Assembly: GCF_008831285.2 (NCBI RefSeq)
Contig: NC_045139.1
Span: 2,550,704 to 2,614,703, forward strand
DNA: 64,000 nt
Reading direction: 5' to 3'
DNA from: Nymphaea colorata
Taxonomy: Eukaryota > Streptophyta > Magnoliopsida > Nymphaeales > Nymphaeaceae
Positions 1-64,000 of this stretch are shown one piece after another (the first letter of the stretch is position 1; each line of letters starts with the position of its first letter). A program made the position numbers and the translations under genes. The notes beneath the pieces were generated by a model. That model searched no databases. It was not told the origin of the DNA and worked only from the letters and a program-made list of their open reading frames with translations.

Positions 1-997
1 GGGCTTCTCAAGAGCTTGATTGACTTGAATTTGCATTATTGCCTATCACTAAAAGAACTGCATTCAGAAAATTGGCAATTGACCTCACTTGAAGAGCTTG
101 ACATCCAATTTTGCTCTGAAATTTCAACTTTGCCATCACAATTGGGGAATTGTAAGTCATTGGCTCGCTTGTCTTTGGAGGGCTGCAAATCATTGATGGA
201 ACTTCCTGAAGCAGTCTGTCAGTTGACCTCACTCAAAAAGCTTATCCTCTTCGATTGTGAACAATTAGAAATCATTCCAGATGTCTCAAGTCTAAAGGGA
301 TTACAGAAATTGGATCTAAGCTACTGCAACAGGATTGTCAATGTTCTTGGCATTCAGGTAAACAAATTATGGTGCCACTTTTCCCATTAACTTATTTTCG
401 CCCACTTGGTAGGGGCAGCTTTTGAAATTTGTCAAATTAGTGGCAACTCAAAATTTCAAAACTGGCGGGATCGAAAAAATGAAGATAGATGCAGTCCACC
501 AAGGAAAATGATATCTCTACTTCTTTTTCGATATAACCTAACCTTAAGAGGTAGGGTGTTTGACTTTAGGAACACCATGTGACTGTTTCATGAACCTACC
601 CAAAAATAAAAAAACAGATTCATAGAACACTTTTTTTTGAGTTTCATGAATCTACTCTAATTTTGAAGCAGATTCATGGAATACTTATATAGTGTTCCCA
701 ATGTCAAACAGTCCATAAGAGATCGTTTAGCAATAGTAACATATGTTAGTGTCCCATAAATGTGCCTCAAAAAATGAGGCAAATTCACAAAACATTATAA
801 TACAATGTGTTCCATAAATCTGTCATATTTTTTTGGGGTACATTTATGAAACAATAACAATGTATTATTGTTGCCAAACATCTCCTATGTATACATATTT
901 TTACAAGCCTCAACACTGAAAACCTTGCCTGCAATATATTACAGTGAATCTTACGGATGGAGATGTAAATTATTTATGAACCACAAGACTTTAAATG

Positions 998-1054
<57 letters not shown>

Positions 1055-2954
1055 TATATATATATATATCATTTTTCTATCATAAGCAGCAATTTAATTA
1101 CATTCTTGACTTATTTGAAGTTGAGAGCCCTAATTAGTTGGTGCAGCTGAGGCAGGTGATCGGTGCTTCACTCTTGTACATTGTCATTCTTACAAAATGT
1201 ATGTTTTTTCTGTTTTTGGGCCTAGGAACTTGACAAGTTGGAAGAACTGGTACTCAGTCATTGTGAAAACCTCACCAGGTGTCCACTTTTTTCGAGCAAG
1301 ATGACACACTTACGGACATTGGATTTTGGAGGTTGTGCTAGGATGACTGAACTTGATCCATCTATTGGGCATCTCAAGAGCTTGACTGACCTGAATTTGT
1401 ACAACTGCAAATCACTAAAGGAACTGCCTCAAGAGGTTTCTCAGTTGACCTCACTTGTAAATCTTAACCTTACTGGTTGCTTCCAGATTTCAGCTCTGCC
1501 TGAATCCATGAGACACTTGAAGCAACTGAAGTGGCTGTATCTAAAGCGGTGTTCCTCGTTGACAGAAATATCTGAATGCATTTGTTCCTTTCTCAATCTT
1601 GAACTGCTAGATGCTTCACACTGTCAACATATTGCAGTTTTGCCAAACTGGATTGAAAAGCTTAAGAGCTTGATTGTGCTTGATTTGAGTTGGACAGCCA
1701 TTGAAGAGCTGCCACATTGCATTGTGTCTCTAGAGAACCTTAAGCGCCTATCAGTTTCTCATTGCCATGGGCTCAAGTTCTTGCCTTGGTTCCCACCTTC
1801 CCTCACCACACCCGAAGCAAGGGGCTGCGGAAAGCTTGAGGACGTTCCTGGCATTAAGCAGATGAAATTGTTACGAGGATTGGACCTTAGAGGATGTAGA
1901 AGCCTTGACGACTCATTCTTGGAAAGACTTCAGGTAAACATCTTGGAAAACCGTTGTTATGTCTTTTCGTCCATTGATAGGGGTAACTCTGAAGGTTACC
2001 AAATTAGTGGGAGTTGGGAGGTCACAATTTTAAAACCCAAACCTTGCAGCAAACAAGGTCAAAGTTACAAGATATTCTCTCTTCTTTGAAGAGTTTCCAC
2101 TCAATCAAAATGCACAACTTGGTCCTTTTTCTATAACTTCAATTGAGTAGACCGTTTAGTAGGCGGGAATGTAGAGCGTGTTTCTGAGAATTCCAATTGG
2201 TCTGACTGGGATTGTAAAGCAGAGCTTCGATTCAAAGATGTTTGTAAAAGTTAATGGAAGCTTATGAAGGTTCTGGCATTCGTTAGTGGCATCCCATCTA
2301 AGAAGGCATTCAGTTTCACCTTTATGGATATGTTTATGGCTTTATGCTTACTCACTAACCACGATATCTCCATCATCTGTTTTCTCCTCTGTTTTCCAGA
2401 AAGCAAACTTTCAAAATCTAGGAGATTTCTCCATCTCGTCATATCCACAGTCCCCCTCTTTCCTTCTTCCCAAGCAGTTCGAGACAGCCATCTTGTACTT
2501 GCATGTAGATAAAAGCAGCTTGGACAACATTTGCTCGGAACTAGACGAAAGTAATGGCTCGGAACTTGTTCATAAAAGCATTCCAAGCGATGGAGCTATA
2601 GACAGCCAGCCGGTCAGAGTTGTTTTGAAAGAGATAACGACAGGTGATGCTAAATTCCAGTTTTCAGCTTTAATTGGAATTCAATGGCACGGAACTAGTG
2701 AAGAGGAGGAATATAGGAAGTTGCCCACGGCTACATTTGGGAGGGATAGCGAGCTGATGAAGATGGCAACAGAAGGAGAATTTAAGAGAAATGACGACGC
2801 CCGGCAGAGGACGATGATGACCATGCGTGTGTCCATCGACGGCTGCGTCCTACTCCACGGTGATTTATTCACATATACGGAACATTGCGATCATTGGTTA
2901 TATCCCGATCCGATTGAAGCTGACGATAATTTTGTTATTGTGAAATTTGGTTGA
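1..2954 (+). CDS. TNL immune receptor, 3' part only (LRR plus C-terminal module)
   Basis: The gene enters from the left edge, so TIR and NB-ARC exons lie outside. Three exons are visible: 1-357, 1226-1933 and 2400-2954. All junctions have GT/AG and phase 0, giving about 539 residues without a stop. The first two exons are leucine-rich repeats of the TNL type, with units like LKSLTDLNLYNCKSLKELP about 23 residues long. The last exon carries the cluster's C-terminal module, with ITTGDAKFQFSALI and TMRVSIDGCVLLHGDL, and ends at TGA 2952-2954. In this family LRRs sense effectors or restrain the NB-ARC switch. The closest relative in the window is pseudogene F on the other strand, an inverted copy. 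No lesion was found here, so this copy may be functional if its 5' part is intact. Confidence 0.85.
552..715. mobile_element. MITE-like element 1 in TNL intron
   Basis: About 164 bp with imperfect terminal inverted repeats: GTGTTTGACTTTAGGAACAC near the left end matches the reverse complement of the right end near 692-714. It contains internal repeats of 'gattcatggaa' type. It has no coding capacity. The same element sits in the intron of copy F, so it predates the duplication. The superfamily was not determined. Confidence 0.6.
720..885. mobile_element. MITE-like element 2 in TNL intron
   Basis: It directly follows element 1. Left end GATCGTTTAGCAATAGTAAC pairs with the right end (ATTATTGTTGCCAAACATCTC reversed). 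Internal sequence includes the short palindrome gcctcaaaaaatgaggc. It is also present in the inverted copy near 61265-61430. Non-coding. Confidence 0.55.
1002..1069. repeat. (TA)n microsatellite
   Basis: Long TA dinucleotide run with one interruption, in the intron between the first two visible LRR exons. The inverted copy near 61140 has only a short TA tract at the same place, so this locus has expanded or contracted since duplication. Confidence 0.9.
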
Positions 2955-3335
2955 CCATCTTAAGAGCAAGCCAACATAACATAAAGCCCAGAACTGGAAA
3001 AGCCAAAGAATGCGAATTGGATCCAAGTGGCTGCCAAAAGCTTGTGGATCAATATTTTTGGCATTGAGCTGTTGAAGTCTGATATACAAAGCACAGGCCC
3101 TTGCGTACGTTTAGAGGGGATGATATGACGATGGGTATTGGGCTTGTATGCACATGCTATTGCCATCATATACATACCTTATTTATGCTGCTAAAAAAAA
3201 AATATATTTAAATGTGTGTGTTTTGTGGTTATTCCTTCAAGAGTTAAGTTTGCATGTGTTATATTCATAATTCTTTGCCAATATTTTAGCTGAATCTTGC
3301 CTGTAGTATTTAGCTGGTGTGGTACTGGTAATAAT
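2955..3335 (+). other. TNL 3' flank containing an LRR-end relic
   Basis: Just after the stop, 3005-3080 reads like the end of a TNL LRR (ELDPSGCQKLVD, then FWH in a broken frame), compared with LDLSSCQKFVDVP and similar in the paralogues. It is also present in the F copy near 59475-59550. This suggests the current 3' end was grafted onto older LRR debris before the duplication. Confidence 0.45.
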
Positions 3336-3990
3336 GTCTGTTACCTCCCTGGTTTGACGAAGTTCGTAGATAGGTTTCATTGTCATACTATTTGGTTGTA
3401 TTTACATAATAAATACGTAAACATCAACCCTTGAAAATTTCTTATATTTTAGAATCCTCAGTACAAGAGTATACTCAAGTCCTCTTTATATACTGACTGT
3501 TATAATTTACTGTGTTCACACACATATGCCCATATATTGGATTTGGCTTTCATGTCAATTGAAATAACTCGGCCCAAAGTTGACCAGAGATAGTCGTCAG
3601 CGACTCCTAATCTGTCCTGCAATTGTCTCCAACACATACTTAAGAATGCAAACTTAAATGACGGTAATATAACACACCAGCATGTAACATGTTATGGTGC
3701 ACTGGAATAAAAGAAGAAGAGAGGGAGCCATCGAGAGCTCATTGTCATTGTGGATGTAAGGTTCTTCTTGAACCAAACCACATTAAACCTTGTTTCTTCG
3801 CCTTTCTTAGATATTTTTCGGACATCAAGTCAAGAAAATCATAAAGAAAATGTTCTCATCATTCAAATGCCAACAAATTCTATGAAATCACACGACGATC
3901 ATAATAGAAGCTCGCCTCATCCATCTAAAGAGCTTGCCTGCAGAGAAACAACGTTACGGGAAAAGGAAAAGAAATATCGCCAATGTAGAA
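3336..3990. other. Intergenic, no gene seen
   Basis: AT-rich spacer between the TNL 3' flank and the PPR relic. No convincing reading frame, RNA gene or repeat recognised. Confidence 0.5.
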
Positions 3991-3991
3991 A

Positions 3992-5260
3992 TTAATTGAG
4001 GCATCTTTCAGTCTTTGGATTCGCTGCCAGATTGTCAGTTTCCAGCCTCTGACGCATGTCTAGGCTCTTTTTTCTAGCTGCATAATATGTTCTATAATCG
4101 GTGACTCGTAAACTGCAGAATTAACACAGCCTAACTTCTTCAGGATTTGAACCAAATTTTTTACACCATCTACATGATGCTGCTCTTCAAAACGACTCGT
4201 CTTAGTCCACCATTTCTTGAGCACGAGTTCAATTGTTCTTATCACTCGTTCCAGATACAGAGATTGCACCCTCCATGCACATCACTGCAGCATTGAATAG
4301 CTTAAAGCAAATTTCACATATCTTTGTGTTCTGCACTGCACCCTGACTGACAGCATGTTGACACACTGCCTCTGCGTTCGCTATCTCACCAGTGTTAGGC
4401 AAATCTGACATCATATTTTGTGCAAACCAGCTTCCCACTCTTTCAAACATGTCTCAGCACCAGGAAAGTCACCAAGATTAACCAGTGCACGGATCGTATT
4501 CAAGTGATCAGGTTGATTGCTTTGAGGCATGTCAATTTTAAAGAATGCCAGATATAGTAAACTCCTGCCAAATTACCAGTTCAACCATGCAATAAGATCA
4601 GGCATTGAAAGGCAGGAAGACAATGCACATCCATTTCACTGTCAAATTCTTCAAGTGCTTTCTCTGCCATTTCCTTCAAACCTGCATTCACCTAAATTGG
4701 AGCAATATTATTGAAGGTGGTCTAATCGGTAGTAACCCGGCCATTTCCATTCAACTTACCTAAAGCCTTTTCTACTCCAATAATGTTACTGGCAGCAGCA
4801 GGACTCCTCATCCAAACATTATATGAGAAGACGTCTAGGATGACCTTCTTGGCCATCAAATCTGGAATTACAGCAGGAACCTTTTCAGACTTTCCATCCT
4901 TTGAACAAAGGGTTATCAAGTTATTGAATGCCAAGGGGGCTAGAAAGCAAGCTTCTGCTCCTCCATCTTCTCCACGAGGGCTTCAACTTTCTCGGTTATA
5001 TTCTCATGCAGTAAAAGTTGAAAAATGAAAAGCACCATAAGGGTGATGGTTTTTAATGGTTGAGGAAGATATGTTATTTCTCCCCAACAACAATCCCCTT
5101 TATTTTGGAGAGAAGATCAATCTTAGTTGCTTCATCTCTTGCTGTCAAATTCATACCTCTCTTGGAAGCCATTTCAAGAAGCTGCATCATTCATAGGACA
5201 AATTAGGACTTCTTCATGAAGAAATTATACGACTGAAAATGATGAAGTTTTTAGAGAGGT
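3992..5260 (-). pseudogene. PPR protein pseudogene (C-terminal part)
   Basis: Minus-strand fragments read as a plant P-class pentatricopeptide-repeat protein. In order they are: ARDEATKIDLLSKIKGIVVG near 5120; LAFNNLITLCSKDGKSEKVP and VFSYNVWM near 4780-4930; GLKEMAEKALEEFDSEMD near 4640-4680; EEQHHVDGVKNLVQILKKLG near 4125-4190; and a C-terminal tail ending at TAA 3992-3994. Such proteins usually bind organellar RNA. The fragments lie in different frames with stops between them (one follows IVVGEK, another follows SGTSDKNN), so this is a broken copy. Frameshifts are too many for introns alone. A likely 5' exon lies at 7126-7446. Confidence 0.75.
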
Positions 5261-7125
5261 GATCAAGGCCGTTAAGCAATTTACCACGTTCCAACATATA
5301 CTTCTTTTCTAAAAAAAATGGATTGGCAACAAAACCACTATTGCATGTCCTCTAATGACCCAGAATTTAAGAATGTTTAGAATTTGACGTATGACTATAA
5401 CTACCTTCCTCACAAGAACTGAAAATTTAAGCGTTATGGAACTATTAGTCAATAACCTGTGAAGAAGATATACAACTGATGTAAGGAGATACAACCCTTT
5501 CAAGAAACTTCAACATAATTTCTGTCCAAGGATAAACAAATGAGGGTTGTTATGGAGCATCCGCATGACAGCAAAAAGTTAATCTAAATCAATGTAAAAA
5601 ACATAAAAAGCAATCAGATCCATGAAAGATTCTCAAAGCAGACATTTGCAATAAAATGATGTCTCCCAATTTCCTCTTAATCTAACAGATCAACCAAAGT
5701 ATACAGCATCAAACATGGCAAGTAGGTCTCCGTAGACAATTAAATCACCAAAGAAGCAAATCTTAAGCCAAAGCAACTCCACTAACAGCAGACAACCATA
5801 GAAATAAATATTTTAAATTGTGCACCTAAGAAACAGCTAAAGGCACAACGAAATATGATTTGGCTAATCTAAGGGTGAAGCCAAATGATAAGTATCTATC
5901 TGATAGTAGGTAATTCCCACTGACGCCAGCAGGAAGCTAGTGGTAAAACAATTTTCATGCAAATTTAGATATTCACATAATAATGTATTCATCTGCTAAA
6001 TATGTAAAGACCTGCTCTTTGTAGGGAACCAGTAACATTAAGAACGGGGGTTGGGTGTCTACTCATTCTGTTGTTTATGCAATATAATGTCTTCACGTTT
6101 TTAAGCAAGGAAGATGCATTATATGTTCCCTCCCGACTATATATCAATCATCTCTAACTCTTTAATGTTTACTGCAAAAGGTCAAGCAAATTCTCAGTTC
6201 ATCACCTAGGCCCGTGAGGTCTAGGTAATGAAGTAGTTTACAACGCCTAGGCTGTCGCCTGGCATGCCATATGTACCCCTAACGTTTAACATGTAATATC
6301 GTCACCTTCATGGACAACGTGTCATACATATACCTGTACCATCAATCCTTGCATACACATACGTGACATTTCAATTCTCAGGAACATCTTACTAAAAAGA
6401 CCTATTGTATTCTACACTATCATTTCATCACCTCCTCAGTTTTCAAAGTTTTTATGTTTTGACCCTCTTCTACATGTATAGAATATTAAAAGGTACCACT
6501 TTGTTTACCGGATAACATTAAACTACAAAAACTTTGTAAACTTTAATATGTAGGTTTTCAGTTTTTCATGTTTCAGAATGTGGCGGCTTATGGAGAAAAA
6601 CGCAACAAAACTTCTTCTCCAAGTTCCTTGAAACAACAACCTCATCAAAGCACGTGATTATCATGATCATATGCCAATCATATGCCACCTAAATCAGCAG
6701 TAGCCTTTTTACCTTAACAAGCCCTGTAAGAGTAAGGCCCCACTGTATTAACTATCGTCATTGATAACATTTGATATACGAACAGTTGTTCTCTATCCTG
6801 TAAGTTCTTATAAACTCAAATAAAAGCAACTGCTTCATCACCAAATAACAAGAAATAGGAATTGCACTTAAAAAGATGCAAAAATTAAACCAACAAAAAA
6901 GAAAATAAAACAGAGAGACAATAACACGTCCAATCAATCTCTTGATCATAAGATACTATTGACAAATGAAACCGCAAAATGACACTCAAAAGGGAGTTCT
7001 AAATTTCCATTATTCAAAAACTGTTATCGAGAAGTAAAGAGACCCCAACATCTATCAAAAGGGCAAAGGAAATGAGTTAGAGCCTGCAAAGAATGAGGGA
7101 GAAAAAGAGTTCGTCATGTTTACCT
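5261..7125. other. Probable intron or spacer of the PPR pseudogene
   Basis: About 1.9 kb of AT-rich sequence with no convincing coding segment. It separates the candidate PPR 5' exon from the recognisable PPR body. Confidence 0.4.
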
Positions 7126-7446
7126 TAGGGCTAAATAGCACCTTCGTAATGAAAGCACCTTTAACGATCTTCCGATTTCCCATTTGTTGAAGTGCTTGGT
7201 ACCCTTCAAGCACCGGCTGAGCACCCTACCAATGCTTGGGGAGGAGCTGCCTTACTTGAAGAGTAGACAGCGAAGTGACTCCTTCGCCACCACCGAGCCC
7301 GCCGCCGCCAGCTTTAGTACCATTTGGCTACCGGTGCAGCCATTCTGTTTCTTTGTGAAGATGATAGTGGCGGCGAAGGGCTTTATGTTTGAGCAGAAGC
7401 GTTTTGGAAAGAGGGAGAGTATGCTGGGAGCCTGGGACGAGAGCAA
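7126..7446 (-). pseudogene. Possible 5' exon of the PPR pseudogene
   Basis: The minus frame starts MLSSQAPSILSLFPKRFC, which looks like a basic, Ser-rich mitochondrial presequence. It continues through a single in-frame TAA (7252-7254) into SPSIGRVLSRCLKG and FNKWEIGRSLKVLSLRR, and ends at a possible donor (CTAAG|GTAAAC). The pattern resembles the pre-repeat region of organellar P-class PPR proteins. It lies upstream of, and on the same strand as, the PPR body. The assignment is an inference from weak similarity; an unrelated exon is possible. Confidence 0.4.
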
Positions 7447-7469
7447 GTTACGTCTATGTTGGAGTTGAT

Positions 7470-9429
7470 TTAGTCCGCATCACTGCATCAGCTTCCGAAT
7501 AGATTGCCAAAAAAACAAAAAAAACCATTGGCCCCTGTAGGCTTAAACATGTTTTGGTTTAAAAAAAACGAAAACAAATGATCGCTTGTGTGTTGTATGC
7601 TGTGTTAAATGCATGGCATTAATCGAATTTTTAACTGCACAGATTATGTTTTCTGAATTAAACTTTACATATAATACAGTGACAAGTATGTATTTCTCCT
7701 CATTTTGTAAGTGGGCGTTATGCGGCTGTTTGAAAAAAACGTTAGTTTGTTCTGCTTGCTTCTTTAATGAGTCATTGAAGATAATGCTGGTGCTTCCAGC
7801 AGACTACCTATGCCTGCCCACACAAGCAAACTAGTTACAGAGTCGCTAGAAAAACAGAGTTGCTAGAAACTAGTCTATCTGCAGAACCCATATCCTATAG
7901 AACTATTTCTGAAACTTAAAACCATGCCAATGGACAATTTTTTGTTACAGAACAATTAGAAACCACACACTCAAAAAAATAGAACTGGAGGCGACACGAG
8001 GACTAACTCATAGCCTTTTGTAGTATTGTGTTTATAGCATTTGTCTTCTAAGGACATTCTCACAAACACTTGGTGAACATCACTAGAGTGTCACTTTGAG
8101 CATATAAAGGAATGGCAGTGGCAGTCGCAGTCCACGACTCCATTCTACAGGCAGAGATATCCCCTGCAAATCACCACAATAGCACAACGTGAAAGGAAAT
8201 AAAAATCAACTAATCGTCAAAAAATATATAAAAAAAGAGACAAGAACAGATAAAATGAGGAGAAAGGATTGTCAGGCAGATGCTATATGAATGAAAAATA
8301 TTGAAATAGAAAAAAAAAATCATTCTGGGCGTGGAAGAAAATTGAGGACAACTCTGGCATTGGGTTAATAAGTAAAAGCAGAAGAAGCGGAAATCAGGGA
8401 GGAAAGTGGAAATAGGGAGCCGCCAAATAATTCTCCAATTATGGTCGTTCGGACCATCGGCCCTCAAACGAGGAAAACGTATAGAGTCTTATGGACACCA
8501 ATTACATGTCATTTTGTGTTTTATTTGATCCCACAATTAATGATTCCCCTCTAAATCACAAATTCACCTTAAGGACCAATTTTCTTAAACATTTTCGTGG
8601 GGACTTGCTATTGTTACAAAAATAAGGGCGTAAAAGGAGCCGTAATCTTACAAAATTAATGTTCTAACAAGTACAAATAAATTTTTATTGACTTCAAAAG
8701 ACCTGCATTCATTCTATACCTTTTCTTATTCGGACGTTCATTAAATTTTAAAAAGTATTGCTTTTAGATAAAGTATTACAGTGTCCACTAATTTTCTTGA
8801 CAAGCACAAATGTTACGATACTCCAAATCTTTTCCAATAAATTTTTCAAAAAATATTGGTAAATGCACTTTCCAAAAATATATATATACGCAAAAAATAT
8901 AAAATATCAAGACCATCAAAATAAGTATGACAAAATTTCAATCTCCCTTAGATTTCGTCAAGACGGGATATTTCTAGGCGTTATAAAATAGTTCATTTCA
9001 ATCTTTCTTAACCCGATAAATTGAAACTTCTTTGTTTTCACTTTAAAATTTAACTCATAAAACTACAACTTTGTTTCTGCTACTTCAAATTAATTGTAAT
9101 CTCGAACTTTGATCGAAGTTTCTTCCCCTTCAAATAAAATTAATGAATTTCTTCTACGCCACATAACTACACTGATGTGCACTAGCTAGGGCCTAGGATA
9201 CATATATAATCATAATCCATCTCCTATACACATTTTGTAGGATGATCAATCTCCGTTCATGCATTGACCCAAGGGAGTTGAAAATGGAGTATGTTTTTGT
9301 TATTTAATTCTTGAAAGGCATCCAAAGTCTTTTTAATTTACGTAATGAATTCTAAAGGAAATCTGCGTCTTTATTATTCTTGATATTACTCAGCAAGTTA
9401 AGAAGCAACTGAACTTGCTGCCTCTAGAG
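7470..9429. other. Intergenic, no gene seen
   Basis: About 2 kb of AT-rich DNA. Short frames here are low-complexity (8210-8467 is Phe/Tyr-rich) and resemble no family I know. Confidence 0.5.
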
Positions 9430-10615
9430 AATTGTCGCTCACTAAATAGCGAAAGAGTTGTCGGACTCCATCGTCTTACTAGAGAAGCTTGAGTTCCAAT
9501 CCATTGCTCATTGCTGTCGCCTCAGGTTCCCGCGAGCTTATGCTTCTGTTGCATCAAAAGAGCGATGGAATGTCACCAGCAGGTGCGGACCGAGGAAACT
9601 TCAGAAAATCTCCAATTGGAGAGCCTTCAAAGAGACGATACTACTCTTGCCTTCAGCTCCTCCTCCTCTCACTGAACTCTCCGCAACAGGTGGCCGTGAA
9701 TTAGAAACGATAGCAGATGTCTCAAATGCAAAGAGATTACGGGAATTGGATCTGAGCAGCTGCCAAAAATTTGTGGACGTTCCTTGCTCATGGAGGATGC
9801 AGAAGCCTCGCAGCTCACTGAGAAAAAGAGTCAAGGTGAATGGCATATTAACAAATGTTTTTGTGTCTATAGCCATTAGCTACTCTCCCTTCAACTGGTA
9901 GATGTAAATTGTGATTATCACAAACTTGTGGGTAGTCGTAATTGCAATCCAGCGGGGAAAATACCCGTCATACTCATGCATAGAAGCCTCAACATTAGCA
10001 TGATATCTACTCTGTTTTCCAGTTCTATCAGCTCATTAGACCTTGACATTCACAAGGGCATTTTCTATTTTCAGTCCACCAATGCCACTAGACAGATCTC
10101 TTTCCTTTGGTTTTTTGTTGCAAATCTATCATTTTTTTATATTTGTGTAAGTAATTTCCAACTCATTTTACTTTCTCTCATTTTTAGTTTTTTAAACCTT
10201 TTAAAATTTTATCGTATTTTTACCATATTATACTTAAAAAAAAACTAAACTAAACAGCAAGGAAGTTTTTTGTGACCATGGGAAGCCAGCCTTGACGGCA
10301 TCGTTGTTCATGTAGACATCCCTACAGATGACGCCCAGTTGCTGTTTCAAACCTCAATTCAATTCAGGGATCCATTTGATAACATCTGCGAACAACACGT
10401 CCCCAAAGTGGAACTTGGAGAGGGCATGGCGAGACGATGACGGTGGCGGGTGGAGGATCTGAATCTCACAGGAGGTCGATGATGCATGTTTCTGTCAATT
10501 GCTGGTGGTTACCTCAGGAGTCCAATCGATGGCGGATGTGATAATCATAATATGTGTGTTGATATGTCTTCTAGTGCCGCCGTCCGGCTGAATTTCGGTG
10601 GACCAATATAATATT
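9430..10615 (+). pseudogene. TNL C-terminal fragment (end of LRR plus module), broken
   Basis: The first piece (about 9430-9836) matches the end of the LRR exons: KELSDSIVLLEKLEFQSIAHC-like, then PPPLTELSATGGRELETIAD and LRELDLSSCQKFVDVP. Its frames are shifted relative to genes A and B. The second piece (about 10290-10615) matches the C-terminal module: VDIPTDDAQLLFQTSI and VPKVELGEG, then a stop, with SVNCWWLPQE-like and LNFGG remnants in other frames. No TIR, NB-ARC or earlier LRR precedes it. It lies upstream of gene A in the same orientation and is closest to A's 3' end, so it is probably the remnant of a tandem copy. Confidence 0.75.
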
Positions 10616-11931
10616 ATCATGGTCCTGCTACTGCTCCCTCTGTAGATTTCGGCTGATCAGCAAGAGCAGGGGAACATAAAGCTTGTGATTTTCTAGTCCT
10701 ACTACTCGTTCACTTACTTCTCTTGAGGATGTTTGCATTTCGGGAAAGAAGAAACCAGGCACAGCTTTTTGCCATTTCATTTTCTTATTTTCCTTGCTAT
10801 TCTTATATAATCAATTAGCTATGAAAGACTTGAGTGTCTTCTTCTCTTAATTTGTAAATGCAAATGAGAAAATGAGCAAAGGCTAGACAGGCACTCCAAA
10901 CGATTAAGCACGCATCACATGGACCAGTCGTTCTATTCAAAACCTACAGATAAGGCCTGTTTGGATGCCATCAAAATTGAGTTTAATGAAAGCCTAGTTT
11001 TGTAAAAGGAACTCAAAAAATTCGTTGGTTCCTTTAACTTTGATTTTATTGTTGGTCCCCGGTGAACTGAGGCTTATTTATTTTCGGGCTATGGGGTGCT
11101 GCTTGTATCTTGTCTACTCTTCCTTTGTGACATAGGCCTTGACTCTTTTATTATTTATTAACAGATTTATTTTTTTGAGTTGAGCTGCTGTCATCACATA
11201 AATTTCTAAAAATTAAGTGGATAAATTCATAGTCTTAGCTATACGAAATAATATTTTTTTGACGGGTAAATTTAGTCAAAGCTTCAAAACATGCTCAATT
11301 GAGAACTGACCCATATAACTTTTTTCTTTTTTTTTGTACCATTTTACAAAACTTGTGCAGCGCAAGGATGACACCCACTAAATCAAAATAAAAGCAACAT
11401 GAAAATGGATTAGTGTAGTTAACTAAGGAATTTAGAACCAGACGGTCTTTTTTTTTTAATTGATGCGCTTATCTTTATATTAGTAAATTATCATATATAT
11501 ATATATATATATTGTATTATATATGTTATAAATTATTTAATTTTCGTCATCCATACCTATTGCTTTTGCATGAATAAGATTATCTACACAGTAAAACCAC
11601 TTTTTTCTGGCGTTTTGCTTGTTTTCACATGTACATCATCTCAACTTGCTAAACCTATTGAGAAATAACGGAAAAAGAAGAGTCTAGGCAATAGGGTTCC
11701 AAGTTAGAACAAGAAACAAAGTTAGCTTCTAAAGCTAACTGCCTAACAGCATGATTTCCGAGATGATGGAAATTCAACCCAAGAACTGTTTCATGAAAAA
11801 ACAATGGAAAGGCACGGACATGAGCATAAGCCAAAGCCCTCTGCTCCTTCCATCTCGGACGGTGTCCAAGGTCACGAGAGCTATCGAGTGATTCACAGTT
11901 TCGTTGAAGCACCAAATTTGGCGTTGAGCGA
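10616..11931. other. Upstream spacer of TNL A
   Basis: Contains a TA tract near 11493-11512 and no gene. The TATA and leader sequence shared by B and C was not found here, so A's promoter is either different or too diverged to see. Confidence 0.4.
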
Positions 11932-14900
11932 ATGGGTCGAGAGATTGTACAGAGATTCTTGCCACCGGCTGCGATCGCCATCATCACGGCCATGACCTTC
12001 TTTTTCTGGTCCCATCAGTCCAGAAGGGCTAGAGTAAATTCGGAGAGGTCTGATTCGGACGACGGTAAGGATGATGCTTCGCCTCCACCGCCGGTGAGGG
12101 AAGACGGATTCCAGTATGATGTGTTTCTGAGCTTTAGGGGACCAGACACTCGCAAGGGCTTCACAGGCCATCTCTACCAAGCATTGAAAGAGAAGGGCAT
12201 AATCACTTTCATCGACAGTGAGACGCTGGAGAAGGGGCAAAATGTGGAGGAGCTATACGGGTGCATCGAGAGATCGAAAATCTTGGTGCCCATCTTCTCT
12301 AAAGGCTATGCTGATTCAAAGTGGTGTCTGAAGGAGATACACAAGATGGTAAAGTGCAATAGGCTGATCATACCGGTCTTCTTTGATGTGAATCCAAAAG
12401 TTGTCTGTCATCAAATTGGCTCTTTTGAACGTCCATTTAGGAGGTATCGTAAGAGTGAAGGAATAGACAAGGGGGAGGTAAGCAAATGGAGTGATGCTTT
12501 AAGAAGAGCAGGGAGAATCTCGGGGTATAATTTGGCTGATACTGAAGGGTGAGTTGCATAGTTCCTCATTCATTCTCATTAAGCAGCACTAAAATTCATA
12601 TACTAGTGAACTGGCAACTAAGAAGCACCGTCAATAGCCTTAGATGTGCTAATTTCTTTGAATGGCTTAAGATTGGCGATAACAAATAAGGTTAGTGTTC
12701 TCTATGTAAGCATTTTTCTTTCCTTTCGATCATACCCAGTATACATTCTTGCTTTTTTCACGTTCTTGGCAGAAACGAGGCAAAGCTTATCCTGCTCATT
12801 GTGAAGAGGATTCTGACTGAAGTGAGTAAAACCTCTCTATTTGTAGCTAAACATCCAGTAGGACTCAACTCTCGTATTGAAGACGTGGAAAAAATGCTTA
12901 ACGTTAAAGCCCAGGATGTCAGAATGGTCTGGATCCATGGGATGGGTGGCAGGGGCAAGACCACTCTTGCTAAGGCTGTCTATAACAAAATGTCTTCTCA
13001 TTTTGATGCTTGCGGCTTCATTCCTGACATCAGAGAAGTAGCAGAACGATCCTCCAAACTCGTTTCACTCCAAGAACAGCTGCTGTACGATGTTTTCAAA
13101 GAACTAAATGTGAAAGTAAACAGCATCAGTCAGGGAATTGGCATTATCAGTCGGCGACTTCAGATTACCAAGGTTCTGCTAGTTCTTGATGATGTTGATA
13201 ATGAATCACAACTCGATGCATTGGCTGGCAGCTTGAACTGGTTTCGCCCAGGGTCAAGAATCATCATTACTACCAGAAATAAGGGGCTGTTAAGGGAACC
13301 AAGAGCGAAGCAAAGTCATGTGTATGAGGTTAAGGAGCTTGACCCTGACCAATCACTCAAGCTTTTCAGCTGGCATGCATTTGGGACAGAGCAACCAGTT
13401 GAGGATTTTGCCGATCTTTCAAAGGAAGCTACATCTATTGCTGGTGGGCTGCCATTAGCCCTTGCCATCTTCGGGTCGCACTTCTTTGATCTGAAAACAG
13501 TCAAAGAATGGAGGGTTATGTTGGAAAGGTTGAAGGAAGATCAAGATAAAGAAATTCACCAAAGGTTGAGGATAAGTTTTGATGCACTTGATGCAAAAGA
13601 AAGGAAGGTATTTTTGGACATAGCATGCTTTTTCGTTGGGCTGGAAAGAGAGCTTCCAACTCTCATGTGGGAGGATTGCAGGTTCTTTCCAGACATATCA
13701 ATCAAAGTCTTAATGCACAAGTCTCTACTTAGTATAAATTATGATACCGGGAAGTTTGAAATGCATGAGCATATTAGAGATATGGGAAGAAAAATTGTGG
13801 AAGAGGAGAGCCTTTCAAATCCAGGAATGTATGGCAGGAGGTTGTGGAAAGAAGATGAGATACTAGATTTACTGCAAAAAGGAAGAGTAAGAGCACATCA
13901 TTTTCAATAATAACAATGATAATGATAACAATACTATTATTGTTATTAGTTTCATTTTTTTCGATTTCATTTTAATGATGTCCATGACTCTATTAGACTA
14001 CCCTCTGTTGCGAAACAATAAAACTAGTTGTTATTGTTCATCTGCTTTGGTTTGAAAATAGAGCACGTTGTGAGTAACTAGAACACCTAGGGAGCTTGTA
14101 TACTGTAGAACTGTGCTGGAAATATATAAGAAATATTTCTCATTATAAAAGAAACTCATTTTCTTTGGGTCTCAATCACTTTGAAATGCAGAGAGCGACA
14201 AATATTGAAGCCATCCAACTCTTTCGTGGAAATACCAGTTCAATGTCTGTGGACGCAGAGACTTTTGCCTCAATGTCTCAACTTAGAATGCTTCGATTGG
14301 GAAAGGTAACGTTGGAAGGTAAGTATGAACGTTTTCCCAAAAGGCTTAGATGGTTGCAATGGACTCTATGTGACTTGGATTCATTGCCTGGTGCCCTTCC
14401 TCTTGAGAATGTCATTGTTCTTGACTTATCTTGGAGCTCGATAACTCAAGTTTGGAACCGGCAAACATTTGCAGAGATCAAGGTAAAAGAAAAGTCTTCG
14501 GGTATATTGCCTTTTTGACTTCATCAATTTTGTTTATTAGCTACACGGGGTTATGTGGATCAACGTGATCGATATCCTTATATTGTGTGCATCATATCAG
14601 CCACAAAAGAATTTAGACACATAAGATTTTTTTTTTTTTTTTGGGAAGATAAATAGAAAGCCAATGCAAGTTAATGCATCAGTATTAAGATTGATTTCTC
14701 AAAATTTTCAGGAATTTGAGGATGAAAACATCAACACAAATCCCTTACAATGTTGCTAAGGGACACACACATTGCACATGGATATTGAATTTTTGACTTT
14801 CCTTTAGCTCGTGTAGATAGAAAGGTGAAGAAAACTTTACTTCTTTTTATGGGAATTGTTCTGATATTCTGATAAAACAATTTTTCCTTTAGGTCCTTGA

Positions 14901-17573
14901 CAAATTGAGAGTCCTAAAACTCAATGGTTGTTGGAATCTTGCTGTCTGTCCAAATTTTATAAGAATGCCACTTCTAGAGAAACTGGATTTTGAATATTGT
15001 GAGAGGATGAGAGAACTTGATCAATCTATTGGGCATCTCAAGAGCTTGACTCACTTGTCTTTGAGAGACTGTCATTCACTGGTGGAACTGCCTCAAGAAG
15101 TGTGGCAATTGATCTCACTTGAAATGCTTGACCTTACTCGTTGCTACCAAATTACAGCTCTGCCATCACTGTTTGGGGATTTAAAGCCATTGAAGCAGCT
15201 TTTGCTTGTCAAATTGAAGGTCCTCAATCTTCGTCATTGTCGGAACCTCACCATGTGTCCAGATTTTACAAGCATGCCACATATAGAGAAATTAGATTTT
15301 GGATATTGTCAAAAGATAACTGGACTTCATCCATCTATTGGGCTTCTCAAGAGCTTGACTCACTTGTCTTTGGGCTGGTGTGAATCACTAAAGGAACTGC
15401 CTGAAGAAGTTTGTCAATTGACCTCACTCCAAAAGCTTGACCTTAGTTGTTGCTCTCAAATTTCAACTCTGCCTATATCCATGAGAGACTTGAAGCAACT
15501 AAACTTGTTGTTTCTTGTGGGGTGTTCCTCGTTGGAAGAAGTACCTGAATGCATTTGTTCATTGCTCAATCTTCAAGTACTAAATTTTCGAGAGTGTCGT
15601 TCTCTTGCATCTTTACCCAACTCGATTGGCAACTTAAAGAGCTTGGAGATACTTGATTTGAGTTGCACAGCCATTGAAGAATTACCAGACTCCATTGCAT
15701 TGCTTGAGATGCTTGAGGTCCTATCAGTTGCTCATTGCAAAAGACTCAAATTCTTGCCAGCTTCTGCTCCTGTTGAGCCTTCAAAGAGACAAGACTACTC
15801 TCTCCCTCTGCTCCCGCCTTCCCTCACCGAACTCCATGCAGAAGGTTGTTATACTCTGGAAACAATTGCAGACGTCTCAAATACAAAGGGATTACTGGAA
15901 TTGGACCTAAGGGGCTGTGAAAGGCTTACGGACATTCCTGGCATTGAGAAACTGAATTGGTTAAAGAGCCTGAAGCTTGGAGGATGTAGAAGCCTTTCCA
16001 ATTCACTGAACAAAAACGTGCAGGTAAGTCTCATTTTCATGAATATGTTTTGTATCATGTCCATTAATTAGGTTCCCACCAATTATTAGCAGCACTAACA
16101 ACTTATGAATGTTACCTTCTCAACACTAAAAACCTTATCTACAGTATATTGAAATGAATGGTAATGATAGAGATATAATTTGTTTATCCATAAGATTATG
16201 TCTATTTTTTTTTTCTTTTTTCATACTTTTTACGGTTGCTTAGTTGAGACACCTACGGGGAAGGGCCTTCTTCATAGTTAAGGTTTTCCTTAGTCGTTGA
16301 GGCAGAAACATAAACTAGTCAGACAGTTCAGAAGGTGCAAGGAATTTGTTTCCATGCTTGGAAAAAGAATTTGCAGGTTGGGATGAGACGGTTCAGAAGT
16401 GTCATAACTAGTATGCAGCTGGTTGTAAGTTCAACGAGGAGCAAAACAGCTAGTACTTGTACGAGTGACATTCTTGAAGTATTAAAGGAACCTTGGACAT
16501 AAAGTTTTATGTTTTGACTTTTGAGAGCTTCAGTATAAATATGATGCATATATACCACATCAAGAGTGTATTTAAAAAAAAAAAAAATGGAGACGGTACT
16601 CGCAAGAAGGAATTTGTTATACACTTTATTTTAATTAAGATGAGCTCTGATGACTAAGCCTTATGAGGATAGCATTAACGAAAAATGCTCAAGCAACAAA
16701 ATCATAAGGTTGAGATTTGATTTAGGCTTTTCAACTTGACACACTTTACGTTCTTCTCTTGTTACCTACTTACTATCTCTGGTGGTATACTTTATAATTA
16801 AAACCATTATTTTCTGCTCAATAAATGGATTTTAGCTTTTGACTTACGCGAAATGGTTACACTTAACCAGTTCACTGCTTGTATGGCTGATCTAGTTAAG
16901 AAGCAGAGAAACCATTCTTGAGGTGGGAGACTTGTTGCACTAGTTAAACTTGCCCGTGCTTATGGTCACCTCTGCAATAGCGTACAATTGTACAAAGAGA
17001 TTCCATAGTCAATTAGTGTGATCTCTTTGCTCTGTATTTCAGGAGGCAAATTTTGAACACCTGGCTGATTTCTCCATTTCTGGGAACCTGAGCATTAGCG
17101 AGTCATCAGATGCACGCTCTCTCTACTTCTTTCTTCCCAAGTGGTTGGAGACAGGCAGCTTTTTCTTGAAACTAAATGAAAGTGAGCTTGACAGTGTCCT
17201 TGTTAATATAAACATCACGACAGATGATGCCCGGTTGCTCTTTCAAACTTCAATTCAGGCTAGACTTTGGCGACCTTATGATCACATCAACGAAAATCAG
17301 GTTCCCAAAGTGAAACTTGGAGAGTATGAAGAAATGATGATCGTGGCAGGTGGAGGAGGATTTGTGGGAAATAATGTTCGCAGGAGCTCGATGACGATGC
17401 ATGTGGCCATCAATGGCTGCCTCCTGCTCGACGGTTACCTCAGGAGTACCACCAATTGCACATTTGATGGTATGTATTTTGATGCATGTGATATCTCTTC
17501 AACTGCTGACATCAGGTATCATTATCATGGTCCTGCTGCTGCCCTCTTTCTGATTTCGTTTGGCCATGTGTAG
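11932..17573 (+). CDS. TNL immune receptor A, complete, with N-terminal hydrophobic anchor
   Basis: Five exons: 11932-12548, 12773-13886, 14192-14482, 14893-16023, 17043-17573. All have GT/AG sites and the frame stays open for 1227 aa. Residues 9-26 (FLPPAAIAIITAMTFFFW) form a hydrophobic segment followed by basic residues, suggesting a signal anchor. TIR is about 61-200: YDVFLSFRGPDTR, and E135 in WCLKE at the position of the TIR NADase glutamate. NB-ARC: P-loop GMGGRGKTT 262-270, LLVLDDVD 341-348, GLPLA 431-435. The MHD site reads MHE (536-538). LRRs fill exon 4 (675-1051). Exon 5 carries the C-terminal module (ITTDDARLLFQTSI, MTMHVAINGCLLLDGYL). In this family TIR makes NAD-derived signals after NB-ARC activation. 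The start is the first ATG of the TIR frame. An intracellular immune role is inferred from the family. Confidence 0.88.
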
Positions 17574-20330
17574 AACGTGGAAGCCCTGAACTCTGCAATC
17601 TAAGCCCGCTAGCTACTCACTTCAGCTCTTGAGTTCTCTTGAGTTGGTTTACATTTCCTTAAGAAGAACCAGAAACAGTTGTTTGCAAAATTCATTAACT
17701 TGTTTTGTACTATTTTTATTAATCAATAAAAATTGGTGTTCTTCTAAACTTTTCCTGTGTAATTAAGAAAGTGAGCAAGGGTGAGGCAGACACCTCGCTG
17801 ATTGAACACACATCCCATGGACCTATCATTCTCTTCAAAACCAACCTACCAATAGAGCCTAACGTCTAAAGCTGAAAACTGTGATTTCTGAACCGTATAT
17901 CAGAAAACTATGTCAAGACCAAGGCACTTCTTGATTGCTGCAAACAAAGGGGGAGAGCTGGATTGCCCTGTTCTGTGGTGAAGCCCATGGACACAGTGGA
18001 ACAAATTGTTCTACTAGTCTGTCAATCCCATGATTTTTTGTTACATTTTAATGGCAGAGCAGGAATGTTCCGACGTTTTTCTCCTCCTATGGATTTAGGG
18101 CTTGAGGATTTCCTACTTTAAGTGTGTGTGTGTGTGTGTGCCTGTAGTGCTCCAATCCCTATCTATTTGATAATTGAAACTGTAAGAACATTTTTCTGAA
18201 AGATGTTCAAACATCTGAAAGAAAAGCCAACTGCTGCGGAAACCAAACCAAGTTGCCCGGAATCAATTTATGCCGATGAAACATATTTGCAAAGAAGCTT
18301 TCTCTTTTAATATAGCATATGCAAATTAGGTGATATTAAAATTTGTAGTTTGTAAAGCAATATTGGTGCATATTGCGATTTCAAAAAGTATCAAAAACTA
18401 AAAATTTACCACAATAAACCAAGACTATTGTTGGATAATTTAAAATGCATCCACTTTGTTTTCCGGTCTACATGAAGAACGGCAGATTTTGATAAAAAAG
18501 GAGAGCATAAATTCTTGTCGTTTGGGAGATCTTTGGACATAAAATTAACATACTAATGCAGTAATCTTCTAAAAAATGATTGAAAAAAACAACGCATATA
18601 TAAGGTCGTCAACCGAAAGCTCTGAACCAAATTCACCTCTTCAAAAAATAAATAAATAAATAAAAGTATAGTGTAAAGCTAAAACTACGGATTAACGATT
18701 TTATCCTTGACGAGAGCTGCGGAACTTAACATGTTATTTTCTTTAAAAAATATGAGGCCTATATAACAATCAAGAGAAGAGTAGGCAAAAGATCAGAATA
18801 AGATTGGCAGCACCATTTCATTAACATTTCCCTGCATTAGCAAGCCTTAGCCTTAGCCTGACGAAGACATGCAAGTGGGCACTAGAATCAAGCGTTGTCA
18901 TATTTATGGTGGACCCTCGAACACATGGCTTTTCGGGCATGTTATTAGCCTTATTGTTATTAGCCCACGTTTGTGGTAATAGCATAGAATCAAACTCAAT
19001 TATGAACTTACATGCCCAAATCTAACCGATTAATAAATATTTCAAACTTTGGCGAGATCCAGTTTTTACCGAATTCAAATAATTACCATATTCTATTTTT
19101 GAATTGAGACCTTTTCTTTAGACCAGAACTCAGATCTGATTAACATGAGATCTGATGCTTATATATAGATATAGTAACAAAGATGGATCGTTATCGGATC
19201 TCAACCTGAATACTGGACCTGCGTCGAATCAGATTCTTGGTAAATCCGGGAGACCCACCTGGGGCTGAAGGCTAAAGTTCTCATTCAATGCCTCCTCTTC
19301 TTAGGATACAAGTCTTACTTTTAGTGCTTTGGAGGCGGCTCCTGTGACGCTTTAACTTAGATGTTGGATAATAAAGAGTTGATGTTTCCAAAATTCTAAA
19401 CCAAATATCATTGCCTACCCACCCCCGCCTCATCCGTTGCACCAACTCTACTCCCATGGGGAACTGGTTGAATAGATTCAATTATGAACTTAGACACCAC
19501 ATCCTAAACATGATTAATAAATGATTGAAATTTCTTTACCGACTTTAGGTAAAACAGATTAGAAAACGAGACTGATCATAAAGGCGAGGTTAGCCGCAAG
19601 TCCATGTCATAGCTAAAAAAAAAAAAGCAGCTAAAAAAAAAAAAAGCATGGGTTTCACTTTTCCTTCCTCCTTTCTCCTTTGTTCTTACAAAGACTAGCT
19701 TTTTTCTCTCTGGCAGAGGAAGGGTATCCTAGTCATTTACTAATTACTTTACAAAGAACTTCTAATATAAATTAGTGTTTGATGGTCAGAAACATATTTT
19801 TGGGAACAAGTTTTAAAAATATGTTTTTAGAATTGGTTTTCTAAAAATAAAATTCTAAGATTTTCAAAAGTATGTTGCTAAAAAATAGATGGGAATGAAA
19901 AAGTAGCAGCTCAACCTCGGCCCCTTTCTTCCTTCTCCCTCCTTCCCCTCTCCTCTTCCCTCCTTCGTTTTTCCCCTTTCCTCCTCCCTCCTTTCCCTTC
20001 TTCTCGTTCCTTCCCTTCTTCTCCCTTCTTCTTTCTTCTTGGTCCTCCATCTTTCTCTTTTCCTCCTTCCTCCTCCTCCCTCCCCGCCCCTTCTTCCTCC
20101 CCAACGGTAAAAAAAAGAAAACTGAAAATATTATTCCGTCTCTGAGATGGAATAATATTTTTAAAAATATTATTTCTATTTCAGCCCCAAGGATAAAAAA
20201 AATAATTTCATGATTGATGAAACTGAAAAAATTTTAAAAATTTAAATTATTTTTCCTGTGCTACAGTAAAATTCCTACTTATGCAAAGTGATCGGAAGTT
20301 TCCATCACCCTCAACAGAGGGGGTTTCAGG
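17574..20330. other. Spacer between TNL A and TNL B
   Basis: No gene seen. It holds a short (GT)n tract at about 18123-18141, two adjacent poly-A stretches near 19614-19645, and the polypyrimidine block listed separately. Bases 19000-19230 contain 'gaatcagatc'-type runs resembling the dispersed repeats near 30690-30960 and 40560-40900. Confidence 0.4.
19907..20105. repeat. Polypyrimidine (CT-rich) tract
   Basis: About 200 bp that is almost only C and T on the plus strand. Read in reverse it gives a spurious Lys/Arg/Glu/Gly-rich frame. It lies about 230 bp upstream of the TATA box of gene B. Such tracts can form triplex structures, but no function is shown. Confidence 0.85.
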
Positions 20331-20334
20331 CAGA

Positions 20335-20352
20335 TATAAATAGATTTGAAGT
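20335..20352 (+). promoter_or_regulatory. TATA box and conserved start-site region of TNL B
   Basis: TATAAATAG followed by atttgaagttcc. The same TATA plus 'TTGAAG' arrangement occurs before TNL C (minus, 37488-37499) and in the TNL leader fused to the ZIP exon (minus, near 55384-55401). The first ATG of gene B is about 200 bp downstream. Confidence 0.6.
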
Positions 20353-20549
20353 TCCACTACCTCTCTCCCATCTGTCTACACCAACGCACATTCAGACAAT
20401 CTCCTTCTCCCTTCTTTGTCTTCACCCACCAGCTGATGAGTGAACGAGCATCACTGTGAGGACAAAACGTTGTGGAGCACTTTCTTAACTCTTCCGTCAC
20501 ACCATTTTTAGGCGTTGAGAGGGAGTGATCAGAAAGAGTTCTTACACGA

Positions 20550-22580
20550 ATGGGTGGAGCCTTTTCACACTTTTGCTGCATCGATCTTTGTCAAGGTCTC
20601 ATGAAAAGGCTAAGGTCTCCACAATATTCCGAGAGGCTTGATTATGAAGGTGATGAAGCAGAGGCTCCTTCAAGATATTCCGAGAGGCTTGATTATGAGG
20701 GTGATGAAGCAGAGGCTTCTTCACCTCCGTCATCACCCCCACCTTCCATGAGAGAAAAGGGCTTCGAGTATGACGTGTTTCTGAGCTTCAGGGGACCAGA
20801 TACTCGAAACGGCTTCACCAGCCATCTCCATGCTGCTTTAGAAGTTAAGGGCATCCTGGCTTTCATCGACAGCCAGAACTTGGAGAAGGGGCAAAAGGTG
20901 GAGGAGCTGTTTGAGTGCATCCAAAAATCCAAAGTCTTTGTGCCCATCTTTTCCAAAGGCTATGCTGATTCTAAGTGGTGTTTAAAAGAAATAACCAAGA
21001 TCGTAGAGTGTAAAAGGCTCATCATACCAGTGTTCTTTGATGTGGAGCCAAAAGATGTCCGCCATCAAACTGGTCCTTTTGCTGATGCATTTAGATCCCA
21101 CCTTGAAAATGTTGACATAGACATGGAAGAGGTGTGCAAATGGAGTGCTGCTTTGACAGAAGCAGGGAAAGTCTCAGGGTACGATTTGGCGTCGACTTGT
21201 GGGTAAGTAGCTTAATTAGTTCCCGTCCTGTTGTTTTCTTTATGTGATTTGCAAATGAAATATTCAACACTTTTTTGATACTGAATGTAAATTGAAGTAA
21301 CCAACACACGTACATACACAAAGTTTTTCCCTATTGAGAGATATGGAGATGTAAGGTTCCCCCAATGTTTCTTTAAAGGGGAAAAAGTGCTTGAGGGGGA
21401 GTGATCAGGCAGAGTTCTCATACCAAGAGGTGGGGCCTTTTCACACTTGTGCTCCATCCATCTTTGGCAGCGTCTCATGAAAAGGCCACGGTGTGATGAA
21501 GCAGAGGCTTCTTCACGGCCTTCATCATCCTCATCACGGGCGAGGGAAGATGGGTTTGAGTGTGAGGGTGATGAAGCAGAGGCTTCTTCACCTCCGTCAT
21601 CATCCCCACCTTCCGTGAGAGAAGAGGAATTCAAGTATGACGTGTTTCTGAGCTTCAGGGACCAGACACTCGCAACGGCTTCACCGGCCACCTCCATGCT
21701 TTTTTAAACTTAAGGGCATCACTGTTTTTATCGACAGTGAGAACTTGGAGAAGGGGCAGATATAACCAAGATTGTGGAGTGTAAAAGGCTCATCACAGCA
21801 GTGTTCTTTGACGTGGAGCCAAGAGATGTTCAACATCAAACTGGCCCTTTTGCGCGTGCATTTAAAAGGCACCATAAAAATAACAAAATAGACAAGGAGG
21901 AGGTGAATAGATGGAGTGCTGCCTTGACAGAAGCAGGGGAAGCCTCAGGTTATACATTAGTACTGACACTCAGAAAGAGGAAATGAGTGTAAGAAGAACA
22001 ATTTACAGTTCAGATAAAAAAATTAGCAAGCCCCCAAGCAGGAAGGCTAATGTACAGCTCTGTGCATCGGAATGAGACTTATGTACATAATCTGATGTGG
22101 AATGTTGCCGTCTGCAATTTTGATCGTTGGGGCCATATTTCTGATGATTGGCAGCACGGAGGAAGATGACAGCACGGAGTTTCTGCATCCACTACATAAT
22201 CTTTTCCATTTCTTGTTGTTAGAAAAAACTCCTATGCGGGCGTTAGAGAAATTAATTTGGAGCAAGAATTGAGAGAGGGCTTGGATCAAAGGAAATCAGA
22301 CGGACTTGGATTTATCATCAAATCAGTCTATTTGAATTTATTTACATACTTGTTACTTTGGTTTTTTCTACTTTGACATTAGTTTTATGAATATGATATA
22401 TTTACAATCTTTGTCCTCAAACTTATGCTTGGCTTCACATCACTTTGTTTCCCATCACTTAAAGGGCTCAGTGCTTGCTTCGCCTTCGCCTCATTGCATT
22501 TAACAACATTATAGATAAATAAGGGCCGTCCAGTTTCTTTATTGGGAGCGCCTAGGTACCATCTGTGATATAAGTTGGTT

Positions 22581-22662
<82 letters not shown>

Positions 22663-23041
22663 TCAACCAGCTCTCAAGAGGGTCATTTACTCTATGGCAA
22701 TTGACCATTGAGACCAAAAAAGATAAAAATATATGAACTAATAAAATTGTTTATCACTATTTTGTTCTTGTTTTCCTCTCAATTGTTATTGTAGTAGATC
22801 TGGTGACTCTCATGAATAAACTGGGTAACTCTCAAAAGCTGGAGTCATAGTTCAATTCTGTCTGCAATGGTTTCTCACAACATGTAGCCTGATGCAATTG
22901 AGAGGCTGGCTGCATGGGCTATGGCTCCTCTCCCCCAATATTTTGAAGAAAAACATTTGCCACTTGTAATTTTGGATATTTAAATTAAGCTATTATAATA
23001 TTTCAAAAAATTAAAATAAATGTACATAACGGGAAGAGTGT

Positions 23042-23118
<77 letters not shown>

Positions 23119-26100
23119 AGAGAGAGCCAACTAAATGAAAAAAATTAGCAAAAACTTAGTGACAAATAAGTCTTAAGTAAAAACGGGAAGAGAGAGAGTA
23201 ACAAAAACATATTGTCACTTGTGTGCTGTTTCGGTTGCATTTATTTCATTCGATGGGGTCAAAATTGATCGGAATGTGAGATCAGAATTAGAATGTACAT
23301 ATAGTCAAATGTGACAAATATGTAGTGCCTTTGTCTACTTTGTATTAACCAATTACCTAGAAGTAGCGTCCCTGCTTGAAAAGATATAAATCGATTTTCA
23401 AACCACACGTTTGATTGCACAATTAAACCTTATATTTGGGGAAAAGTCAACACATTGATTACAACAATGAGTCGTAAATTTAACTAACATTGTTGTGGCT
23501 TTCTGGCAGAAACCAGTCAATGCTTGTCGAGGATATCGTGAGGAAGATCGTTCGTGAAGTAAATAAGACCCCTCTTCCAGTAGCTGAACATCCAGTCGGT
23601 CTCAATTCTCGCATTGCAGATTTGATGAAAATGATGGAGATTGAAGCCCATACTGAAGCTAAAATGGTCGGGATTCATGGCTTGGGTGGCGTGGGCAAGA
23701 CGACTGTTGCCAAGGACATCTATAACCAAATCTCTTCTCATTTTGATGCATGCTGCTTCCTTTTCAACGTGAGATCAGAAGCAAAAAACCAGTCTGACAG
23801 GCTCATTTCCCTCCAAAAACAACTGCTGCGGAAAGTTTTCAAAGATGAAAATACGGACATAAGCAGCATCGATGAAGGAATCAGCATAATTAAACAACGG
23901 ATCAGGAGCAAGAAGGTTCTGCTAGTTCTTGATGATGTTGATCATGAATCACAACTGGAGGCATTGGCCGGTGGTGTGGACTGGTTTTGCTCAGGGTCTA
24001 GAATCATAATCACTACCAGAGATAAGCGGATGCTGAGAGCAGCAGGAGTGCACAAATATAATATGTATAAGCTGAAAGGGCTCGATTCTTCCCAATCACT
24101 TCAGCTTTTCAGTTGGCATGCATTTAGGAAAGAGGAGCCTGACCTCAAGTTTGCAAAGTTATCCAAGGAAGTTGCATCTGTTGCGGCCGGGCTACCATTA
24201 GCCCTTAAAATATTTGGGTCTCTTTTCCGTTATCTGGAAACAGTTGAACTCTGGGTAAGTAAGCTAGAAGAGTTGAAGAAATCTCAAGACAATGGTCTCC
24301 ATGAAATGCTAAAGATAAGTTATGATGCACTTGATGAAAACGCACAAAAAGTATTTCTGGATATAGCATGTTTCTTCATTGGGCAAGGAAGAGAGAAAGC
24401 CACTTATATGTGGGAAGGCTGTGGGTTCTTCCCAGATTTAAAAATTAATGTTTTAATTTGCATGTGTCTAGTCAGTGTAAACGATGATACAGGAGAGTTT
24501 GAAATGCATGATCATATCCGTGACATGGGGAGAAAAATAGTGCAAGACGAGAGCAATGACTTAGAAGAACGTAGCAGGTTGAGGGAAGATGATGAAGCAC
24601 TAGATGTATTGCAAAAGCGGAGAGTAAGACTATCTCTTCTGTTATTATAGTTATTATTATTATTAACTTGTTTTGTTCTGATTTTTGTATTGAGTTATTA
24701 GTAAAATATGGATGTGCCTTGGCTTCAACATAGAGTTCCCATAAACTTATTTCCTTTAATTGTTAATTAAATTTGAAATGCAGGGAACAAAAAACATTGA
24801 AGCCATCCATGTCTCTGGAGAAAAAAAATTTTCGGATAGAGCCACTTTTTGTAGCGAAGAGTGGACAGAAAGTGCATTGCATGTGGGGTCCTTTGCGGCA
24901 ATGTCTCAACTTAGAATGCTTCGATTGCAGCGTGTGATGTTAGAAGGTAACTATGAACATATTCCCCAGACTCTCAGATGGTTGGAATGGCATCCACATG
25001 ACTTGGATTCATTGCCTAACAGCCTTCCTCTTGAGAACATTGTTGTTCTTGACTTATCTTATAGCTCCATAACTCAAGTATGGAACCAGCAAGGATCAAG
25101 GATCAAGGTATAACTAGCAAACCCTTTGCTATAATGTATCCATTTTTCAGATTTGTTTTTCTTTGCTTCTTCAGCAAGATGGGGTATTGTTGATCAATAT
25201 TATCAGTCGTTGTTGCATGCATCCTATCAACGAGAAAGGGAAGTTAGATATTAGACCTTTTTTATTTATTAAACCTTTAAAATATTTATTAATTATTAAT
25301 TAAATAGAAAGTTAGAGAAAAAGGCCTATGTAGGTTGACATGTGTCACTATTTTGGGCATCAATTTTTCAAAGTTTTTAGAAACCAAACATGACTTACAA
25401 GTTCAATATTGATCTCTTATAATATTATTGCTAAAATACGTCGCACCTGGTCATTAATTTTTTTGTGCTTTCCTCAAGCGAATGCAGCTAGGTAGTTGAG
25501 GAATGCTTCACGCCTTTTTCCCTAGCATTTGTTCTAATAAAACAAATTTTATTTTTGTTTAGGTCTTTGACAAATTGAAAGTCCTAAATCTCAGTGATTG
25601 TTGTAAACTCAGTATGTGTCCAGATTTTACTAGCATGCCTCATCTGGAGAAATTGGATTTTAGTGGTTGTAAGAAGATAAGAGAGCTTCATCCATCTATT
25701 GGGCATCTCGAGAGATTGACTTACTTGTCATTGAGGAGTTGCGTCTCACTTCAGGAACTTCCTAGATCTATTAGGTGTCTCAAGAACTTGATCTACTTGT
25801 CTTTGAGAGGATGCAAATTGAAGAAACTTCCCAAATCTGTTGGACATCTCAAGAATTTGACTTACTTGTCTTTGAGTTGTTCTTCTTCTCTAAAGAAATT
25901 GCCGGAAGAAGTTTGTCAGTTGACTTCACTTGAAAAGCTTAATCTCAACTATTGCACCAAAATTTCAAATTTTCCATTACAGTTGAGGGATTCAACGTCA
26001 TTGACGCAGCACTTTTTTGACAAATTGAAAGTCTTAAATCTCAGTAGATGTACGAACCTCACCAACTGTCCAGATTTTACATGCATGCCGCATCTAGAGA

Positions 26101-28380
26101 AGTTGAAATTTAATGGTTGTAAGAAGATGAGTGAACTTCATCCATCTATTGGGCACCTCAAGAGCTTGAGTCGCTTGTCTTTGGGATGGTGTGAATCACT
26201 AATGGAACTGCCTGATGAAGTTTGTCAGTTGGCCTCATTGGAGAACCTTTATCTTAATTGTTGCAAACAAATTGCAATTTTGCCATCACATTTGGGGGAT
26301 CTAAAATCATTAGTGGAGCTATTCCTTGACAGCACCAGCATAACAACTCTGCCTGAATCTGTGGGACACTTGAAACAACTGAAGTATTTGTCTCTAAACG
26401 AGTGTTCTTCATTGAAAGAAATACCTGAATGCATTTGTGTGTTGCTTAATCTTGAAGAGATAGATGCTAAAAAGTGTGAATCTCTTGCCTCTTTACCCAA
26501 CTCGCTTGGCAACCTGAGGAGCTTGAGGAAGCTTGATTTGAGTGAGACAGCCATTGAAGAACTGCCAGACTCCTTTGTGTCACTAGAGAAGCTTGACGTC
26601 CTAGCAGTTGCTAAGTGCACTCAGCTCAAATTCATACCGGCCTCTGCTTCGACTTCTATTGTGTCTTCAGATAGACAACACTACTCCCTCCCTCAGTTCC
26701 CGCCTTTCCTCACCAAATTAAACGCGTCCAACTGCCCTGAATTGGAAATGATAGCAGATGTCTCAAATGCAAAGGGATTGAAAAAATTGAATCTTAATGG
26801 CTGCCAAAAGCTTGTGGATGTTCCTGGCGTCGAACAGCTGAAACGATTGGTGACGTTAAAGCTTGGAGGATGCAGAAGCCTTTGTAACTCATTGAAGGGA
26901 AGACTTCAGGTAAACATCTTTGAGAAAAGTAACGTTATGTCTCTTAGCCCATTAGCTTCGCTCCACTTACTTAGTAGGGGTGACTTGTGAAGGTTATCAA
27001 TAAGCAGTTTAAAACCCGACTGGGACAAGTATGCTATGTCTCTCGGGCCTTCAGCCCTTTAGCTTAGCTCCACTCACTTGGTAGGGGAGATTTATTGACA
27101 AACAACCGAGACGTCTTAGGTTCAAAACTAATACATGTCTCTTTCTTCATTAGCTTAGCTCCACTCTTTTGGTAGGAGCAACTTGTTAAGGGTTAACAAA
27201 TTGCTAAGACATCACAAGTTCAAAACCTGACCTTTGTCGAAGGTAGTCTCTAGTTTGGGAAGCGTTTCTACTCAACAGCATGCATATAGCATTCCTTTCT
27301 TAACTTTTGTTGGCTAGAGTTTCTAGGGATCATGCTGGAACGTAGTGCGTGTTCCTGGAAAGAGAAATGGTTCTGATTCAAATCGGAAAGCAAAGGTTTG
27401 TCAAAGATGCTTGCAAAAATTAATGGACACATGGGATGCAGATTAGTGCCTACCTTGTGTTTTTTCATTCCAAATGCGAGTGCAACTACTTGAGTTGGTG
27501 AGAAGATCCAGAACCATTTTCTTGAAACTGAGGGGAAGGAAAATCCCTTGAGCTGGTTCTGTGTCTGCCAAAGAGTGCACCACACTTACTGTAACTGTCT
27601 CCCTTTCAGGAGGCAAATTTTCAACATCTGCATAAATTCAACATTCGCGGAAACCCGAGCGATGGCGAGCCGTCATGTCCTCAATCTCTCTCTTTCGTTC
27701 TTCCCAGACAGTTCAACATAGGCTTCTTGTACTTGTATGTTGAAGAGAGCTGTCTAGGCAACATTGGCTCAGAACATTGGGCACATAAGCTCATAGCCAA
27801 CCTTCACTCAAATGGCAACAAAAGCACTGAAAACGAGGAAGATCATAACCACAGCATTGGCTCGATAGCAAATAGGAGCATTGAAAGTCGTGACGAAGGT
27901 GACAACCTGGATAAAAGCATCGCAAGTGGTGAAGGTAGAAGCCTGGACGGCACTAGCTCGGAACAAGATGAAAACAACGAAAGTGATGAAGATAGCAGCA
28001 TGGACAGCTTTGAAGAAGAAGAAGATAAATGCGTTGAAAGTGACGAAGACACTCTCTCGGTAGACAGCCTGGGCAAAGTTGTTCGAATAGACATCACGAC
28101 AGACGCTGCACAATTTGTCTTTAAAACTTCAATTGAAAAGGGCCTATATGGCAGGTCCCCCAACGCTATGTTTGGATGGAAGAGCAAGCTGATGAGGATA
28201 GCAAGAGAAGGAAAATTTATGGGAGCTGATGATGCTCCAAGGAGGACGACGATGGTGATGCATGTGTCCGTCAATGGCTGCGCCCTACTTGGTGGTGACC
28301 TCCAGACTGTTAGTGGGGAAGCCATAGATGGTCCTTCTTCTCTTGATGTGTTTTTTCAGTCCGTATCGTTGAACATGTAG
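20550..28380 (+). CDS. TNL immune receptor B, complete, with myristoylation-like start and acidic tail
   Basis: Five exons: 20550-21202, 23510-24623, 24784-25107, 25563-26909, 27610-28380; 1402 aa. It uses the same phases as gene A. The start MGGAFSHFCC has Gly2, Ser6 and Cys9/Cys10, as in N-myristoylated and palmitoylated proteins. An acidic 17-residue unit is repeated before the TIR (about 71-210; E147 in WCLKE). NB-ARC: P-loop GLGGVGKTT 275-283, LLVLDDV 355-361, GLPLA 445-449, MHD 550-552. The LRR exon spans 698-1146. The last exon has LSFVLPRQFNIGFLYLYVEE, an Asp/Glu/Ser-rich linker of roughly 100 residues, then IDITTDAAQFVFKTSI and TTMVMHVSVNGCALLGGDL. All signature motifs are intact. 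Intron 1 (2.3 kb) contains a second, broken TIR exon, so alternative 5' splicing is possible. Confidence 0.88.
20625..20726 (+). repeat. 51-bp in-frame tandem duplication in exon 1 of TNL B
   Basis: Units 20625-20675 and 20676-20726 encode YSERLDYEGDEAEAPSR and YSERLDYEGDEAEASSP. The repeat lengthens the acidic spacer between the N-terminal tether and the TIR domain. Confidence 0.9.
21420..21986 (+). pseudogene. Second TIR exon, broken, inside intron 1 of TNL B
   Basis: It matches exon 1 of B including the leader (cacacttgtgctccatccat) and spacer (GDEAEASSPPSSSPPSVRE). The ATG position reads AGA. The frame shifts just after YDVFLSFR, where one G of 'aggggacca' is missing. About 107 bp are deleted at 21760, removing the segment up to WCLKEI and with it the catalytic glutamate. 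The end (KRLITAVFFDVEPRDVQHQT through WSAALTEAGEASGY) is recognisable. It is a tandem copy of the TIR exon in the same orientation. Whether it is ever spliced into transcripts cannot be told. Confidence 0.85.
22584..22659. repeat. (CA)n(TA)n microsatellite
   Basis: CA run to about 22629, then a TA run, in intron 1 of TNL B. Confidence 0.9.
23041..23115. repeat. (TA)n(GA)n microsatellite
   Basis: TA run followed by GA run in intron 1 of TNL B, about 400 bp before the NB-ARC exon. Confidence 0.9.
26951..27230 (+). repeat. Three tandem tRNA-like (SINE-head-like) repeats in intron 4 of TNL B
   Basis: Copies near 26951-27020, 27059-27130 and 27150-27230 each read ttagcttagctccactc, ttggtagg(g/a)g, then about 40 bp later (g/a)gttcaaaac. 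These resemble a Pol III A box and B box (GGTTCRAAACC) at tRNA-like spacing. Diverged single copies follow the LRR donor sites of the left TNL (395-465, 1965-2045) and of F. The tRNA origin is an inference. Confidence 0.4.
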
Positions 28381-31300
28381 TACTAAAAGAGCAACGGACA
28401 TGAAGCCGAAGAACCTTAAAAGCTAATTCCTCCATTTCTACTCATTCGCTTCAGCACTTGAGTTTGCATTTGGGAAAGAAGAACCAGCACAGTTTAAATA
28501 AACTAGTCTTCTTATTTCCATTCCTAGGTAAGCTCATGAAAAATGGTGTTTATATTTGTAAAGCATAGGTGGGAAAAAATGGGCAAGACATGGACATGCC
28601 TTTTGATTGCATGGTTAACCTTTAAGTTATTTTTCTCATGTAAACGCAGTCAAAACACGCGAAGAAACTCAAAACTTCCTTCGCTGACCGTACATGCCTT
28701 CTTCCAAATAGACTGAATTAAAATTGTTGATGACAGAAAAGTTCAACTTTTCTCCACCTCGTTTCCCAGCATCCGCAAGCTAATTGAAAAACTAGTTTTC
28801 TATTTCCATCAAATATATATAGGACTGAACTTCTCCAAGCTTCTTCGTCTTAATTAATTTGCTGCTGCTTGATTCTTGAGACCGACAGTGAACCCAGCTC
28901 ACCCTAACCGTAAGGGATTAGAAAACCATACTAGCCTTTTTATTTGGTAGAGATACAGCCGATTCTCATTTTACTTTGTCTTCGGGACTTGAGTTGAGAG
29001 TGGGACATTTATCATTTGCAATCCAAATAAATACTAAATCATTGGATTCAAACTAACAACCGGACTTTTAGGAGCCTATCGGCTCTTAAACTTTCTATTG
29101 GACAGCTCACTGAAATGAAGCAACAGTAACGAGGCACATAACTTAGAAAAATGACTGCTCCCATGCTGATATCTACGAACGAACCTGGGCAAACTCTTGT
29201 TTAAGAAGGAAGCATGCATGGGAGGGATTAGGGGCGGACCCTGTTTGGATGTCCTTTGGCTTCATAAGGAGCATCAACCATTAATGATGATTTAGTTGAA
29301 GGGTGTTTGATCGAAAGTAGCCTTTTAAGTAATTTCTTAAATAGAGCCTCCATGAGTTTGGCTAAAGAGAGCCTTTTTGCCTTTCAGTATACTCCATGAC
29401 TGAGAAGAGTAAGTTTCCATTGTTTACTTTAAAGTACAAAAGGGAGGACCACCTTCCGTCAATTTTCATGATTGCTAGCTAAGGATTTCAAAATTTAGGT
29501 TTAGGCACATTGGATTCATAGGAGTGGGCATCCGGCTGGGCGAGGCAGCTTGGCCGGATAAAATCCGGCCCGGGTCGGTCGGACCTGAAGCCCAGGCCCG
29601 GGCCTGGCCCGATAGCTTGTGTCCTAGCCCGGGCTCGGCCCAGCCCGTTTAAAAATAAAAAAATATTTTTAAAAATTATAAAATAATTTTTAATAATATA
29701 AAATATGTTTTTACTAATAAAATATATATTTTTAAATTAAAAATAATAAAAAATTATTTTTTAATATTATCGGGCCGGGCCGAGCCCACCTGGGCCCAGG
29801 CCGAGTACCGGGTACCCATGGGTACTCGGCCTTTTTTATGATTTTGTTAGGAAAAACTTCTTTCAGCTCCCGCTCTTAAACCTGCTGCATTTTTCTTTGG
29901 AATTTCGTGGTGAGACCTACAGTTGGGACGGTGTGAGGTGCAGCTTAACTCTTTAGGCAGGGTGCTTTATAAACGAAATGAGGTTTGGCCATCTGTTTAT
30001 CAAAATCTTTTTTTTTTTTGGCCTTTCTTCGTCCTTTGGTGAATAAGATTTCTTGGGATAGTAGGGGGAGTATTATCTTATGGTCTAAGTAGAGAAACGA
30101 AGCTTTCATCCTTCCCCATACCAGGTTTGCTTATAATGCTTTGAGATTATGAAATGTTATACATAAACTTGTATATTGGTATCATTCTTTTGCAACATAA
30201 GAAGTTGACTATTCTTGAATTTATAATAGAGACTGACTGCCTACTAGCTCATGCACGCCCCATCCGTTATGCTAATGCCCTCCAAGATAGAGAAGGATTT
30301 CTTTCTCTTCTTATGACTTCCACCAGTGGCAGGGAAAGTTGCTGCCCCGTCGTCCCCCATGACTTGTGCTAATGAGATGGAAAGCCAACGTATGTAAAAC
30401 GAGTTGATCAGCACAATGAAATTATTAAACATATGTCAAACAAGTTGTTAAGCACAAATAAATTATTATAAGTAAACAATTCTAGAAGCAAATCAACAAG
30501 AAATTGACTAATTAAACCAAGTTGTTGAGAACAAGCTGGCCCTTTTCATTAAACTAGACCAGTCACAATCGTTGACCTATTTTTTTTTTCTTATAAGAAC
30601 TACGGTTCGGATGTAATCTTTTCATAAGTAAAACAGAACAAATCTATATGTGTAACTTTATAAAAGTTTCATAAAGTCTTTAACATAGCAAAGTTTGAAT
30701 GAAAATTTACAATCTAAAATCCAATCCTAATGTAAGTTTTAAATTCATACCCGAATCGAAATCCAATTCTTAACCTGAATCGGAACAGCCTTACAATATG
30801 CTAAGAAGTGATTTTTAAATTGTATGATGCGACCATTTAACATATGATATTTATTTAAAATAAATCTTGTCCAAATCGAATTTTGAACCCTATCGAACGT
30901 CATTCTATAAATCTGAATACGATCTAATTTTTAGTCAAATGCTAAATTTTTTCTACATTTGAATTAGGTTCCATCTCTACGGTGAAGTTTCACGCATTCA
31001 AACGCTATGGCAGTGATGCATTCGGCGTCATGTGTGGGTATTGAATCAGGGGGCACCCCACTGTGGTGCCCACTTCTTTGTCTTTCCAGGCTAAGGCGTG
31101 CAGCTTCCAAGGGAATGTCGATAAAATATTGGTGCTCCTTCTATCTTGGTGTGTAAATCTTCCTTTGTGAACTAGGGTCTCGTCTTTTTATTATTTTTCA
31201 AGAACATAGTTCTTGAAATGTTCAGCTGCTCATCTCATCACATAAAAATATCGGTAAAAAGTTGATAAATTCAAGGTTTCAGCTTTACAAATATTATTTT

Positions 31301-33200
31301 CTGGGAGCTAAATTTGGTTTCAAAGCTTCCAGTTGAAACTCTTCTCTGTGTTTTTTTTTCCTTCATTTATTATCATTTACTTGTCAGAAGGTGAACTCTG
31401 TTACTGTGATTTTTTTTGTCCAAATATTCAGCAAATGACAATAATTTCCTTTTTCTTGGTGTGAGAATCTGACATGATTCATGCAAACTCCCCGTCAGGG
31501 CCTTATAAATTGTCTTGCTTTGTTGCAGAATCTAATTGAAGTTCTATGTTCAGTTGTTCACCTTCTCGCCCCTAGAGACAATATTTAGATTCTCGTGGTC
31601 AGGGCTAGCAACAACAACCCGGGATCAAAGCGAAGAAGCTTGAAGAAGCTCATTCCTAGTTTATGGATCGGAACGGAAAGCTGGTTTTCCAATTAATTTA
31701 TTTTCACTATGTGATTCTTGGGTGATAACACAATAGTTTCTCAACCTTCTTTTACTATTACAATCTTTTTTGAACTGCTTATTTATTCCGTCGATCAGAT
31801 CACATAGATTGAAGTTCGAAACAGCAACTGGGCATCATCTGTCGCCATGTTTTCGTCCACAAACAAGGCTGCCGTCAAGGCCGATTTCATCCATCTTCAA
31901 GCACAAGTTGCCATTCCGGAACAACTAATTGGGAAGAAAGCAAGGAAGAGATCATGGATCTGACGACTGACCGACATTCCTCTTCAGGGATGGAGAAGTG
32001 ATCGGTCGGCCATTGAAAGTTTGCCTCCAGAAAAACAGGGTAAAGAGGTGCAGTCGCCATATGTTGAGCTGAATTGACAAAAGGGCGGCGCCATATTAGG
32101 TTGATAAGGTGGAAAACGTTAGTAGTCATTATCATTGATGACCAAGTTCACTGATTGATGATGAACTGGCCCAACCTTGAACAACAGCTATAAAGCTACT
32201 AAACTTTGGACGAAGTTACAAATATGAATTCTTTGCACACGGGCCTCACTAATTAATCATAGACTCAGGATCAATTTGGAAAATCCTACTACAGTTGACA
32301 TATTTTTCTGAATTCATGTGGCTAATTCATTTTTCCAATAGCTGTAAGCAAGCATTATTAGCTCGAGAAAGCTGTAAGCTCGAAAAAATAATGTCTAAAA
32401 AGCATCTCATGCTTCCTTATGAGTCTTGCCATCACATATAGGCTCTAATAAAACATTCGTAATTGATACCTTATCCATAAACAATGTTTTCCTGCTTTAG
32501 TCATCTATTTTTTCTTAGCTTCCTCATTAGTAGGAATTTTTGCATCTAATTCTTATTCTACATCGGGCAAAAATGTGACTTCATACATTATTTCCAATAT
32601 CCATAATTACTATTGTTTAGCTTTTTAATGTTACTTAATGCATTTTCTAATGCTTTTATAATCTCAGGATATAATGACAGTCAACAAGTACAGTAAGTCA
32701 GACAAACTCACAGGTGAATCTGGATTTATCCTTGGATTAAACCCACTCTGAAACCAAATGCACAAAACTTTGGGCCTAGATATGCTTAAATGCCAGTGCC
32801 TATAAAATTCAAATCCATATGTGGAGAAAATCTGGCACAAACTCGATAAACCTTTTTTTTTTTTTAATAACAAACTAATAGAAGTTTTCTTTAATTGAAA
32901 TTTAAGAGCTGAACCGAAATAATCTCACAGAGTGAACTCATAACAAAGCTTACTTATTGAGCGTGACCGGCAGTTCACACTCGACCAAAAGGAGAAACTC
33001 ATTCACTTGATGCACCCACATCTCACTTGACACTCTACTTAAGACACCATACACTAAGGACTCATGCCCTATTCATACAGGAATGAGAATGTCGGTGATA
33101 TATTTCCACCGCATTCTACAACTTTAACAATTTTTTTTCTTTTGTTTTCCATATAGCACACAGCTTAGGAAAAACAAGAGACTCGAGCTATCTAGAAAGT
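28381..33200. other. Intergenic spacer between TNL B and TNL C
   Basis: About 4.8 kb. It holds the GC-rich-ended element at 29525-29835 and a dispersed-type repeat near 30690-30960. A short frame near 31845 (MFSSTNKAAVKADFIHLQAQ) has no recognisable family. Nothing else supported. Confidence 0.5.
29525..29835. mobile_element. Non-autonomous element with GC-rich ends and AT core
   Basis: The ends are rich in CGGGCC/GGGCCC words (for example gggctcggcccagcccg on the left, cgggccgggccgagccc on the right) and partly complementary. The core is nearly pure AT. It has no coding capacity. The composition break against the flanks is sharp. Exact ends, target duplication and superfamily are undetermined. 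Confidence 0.5.
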
Positions 33201-34384
33201 GGGTGATGACTCTTTACATCTTTTATCTTGGTCCCGTTTCAACCTTTCCAACACAACTTTCCATTCTTCGTTGTTTTCAAATGAAAGAAATGCGACCCAA
33301 ATATTCTGAGGGTTAATGGCAGCCCAGCAGCAACCGATGCAACTTCCCTTGAAAGCTCAGCGAATTCCTCGGCTGGTTCCTCTGTCCCAAATGCATGCCA
33401 ACAGAAAAGCTGAAGTGATTGGGTGGCATCCAGCCCCCCAAGCTCATATACATTATTTATCTCCACTTTTGGTGCTCCCAATATTTGCCTATCTCTAGTA
33501 GTATTGATGATTCTTGACCCTGAGCAAAACCAATCTAGGCTGCCGACCAGTGCATCGAGTTGTGATTCATGATCAAGGTCATCGAGAACTAGCAAAACCT
33601 TTTTGCTCTGAATTCTTTCTTTAAATTTGTGCATTCCATCACTGGTGCTGCTTATGTCCATATTTTCAACTTTGAAAACATCACGAAGTAGTTGTTTCTG
33701 AAGGGAAATGAGACCCGAGGGTTGCTTTGCTGCTTCTCTGATGTTAACAATGAAGCTGCAGGCATCAAAGATTTGGTTATAAACAGCCTTAGCAAGAGTT
33801 GTCTTGCCTATTCCACCCATGCCATGGATCCCAACTATTCTGGCATCATCCTGGGCTTCAATGTCCAGCACTTCCATTAAATCTGCAATACGAGAATCGA
33901 GTCCTACTGCATGTTTAGCTGCAAACAGAGGGGTCTTCTTTACTTCTGTCAAGATCCCCTTCACGACACATTGGACGAGCTCTACCACGTCTCTACCGAA
34001 AGGCCAAAAAAATGCAAGTCAAGGTAATCAATGCTTTGTGCTTCTGCTCATACAATAATTGGCAATAATGTGTATGTTTTTTTGGGTCATTTTATATACT
34101 TTGAAAACAGGGGCATCACATCTTCATGGTTGGTTATAGAAAGAAAACGAAAAGAATGCATGTTTGTCATGTTTAATATGTGTACACTCTAATTTGGATC
34201 TCACAAACCAAGCAGTTTGACACACTATCAAATGATGTAGATGTATGCTGAACAATACTTGGTTTTTTTTTTAAATAAGAAAGCAAGGACACAGGCTGCA
34301 ACACATTAACTGCTTTTTTGCCATTGATTGACAAGCTGATTGCCACTAATTCATCCTCTCTCTCTCTCTCCTTTTTACTATACG

Positions 34385-36319
34385 CGGCTTCCTTCCTTCA
34401 TCCTTAAATTGGACATATCTAAGGCCTTTGACTCGGTTAGTTGGGAGTTTCTTTCTGACCTCCTCACCTGTCTTACTTTTGGTCCATCGTTCAGAGAGTG
34501 GATCCTTTCGCTTGTCACTGGGGCCCAGCTTGCGGTCACCTTCAATGGAAAGTATGGCGATTTCTTCAGTCTCAGGCGTGGCCTCCATCAGGGTTGTCCG
34601 CTATCGCCCTTGCTTTTCAACTTGGTCGCCGAGAGCTTTTCTGCTCTATTTCAGCACACAACGGGGCCCAGCTTGCGGTCACCTTCAATGGGAAGTGTGG
34701 CGATTTCTTCAGTCTTGGGCGTGGCCTCCATCAGGGTTGTCTGCTATCGCCCTTGCTTTTCAACTTGGTCGCCGAGAGCTTTTCTGCTCTATTTCAGCAC
34801 ACAACGGTCGTTGGCTTCCTCACGCCGCATTCGCTCCCCCACTTACAGACCTTCTCCACCCTTCAGTATGCAGATGACTTTCTCTTGTTCGGCAATGCTT
34901 CCCGCCAACTGATAGTGAGAACTTGGCTCATCTTCTGGGTTTTTGAGCTCATCTCGGGTTTTTCTATCAATTCCGCTAAATGTCACCTTTCCGTAATTCA
35001 CGCGGATCTGGCCACGGTACTTCTCGCTGAAGCGTGCTTTGGGTGTAAGGCTGCTGGCCTGCCCATGAACTATTTGGGGCTTCAGATTAAGTTGTCGCCT
35101 CCTGCATCCTCCTTTTGGGATGGAGTGGAGCACAAGCTTATTGATCGCCTTCAATGTTAGCAGGGAAAACCGTTTTCTCTCCCAAACTGTATTACTCTTG
35201 CTAGACACTGTCTTGCGTTTGTCCCCCTCCATGCTCTGGCCGTCTATCGGCCTCCTGTGACTGTCCTTAGTAGATTTGATGAGATTATTCGTAAGTTTAT
35301 CTAGAATAGGGATCGACCTTCGGATCGCCTTGCGCATTGAGATATGGTTGTCTTTCCGCGTCTTCTTGGGGGTGCTGGGGTTACCAACCTTAGTCGGGCA
35401 TGCGAGTCTTCTCTGTGTTCTTGGTGGTGGCGTCTGGCAACTGAGCATTCTCCCATCACCCAATTCATTTGTTCCAAATTCGACTTGCCTTCCCCTAGTG
35501 TTTGGAACTGTTCCATCTCTCACCCCTCTCTCTCTCACTTTTGGAAATACATGCTTTCTGTCCTTCCTCTTTTCCTCCGCCTTGCTGACCTCTCTTCGCC
35601 CACATCCCCTTCCTGGCCTCTCTCACCTACCTGCGAGTTCACTTTCTCTTCTTGCTACCTGGCCTCCTTTGGTCCATCTGTAGCGTCACTCCCACCCCGA
35701 TCCTTTTGGTCCCCTAACCCCTCTCCTCGTGCCATTGCTTTCGTCTGGCTTCTTCTTGCTGGCCACATCAACACTTTCGACCACTTACAGCTCCTTGGCA
35801 TCAGTTTAGCTAACCAGTGTCCCCTCTGTCTTGTCGCGGCTGAGTCTCGGGTCCACCTTTTTACCTCTTGCTCTTTCTTCTTTAGTGTTCTACCTTTTAC
35901 TTGGTCTTCCCTAGTTAGTAGTCTTCCAAACCCGCCATCCATTCGTCTTCTGTTTCTCTTTTGTCCTTCCTCCCACCTGTCTGCTTCCTAGGGTCGTGTT
36001 TGGAGGTCGTGACTCATTTCAACTTGGTGGCGCATTTGGGAGGAGCGCAACAACAAGGTCTTCAGGAACACCTTCTCTTCGTCAGATGGTGTGGCTCGTC
36101 TTGTGCAGGAGGATGTCCAGTTTGCCATTAGGTTAAGGCGCCGTGGTCTGTCTGCGGCTGGGTGACGGTGCTGCTTCTTCCTTCCTCTCTATTCATACAT
36201 TTCTTCTCGCTATGTATTGTATTGTATATTTCGTCTTTTTGCTTTTTTTTTTTGCGGATTGCTTTTGTATCTAGGGGACGTCTTGTCCCCAAATTTTGTT
36301 ATGTATTTCTCATTTTATT

Positions 36320-36320
<1 letters not shown>
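34385..36320 (+). mobile_element. 5'-truncated L1-like LINE fragment in intron 1 of TNL C
   Basis: Plus-strand pieces of a non-LTR reverse transcriptase: ILKLDISKAFDSVSWEFL, RGLHQGCPLSPLLFNLV, the catalytic box LQYADDFLLFG (near 34865), then NYLGLQIKLSPP. A zinc-binding RT tail (FVWLLLAGHINTFDHLQ, CPLCLVAAES) lies near 35730-35870, and a W.IWEERNNKVF-type end near 36030. Several frameshifts and stops make it inactive. Its orientation is opposite to TNL C. It lacks ORF1, endonuclease and the RT start. The 3' end runs into the CT/TA/GA microsatellite; no poly-A tail or target duplication was identified. Confidence 0.85.
34521..34806 (+). repeat. 143-bp tandem duplication inside the LINE
   Basis: Bases 34521-34663 are repeated at 34664-34806 with few differences (gcccagcttgcggtcacc to tcagcacacaacgg). 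The unit is not a multiple of three, so it shifts the RT frame. Confidence 0.9.
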
Positions 36321-36479
<159 letters not shown>

Positions 36480-36786
36480 CTTGTTTAGCCAAACCAGCTG
36501 AAGTCCTTAGAAGAATAGTGGTTTAAGCTATTAGGTGTGCTTTGTCCCATATAAGATTTGAAAGAAATCTATGTAAAGAGAAGGTTTGAGTTTTTCATTT
36601 GCTAATTTAAAGTGCTCCATAAAGAGAGGAGAGAGTAGGAACTAAGATATTACCCATTGATGGTCTGAGATCTTCGCTGCTTCTCTCAAAGCACCACTCC
36701 ATTTGCTCGCCTCCTCCTTGTCTATCTTCTTATTTTTGTGGTGCCTTCTAAACGCAGGTGCAAAAGGGCCAGTTTGACGGCATACG

Positions 36787-36854
36787 TCTCCTGGCTCCAC
36801 ATCAAAGAACACCGGTATGATCTCCTGGCTCCACATCAAAGAACACCGGTATGA
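36787..36854 (-). repeat. Perfect 34-bp tandem duplication in the TIR exon of TNL C
   Basis: Units 36787-36820 and 36821-36854 are identical (begin tctcctggctcc, end ccggtatga). Removing one unit restores the reading frame, so this is a single clean inactivating event. Confidence 0.95.
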
Positions 36855-37487
36855 TGAGCCTTTTGCAGTCTACAATCTTGGTTATTTCCATTAAACACCA
36901 CCTTAAATCAGCATAGCTTTTGGAGAAGATGGGAACAAAGATTTTGGATCTTTCTATGTTTCCGAGTACATCCTCCACCTTCTTCCCCCTTTTCAACTCC
37001 TCATTGTCGATGAAAGTGGTGATGCCTTGGTTTTGCAATGCTTCATAGAGAAGGCCGGTGAAGCTTTTGCGAGTGTCTGATCCCTTAAAGCTCAAAAACA
37101 CGTCATACTGGAAGCCATCTTCCCTCACCGATGGTGGGGATGATGACGGAGACCGTGTAAAAGACTCTGCTTTACCTTCTTCAGAATTAATTGGCCTCCC
37201 TGTTTTTCCTCTAGACCTTCTTGATAGACGAGACCAGAGGAAGAAGGTGGTTACAGTGGCGATCATACCATACAGATTCCTCAAAGATAGAGGTCTCTCT
37301 GTCTCTCTCAATGCCAAAGCTGCTTTCACAATGTTCTCCTCTCGCTGGCGGTCGTTTAGCTAATGAATACAGAGAAGGCAGCAGGGATATGGATGACAGG
37401 ATGAGGTTGGGTTGTGAATTTTCTTGTATCTGTATGTGGGTGAAGAAGGCAGGAGAGGTGGAGCTGCTCTATCTAAGTGCTTCAAGC

Positions 37488-37499
37488 ATATATTTATAA
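37488..37499 (-). promoter_or_regulatory. TATA box of TNL C
   Basis: The minus strand reads cttataaatatatgcttgaag, matching the TATA plus TTGAAG arrangement of gene B. It is about 160 bp upstream of the open TIR frame. Confidence 0.55.
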
Positions 37500-37544
37500 G
37501 AAGCCAAGCTCTTTCTGCCTTAATGAGGCAATGGAGGATTGAGA

Positions 37545-37900
37545 TTTCCTGGAAGGAAGACGCGAAGGTGCCTTCCTCATGAGGTCGCTGATTCTCTTTC
37601 AGTTTGAGCGTCTTTAGTGAAATGTTCTTCAGAATTTTTGAGAGATATTTCATTTGAATCCAAAAGTGCTGTGCAAGGAAACCACTCAGAAATTTCTCGT
37701 AAGTTCACCTCACTGTCTTCTATGGGTTTTTTCTACAACCAACTCCCACTTAATTATTAAATTGGAATTCGATCCTGTTTTATTTAAGCTTCTCGTGGGT
37801 TCATTTCACCAAGGTCATGCTTCATGCAATTATTCCATTCTACCATACTTATCATACTTAAAAAAGTAACTTTTTGTAGACTTTTCTTTTACTCTTACAT
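37545..37900 (-). promoter_or_regulatory. Conserved TNL upstream region of TNL C
   Basis: Shared with 57640-58090 and, as reverse complement, with 44925-45034 plus 50936-51190 (split by the copia element). The sharpest part is an imperfect palindrome ggaaggaagacgcgaagg...ccttcctca near 37550-37580. A cis-regulatory role is inferred only from its repeated retention. Confidence 0.45.
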
Positions 37901-38029
37901 TAATGACGAACCCATGCAGTTTTGCTTAAGCTTTATTTGGACTTTTTGGATTTCAGTCAAGATTTCTTTTTCCATAGGAAACCAATCCTAATTAGTTATC
38001 AATATGTTTCCAAAAGCAAAATGATGAGA

Positions 38030-41000
38030 CCAAAGGTGCCGTAGGATTGGATACTCTCTCCCGAAATTTGAAGATTTGCGATTGTCCTGTTAATTATTTA
38101 TGCACACAGACGCACATTAATTTTTTACATAATGTATTTGCTTCTACAAAAGTTGTAAAAAGCTGCTTAATTTTTTGATAAATAACAAGATCATTACTCA
38201 ACTTCTAAAGGGGTCAACCAATAGGTGCTGATTTTTTTTAGAGAAAATTTTAAGGACAGCCATTTGAATCTCAAGTGGAGAAACACTTAGTTCACAAAAC
38301 TTCCTCATTTGATCAAAATTATTGCCTTGCGTGCTTGTTTTTGAGATAATTTGTATAAGGAGGCAGAAGAAATATGCATGAGGTTAGATTGTCAATGTTT
38401 TTGTTTTTTTTTTGGTAATGTGTGTACGGAGATAAATGCACATTTTATAATGGTTTTTAGTGACACAACATTAAAATTACTTTTCCTTTAGAGGCTACTT
38501 TTTATGTACTCCCACTTATCACATTGTCAAATATATATTCCATCGTGTTTTATTTAAGCATTTAACGTTAATTTTTGAAATTAAATTTCTTAGGAAAAAA
38601 TGATCTTTTATTCTTTTTAAGCATTTCACATCTGTTACTTTTTGAAACTAAATATATTAAGAATATTTTTCTTTTTGGAGAAAAGTGAACTTGATAACTT
38701 ATAATTAATAAATAACCAGTAATGCACCTAAATTTTCAATATCGTGAAAATTAAATGCCCAGCTGTTTTCTATTATTAAAAAATCCAAGGCTTGTCAGGC
38801 AAAGATGCATGGTCTTTCCAATATATGAAGGAAAGAACTGGAATGATCAGCTGGGCATGTAGCATTTTGTCAATGAGAAAAATAAAGTTTCTTTTAATAT
38901 CGCAACTACAAAGGTAGATTGTAAAAAAGAGAAAAAAGAATTTGAATTATTTGTCAGTATATGATTAGGTGCTGATTTTTTTAGAGAAATTTTTAAGGAC
39001 AGCCATTTGAATCTCAAGTGGAGAAACACTCCGTTCACAAAATTTCCTCATTTGATCAAAATTATTGCCTTGTGTGCTTGTTTTTGAGATAATTTGTACA
39101 AGGAGGCAGAAGAAATATGCATGAGCTTAGATTGTGATTTTTTTTTTTTTTGTAATGTGTGTACGTAGGTAAATGCACATTTTATAATGGTTTTTAGTGA
39201 GACAACATTAAAAAAAAAAATATCCAATCACAAAGTTATCGTACTGTCTAGCTACGGTTTTCAATTCTTTTATATTGATCAACCGGTGCTGCCCAAAGTA
39301 TTGCCTCCAAGTAATTGACATATATAATGCTTCATCTTTCTAGCATGTTCTAAAGTACTACTTTTTCTTTAGTGGCTACTTTTTAGGTACTCCCACGTTA
39401 TCACATTGTCAAATATATATTCCGTCGTCTTTTATTTAAGCATTTAACGTTACTTAAACTTCTTAGGAAAAAATGCTCTTTTATTCTTTTAAGCATTTCA
39501 CATGTTAATTTTTGAAACTAAATATATTAAGAATATTTTTCTTTTTGGAGAAAAGCGAACTTAAGAACTTACAGTTTTCAATACTGTTAGGAAAATTATA
39601 TGCCCAGCTGTTTTCTCTTATTAAAAAATCCAAGGCTTGTCAGGCAGAACAAGTACAACAGGTGGCAAGATGCATAGTTTTCCAATATATGAAGGAAAAC
39701 ACTAGAATGATCAGCTGGGCGTGTAGCATTTCTTCAAAGAGAAAAATAAAAAGTTTCTTTTAATATAGCAACTACAAAGGTAGATTGTAAAAAAGAGAAA
39801 AAAAGATTAAATTATTTGTCACGATATGATTAGGTGAGATTTCGCCCCTTTACCTACTTATCTAAAATGTCATAAATTCAACCGGAAGCCTTTTCCTTGT
39901 TCTTTCTAATTTTCTTTTTGTTGTTCCTTTCTTTTAATTTATACGTTGGCATTTTGTTTTTGAAAATGGCGGAGTTCGTTTCCAATACTAAAATGTTTAG
40001 CGTTAGCGAAAAACAAATGATACCGAATTCTAAGAATGAGTTTTTTTGGTATTGATTCAGATGCGCAGTTATATGTATTCATTTATAAAACTCATCTCCT
40101 GCATGTTGTAGGATGAGCAAAACGTTGAGTCCTTAGCGAAAAGCTGCGTTAGGGTTGGACACTCTCTCTGGAAATTTGAAGGTTTTCTATTGTCCTGTTA
40201 ATTATACATGCACACAGACGCATATTAATTTTTTATATAATGTATTACTTCACAAAAATTATAAAATGCTGCTTAGTTTTTTGAGAATAACAAGATCATT
40301 ACTCAATTTCTAATGGGGCCAACGAATAGGTGCCGAATTTTTGAGAGAAAATTTTTGGGACAACCATTTGATTCTAAAGTGGAGGAGTAATACTTGGTTC
40401 ACAGAACTTTCTCATTTGATCAAAATTATTGCCTCGCGTGTTTCTTTTTAGACAATTTTATAAGGAAGCAGAACAGATATGCATGAGGTTGGATTGTGAA
40501 TTTTTTTTTGCAATATATGTACGTAAAATATCTAGGAAAAATATACTGTTTTGTTTAACAAATAGGGATGTCAATGAATAAGATATATTCTTAACCAAAT
40601 CCCCTTTTTCATATATTCATAGATTTTGACTCAAATACAAATGAAGAAAAATCATGTCCAAATGAAAATCAGAAATCCGATAAATCTGATTTTTACATTC
40701 ATGCCAAATTCGAATCTGAATTTTAAACCATATCAAGTAAATTTTCAAAAGGTAAGGACATTGAATTAATGATATTTGTTTAAAACTAAATCCCGTCCGA
40801 AGTTGAATCCTTGTTTGATTGGATATTTATATACATCTGAATCTGAAACTGATCAGATTTGTAAATCTGAATCCAATCCAATTTTTTAATTCAGATCTTA
40901 ATTTTTTTTATATCAGACCTTTTGAAAGGGTTCCGTTGGATACCCGATTTAAATCGGACATACTGTCATTATACGTACCAAGAACTTTGGTACTTCTAGT

Positions 41001-41745
41001 ATTTACAAGAAACCAAACTTTTTTGCATTACTTGAATGGAAGGACGGAAGAGGTGATGTTTGAAAAGAGCCTGCAGCCTTTGAACGGCTTTCTTTTTTTT
41101 CATTTTTGTGCTCATATAAAACAGCTACGACACTTGGCTACGGTTTTTACTATATATGCACAGTTTGTAATGGTTTTTAGTGACACAAAATAAAAAAAAG
41201 TCATCCAAATACAAGTAATTGATATTGATAATGCTTTATCGTTGTAGGCTTGTAGCATGTTCAAAAGTACTACTATTTGTTTAGAGGCTACTTTTAAGTA
41301 CTTCCACGTTATCACATCGTCAAATATTCCATCCTATTTTATTTAAGCATTTAACGTTAATTTTTGAAATTAAATTTATTAAGAACAATGTTCTACTACT
41401 TTATCTAAGGGTTTCACTTATGTTAATTTTTTATACTAAATATATTAGAAAAATTTGTCTTTGTTTTCGAGAAAAGCGAACCTAATAACTTATAATTGAT
41501 CAATAAGAAACAATGCACCTAAAGTTTCAATATTGTTAGGAAAATTAAATACCCAACTCTATTTTCTTATTAAAAAATCCAAGGCTTCTAAAGCAGAAAA
41601 AGTACAATAGGTGGTAACATGTACACTTTTGCCGATACATGAACGAAACGAGTGGAATGATCAGTCACGTAGATGACAAAAATTTCTTTTAATATCGCAA
41701 CTACAAAGGTATATACCGACGTAGATTGTAAAAAACGTTCTTCTT
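38030..41745. repeat. AT-rich spacer unit present in three tandem copies
   Basis: Copies lie at about 38030-38950, 38966-39835 and 40130-41745. Shared landmarks in order: tcatttgatcaaaattattgcc; tataatggtttttagtga; ttatttaagcatttaacgtt; and atcgcaactacaaaggtaga. The third copy carries an insertion at about 40560-41110 made of 'aatctgaatccaatcc'-type repeat sequence. A partial fourth copy is at 58200-58510. No coding capacity was found. The array ends directly at the 3' side of TNL D. Confidence 0.75.
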
Positions 41746-41852
41746 TCCCAAACGCAAGCCAACTCATGGGCTCAAGTGAACATATAAGAAGCATTCAGGA
41801 CTTAGCTTTTCGAGTCTACAGGCCTTATGCCATGTAGGTTTGCTCTTAGTGA

Positions 41853-44610
41853 CTAACCAAAATTCACCAGAACGATTGGATGTTCAGAATCAGAAAGAAA
41901 ATAGTTGTATGAGTTGCTGATGTCACCACCGATTAAGACACTGCCATTGATGGAAGCAAGCATAATCATCATCCCCCGAGCCTGTCCTGCAAATCTTCCT
42001 TGTCTTACCATCGTCATCAGCTCGCTATTCCAATCGAAAGTAGCCTCAGGGCGTCTATATCCTCTTTCAATCAAAGTTGTGAAGGTAAATTGGGCATCAG
42101 CTGTCATGACATCTATTTGGAGGACCCTGCCCAGGAGCCCCGCGCCTTTATCCAGTTTCAAGCCACTGTTGTCCTCGCCGCTTTTAATTCTCTCATCTAG
42201 TCCCGAGCTAATATCTTCGCTGCTTTCAAGGCTGAGGATGCCCATATCTTCGCCACTTTCATAGGTGAGAACGCTCTCATCTTCATTACTTTCAAAGCAT
42301 GCATCTACTTCCGCTCCAACGCTGTCCAGGTCACTATCTTGTCCACTTAAGGTTTCTATGTCAACGCTATCTCTGTCACTTGCATTCCCTTCATTTGACT
42401 CCTGTTGCGAGCCAAGAACATTCCCTTCATTTTATTCGTGTTGCGAGCCAAGAACATACGGGTTTCTGTCTCCCTCACCAATGCTATCTTTGCCACTTGC
42501 AATACCTTCTAGTAGCTTTTTGTCTTCGTCACTTTCGATGCTTTTATCTAGTTCGAAGCCCTTGTTGTCTATGCTGCTTTCATCTACAATCAGATATAAA
42601 TACAAGGAGGCCCACCTAAATTGATTGGGAAAAGGAAAAGAGACACCTTGTGAATATGACGGCTCGACGTAGATCAAGGTCCCAGCGATGGAGAATTCAC
42701 TTAGACGTCCAATGTTTGCCCCCTGAAAAATAGAACGAGTAGGTACCATAGTGAGCCAACTAGTCAAATTTTCTGCATGACTATAATCTCTAGTTAGCTA
42801 AAGTTGAAGAGAAAAGAACTCTATTTACATTCAGTAAAGAGATAGCATATTTTTTTCCTTGAAAGAAGTTGTTTACCTGAAGTCTTTCTTGGAATGAGTC
42901 ATGAAGGCTTCTACATCCTCCGAGCACTAATTTTACCAATCGTTTCAACTTCTCGATGCCAGGAACGTCCACAAGTTTTCTGCAGTTTTCTAGATCCAAT
43001 TTCTGCAGCCCCCCTGCATTTGAGACATCTGCTATCATTTCCAGTTGATGACAGTCTTGTGCATAGAGCTTGGTGAGGGAAGGAGGGAATTGAGGGAAAG
43101 AGTAGTGTTGTCTCTCTGAAGATTTTTCATCACCACTTGATGACACAACATGGCTCTTCAACAACATCAATGATCCAACAGTTGCAGAAGCCGGCAAGAA
43201 TTTGAGCCTTTTGCAACGAATAACTGATAGGACCTTTAGCTTCTGTAGTGAGACAATGGAGTCTGGCAACTCTTCAATGGCTGTCAAACTCAGATTAAGC
43301 CGCCACAAGCTCTTCATGTTGCCAAGAAAGGTGGGCAAAGATGCAAGACATTTACAGCCGCCAGCGTCTAGTACTTCAAGATTGAACAATGAACATACGC
43401 AATCATGTATTTCTTTCAATGAGTGACAACCCTTTAGAATTAACGACTTCAGTTGCTTCATTTGCCCCATGGATCCGGGCAAACCCCTTAGTGATTTACA
43501 TTTTTTCAAAGACAAGTGTGTCAACCTCTTGAGATGCCCAATTGATGGATGAAGTTCACTCAACTTAACACATTTTTCGAAATCCAAAGTCTTTAAATGT
43601 GGTATGCTTGAAAAATCTGGACACATCGTGAGATTCTTACAGTTACAAAAATTTAGGACTTTCAATTTGTCAAGCGTCAATGACTTTAAAACTCCCAATT
43701 GTGACGGCAAAGCTGCAATGTTGTAGCAATTGGTAAGGTCAAGCTCTTTGAGAGAAGTCAATTGCCAAACTTCTTCAGGTAGTTCCTTTAGTGATTCACA
43801 GCCCCTCAGTTGCAAGTTAGTCAACCCCTTGAGACGCCCAATAAATGGATGAAGTTCAACCATTTGCTTGCAGCCATTAAATTGCAATTTCTTTAAATGT
43901 GGCATACTCATCAAATCTGGACAAAGCCTGAGGTTCTTACAATACCTAAGTTTTAGCACTTCCAAATTTTCAAGCGAGTTCTCCTTCAATGACTTAGAAT
44001 CCCCTTGTTGTGATGGCAAACTTATAATTTGAGAGCAATGAGTGAGGTCAAGCTTTTTTAGTGATGACAATCGACAAACTTCTTGAGGCAATTCCCTTAG
44101 TGATTTGCGGTGCTTCAAAGACAAGTAAGTCAGACTCTTCAGATGTCCAATAGATGAATGAAGTTCACTCATCTTCTCACAATATCCACAGTCCAATGTC
44201 TCTAGACTTGGCATGCTCGTAAAATCTGGACACATGGTGAGCTTGGAACAATCATTGAGATATAAGACTTTCAATTTCTCAAGCAAGGGCTGCTCCACTG
44301 CCCTTGAATCCCCCAATTTCTTTGGCAAAGTTGTAAGTTGGTAGCACCCACTGAGGTTAAGAATTTCGAGTGAGGTCAACTGACAAAATTCATCAGGCAG
44401 TTTCTTAAGTGCTGTATGACTCAAAGACAAGTTAATCAAGCTCTTGAGATGCCCCATAGTTGGATGAAGTTCAGTCATCTTATGACAACCCCCAAAGTTC
44501 AATATTTGAAGATGTGGCATGCTCGTAAAATTTGGACAAATGGTGAAATTGTGGCAATTATGGAGACTTAAAAATTCCAATTTCTCTAGCAAGAGAGGAG
44601 AGACCTGTGC
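41853..44610 (-). pseudogene. TNL D: LRR plus C-terminal module, lacking TIR and NB-ARC
   Basis: LRR exon from about 44610 to 42877 and last exon 42722-41853, with matching donor and acceptor and no stop in the LRR exon. It holds about 20 LRR units such as LKSLTYLSLKHRKSLRELP. The last exon has the module (IDVMTADAQFTFTTLI, MIMLASINGSVLIGGDI, ending IVLVNFG). One nonsense codon (TAA, 42432-42434) interrupts the acidic linker; the frame is otherwise open. Upstream, the frame runs into repeat-derived sequence (44610-44754) with no ATG; the first in-frame ATG is inside the LRRs (44520). No TIR, NB-ARC or linker exon exists before the copia element. It could yield an LRR-only decoy, but a dead fragment is more likely. 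Confidence 0.8.
42384..42455 (-). repeat. 36-bp in-frame tandem repeat carrying the stop codon of TNL D
   Basis: Units 42420-42455 (VLGSQHE, stop, NEGN) and 42384-42419 (VLGSQQESNEGN) differ by few bases. The stop is TAA in one unit where the other has TCA. A single substitution therefore ends the frame. Confidence 0.85.
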
Positions 44611-44935
44611 AATGAGAGAGGAGAGGTTCTGTCGAGTGCGAGAGAGGAGGACACACAATGAGAGAGGGGAAGATAGGCGTCGAGAGGAAAAGAGGGGAAA
44701 ATTGAGAGCCCTAATGGCTCTCAATGTTGTCTCCGCGAAAAAGTCCAATCTCACAGGTCAGATTTTTTCACGTGTGAAATTTCACCCGATCGCATCTCAT
44801 TTTTCGGGTAAAATTTCATGCTGTTTGATAGGTTGTGAAGTGAACTGGTGAAAGTTTACCTGCCGTACATATTTCAACCCATGCCCAGGATTTTTTCTCT
44901 GCATCAAACGGCTATAGGAAAAGTCTACAAAAAGT
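44600..44935. repeat. Repeat R, copy 1 (forms the 5' end of TNL D)
   Basis: Matches 57000-57562. Shared parts are a GA-rich block, the palindrome gagagccctaatggctctc, tctccgcgaaaaagtc, several 'gtgaaatttcacccg' words, and the end caggattttttctctgcatcaaacgg. The end resembles MITE termini (GCATCAAACGGGCC). Likely a non-autonomous transposon; its class is uncertain. Confidence 0.55.
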
Positions 44936-45034
44936 TATCTTTTAAGTATCGTAGAAAGGAATAATGGCATCAAGTACGCATGACCTTGGTGAATGAACCC
45001 ATGAAAATCTTCTCGGCGCTTAACATTATTGACT

Positions 45035-45039
45035 AAATT
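45035..45039. other. Target site duplication (left), AAATT
   Basis: AAATT immediately left of the left LTR, repeated at 50931-50935. This perfect 5-bp duplication is the expected length for Ty1/copia integration. Confidence 0.9.
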
Positions 45040-45302
45040 TGTGAAGAAGAACGTGATGAAACGAGAGAAGGAAAAAAAAAGATGAGTGAGCCAACTTGAT
45101 GTATTATTTCACATATGGTTAGGTATTTATACAACTTTACAGGCATATATAGATCCCACAAATTTTGGGATTGAGAGATCACAATCTTAGGAAAGAATAT
45201 AATTTCTTTCATGAAATTTCACTTTCTGATTTTCCTCTTTGATGTATAGGAAAGATTTTTCTTGATTCCTGAAAATCAGCAAACTGATTTTCCTCTCCAA
45301 TA
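45040..45302 (-). repeat. 3' LTR of the copia element
   Basis: Begins tgtgaagaagaacgtgatg on the plus strand and ends ctctccaata. Matches the right LTR with an extra segment near 45215-45285. Confidence 0.9.
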
Positions 45303-45317
45303 CTCCCCCTCAAGTTG
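45303..45317 (-). other. Polypurine tract of the copia element
   Basis: The minus strand reads CAACTTGAGGGGGAG directly before the LTR. It primes plus-strand DNA synthesis in LTR elements. Confidence 0.8.
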
Positions 45318-45496
45318 GTGTGTGCAAATCTGAAACACCCAACTTGATTCTTAAAGTTTGAAAACTGTCTTTCCCCAATGGTTTAGTGAAAATATCAGCT
45401 AGTTGTAAACATGATGATACATCATGAGCCTGAATTATTCCTTGCTGAATTTTTTCTCTTATAAAGTAACAATCTAGCTCTATGTGTTTCGTTCTC

Positions 45497-46573
45497 TCAT
45501 GAAAAACTGGATTTGCTGAAATATGCAGAGCAACTTGATTGTCGCAATATAAATTGACTGTGACTCCATCCTAAGTCATTCAATAAAGCTTTTAACCAAA
45601 CAACTTCACAAGTTGTCAAAGCCATTGCCCGGTATTCTGCTTCAGCAGACGATCTGGCAATAGTAGACTGCTTCTTTGATTTCCAAGAAATAGGACTATT
45701 CCCCAAGAACACAATATATCCACTAACTGATTTACGAGTGGTAGGACAACTAGCCCAATCTGAGTCACAATAGGCCCTCAATTGTTTTGCACTTGATGAG
45801 GATAAAAATATTTCTTTTGCTGGTGAAGCCTTCAAATACTTCAATACTCTAAGTGCTGCTTCATAGTGTGTAGTTCGTGGCGATTGCATGAATTGATTGA
45901 GAACTTGGACTGAATACATTATATCTGGACGAGTAATGGTTAAATAGATCAAACGTCCAACTAACCTCCTGTATTTAGCTGGATCTTTCAATGAAATACC
46001 ATCATTGGGAGTTAAACGCAATTTTTGCTCCATTGAAAAGTCTATAGGCTTGGCTCCTATCAAACCTGCATCATTCAAAATATCCACGATATATTTTCTT
46101 TGACTTAGAAATATTCCCGATGGCGCTCTTGCAACTTCTATGCCAAGAAAATACTTAAGTATTCCCAAGTCCTTAATGTGAAATTTCGAATGTAAATATT
46201 GCTTAACTGAAGCAATTCCTGGTTCATCATTTCCTGCAATGATAAGATCATCAACATAGACAAGAATAACAATAAATTGTTTTTCATGTTTCCGAGTAAA
46301 GAGAGTATTGTCAGCTGATGATTGAATGAAACCAGCGCCTTTGAGTGCAGATAATAGCTTGTGAAACCAGTTACGTGGCGCTTGCTTGAGTCTGTACAGA
46401 GACTTATGAAGGCGACATACTTTATTACTAGAATACTCCCCCTCACACAGAAGGCCTGGAGGAATGGTCATGTATATTTCCTCATGTAATTCTCCATGTA
46501 TAAATGCATTACTCACATCCATTTGATATAAATGCCATCTTTGAATAGAAGCAAGAGCAAGAAGTGTGCGCAT
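45497..46573 (-). pseudogene. Copia reverse transcriptase and RNase H
   Basis: The reverse transcriptase core includes MDVSNAFIHGELHEEIYM, LYRLKQAPRNW and the catalytic LVYVDDLIIAG (near 46250). RNase H motifs follow: RAYCDSDWASCPTTRKSVSG and SSAEAEYRAMA. A frameshift near 45570 (after LLNDLG) moves the RNase H tail to another frame, which continues to a stop at the polypurine tract. The end reads [11 protein letters not shown], typical of plant copia elements. Upstream the frame is separated from the next segment by a stop near 46637. Confidence 0.9.
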
Positions 46574-46636
46574 GGTTGTTAACTTTGCAACCGGAGCAAA
46601 TGTCTCATGATAATCAAGGCCCTCTAGTTGAGTGTA

Positions 46637-47344
46637 TCATTTAACAACAAGTCTGGCTTTGTAGCGTTCAATACTTCCATCTGAACGCCATTTTATCTTA
46701 TAAACCCAACGACAACCAATGAGATTTTTGTGTGGAGGCAAAGTAGTAATAGACCATGTACTGTTTTGTTCAAGAGCCTGAATCTCATCAGCCATAGCAC
46801 TTCGCCAATGTTGATACTTAACCGCTTCCGCATACGAGCTAGGTTCAACATTACTCATGATAGAGGTTAAAAATGCATAATGAGATTTAGAGAATTTGTG
46901 AATAGGTAAATAATTGTGTATGGGATAACGTGTACCTGAGGATTGCTTTGTTGAAGTAAATTCCTTAGGCGGTGAACTTATAACCATCACATTGGAACAC
47001 ACATAGTCTTGAAGATAGGATGGTGAATGACGAGGACGACTAGATTTCCGTAGAGCAAGTGAATCTGGAGGAGGTGGATCATCTAACATAGGTCGATGAT
47101 CTGAAACTGATAGATTTTGGTCATTGTTGATGGAATCGGGAGGTTGAGTAGGTGATAACGGGGAGGAATTTGTTGGAACACCATTCTCACACGATGACAT
47201 ATATTCCTCTCCAAGGTAATCTGGTTGAGGATGAGGTAAAACAACATTGTTCAAATCGTTTGTATGGCATTGTTCGGTTAGAAATGGAAATTTATCCTCA
47301 AAAAAAGATATATCTCTGCTTGTAAAAATTTGTTTGGTATCCAA
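46637..47344 (-). pseudogene. Copia integrase C-terminus to reverse transcriptase start
   Basis: Contains the variable Ser/Pro-rich linker between integrase and reverse transcriptase, then WRSAMADEIQALEQNSTW and GCRWVYKIKWRSDGSIERYK, the conserved start of copia reverse transcriptase. A TGA follows ARLVVK where intact elements continue. Confidence 0.88.
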
Positions 47345-47365
47345 ATCATATACCCGATACCCTTT

Positions 47366-49111
47366 CTAATTATGAGGATATCCGACAAAAACACATTTTT
47401 GTGCACCTGATGAAAACTTATGCATGGGGTTTAAATTTTTGGCATAACACAAGCATCCAAAAACACGCAAATCTTCATAATTGGGTTTTTTATGAAAGAG
47501 AAGTTCAAACGGAGATTTGTTAATTAAAAGAGTTGACGGCATTCTATTAATTAAAAAGGTTGCTATCAAAATACATTCACCCCAAAAAGTTACTGGGAGA
47601 TTTGCTTGAAACCTAAGTGCTCGCGCCACCTCTAGTAGATGGCGATGCTTCCTCTCAACATGTCCATTTTGTTGAGGAGTTCCAACACATGAGGTTTGAT
47701 GTTCTATGCCATGCTCATGAAAATATGCTTGCATATTATGAGCTGTAAATTCAGCACCATTATCACTCCGAACACATTTCACATGAGTATTGAATTGAGT
47801 AAACACCATGGCACAAAAACGAGTTAAACAAGAAAATGTTTCAGATTTGAACCTCATCAAGAAAACCCAAGTAGATTGTGTAAAATCATCTACGATAGTA
47901 AGGAAGTAACGTGCACCCGTGTGAGACGACATAGCATATCCTCCCCAAATATCACAATGAATCAAGCCGAACGGATCACTTGCTCTACTAGTACTAGTTG
48001 GAAAAGGTAAACGAGTGAATTTACCTTTAAGACATGCATCACAAGGAGAATCATGCTTGGAAATAGAAATGTTTTCATTCAATGAAAAAGACTTATCAAA
48101 TGAAGGATGTCCAAGTCTCATATGCCATATATGAGCTGTCTTATTACTAGGAGAAGCAAACAAAGCATGAGAAGTAGTTGGAAGAAGAAGATGGTAAAGT
48201 CCACCGCTCAAGTTACCCACTCCAATCAACTTCCTCGACAAAGGGTCCTGAAAAGCACAACAGGTTGGAAGAAAAACAGCAATACAATTAGTAGACTTGG
48301 TGAACTTTGGAACTGATAATAAATTGTATTTAAAATCAGGAATATATAGGACATCAGTAAGCTGAATATTGGCTGAAAGGTAAATTGTTCCAGTAATAGA
48401 GACTAGTGTTTGATGTCCATTGGGTAGGTTAATCACACGCTGTTTTGGTAGAATTTTGATATTAGAAAGCAAATGTAAATGATGGGTCATATGGTCTGAG
48501 GCTCCGGTGTCAATAATCCAAGGAAAATGAGTTGAGAATGATTGTTTACCTGCTATATTAGCGGCAGTCGGTGAAGTATCAACATTTAACCAAGATGCCA
48601 ATTGACTGACCTGTTCTTCGGTAAGTTGTGACAAAATAACATTGACTTTTACATTGTTTGCCGATGTTCCTCCCTGTTGCACCTTTTCAATTTTAGATGA
48701 ATCACCAGTTGAACCTGTAGCCTTAGGATGATTTGGAGGATAACCATGAAGCACATAACATCGAGATTTTATATGTCCAAGCATTCCACAATGATCATAT
48801 TTTGGTCGAGGACGATTGCGAGTAGCATTAGGCATTCTCGCCTGATTCCGTTTGGTATATGATGTAGCAGAAGACCTAGTTGCAAGAGCTATGTTATTGG
48901 ATCCAGACATTTTTGGTGTGAGAAGACGTTGAGTCTCTTCTTGAAGCAACATAGCATATACCCTATTAATGTTGGGTAGAGGATCGATAGCAAGAATCTG
49001 GCTTCGAAGATTGCTAAAACTTTCATTCAATCCCATCAGGAACTGATAAACTTTTTCATGATCTTGACATGAATGAAACTCTTTAAACGCACCACAAGTA
49101 CATGTAGACAC
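47366..49111 (-). pseudogene. Copia gag C-terminus, protease and integrase
   Basis: A zinc knuckle reads YDHCGMLGHIKSRC, with the first cysteine replaced by tyrosine. The protease has WIIDTGASDHM. The pre-integrase zinc motif is WHMRLGHPS...CDACLKGK. Integrase follows: HCDIWGGY, VRSDNGAEF and GTPQQNGHVERKHRH. The frame stops at 47366 after FVGYPHN. It is out of frame with the segments on either side. Confidence 0.92.
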
Positions 49112-49180
49112 AGTTGAATAAGATCCAAGTTCATCCCAAAAAGTTTTAAATGTAGTGAAGTAAACAACTAATGAATTGTG

Positions 49181-49603
49181 TTATTGGCGTAAATCAGATA
49201 TCATCTTCTTCAATTGATAAATACGAGCAGCGTTACCTTGAGAGAAACGTTCTTGAAGATCAATCCAAACCTCGTGAGCTTCACTTGCATAGATGACGCT
49301 ATTTGCTATCTCTTTGGATAATGAGTTAAGAATCCATAATAAAACCAAGTCATTACAGCGAACCCATGGCATGTAGTCCAAGCTAGTGGTTGCGGGTTTT
49401 GAAATAGAACCATCAACAAATCCGAACTTGTTCTTGGCACTCAGGGCCATTTCCATTGCCCGTCGCCATGTAGAATAGTTGTCTCCAACAAGGGGATTGG
49501 TCACTAAGATAGCACCAGGATTATCAGAATGGTGCATGACGAAAGGTGACTCATTCTGATCACTAGAAATATCAGTCCGATCAACAAGAGGAGTTGTCGC
49601 CAT
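49181..49603 (-). pseudogene. Copia gag N-terminus
   Basis: Starts at ATG 49603 (MATTPLVDRTDISS), then LVGDNYSTWRRAMEMALSAK and KKMISDLRQ, the copia gag retrotransposon domain. A stop after SDLRQ separates it from the rest of gag, which resumes in the next segment. Confidence 0.9.
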
Positions 49604-49769
49604 AGTCAAAGAATATTGAATGCGCAAGAAAAATTAATACGAGCTCTAGATCCAACCTGAATCCTTCTTGCAATGATAAAAAATGCACACTTACAAGTGA
49701 GAACCTTCAATCCGGATCTTTCTTCCGTGACCTCCGATTTAAGGACGGTCTCCCTCCCGACCAGCACGA

Positions 49770-50680
49770 GAGCGGCAAAGGCACCGAGCTATTGAGCGCT
49801 CGAGCGAGCGATGCAGGAGCACTAGAACAGATTTGGACGCTCGGGCGAACAGAACCTTGAGCGGGCGGTGCAAGAGCGGACGATGTACACAACGCTCGAG
49901 AAAGCAGGCGTTCGAGCGGGTGCTCCAGCAGGATGCTCTGGCGAAGTGCGACGCCAAGTCCAGACACAAAGGAGAAGAAATCACTCGGGCAGGATGAGAG
50001 GGAATCACCGTCGGAGGGTCACAGTAGAGAAGGAATCCTATTTCTCTCTGCACACTCTCTTAGCCTCATTCAGAGAGAAAGGAAGCCCTAGTACCCAGCA
50101 GATCGCTCGCTCGGGCGGTGCAGGAGCAGGCGATGTAGGAGCAGGTGGTCGAGCGGACGGAGAAGATCGCTCGCTCGGGCGGAGCGAACAGAGGAGCCGT
50201 TCTTTCAGGAAGAAGGGCGATTGAATATTGAATATGCGGTCTTCTTTTTGTAGTACTGTGGCCGAGCTGAAGTACCGGGTGGATTTGCACGTATTTCTGA
50301 AGCAAAAGGGAGCAAACAGCTCGAGCTCGGGCGGACAGCAGCAGCGGAAATGATTTGGGGATGGTTGGGGATAGCAGTATCCTCACGGAATGACCCAAAC
50401 GATTTGAGCGCAGAGCCTTCGAGCGAGCGGATGAGAAAGACGCTCGGGCAGGAAGGACGCTCGAGCAGGGCGCTCAAGTGGATGATGCAGGGGCGGGCTG
50501 AGCAGAACAGAGGAGTGACTCTAAAAAACGGGCAAGGGCTCAAGCGGGCAGAACTCGAGCGGGGGGGTTGGGACGTTTTTCCCTTTCCCTTTTCAACCCA
50601 AGAAATCCCTTTTCAACCCAAGAAAGAAGGAAGACACTTGAGCGAAGAGCAGCTCTCTTGCGCTTCGCTCAGAGCGTCTC
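49770..50680. repeat. Degenerate GC-rich repeats in the copia leader
   Basis: The leader between the 5' LTR and gag is unusually long (about 1.1 kb). It holds roughly a dozen variants of gctcgagcg/ctcgggcgg plus aggagca words. It is GC-rich against AT-rich surroundings. Frames in this stretch are by-products of the repeats. Confidence 0.7.
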
Positions 50681-50682
50681 CT

Positions 50683-50694
50683 GCTCTGATACCA
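50683..50694 (-). other. Primer binding site of the copia element
   Basis: The minus strand reads TGGTATCAGAGC, directly after the 5' LTR. This is the usual plant copia site complementary to initiator tRNA-Met. Confidence 0.92.
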
Positions 50695-50930
50695 TGTGAA
50701 GAAGAACGTGATGAAACGAGAGAAGAAGAAAAAAAGATGAGAGTGAGCCAACTTGATGTATCATTTCACATATGGTTAGGTATTTATACAACTTTACAAG
50801 CATATACAGATCCCACAAATTTTGGGATTGAGAGATCACAATCTTAAGAAAGAATATAATTTCTTTCCTGATTTCTGATTTTCCTCTTTGATGTATAGGA
50901 AAGACAGTAAACTGATTTTCCTCTCCAATA
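50695..50930 (-). repeat. 5' LTR of the copia element
   Basis: The plus strand begins tgtgaagaagaacgtgatg and ends ctctccaata, followed by the AAATT target duplication at 50931-50935. Confidence 0.9.
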
Positions 50931-51205
50931 AAATTGAGGTCAGTCCAAATAAAATTTAAATAAAGCAGGATGTGATTCCAATTTAATAAGTGGGAGTGAG
51001 TGGTAGAAAAAAAAATCAATGGAAGACAGTGAGATTAAATTATCGAAGTCTCTGGGTGGTTTCCTCTGCACAGTATTTTTGAAGTGCCAATTCAAGAATT
51101 CTGAATAACATTTTAGTGAAAGATGCTCAATCCGAAAGAGAATCAGCGTTCTCATGGGGAGCAAGGAGGCGAAAGTGTCTTCCTCGCAAGACTCCTGCGC
51201 TGACT

Positions 51206-51568
51206 CCTCGCAAGACCACCTTCACACTTTTTGTGCATCGATCTTTGGCATTTGTGGAATCTATTCAGGACTTATGAAAAGATCAGGTCTGGACGATACC
51301 CCGAGAGGTCTGATTAAGAGGATGATGAAGCTGCCCTTCTTCATCATCCGCGCCCCCAGTGAGGGAAGATGGATTCCAGTATCAAGTATTTCTGAGCTTT
51401 AGAGGAGCAGACACTCCTAAGGGCTTCACCGGCCACCTTTATCAAGCATTGAAAGGCAAGGGCATCGACACTTCCATTGACAACTAGAAGTTGGTGAAGG
51501 GGAAGAAGCTGGAGGAGCTATTCAGATACATAGAAAAATCCAGTCTCTCTGCCCATATTCTCTAAACT
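51206..51568 (+). pseudogene. TNL E: TIR exon relic
   Basis: A TNL leader (cacactttttgtgcatcgat) is followed by a TIR frame: VREDGFQYQVFLSFRGADTP and GFTGHLYQALKGKGIDTSID, then an in-frame TAG (51485-51487), KLVKGKKLEELFRYIEKSS and a frameshift. It ends before the WCLKE region. Its upstream region runs leftward through the copia insertion to about 44925 and lacks the TATA segment seen in B and C. No NB-ARC or LRR follows. Confidence 0.85.
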
Positions 51569-53217
51569 TTATTTGACACTCTTTCCGCGCCTAACTTTTT
51601 CCCAAAATCGGATTTCTGTCGTAGTTATGAATTTTTTACCAACTCCGACTTCCATTAATTAGGTAATCAAGTTTAATTGTTTTTACCAATTGTAACAAAT
51701 TTTGAATCACATGGAAAATAATATCTAAACTTAGTATCTAATTAGCTTGGGATCATATTATAAAATTGATAATTGAGTTGTTTGAGTCAGTTCAGTAAAA
51801 GCGACGCACTTGTTTGATAAGCATAATATTATTTTCGGCATTAGTTATTAGTTTGATCAAAATGGCTGATAGCAAGGTCAACTAATTAACTTTGGGAAAA
51901 GCCCCATCCATCTATTCAATAAAAAAATAGTGCAACGAATAAAATAATGAAAGAATATCAGCCAAATAAAAACATTGCAATCTAAGGCTACAGTATAATC
52001 ACAGTATGATTAGCAATCAAGATAAGAACATCACAACAAAGCGAAACACCTCCCATGATGTTCCCATGATGTTGACCAAAGGAGACCCACTGCTAGATTG
52101 AAGGCCGAAACTTTCATCCAACTCTTTATCTCCTTAAGTTAATTAAGGGTATGTTTTTGGTGCTTCAAGGTATCCACCCCTTTTTGTGCTTTAACTTACA
52201 TGTTGGTTAAAATAATTGGTTTGGTCTGGTTAAGTATTTATGAACTTTCCTTTCTCTCTCTCTCTCCATATATAAATAAATAAATATATATATATACCCT
52301 TTCAATACAGGATTAATATTGAAGATATCACAACTTATTAATTTTGCCTTCCTAAAACTTCTTGCAAGGGAAAGTAAGATTCTAATGGAGAAATATCTTT
52401 TTCCAAGCCCGCTTGGCTTTTAAATTAGAAAACGCAGACTGACTTTTACAGTTTTCTGAACAAGGGTCACGTTTGTCGTAAAAACTGTTAAGAAAAGCTA
52501 CGAAATAGACTTCCATTAATAGGAGAAACCACAAAAACGGTACTTTAGATGTTAAAAATACAATTTAGGGATAAAATAAAATACTAAAAAACTGCAGATA
52601 ACTTTTCTTTATGTCAAGCTGGCGGTTATTATTAAAAGGAATCATAAGAAGCCATATGCCTTTCACAACTATATATAACCCTTAACTTTCCAATTCATAG
52701 ACTCCATCAGTGTTATAGTTGTCAAACCTAATTTTAGAGGATTCATCAGAGAGGATGGCCAGCTGCACCCCTCTGTGCAGCCTAGGTCATTAACAGAGTC
52801 AGAAATTTTGGCCTCTTATTTTAAGGGGCACTTATATATATAAACAATTAAATATATGAAATTATTAATATAAAAATAAAAATAAAGTAAAGTTTGTGAA
52901 ACTGATGTGGGCAACTGCCCACACTAACCACAATGTGAGTGCCCCACTGGCCTAACTAGAGGAACCAAATCGAAGATACACTCCACTTGGTTGAGATAGA
53001 AAATGCATTTCCCACAAGTTGCGCGTTACTTCACACAAGTTGTGCGTTACTTCACACAAGTTGAACCGGACAGCACAAACGCATGTGAACATGATTATTA
53101 TGTGAGCATAAAACATGGCTATGATGAGTCGTTAGTTACACCTTACTTTTATATATAGTTCCGCAGTCCTCTGCGTCCTCCACCTCCTGGTTCCTTCGAC
53201 TGCGCCAAGTTCTGAAC
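51569..53217. other. Intergenic, no gene seen
   Basis: AT-rich spacer with a short CT/TA microsatellite near 52253-52300. A triplicated short motif (cttcacacaagttg) occurs at about 53015-53065. Confidence 0.45.
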
Positions 53218-54757
53218 ATGACGAAGCCCCCTCCTCCTCTACTCCTTCCTCCTCTTCCTCGTCCTCCTCCCTCTTTCGGTCCTTGCGGAGCCGGCGGAGA
53301 TTCATGCTCCTCCGACGATAACTGACGTGACAAACACCTAACCCTGATGCTCAAGATCACGGCGCTCGTCTCCATCCTCGTCTGCAGCTCCATAGGCGTG
53401 CTGCTCCCGCTCGCCGGCAAGTTTGTCCCTGCCTTACTCCCCGAGAGGGACGCCTTCTTCGCCGTGAAGTCGTTCGCGGCGGGCGTGATACTCGCCACCG
53501 GCTTCATCCACGTGCTTGAGGATGCCTTTGAGAGCCTCAGCTCGTCCTGTCTGAGCGAGCAACCGTGGCAGGAGTTCCCCTTTGCGGGCTTATCGCCATG
53601 GTGTCCGCAATGGAGACGCTCATGACCGACGCCTTTGCCACGGGGTATTATAACAGCTTGGAGCGCAGCAGGGCGGCGCCGGTGGAGGAGGGCGACGAGG
53701 AGTCCCGCAGCTCCGGTGCGCTCAGTAAGCACGCCACGCGGATTGCTCGGCCGGCGTCCCAGTTCTTGCCAAGTCCGACGACCTCATCCGCCATCGAGTC
53801 ATCTCCCAGGTGCCAACACCTTGTCCCCTGGCGGCTCTTCTTGTTAAGTTTGGGATTTAAGGTTTTTAGCGTGTGCGCTGGAGTTTAACCATTAAGATGA
53901 AGGCTAGAGAAAGCAAATCTGCATTTTCTAACGAACGATGCATTAAACAAAACGCTGAACATTAATGGTGCATTAATTGACGTCAGCACCAGAAAATTCT
54001 TTTCCAATGGTCGGTCCCAATCATTCCTGTTGATCGCTCCGCGTGGGATTACACATGGATCGCTAGTTTTTTTAACATTGCAGTTTCAAAAGAAAACCTG
54101 GATAACTTTTTGTGGAAAACTAGCTTTCTATGCTGATTTTTTGATACTATTATGATTGGAAGGTGTTTTATAGGAGGCACTTGGGGTAATTCGGAGTCTG
54201 AATTGAACCGTGTTGGGTGCAGGTGTTGGAGTTGGGGGTTGTGGTTCACTCTGTCATCATCGGCATATCCTTCGGTGCATCAGAGAGCACATGTACCATC
54301 AAGCCTCTGGTCGCTGCCCTCAGCTTCAATTTTGAAGGCATGGGTCTTTGAAGGCACGGGTCTCGGAGGCTGCATCGTCCAGGTATCCCATTCATAGACC
54401 TTTCACTTGTATATTCCTTTTGTGTTTTTCATGATAGATATATGTTTTTCTTGTTGGCAGACCAAGTTTAAGAGCAAAGCCACAGCCATAATGACTGTTC
54501 TTCTCACTCACAACTCCAGTGGGGATAGAAATTGGGAATGGGATATCATCCACCTACAATGAGAACAGCTCAACAGCTTTGATAGTGGAGGGAGGGTTCG
54601 ACTCTCTGAAGGCATCTCATATACAAAGCCCTTGTTGACCTTCTTGCTGCTGATTTCATGGCCCCCAACAGTGGGAAGCTTCAAATTTTGGCTAATGTCT
54701 CACTCCTTCTTGGAGCAGGACTCATGTCCCTCTTAGCACTTTCTGCATTAGCATGAA
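53218..54757 (+). pseudogene. ZIP-family metal transporter pseudogene
   Basis: Three exons recognisable: about 53218-53809, 54223-54382 and 54461-54757. Exon 1 has ILVCSSIGVLLPLAGK, FFAVKSFAAGVILATGFIHV and EDAFESLSSSCL, the first membrane segments of plant ZIP zinc/iron transporters. Exon 2 has [17 protein letters not shown], the metal-site helix. Exon 3 has a [16 protein letters not shown]-like segment and the final helix. Lesions: a TGA before the first membrane segment, frameshifts after EQPWQEFPF and in the histidine loop, a 16-bp duplication in exon 2 (FEGMGL repeated), and deletions in exon 3. ZIP proteins import Zn or Fe across membranes; this copy cannot. It is unrelated to the TNLs and probably a captured neighbour. 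Confidence 0.9.
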
Positions 54758-54852
54758 GCGAAGGATCCCTCAAATAAAATCCCCTTAATATATTGGTTCC
54801 TTCCTACATTTTTGTATTCAAAGTAGTCCTTCCAACCTCTTTCTAACATATC

Positions 54853-55116
54853 TCAAGCCCACTTTGCTAAGAGGGACATGAGTCCTGCTCCAAGAAGGAG
54901 TGAGACATTAGCCAAAATTTGAAGTTTCCCACTGTTCTGCATTCTGGGGCCCATGAAATCAGCAGCAGCAAGAAGGTCAACAAGGGCTTTGTATATGAGG
55001 ATGCCTGAAGAGAGTTGAACACTTCCTCCACTATCAAAGCTGTTGAGTTGTTCTCATTGTAGGTGGATGATATCTCAGTCCCAATTGCTATCCCCACTGG
55101 AATTGTGAGTGAGAAA
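54853..55116 (-). pseudogene. Inverted second copy of the ZIP last exon
   Basis: On the minus strand it matches ZIP exon 3 (54501-54739) closely and is better preserved. It keeps [17 protein letters not shown], a GPRMQNSGK segment that has lost residues in the plus copy, and a natural end LLAKWA with TGA at 54853-54855. Small frameshifts remain in the middle. It has no earlier ZIP exons; instead a TNL leader precedes it. Together with the plus copy it forms an inverted repeat with arms near 240 bp and a loop near 125 bp. Confidence 0.85.
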
Positions 55117-55420
55117 ATGGTGTAACGGAAGTATTGACAGCAGAAGTGTTTATCATAGGATTCTGCCAAAGATCCACAAAGCAAAAGTGTGAAAATGGTG
55201 TAACCGAAGTATTAACAGAGCCCTCTTCCAGATCTGCATGGTATAATTAACACAATGTTTTTGATCCGTACAATCGTTAGCTAGGTGAAGACAAAGAAGG
55301 GAGAATGAGATAAATTTGTCTGAATTTGTGTTGGTGTAGAAGGATGGGAGAATTGCAGTGGTGCTATACCTAAGAACTTCAAGTCTATATATGTATATAT
55401 GCAGGAAACCAATTAGCTTC
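55117..55420 (-). promoter_or_regulatory. TNL-type promoter and 5' leader fused to the ZIP exon
   Basis: The minus strand reads a TATA region (atatatacatatatag), then acttgaagttc, then tctacaccaacacaaattcag and tctcccttctttgtcttcacc. It continues to cacacttttgctttgtgg, in the same order as the 5' region of TNL B (20335-20600). A 78-bp tandem duplication (55113-55190, 55191 on) lies at the junction. Confidence 0.75.
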
Positions 55421-56959
55421 TTCCTGTTGAAGGTGAATGAGTCTTCAGATTACTTTCTTGGAAGGAGGCGCGACCTTCCTCAAGACACTACTCTTTTTCT
55501 AATTGGTTTTTGTAAATAACTTGTAAAAGACTACAATACCCTTCTTTCTTGAGGACCAGTTTGATGGCATGGAAGAATTTAACATGGTAAATTTACCATG
55601 GTAAATTTTTTTGAAAAAATTTATAGGATGAAATTTCTCTCTCTTCTAATCTGAAGCTCTGTTTGATGTAAAGAAAAAATTTAATATGATAAATTTAACC
55701 CTATTTGATGCACATGATAGTTTTTTACAGGGTAAAATTAACCATGTTTGATGCAAATGAGCACCCATCAAAACATATCATGTGTTTTTCATAACTTATT
55801 TTATCTAAACTTCTATATCCTATGATACATATAATGAAGACCTTGATGAGGAAGACAATAGCATGCCATATTGTGTTTGATTTATGTAAAGAAAAGTTCA
55901 TTAATCAATTCAGTGTAACTGCAATGTTAAATTATGCACAAGCATCGATGATCAAAAGGAAGATGAAGAGTTGCTGATATAGCTTGAACTTTCAAGGGTG
56001 CCTCACCTGCAAAACGTTTCATTTTAAGCACATTTGTTTCATTTTAAGCACATTTGTTTGGACTTTTCTTAGCTTTCCACATCTAACAGGAACAAACTTC
56101 AAAATTTATGAACTACATTACATAAATTTCAGGATCTCTTCCTCAGTCAAATTCTTTATAATAGATAGACATATTAATTTTATCATCAAAATTTTCAACC
56201 AAAATTACAGAAAGAGTTTTAAATGCTGGGACCAAATCAACGAAATCCTAACATTTGATATGTAAAATTACCTGCTGCAAGAAGATAAATGAAACAAAGC
56301 ATAGCAAAACACATGCATATGAGTACCTATTAAGTGCATCAAGAGCCATTAAGCTCAGTGAGAGAGAGACAAAAAGAGGTGGGAAGTAAACTTGATGAAA
56401 AGCAGATGCACATTATTGAGTTTAATGTCAATGTTGCAAATTGAACATGCTCACAGTAAGACAATCTTCAATGGGAAACATATAAATTGCCGTCAATAGT
56501 TGGTTACCAGAAAGGTTGGACATGGATTTCCTTGACAACCATAAAGGTCTAGACATGGATTTCGGTGTAAATGTAAAATTAGACAACAAGGACCCTGAGC
56601 CAACTATTTACAGTATTCCCTTTTAATGCCATTTTTTCCTCCACGCACAAAAAATGAACATTGTGAATCCAACGTCAACTTCATCAGATACAACCGCATT
56701 CAATAGCAGTAATCTATGAAAATAATAGCCTATGACCAATTTTACCACCACAGCATGTTTCCACAAGTTCGAAAAGGAAAACAGAGAGCAAGACTGAATA
56801 CCAGGGACACCAGATTACGAAGGAGAAGATTTTAAAGACAAACAGACAGCAAGGCTGAATATTTATAAACTAAAAGATGAAAATTTACCGCCACAATGAA
56901 GCAACATAAGCAAGCAAACAAAGGCTAAAAACTCGAAGCTCACATGCGTATGAAAAATA
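55421..56959. other. Spacer with TNL-upstream palindrome remnant
   Basis: Near 55465-55490 the cttggaaggaggcgcgaccttcc palindrome of TNL upstream regions recurs. Bases 55560-55760 hold 'tttgatgcaaatg' and 'aaatttaccatgg' repeats that look like MITE debris. No gene found. Confidence 0.4.
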
Positions 56960-57562
56960 CCAAAGAGGAAAGATGCAGCGACAGAGGAGGAAACACAGCA
57001 AGAGAAGAGGAGACCTATGATGTCTGACCTGTGGAAACATGCGAGGGAGGAGGAGACGCAGCGACAGTTCGAGCCCTTTGCAGTAACAGATGTGAGGAAG
57101 AAGACCGCGGCAGAGGAGGAGACATGGCAACAACAGAAAGAGACGCAAACCTGTGCAACGAGAGAGGAGGAGAAGTCCGTCGACTGCGAGGGAGGAGGAG
57201 AAGCAGACCTGTGGAGTGCAGCAAGTTAGGAGCCCTTCATTCTGGTGCGAGAGAGAAGGAGATGCAGGGAGAAGAGCCCTTCTGTCGACTGCGAGTGCGA
57301 GGGTGTAGCGAGAGAGAAGAGGGGAAAAGAGGGGAGACATTGAGAGCCCTAACGGCTCTCAAAAATGTCTCCGCCAAAAAGTGGGTCTTGTGAGGACCGA
57401 CTTTTTCACAGGCAAAATTTCACCCGGTGACAAAGTAAATTTCAGGTGAAATTTCGCTGCGTTTGTTGCAAAGAAGGGTGAACGGGTGGAATTTCACCCT
57501 CTTGTACGATTTGATTTTCAACCGATGCACAGGATTTTTCTTGTGCATCAAACGGGCCCTGA
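56960..57562. repeat. Repeat R, copy 2
   Basis: Longer copy of the repeat at 44600-44935: a GA-rich block with several 'gagggaggagga' units, then gagagccctaacggctctc, tctccgccaaaaagtg, 'aaatttcaccc' words and the terminus gcatcaaacgggccct. A near-terminal inverted repeat is visible at 57522-57555 (gatgcacagg / cttgtgcatc). Confidence 0.55.
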
Positions 57563-57639
57563 GAAAAGAAAAGCTCTTCCTCGTTGTAAGAAGAAGGAAG
57601 CAAGAGTGCAATAATAAGGCATTTTGCTCTATGAGGTGA

Positions 57640-58175
57640 TGAAGATTTGAGATTACTTGGAAGGAAGAGGCGAAGATGCCTTCCTCACGAGACCTCTAAG
57701 ACCCTCTTTCAGATCGAACATCTTTTAGTAAAATTTTCTTTACATTCTTTTTGAAAGACATTTTATTAGTAATCTTTCAATTTTAGTCAAAAGTGCTGTC
57801 AGAAGGAAACCATACGGAAGCTTCGCATAAGGGGCTGTTCTTTTTTTTACCATATTTAAGTTTATTTTTTATAGGTTTTTTCTACTACTGCTACTTTATT
57901 TAGTTGAAGCCTCATTCCGTTTCATTTTTGGCCTTACTTGGACTCGTCTCAATTTAGTCGATAGTTTGGTGCAAAGTAAAGCACCCAGAAGATCTTCAGG
58001 GGCTCATTCCACTGAGGTCAAACTTCTTGCCATTGTTCCTTTCTGCCAGACTGAAAAAAGTAAGCTTTTTTGTAGACTTTTTTTGACGAATCCATTCCGT
58101 TTTAACATTTAAACAAACACATCAAGGAAGGTGGGGAAGAAGACTCCACAAAAGCCAAAGATCGTGCATCAGAAG
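57640..58175 (-). promoter_or_regulatory. Orphan TNL upstream region
   Basis: Matches the region upstream of TNL C (37545-37900), including ttggaaggaagaggcgaagatgccttcctca and tcaaaagtgctgt. No TIR exon follows on its left, where repeat R lies instead. Near 58120-58175 there is a scrap of TNL leader (gatctttggc, minus). Confidence 0.45.
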
Positions 58176-58199
58176 TACTGTGAAACTGCTCCCCTTTGT

Positions 58200-58510
58200 G
58201 TAAAATATTTTGTAGATGACTAGGACACCGTTGGCCTATAAAAAATACTTTTCAATGTTTTTCCGAGCACTCTCACATTATTGCGTGAACAAATTAATCT
58301 ATCCTATTGCATCAACACTATCCTATTTTGTTGAAGCATTTAACGTTAATTTTTGAAATTAAATTTATTAAGAAAAAACTGCCTTTTTCTGGGGAGAAAC
58401 TTTAAAAACATGATTAAAGTTTTATATAAACAAACAATGATGCACCCATAAGTAGCTGGTCTTTTGTTTGTCAGAAAATATCCAAGGCTTGGCGTCCATC
58501 GTAAGTGGTA
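58200..58510. repeat. Partial fourth copy of the AT-rich spacer unit
   Basis: Contains gaagcatttaacgttaattt, taagaaaaaactgcctttttc and atccaaggcttgg, as in 38480-38790. Confidence 0.65.
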
Positions 58511-58639
58511 ACACACGTTTTGTTCGCGCGTAAAAATTTGGAAAAAATTGCCCCCTTTTCATTTGGCATATGTTTGTTGTGCCAGTACTCTTACATTATT
58601 GGCGAATCCATCCAGCTTCATTTAAACAAACAACAAACA

Positions 58640-58770
58640 CATCATCCTGAACCCATCTTCTCTCAAGGAAGGTGGGAATGATGACAGGGGTGAAGAAGCC
58701 TCTGCTTCATCATCATCATAAACCTGTGCCAAAGAGCGACGAAGCAAAAGTAAACCAAGGCTTGTCATCC
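58640..58770 (-). pseudogene. TIR exon scrap (acidic spacer)
   Basis: The minus strand encodes DEAEASSPLSSFPPSLREDGF, the spacer that precedes TIR in gene B. The TIR domain itself does not follow. The fragment lies between spacer repeats. Confidence 0.65.
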
Positions 58771-58966
58771 ATCATAAGTGGTAACACACTTTATCCTTTC
58801 CTTTTATAATGGAAGAGCAGGTAAGATATATAAAAGCAGCACCATTTTATAAAAAAAAAAAAAATACACTGATACACCTTAAGCTTGACAAAATGTCCGC
58901 ACCAAAGGCCTTCTTACTATATACATACGTGACGTCGACAGCATCTCTTTTATGAGCCAAAAAAAC

Positions 58967-59196
58967 ATTTTTTATTTGTTTACTGTTGGCACCGTTTGCC
59001 AATTATTTTCACAAAGGGCTGCAATTGAACATATTCAACCAGTAAACAAATAACCAGGTGCACATTTTTGTTTACTGTTAGCCTCGTTTGAACATATTTC
59101 ACGAAGGGCTGCAATTGAACATATGCACATTTTTTATTTGTTTACTGTTGGCCTCGTTTGCCAATTATTTTCACAAAGGGCTGCAATTGAACATTA
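58967..59196. repeat. Three tandem copies of a ~65-bp unit
   Basis: Each has tttgtttactgttggc, cgtttg, and cacaaagggctgcaattgaaca. Copies start near 58967, 59060 and 59127. It adjoins the boundary of the inverted duplication near 59185. Confidence 0.8.
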
Positions 59197-62130
59197 CCAG
59201 TTCCACACCAGCTAAATACTACAGGCAAGATTCAGCTAAAATATTGACAAAAAATTATGAATATAACACATGCAAACTTAAGTCTGGAAGGAATAACCAC
59301 AAAGCACACACATTTAAATATTTTTATTTTTAGCAGCGTGAAATAAGGTATATACATGAAGGCAATAGCATGTGCATACAGGCCCAATACCCATCGTCAT
59401 ATCCTCCTCTCTAAACGTACTCAAGGGGCTATGCGTTGTATATCGCCCAATATTCCAGCGTATATCAGACTTCAAGAGCTCAATGCCAAGAATGTGATCC
59501 ACAAGCTTTTGGCAGCCACTTGGATCCAATTCGTATCCTTTGACTTTTCCAGTTCTGGGCTTTATGTTATGTTGGCTTGCTCTTAAGATGGCCAATCAAA
59601 TTCCACAATAACAAAATTATCGTCAGCTCCAATCGGATCGGGATTGAACCCATGAAATCGATGAAGAATTGTTGCAGATCTTGAAAATTTGCTTCCTGGA
59701 AAGTAGAATACGGATACATCGTGGTTAGTGAGTAAGCATAAATATATCGATATAGGTGAAGCCAAATGCCATATTAGATGGGAATCCACTAGCTAATGCC
59801 AGGACCTCCATAAGCTTCAGATGCGCATACCATGTCCATTGTCAAAAGCTAGAAGTTGGATGAACTAGTTGGTTGACACAACTCAGTCCCTTGGAATCTT
59901 AACAAAATTGCGGAGGATTTTGTCAACAATTCAACTAGCTTCACTAGCATTGGATAAGAAAAAAAAAAGACAATGGTAAGGAGTCATTCTCAACACCACA
60001 AGCATCCACTAACTTTTACAAACATATTTGAATCTAAGCTTAGCTTTACAATCCCAGTCAGAACAATAGGAATTCTCAGAAACACCCTCTGCATTCCCGC
60101 ATGACTAAAAGGTCTACTCAATTGAAAGAGAATATCTTGTAACTTTGACCTTGTTTGCTGCAAGGTTCGGGTTTTGAGCTTGTGACCTCCCACTAATTTG
60201 GTAACCTTTAGAGTTACCCCTATCAAGGGACGAAAGACATAACAAAGGTTTTCCAAGATGTTTACCTGAAGTCTTTCCAAGAATGAGTCTTCAAGGCTTC
60301 TACATCCTCGAAGTTGCAATCTCCGTGACAATTTCATCTGCATAATGCCAGGAACGTCCCCAAGCTTTCCGCAGCCCCTTGCTTCGGGTGTGGTGAGGGA
60401 AAGTGGGAACCAAGGCAAGAACTTAAGCCGATAGCAATGAGAAACTGATAGGAACTTAAGGTTCTCTAGCGACACAATGGAATGTGGCAGCTCTTCAATG
60501 GCTGTCCAACTCAAATCAAGCTCAAACAGGCTCTCAAGCTTTTCAATCCAGTTTGGCAAAAATGCAATACATTGACAGTGTGAAGCATCTAGTTTTCCAA
60601 GATTGAGAAAATAACAAATGCATTCAGGTATTTCTGTCAACGAGGAACACCGCTGTAGAGACAGCCAGTTCAGTTGCTTCAAGTGTCTCACGGGTTCAGG
60701 CAGAGCAGAAATCTGGTAGCAGCCAGTAAGGTCAAGCCTTATGAGTGAGGTCAATTGAGAAACTTCTTGAGGCAGTTCCTTCACTGATTTGCAGTTTCTC
60801 AAAATCAGGTCAGTCAAGTTCTTGAGATGCCCAAAAGATGGATCAAGTTTAGTCATCTTAGCACAGTCTCCAAAATCCAATCTATGTAAGTGTGTCATAT
60901 TGCTTGAAAAGAGTGGACATGTGATGAGGTTTTCACAATTATAGAGTTCTAGTTCTTCCAATTTGTCAAGGTCATATGCCCAAGAAGAGAAAAAGCATGC
61001 ATTTTGTAAGAATAAAATGACAATGTACCAGAATGAAGCACCGATCACCTGCCTCAACTGCATCAACTAATTAAGGCTCTCAACCTCAAATAAGTCAAGA
61101 ATGTAATTGAATTACTGCTTATGTTGGCAAAATGAAAAAAATATATATATACAATTGTCATTTAAAGTCTTGTGGATCATAAATAAATTATATCCCCATC
61201 CGTAAGATTCACTTTAATATATTGCAGGCAACGTTTTTAGTGTTGATGCTTGTAAAAATTTGTATACTTAGGCGCTGTTTGGCAACTGTAATACATTGTT
61301 ATTATTTCATAAACGTATCCAAAAAAATATGGTGGATTTATGAAACACATTGTGTTATAATGTTTTTTGAATTTCTTCATTTTTTGAGGCACATTCAAAG
61401 GACACTAATGCTAAACGATATCTTATGGACCGTTTGGCATTAGCAACACTACATAAGGTTACATAAAACTGCCTAGATTTGTAAAACTCTTAAACAAGTG
61501 TTCTATGAATCTGCTCTTATTTTAGGGTAGATCCATGAAACACTCACATGATGTTCCTAAAGCCAAACACCGACCTCTTAAGGTTAAGTTATAACGTGAA
61601 AGAAATAGAGAGATCACTTTCCCTAGTGGGCTGCATCTATCTTCATTTTTTCAATCCCACGAGTTCTGAAATTTTGAGTTGCCACTAATTTGATAAATTT
61701 CAAAAGTTTCCCCTACCAAGAGAGCGGAAATCAGTTGACGGGGGAAGTGGCATGCCATAATTTGTTTACTTGAATGCCAAGAACATTGACAAGCCTTTTG
61801 CAGTACCTTAGATCCAATTTCTGTAATCCCTTTAGCCTTGAGACATCTGGGATGACTTTTAATTGTTCGCAATCGTAGAGGATAAGCTCTTTGAGTGAGG
61901 TCAATTGACAGACTGCTTCAGGCAGTTCCATCAATGACTCACGGCCCCACAAAGACAAGCGAGCCAATCACTTAGAATTCCCCAGTTGTGATGGCAAAAC
62001 AGTAATTTGAGCACAATCACTAAGGTTAAGCATTTTGAGTGAGGTCAAATTTTCAATTTACTAGAGGCAGTTCTTTTAGTGATCGAGTAGTAATGCAAAT
62101 TCAAGTCAATCAAGCTCTTGAAAAGCTCAA
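59185..62130 (-). repeat. Right arm of the large inverted segmental duplication
   Basis: Reverse complement of 1-3335 with small indels. Includes the 3' flank with its LRR relic, the last exon (internally deleted), both LRR exons, and the intron with twin MITEs. Confidence 0.85.
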
Positions 62131-64000
62131 TAGATGGATGAAGTTCACTCATCTTCTCGCAACCAGCAAAATTCAATTTTTGTAGATGCGGCATGCTCGT
62201 AAAATCTGGACAGATGGTGAGGTTAGAACAGCAACTGAAATTCAAGACTTAATTTTTCAAGCAACACCTTCTTCAGTGACTTCGGATCCTCCATTTGTAA
62301 TCGCAAAGTTGTAATTTCGGGATCAATATGTGAGGTCAAGCTCTTCGAGTGAGGTCAATTGCCAAATCTCTTGAGGCACTCGCTTTAGCAACCGACAGTA
62401 ACGTAAAGACAAGTGAGTCAAGCTCTTGAGAAGCCCAATAGATGGATGAAGTTCACTCATCTTAGTGCAACTACTAAAATCCAATTTCTGTAGTTGCGGC
62501 ATGCTCGTAAAATCTGGACAGATGGTGAGGTTCGCACAATGGGAGAGCTTTAGGACTTTCATTTGCCCAAAGACCTAGAAAAATAAAAGAAAACCTTTTT
62601 GTCAGAGGAAATGCCATGAAAAAAAAAAATCATTGCATCAGCTTAAGGTCAACACATTGATAACTGCATGCACGGTGTGCGTCTCTTGGCATCAATCATG
62701 TAAACATGACAAAGCGCGTATACCTAAAAGCTTTCCATTTACCTTGGTTGATTCCAATCCTTGTGGATTCCAAAGTTGAGTTATCAAGCTGTATGATAAG
62801 TCAAGAACAACAATATTCTCAAGATTAAGGCCACCAGGCAATGAATCAAAGTGTCCTTGAATACACCACTGCAACCATCTGAGCTCCTTAGGAAAATGTT
62901 CAAATTCACCTTTCAAATGTACATATTTCCCCAACCGGAGCATTCTAAGTTCAGACATTGCCACAAAAGAGTCCACTTCAACATACATAGGTTTCTCATA
63001 TGTTCCCGAGTTGAGTTGAATTGCCTCGATATTTTCTGTTCCCTGCAATTCAAATGTGATAGACAATTAAAGGAAATGGATTGGTTTTAGAATGAGGGAG
63101 GTGAACTTTTAAGTTTCAAATCAGAGACATGACCTCCCCAAGTAGACTAGTTTATGGAAACTCTAGTTTTCAGACCAAGCCATATCCACATTTTACTAAC
63201 TAGTTTTCTTGTATGGGCAGGCATTAGGAAGATTCTTACCTTCTTGGTTTGCAATACATATAGTGTCTCGTCATCCTTCCACAATCTGCTCTTACTGTCT
63301 TGGATGATTTTTCTTCCCATGTCCCTTATAAGGTCATGCATTTCAAACTTTCCAGTGTCATCATTTATATTGATCAGAGACTTGTGCCTTAGGACTTTGA
63401 CTGTTGTGTTTGGGAAGAACTTACAACCTTCCCACATGAGCAAAGGGAGGTCTATATTTTCTTCTTCAAGAAAAAAACACGCTATGTCTAAAAATACTTT
63501 CTTTTCCTTTTCATCAAGTGCATCAAAACTTATCTTCAATCTTACATGAATACCTTTGTCCTGATCTTCCTGTAACTTTTGAAGCTTCTCTCTCCATTCT
63601 TCAACTGTTTCCAGATCAAAGAAAAGTGATCCGAATACTGTCAGGGCTAACGGCAGCCCAGCACCCACAGATGCAATTTCCTTGGATAACTCTGCAAATT
63701 GGGGATCAGGATCCTTTTTTCCAAATGCATGCCAACTGAAAAGCTGAAGTGATTGGGTACCATCTAGCTCCTTAGGCTGATACAAGTTCATTCTTTGTGC
63801 CCTCAATACCTGCTTGTCTCTGGTAGTAACGATGATTCTTGACCCTGAGCAAAACCAATCTAGGCTGCCGGCCAGCGCATCAAGTTGTGATTCATGATCA
63901 ACATCATCAAGAACCAGCAGAACCATCTTACTGCGAATTCGAATTTTAATTATTTCAATTCCTTGGTCAATGCTGCTTACTTTATGATTTTCGTCATTGA
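59567..64000 (-). pseudogene. TNL F: pseudogene running off the right edge
   Basis: The NB-ARC exon is open from the window edge to 63240: LLVLDDVD, GLPLA, KVFLDIACFF and an intact MHD in MHDLIRDMG. The linker exon 63042-62743 is intact. The LRR exon from 62574 is broken: a stop and shift near 62323, a deletion near 62250, a 1-base insertion near 62090, and TGA replacing TCA near 61965. The next LRR exon (to 60266) is open, but its acceptor is altered (TATGACC where the left copy has TAG|GAA). In the last exon (59695-59567) about 430 bp are deleted, removing nearly all of the C-terminal module. TIR and P-loop lie beyond the edge. It was presumably a full TNL before decay. Confidence 0.88.

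Follow-up and report, generated by a model that had tools for sequence, protein, structure and literature searches.

TNL genes of Nymphaea colorata carry a divergent post-LRR exon family outside current Pfam models

A last exon in the post-LRR slot

The last exon of the TNL genes in the stretch of Nymphaea colorata DNA analysed here (64 kb at its full length, hereafter the window) belongs to a real, widespread post-LRR domain family that lies outside current Pfam models. We consider it likely that the exon encodes a lineage-specific, very divergent domain in the slot of the eudicot PL/C-JID, a beta-sandwich of the jelly-roll/Ig-like type, where it would aid the LRR in effector recognition. Because the slot is the same, the divergence is high and a variable insert lies between the blocks, a role like that of the post-LRR domains of RPP1 and ROQ1 is the best inference. 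The first-pass annotation had read the exon as a divergent or lineage-specific post-LRR domain and, with no match in Pfam, this is still the best reading.

Two TNL genes of the window were modelled from their sequence only, with GT-AG introns, and some of the joins had alternatives. The predicted gene B (11932-17573, + strand) is open throughout in the spliced model and encodes 1227 aa in five exons: a TIR exon (11932-12548, 617 bp), an NB-ARC exon (12773-13886, 1114 bp), an NLL exon (14192-14482, 291 bp; its end was placed by hand and then checked in the spliced model), an LRR exon (14893-16023, 1131 bp) and, after an intron at 16024-17042, the post-LRR exon (17043-17573, 531 bp). The predicted gene C (20550-28380, + strand) is likewise open throughout and encodes 1402 aa, with exons at 20550-21202 (653 bp), 23510-24623 (1114 bp), 24784-25107 (324 bp), 25563-26909 (1347 bp) and 27610-28380 (771 bp), the last being the post-LRR exon. 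In both models TIR, NB-ARC and LRR follow one another within one open gene, the arrangement by which we define a TNL, and the exons of B match Pfam TIR (E=2e-33), NB-ARC (2.4e-32), WHD_ROQ1 (2.4e-16) and LRR_14 (2.8e-29).

In peach, 108 of 195 TNLs were reported to have five exons in the order TIR, NB, NLL, LRR and PL, with mean lengths of 523, 1038, 286, 906 and 578 bp, respectively (PMC4851768, accessible part). The models of B and C follow this plan; therefore, their last exon stands in the PL slot, and its length there (531-771 bp) is similar to the peach PL mean. Like the eudicot C-JID/PL domains used for comparison (PF20160; RPP1, 7CRB; ROQ1, 7JLU; N; peach PL), it forms its own last exon after the LRR. 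The closest solved TIR domains to that of B are those of flax L6 (E=1.5e-35) and L7 (4.2e-35), and B has a hydrophobic N-terminal segment as does L6; in contrast to the Nymphaea genes, which have an exon in the slot, L6 is described in the available part of the same source as having no PL domain (PMC4851768).

Copies of the exon in the window

The recurrence of the last exon described in the first-pass annotation is real: the translated copies show the blocks ascribed to them, tblastn links the copies to one another, and the matches of the units place them, whole, broken or as remnants, in the TNL units of the window. The exon follows an LRR exon at four main places, namely in A (2400..2954, + strand, 184 aa), B (176 aa plus stop), C (256 aa) and E (41853..42722, - strand), while the other TNL units hold broken copies or remnants. 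The latter are D, a linker-free copy broken by three in-frame stops (10282..10635, + strand); G, a deleted remnant with start and tail only (59598..59695, - strand; tblastn match 59663-59598); and F, a new 21-aa remnant of the middle block (31807..31869, - strand; tblastn E=0.007). The earlier description of the copies as decayed does not fit B and C, with their open five-exon models; E has one in-frame stop (42432-42434), which lies within the linker. The variable acidic linker is similarly partial, being present in A (~33 aa), C (~109 aa) and E (~150 aa including the stop) but missing from B and D. As for the common end near VSFG or VNFG, E does end in VNFG, whereas A has VKFG, B has ISFGHV and C has no V(S/N)FG end.

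In tblastn, the last exons match one another at E=7e-31 (C-E), 3e-13 (B-A), 7e-13 (B-C) and 4e-15 (B-D), and A matches C in its second half at 2e-17 and in its first half at 4e-9. When each of A, B, C and E was scored with a leave-one-out profile, the linkers of C and E having been removed beforehand, the scores were 42-75 SD over those of shuffles, and none of 60 shuffles equalled any of them.

The family across the genome

We searched the N. colorata genome (407,766,735 bases in 783 contigs) three times, using as queries the exon of B and those of L021 and L031, which are members on contigs C11 and C7, respectively. The B query gave 24 matches with a cut-off of E<=10, of which 20 had E<0.02; the 24 correspond to 19 places, as five exons were matched twice; the L021 query gave 10 matches with 5 new places and the L031 query 15 matches with 9 new places. 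The weak matches L022 (B query) and L044 (L031 query) were excluded from the counts because their translations did not display the domain, and E, which the genome searches missed, was counted through the tblastn search of the window. The family total is 32 places, some of them fragments, on six large contigs (C2, C4, C7, C9, C11 and C12). For 25 of the 32, one or more of the searches gave E<0.01; the seven weaker places (L024, L043 and L045-L049) were included by eye on the opening motif. The C11 group connects to B at E=0.005 only, and to the C4 member L010 at 1e-8. The position of a C-JID/PL domain, directly after the LRR of a TNL and in its own exon, is found in the B and C models, and an LRR end lies upstream of the exon in 18 of the 21 loci checked (including A, B and C of the window; not in L005, L017 and L024), with a GT directly at the LRR end in 17 of these 18. 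That at least 25 places in the PL slot give no PF20160 match suggests that model-based surveys undercount the post-LRR part.

The window's contig, C2, holds a large TIR/TNL cluster at ~1.69-3.79 Mb, which contains most of the strongest TIR matches among those listed. The members reached by the C7 query (L031, L043, L049 and others, on C7, C12 and C2) make the family more diverse than the cluster of the window.

Comparison with the C-JID and other known domains

No domain was matched by Pfam in the last exons of A, B and C or in either piece of E, and PF20160 matched none of 18 and none of 20 family members at E<=10 (the two sets overlap), which agrees with the earlier statement that the exon is not recognised as a known domain. 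When the profile comparison with the Pfam C-JID proposed in the first-pass annotation was run, a full-length significant match to the C-JID or to another named domain did not appear. PF20160 does work on unverified sequences of RPP1 and N, giving 51 bits for the former and 115 bits for the latter. Searches of the PDB, run with one exon alone and with profiles of 6, 18 and 20 members, returned chance matches or none, and no C-JID chain; an NCBIfam search gave nothing useful, and a prokaryote genome scan with C gave seven pattern matches with no relative among them. In the 18-member set and the 24-member alignment, inspected by eye, the eudicot signatures PL-1 (PxWF) and PL-2 (GxAxCxV) and the His and Cys-Gly (CG) motifs are absent. 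The exon differs from the eudicot C-JID/PL in having neither a PF20160 match nor PxWF, GxAxCxV and CG, while it resembles it in its low sequence conservation and in the variable inserts that separate the conserved blocks. Faint echoes of the PL motifs are seen in a PGS-like start (FSIPGS in L003) and in an MHVxxxG(C)xL block.

Profile comparisons gave mixed results. With the 24-member profile, none of 1000 shuffles equalled the score of an unverified eudicot post-LRR sequence, strings of which were found nowhere in print in our literature search; the score of RPP1 was marginal, with 48 of 1000 shuffles reaching or exceeding it, 206 of 1000 did so for N, and ROQ1 was not reported. No signal came from a 4-member profile on any of RPP1, ROQ1, N and the unverified sequence, or from a 17-member profile on the last of these, and hhalign of the family against a C-JID set gave a probability below 1%. 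In a control among C-JIDs, RPP1 hardly detected ROQ1 or N, while ROQ1 and N were detected as a pair. In the proposed comparison of predicted structures, AlphaFold, with six rows each, gave strand-rich models of the last exons of B and A with mean pLDDT of 33 and 34, respectively, too poor to be used as folds, and Foldseek with the A model returned 13 chance matches.

It is possible to read these results as the sign of an unrelated domain with its own fold that was captured in the lineage, spread through its TNLs and replaced the C-JID, in the manner of a lineage-wide integrated domain. Such a capture agrees with the lack of detectable C-JID, Pfam or PDB similarity, both with 17-24-member profiles and in member-by-member scans, and with the genome-wide count, where PF20160 gives no match, in a search that had no ringing control, as against at least 151 matches of the TIR model. 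We regard it as unlikely, and we prefer the very divergent post-LRR domain in the C-JID slot. Homology of the family to the C-JID is plausible.

Conservation and selection

Identity among the last exons of A, B, C and E is 32-48%, and their dN/dS values are 0.55-1.00. The corresponding values in the window are 58-66% and 0.27-0.46 for NB-ARC, 64-68% and 0.26-0.42 for TIR, and 54-60% and 0.43-0.86 for the LRR when the close pair of A and its paralogue G (80% identical, dN/dS 0.79) is excluded; the copy sets differ between domains, and all dN/dS values are pairwise Nei-Gojobori estimates, which are rough at such divergence. B-C, the only pair common to all sets, has 38% identity and a dN/dS of 1.00 in the last exon, compared with 68% and 0.26 in the TIR, 58% and 0.37 in the NB-ARC, and 60% and 0.53 in the LRR. 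No other part of the genes in the window is conserved as little as the last exon, but the dN/dS ranges of last exon and LRR overlap. The tight TM.MHVSINGC.LL core had been taken as a specially constrained element preserved across decayed copies. This reading is not supported: no other 19-column stretch is better conserved than the core, but one as good arises in 3130 of 5000 column shuffles; the TIR, NB-ARC and LRR are all better conserved than the exon; and B and C are open.

Outside the window, three C11 copies have dN/dS of 0.34-0.40, and their subfamily looks to be under purifying selection by these pairwise estimates. Among the C2 pairs compared, the ratio runs from 0.44 to 1.41, with 1.41 for L016-L017, 0.93 for A-L009 and 0.44-0.50 for B paired with L003 and L002; the values near or above 1 in some close pairs also fit relaxed constraint in the C2 cluster. 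One might accordingly ask whether the exon is a decaying C-terminal tail, a former post-LRR domain that is now largely dispensable in the cluster and drifting. The high ratios of the window copies and of the close C2 pair point that way, as do the remnants, the stops in several copies and the missing end motif of C. However, the exon frame is open in the two five-exon models and in many paralogues, the ratios of the C11 copies and of B against L003 and L002 are low, and GT donors stand at the LRR end in nearly all loci that have one, so that we give drift only a slim chance compared with a retained divergent domain.

One compact unit with an optional acidic linker

In the linker-free members (L021, L023, L026, L028, L029, L031 and others) the exon encodes a single unit of ~120 aa. 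It starts with F..L..F.ISG(S), followed by a block LSF.LPK..., and continues with a second block, V.I.V.....F.T, and then F.E.DE....G....M/V.V....G..GG. In the window copies that have it, the acidic, serine-rich linker separates the first two blocks, whereas in L031 an acidic stretch follows the domain. D+E make up 27-28% of the C and E linkers; tandem repeats of 33 and 36 bp account for part of the linker of E, and none were found when looked for in that of C. The acidic linker is an optional insert in one ~120-aa domain. The earlier alternative of a C-JID with a second added block is not supported, since the linker-free members of the genome show both blocks in one compact unit. An optional acidic insert of 0 to ~150 aa also sets the Nymphaea exon apart from the eudicot C-JID/PL. 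That the function resides in the linker itself, as a disordered stretch for decoy or docking that the flanking blocks merely carry, would suit the acidic composition and length of the C and E linkers and the repeats of E, but it is very improbable given that the linker is missing in B and D, short in A and unseen in divergent members, those of C11 among them, with the flanking blocks still in place.

Proposed role of the domain

The post-LRR domains of RPP1 and ROQ1 are beta-sandwiches with eight and nine strands, respectively; their loops join the LRR in contacting the effector, and a 33-residue NR loop of ROQ1 (between strands 3 and 4) binds the active site of XopQ; in RPS4, the C-JID helps to maintain the inactive state, and neither RPS4 nor N triggers cell death once conserved C-JID sequences are deleted or mutated (PMC8813719, accessible part). 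By analogy, the Nymphaea domain may fold as a small beta-sandwich packed on the LRR end. Like those of RPP1 and ROQ1, its variable loops, among them the acidic insert that separates the first two blocks, would help the LRR to hold a pathogen effector or, alternatively, might help to keep the receptor off. After effector capture, the TIR domains would assemble and signal. The linker-free members on C7 and C11 and the linker-bearing ones on C2 offer ready comparisons for the diversification of such putatively effector-contacting tails.

The post-LRR regions of TNL #1, a conserved TNL lineage, are also missed by Pfam, and AlphaFold models a C-JID-like sandwich for them (PMC9806590, accessible part). 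The Nymphaea exon is similar to them as a post-LRR extension unrecognised by Pfam; it differs in that its family is large and clustered, whereas TNL #1, reported there to be absent from Nymphaeales, occurs in 1-4 copies per genome, and in that the models of A and B are poor, whereas those of TNL #1 are sandwich-like. As far as the accessible parts of the sources go, a PF20160-based survey of 305 angiosperm genomes reported the C-JID in eudicots only (PMC12787737), and a search for PL motifs reported complete ones in Amborella, a few partial ones in Ginkgo but none in conifers (PMC6691002). For Euryale ferox, a relative of the water lilies, an NBS-LRR gene survey listed 73 TNL genes, with four integrated domains spread over nine of them, and its accessible text has no description of the last-exon family (PMC9140740). 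Our search of open-licence papers found, in their available text, no naming of the Nymphaea family. Rather tentatively, and at somewhat less than even confidence, we suggest that the TNLs of the N. colorata lineage have a post-LRR domain of their own, homologous to the C-JID or replacing it, that is widespread and invisible to PF20160. If this were true, the post-LRR slot would predate the eudicot C-JID and take in a broader range of structures, or would have been filled independently.

Other features of the TNL cluster

The remaining units of the window are incomplete to varying degrees. A has an LRR match at 1226-1951, upstream of its last exon, and a TIR match found by the genome TIR search 2.6-3.0 kb left of the window is, by its position, probably that of A. 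A TIR match of the same search on the minus strand, 1.3 kb right of the window, probably belongs to G, again by position. E has an LRR match at 42877-44625 (- strand); between E and G, no NB-ARC exon was matched, and the only piece of a TIR spans 24 aa (58720-58649, - strand). A broken copia-type element with RVT_2, integrase and gag-pre-integrase (45500-49633, - strand) lies on the 5' side of the LRR exon of E, which is the expected place of its missing NB-ARC exon.

The N-termini of the TNL units vary. In B, a hydrophobic stretch, AAIAIITAMTFFFWS (11968-12012, + strand), is followed by basic residues before the TIR and is signal-anchor-like. The start of the TIR exon of F (36805-37359, - strand) resembles it, and the N-terminus of C is less hydrophobic. 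Before the TIR of C (20550-20750, + strand) there is a short tandem duplication in which YSERLDYEGDEAEA occurs twice, and a decayed second copy of its TIR exon (21429-21968, + strand; 48% identical, three stops) sits within the modelled first intron (21203-23509). An RVT_1-type, LINE-like reverse transcriptase (34459-35157, + strand) lies within the broken TNL F, between its NB-ARC (33242-34018, - strand) and TIR exons, and a fragment of a ZIP zinc transporter (53326-53622, + strand) is found inside the TNL cluster.
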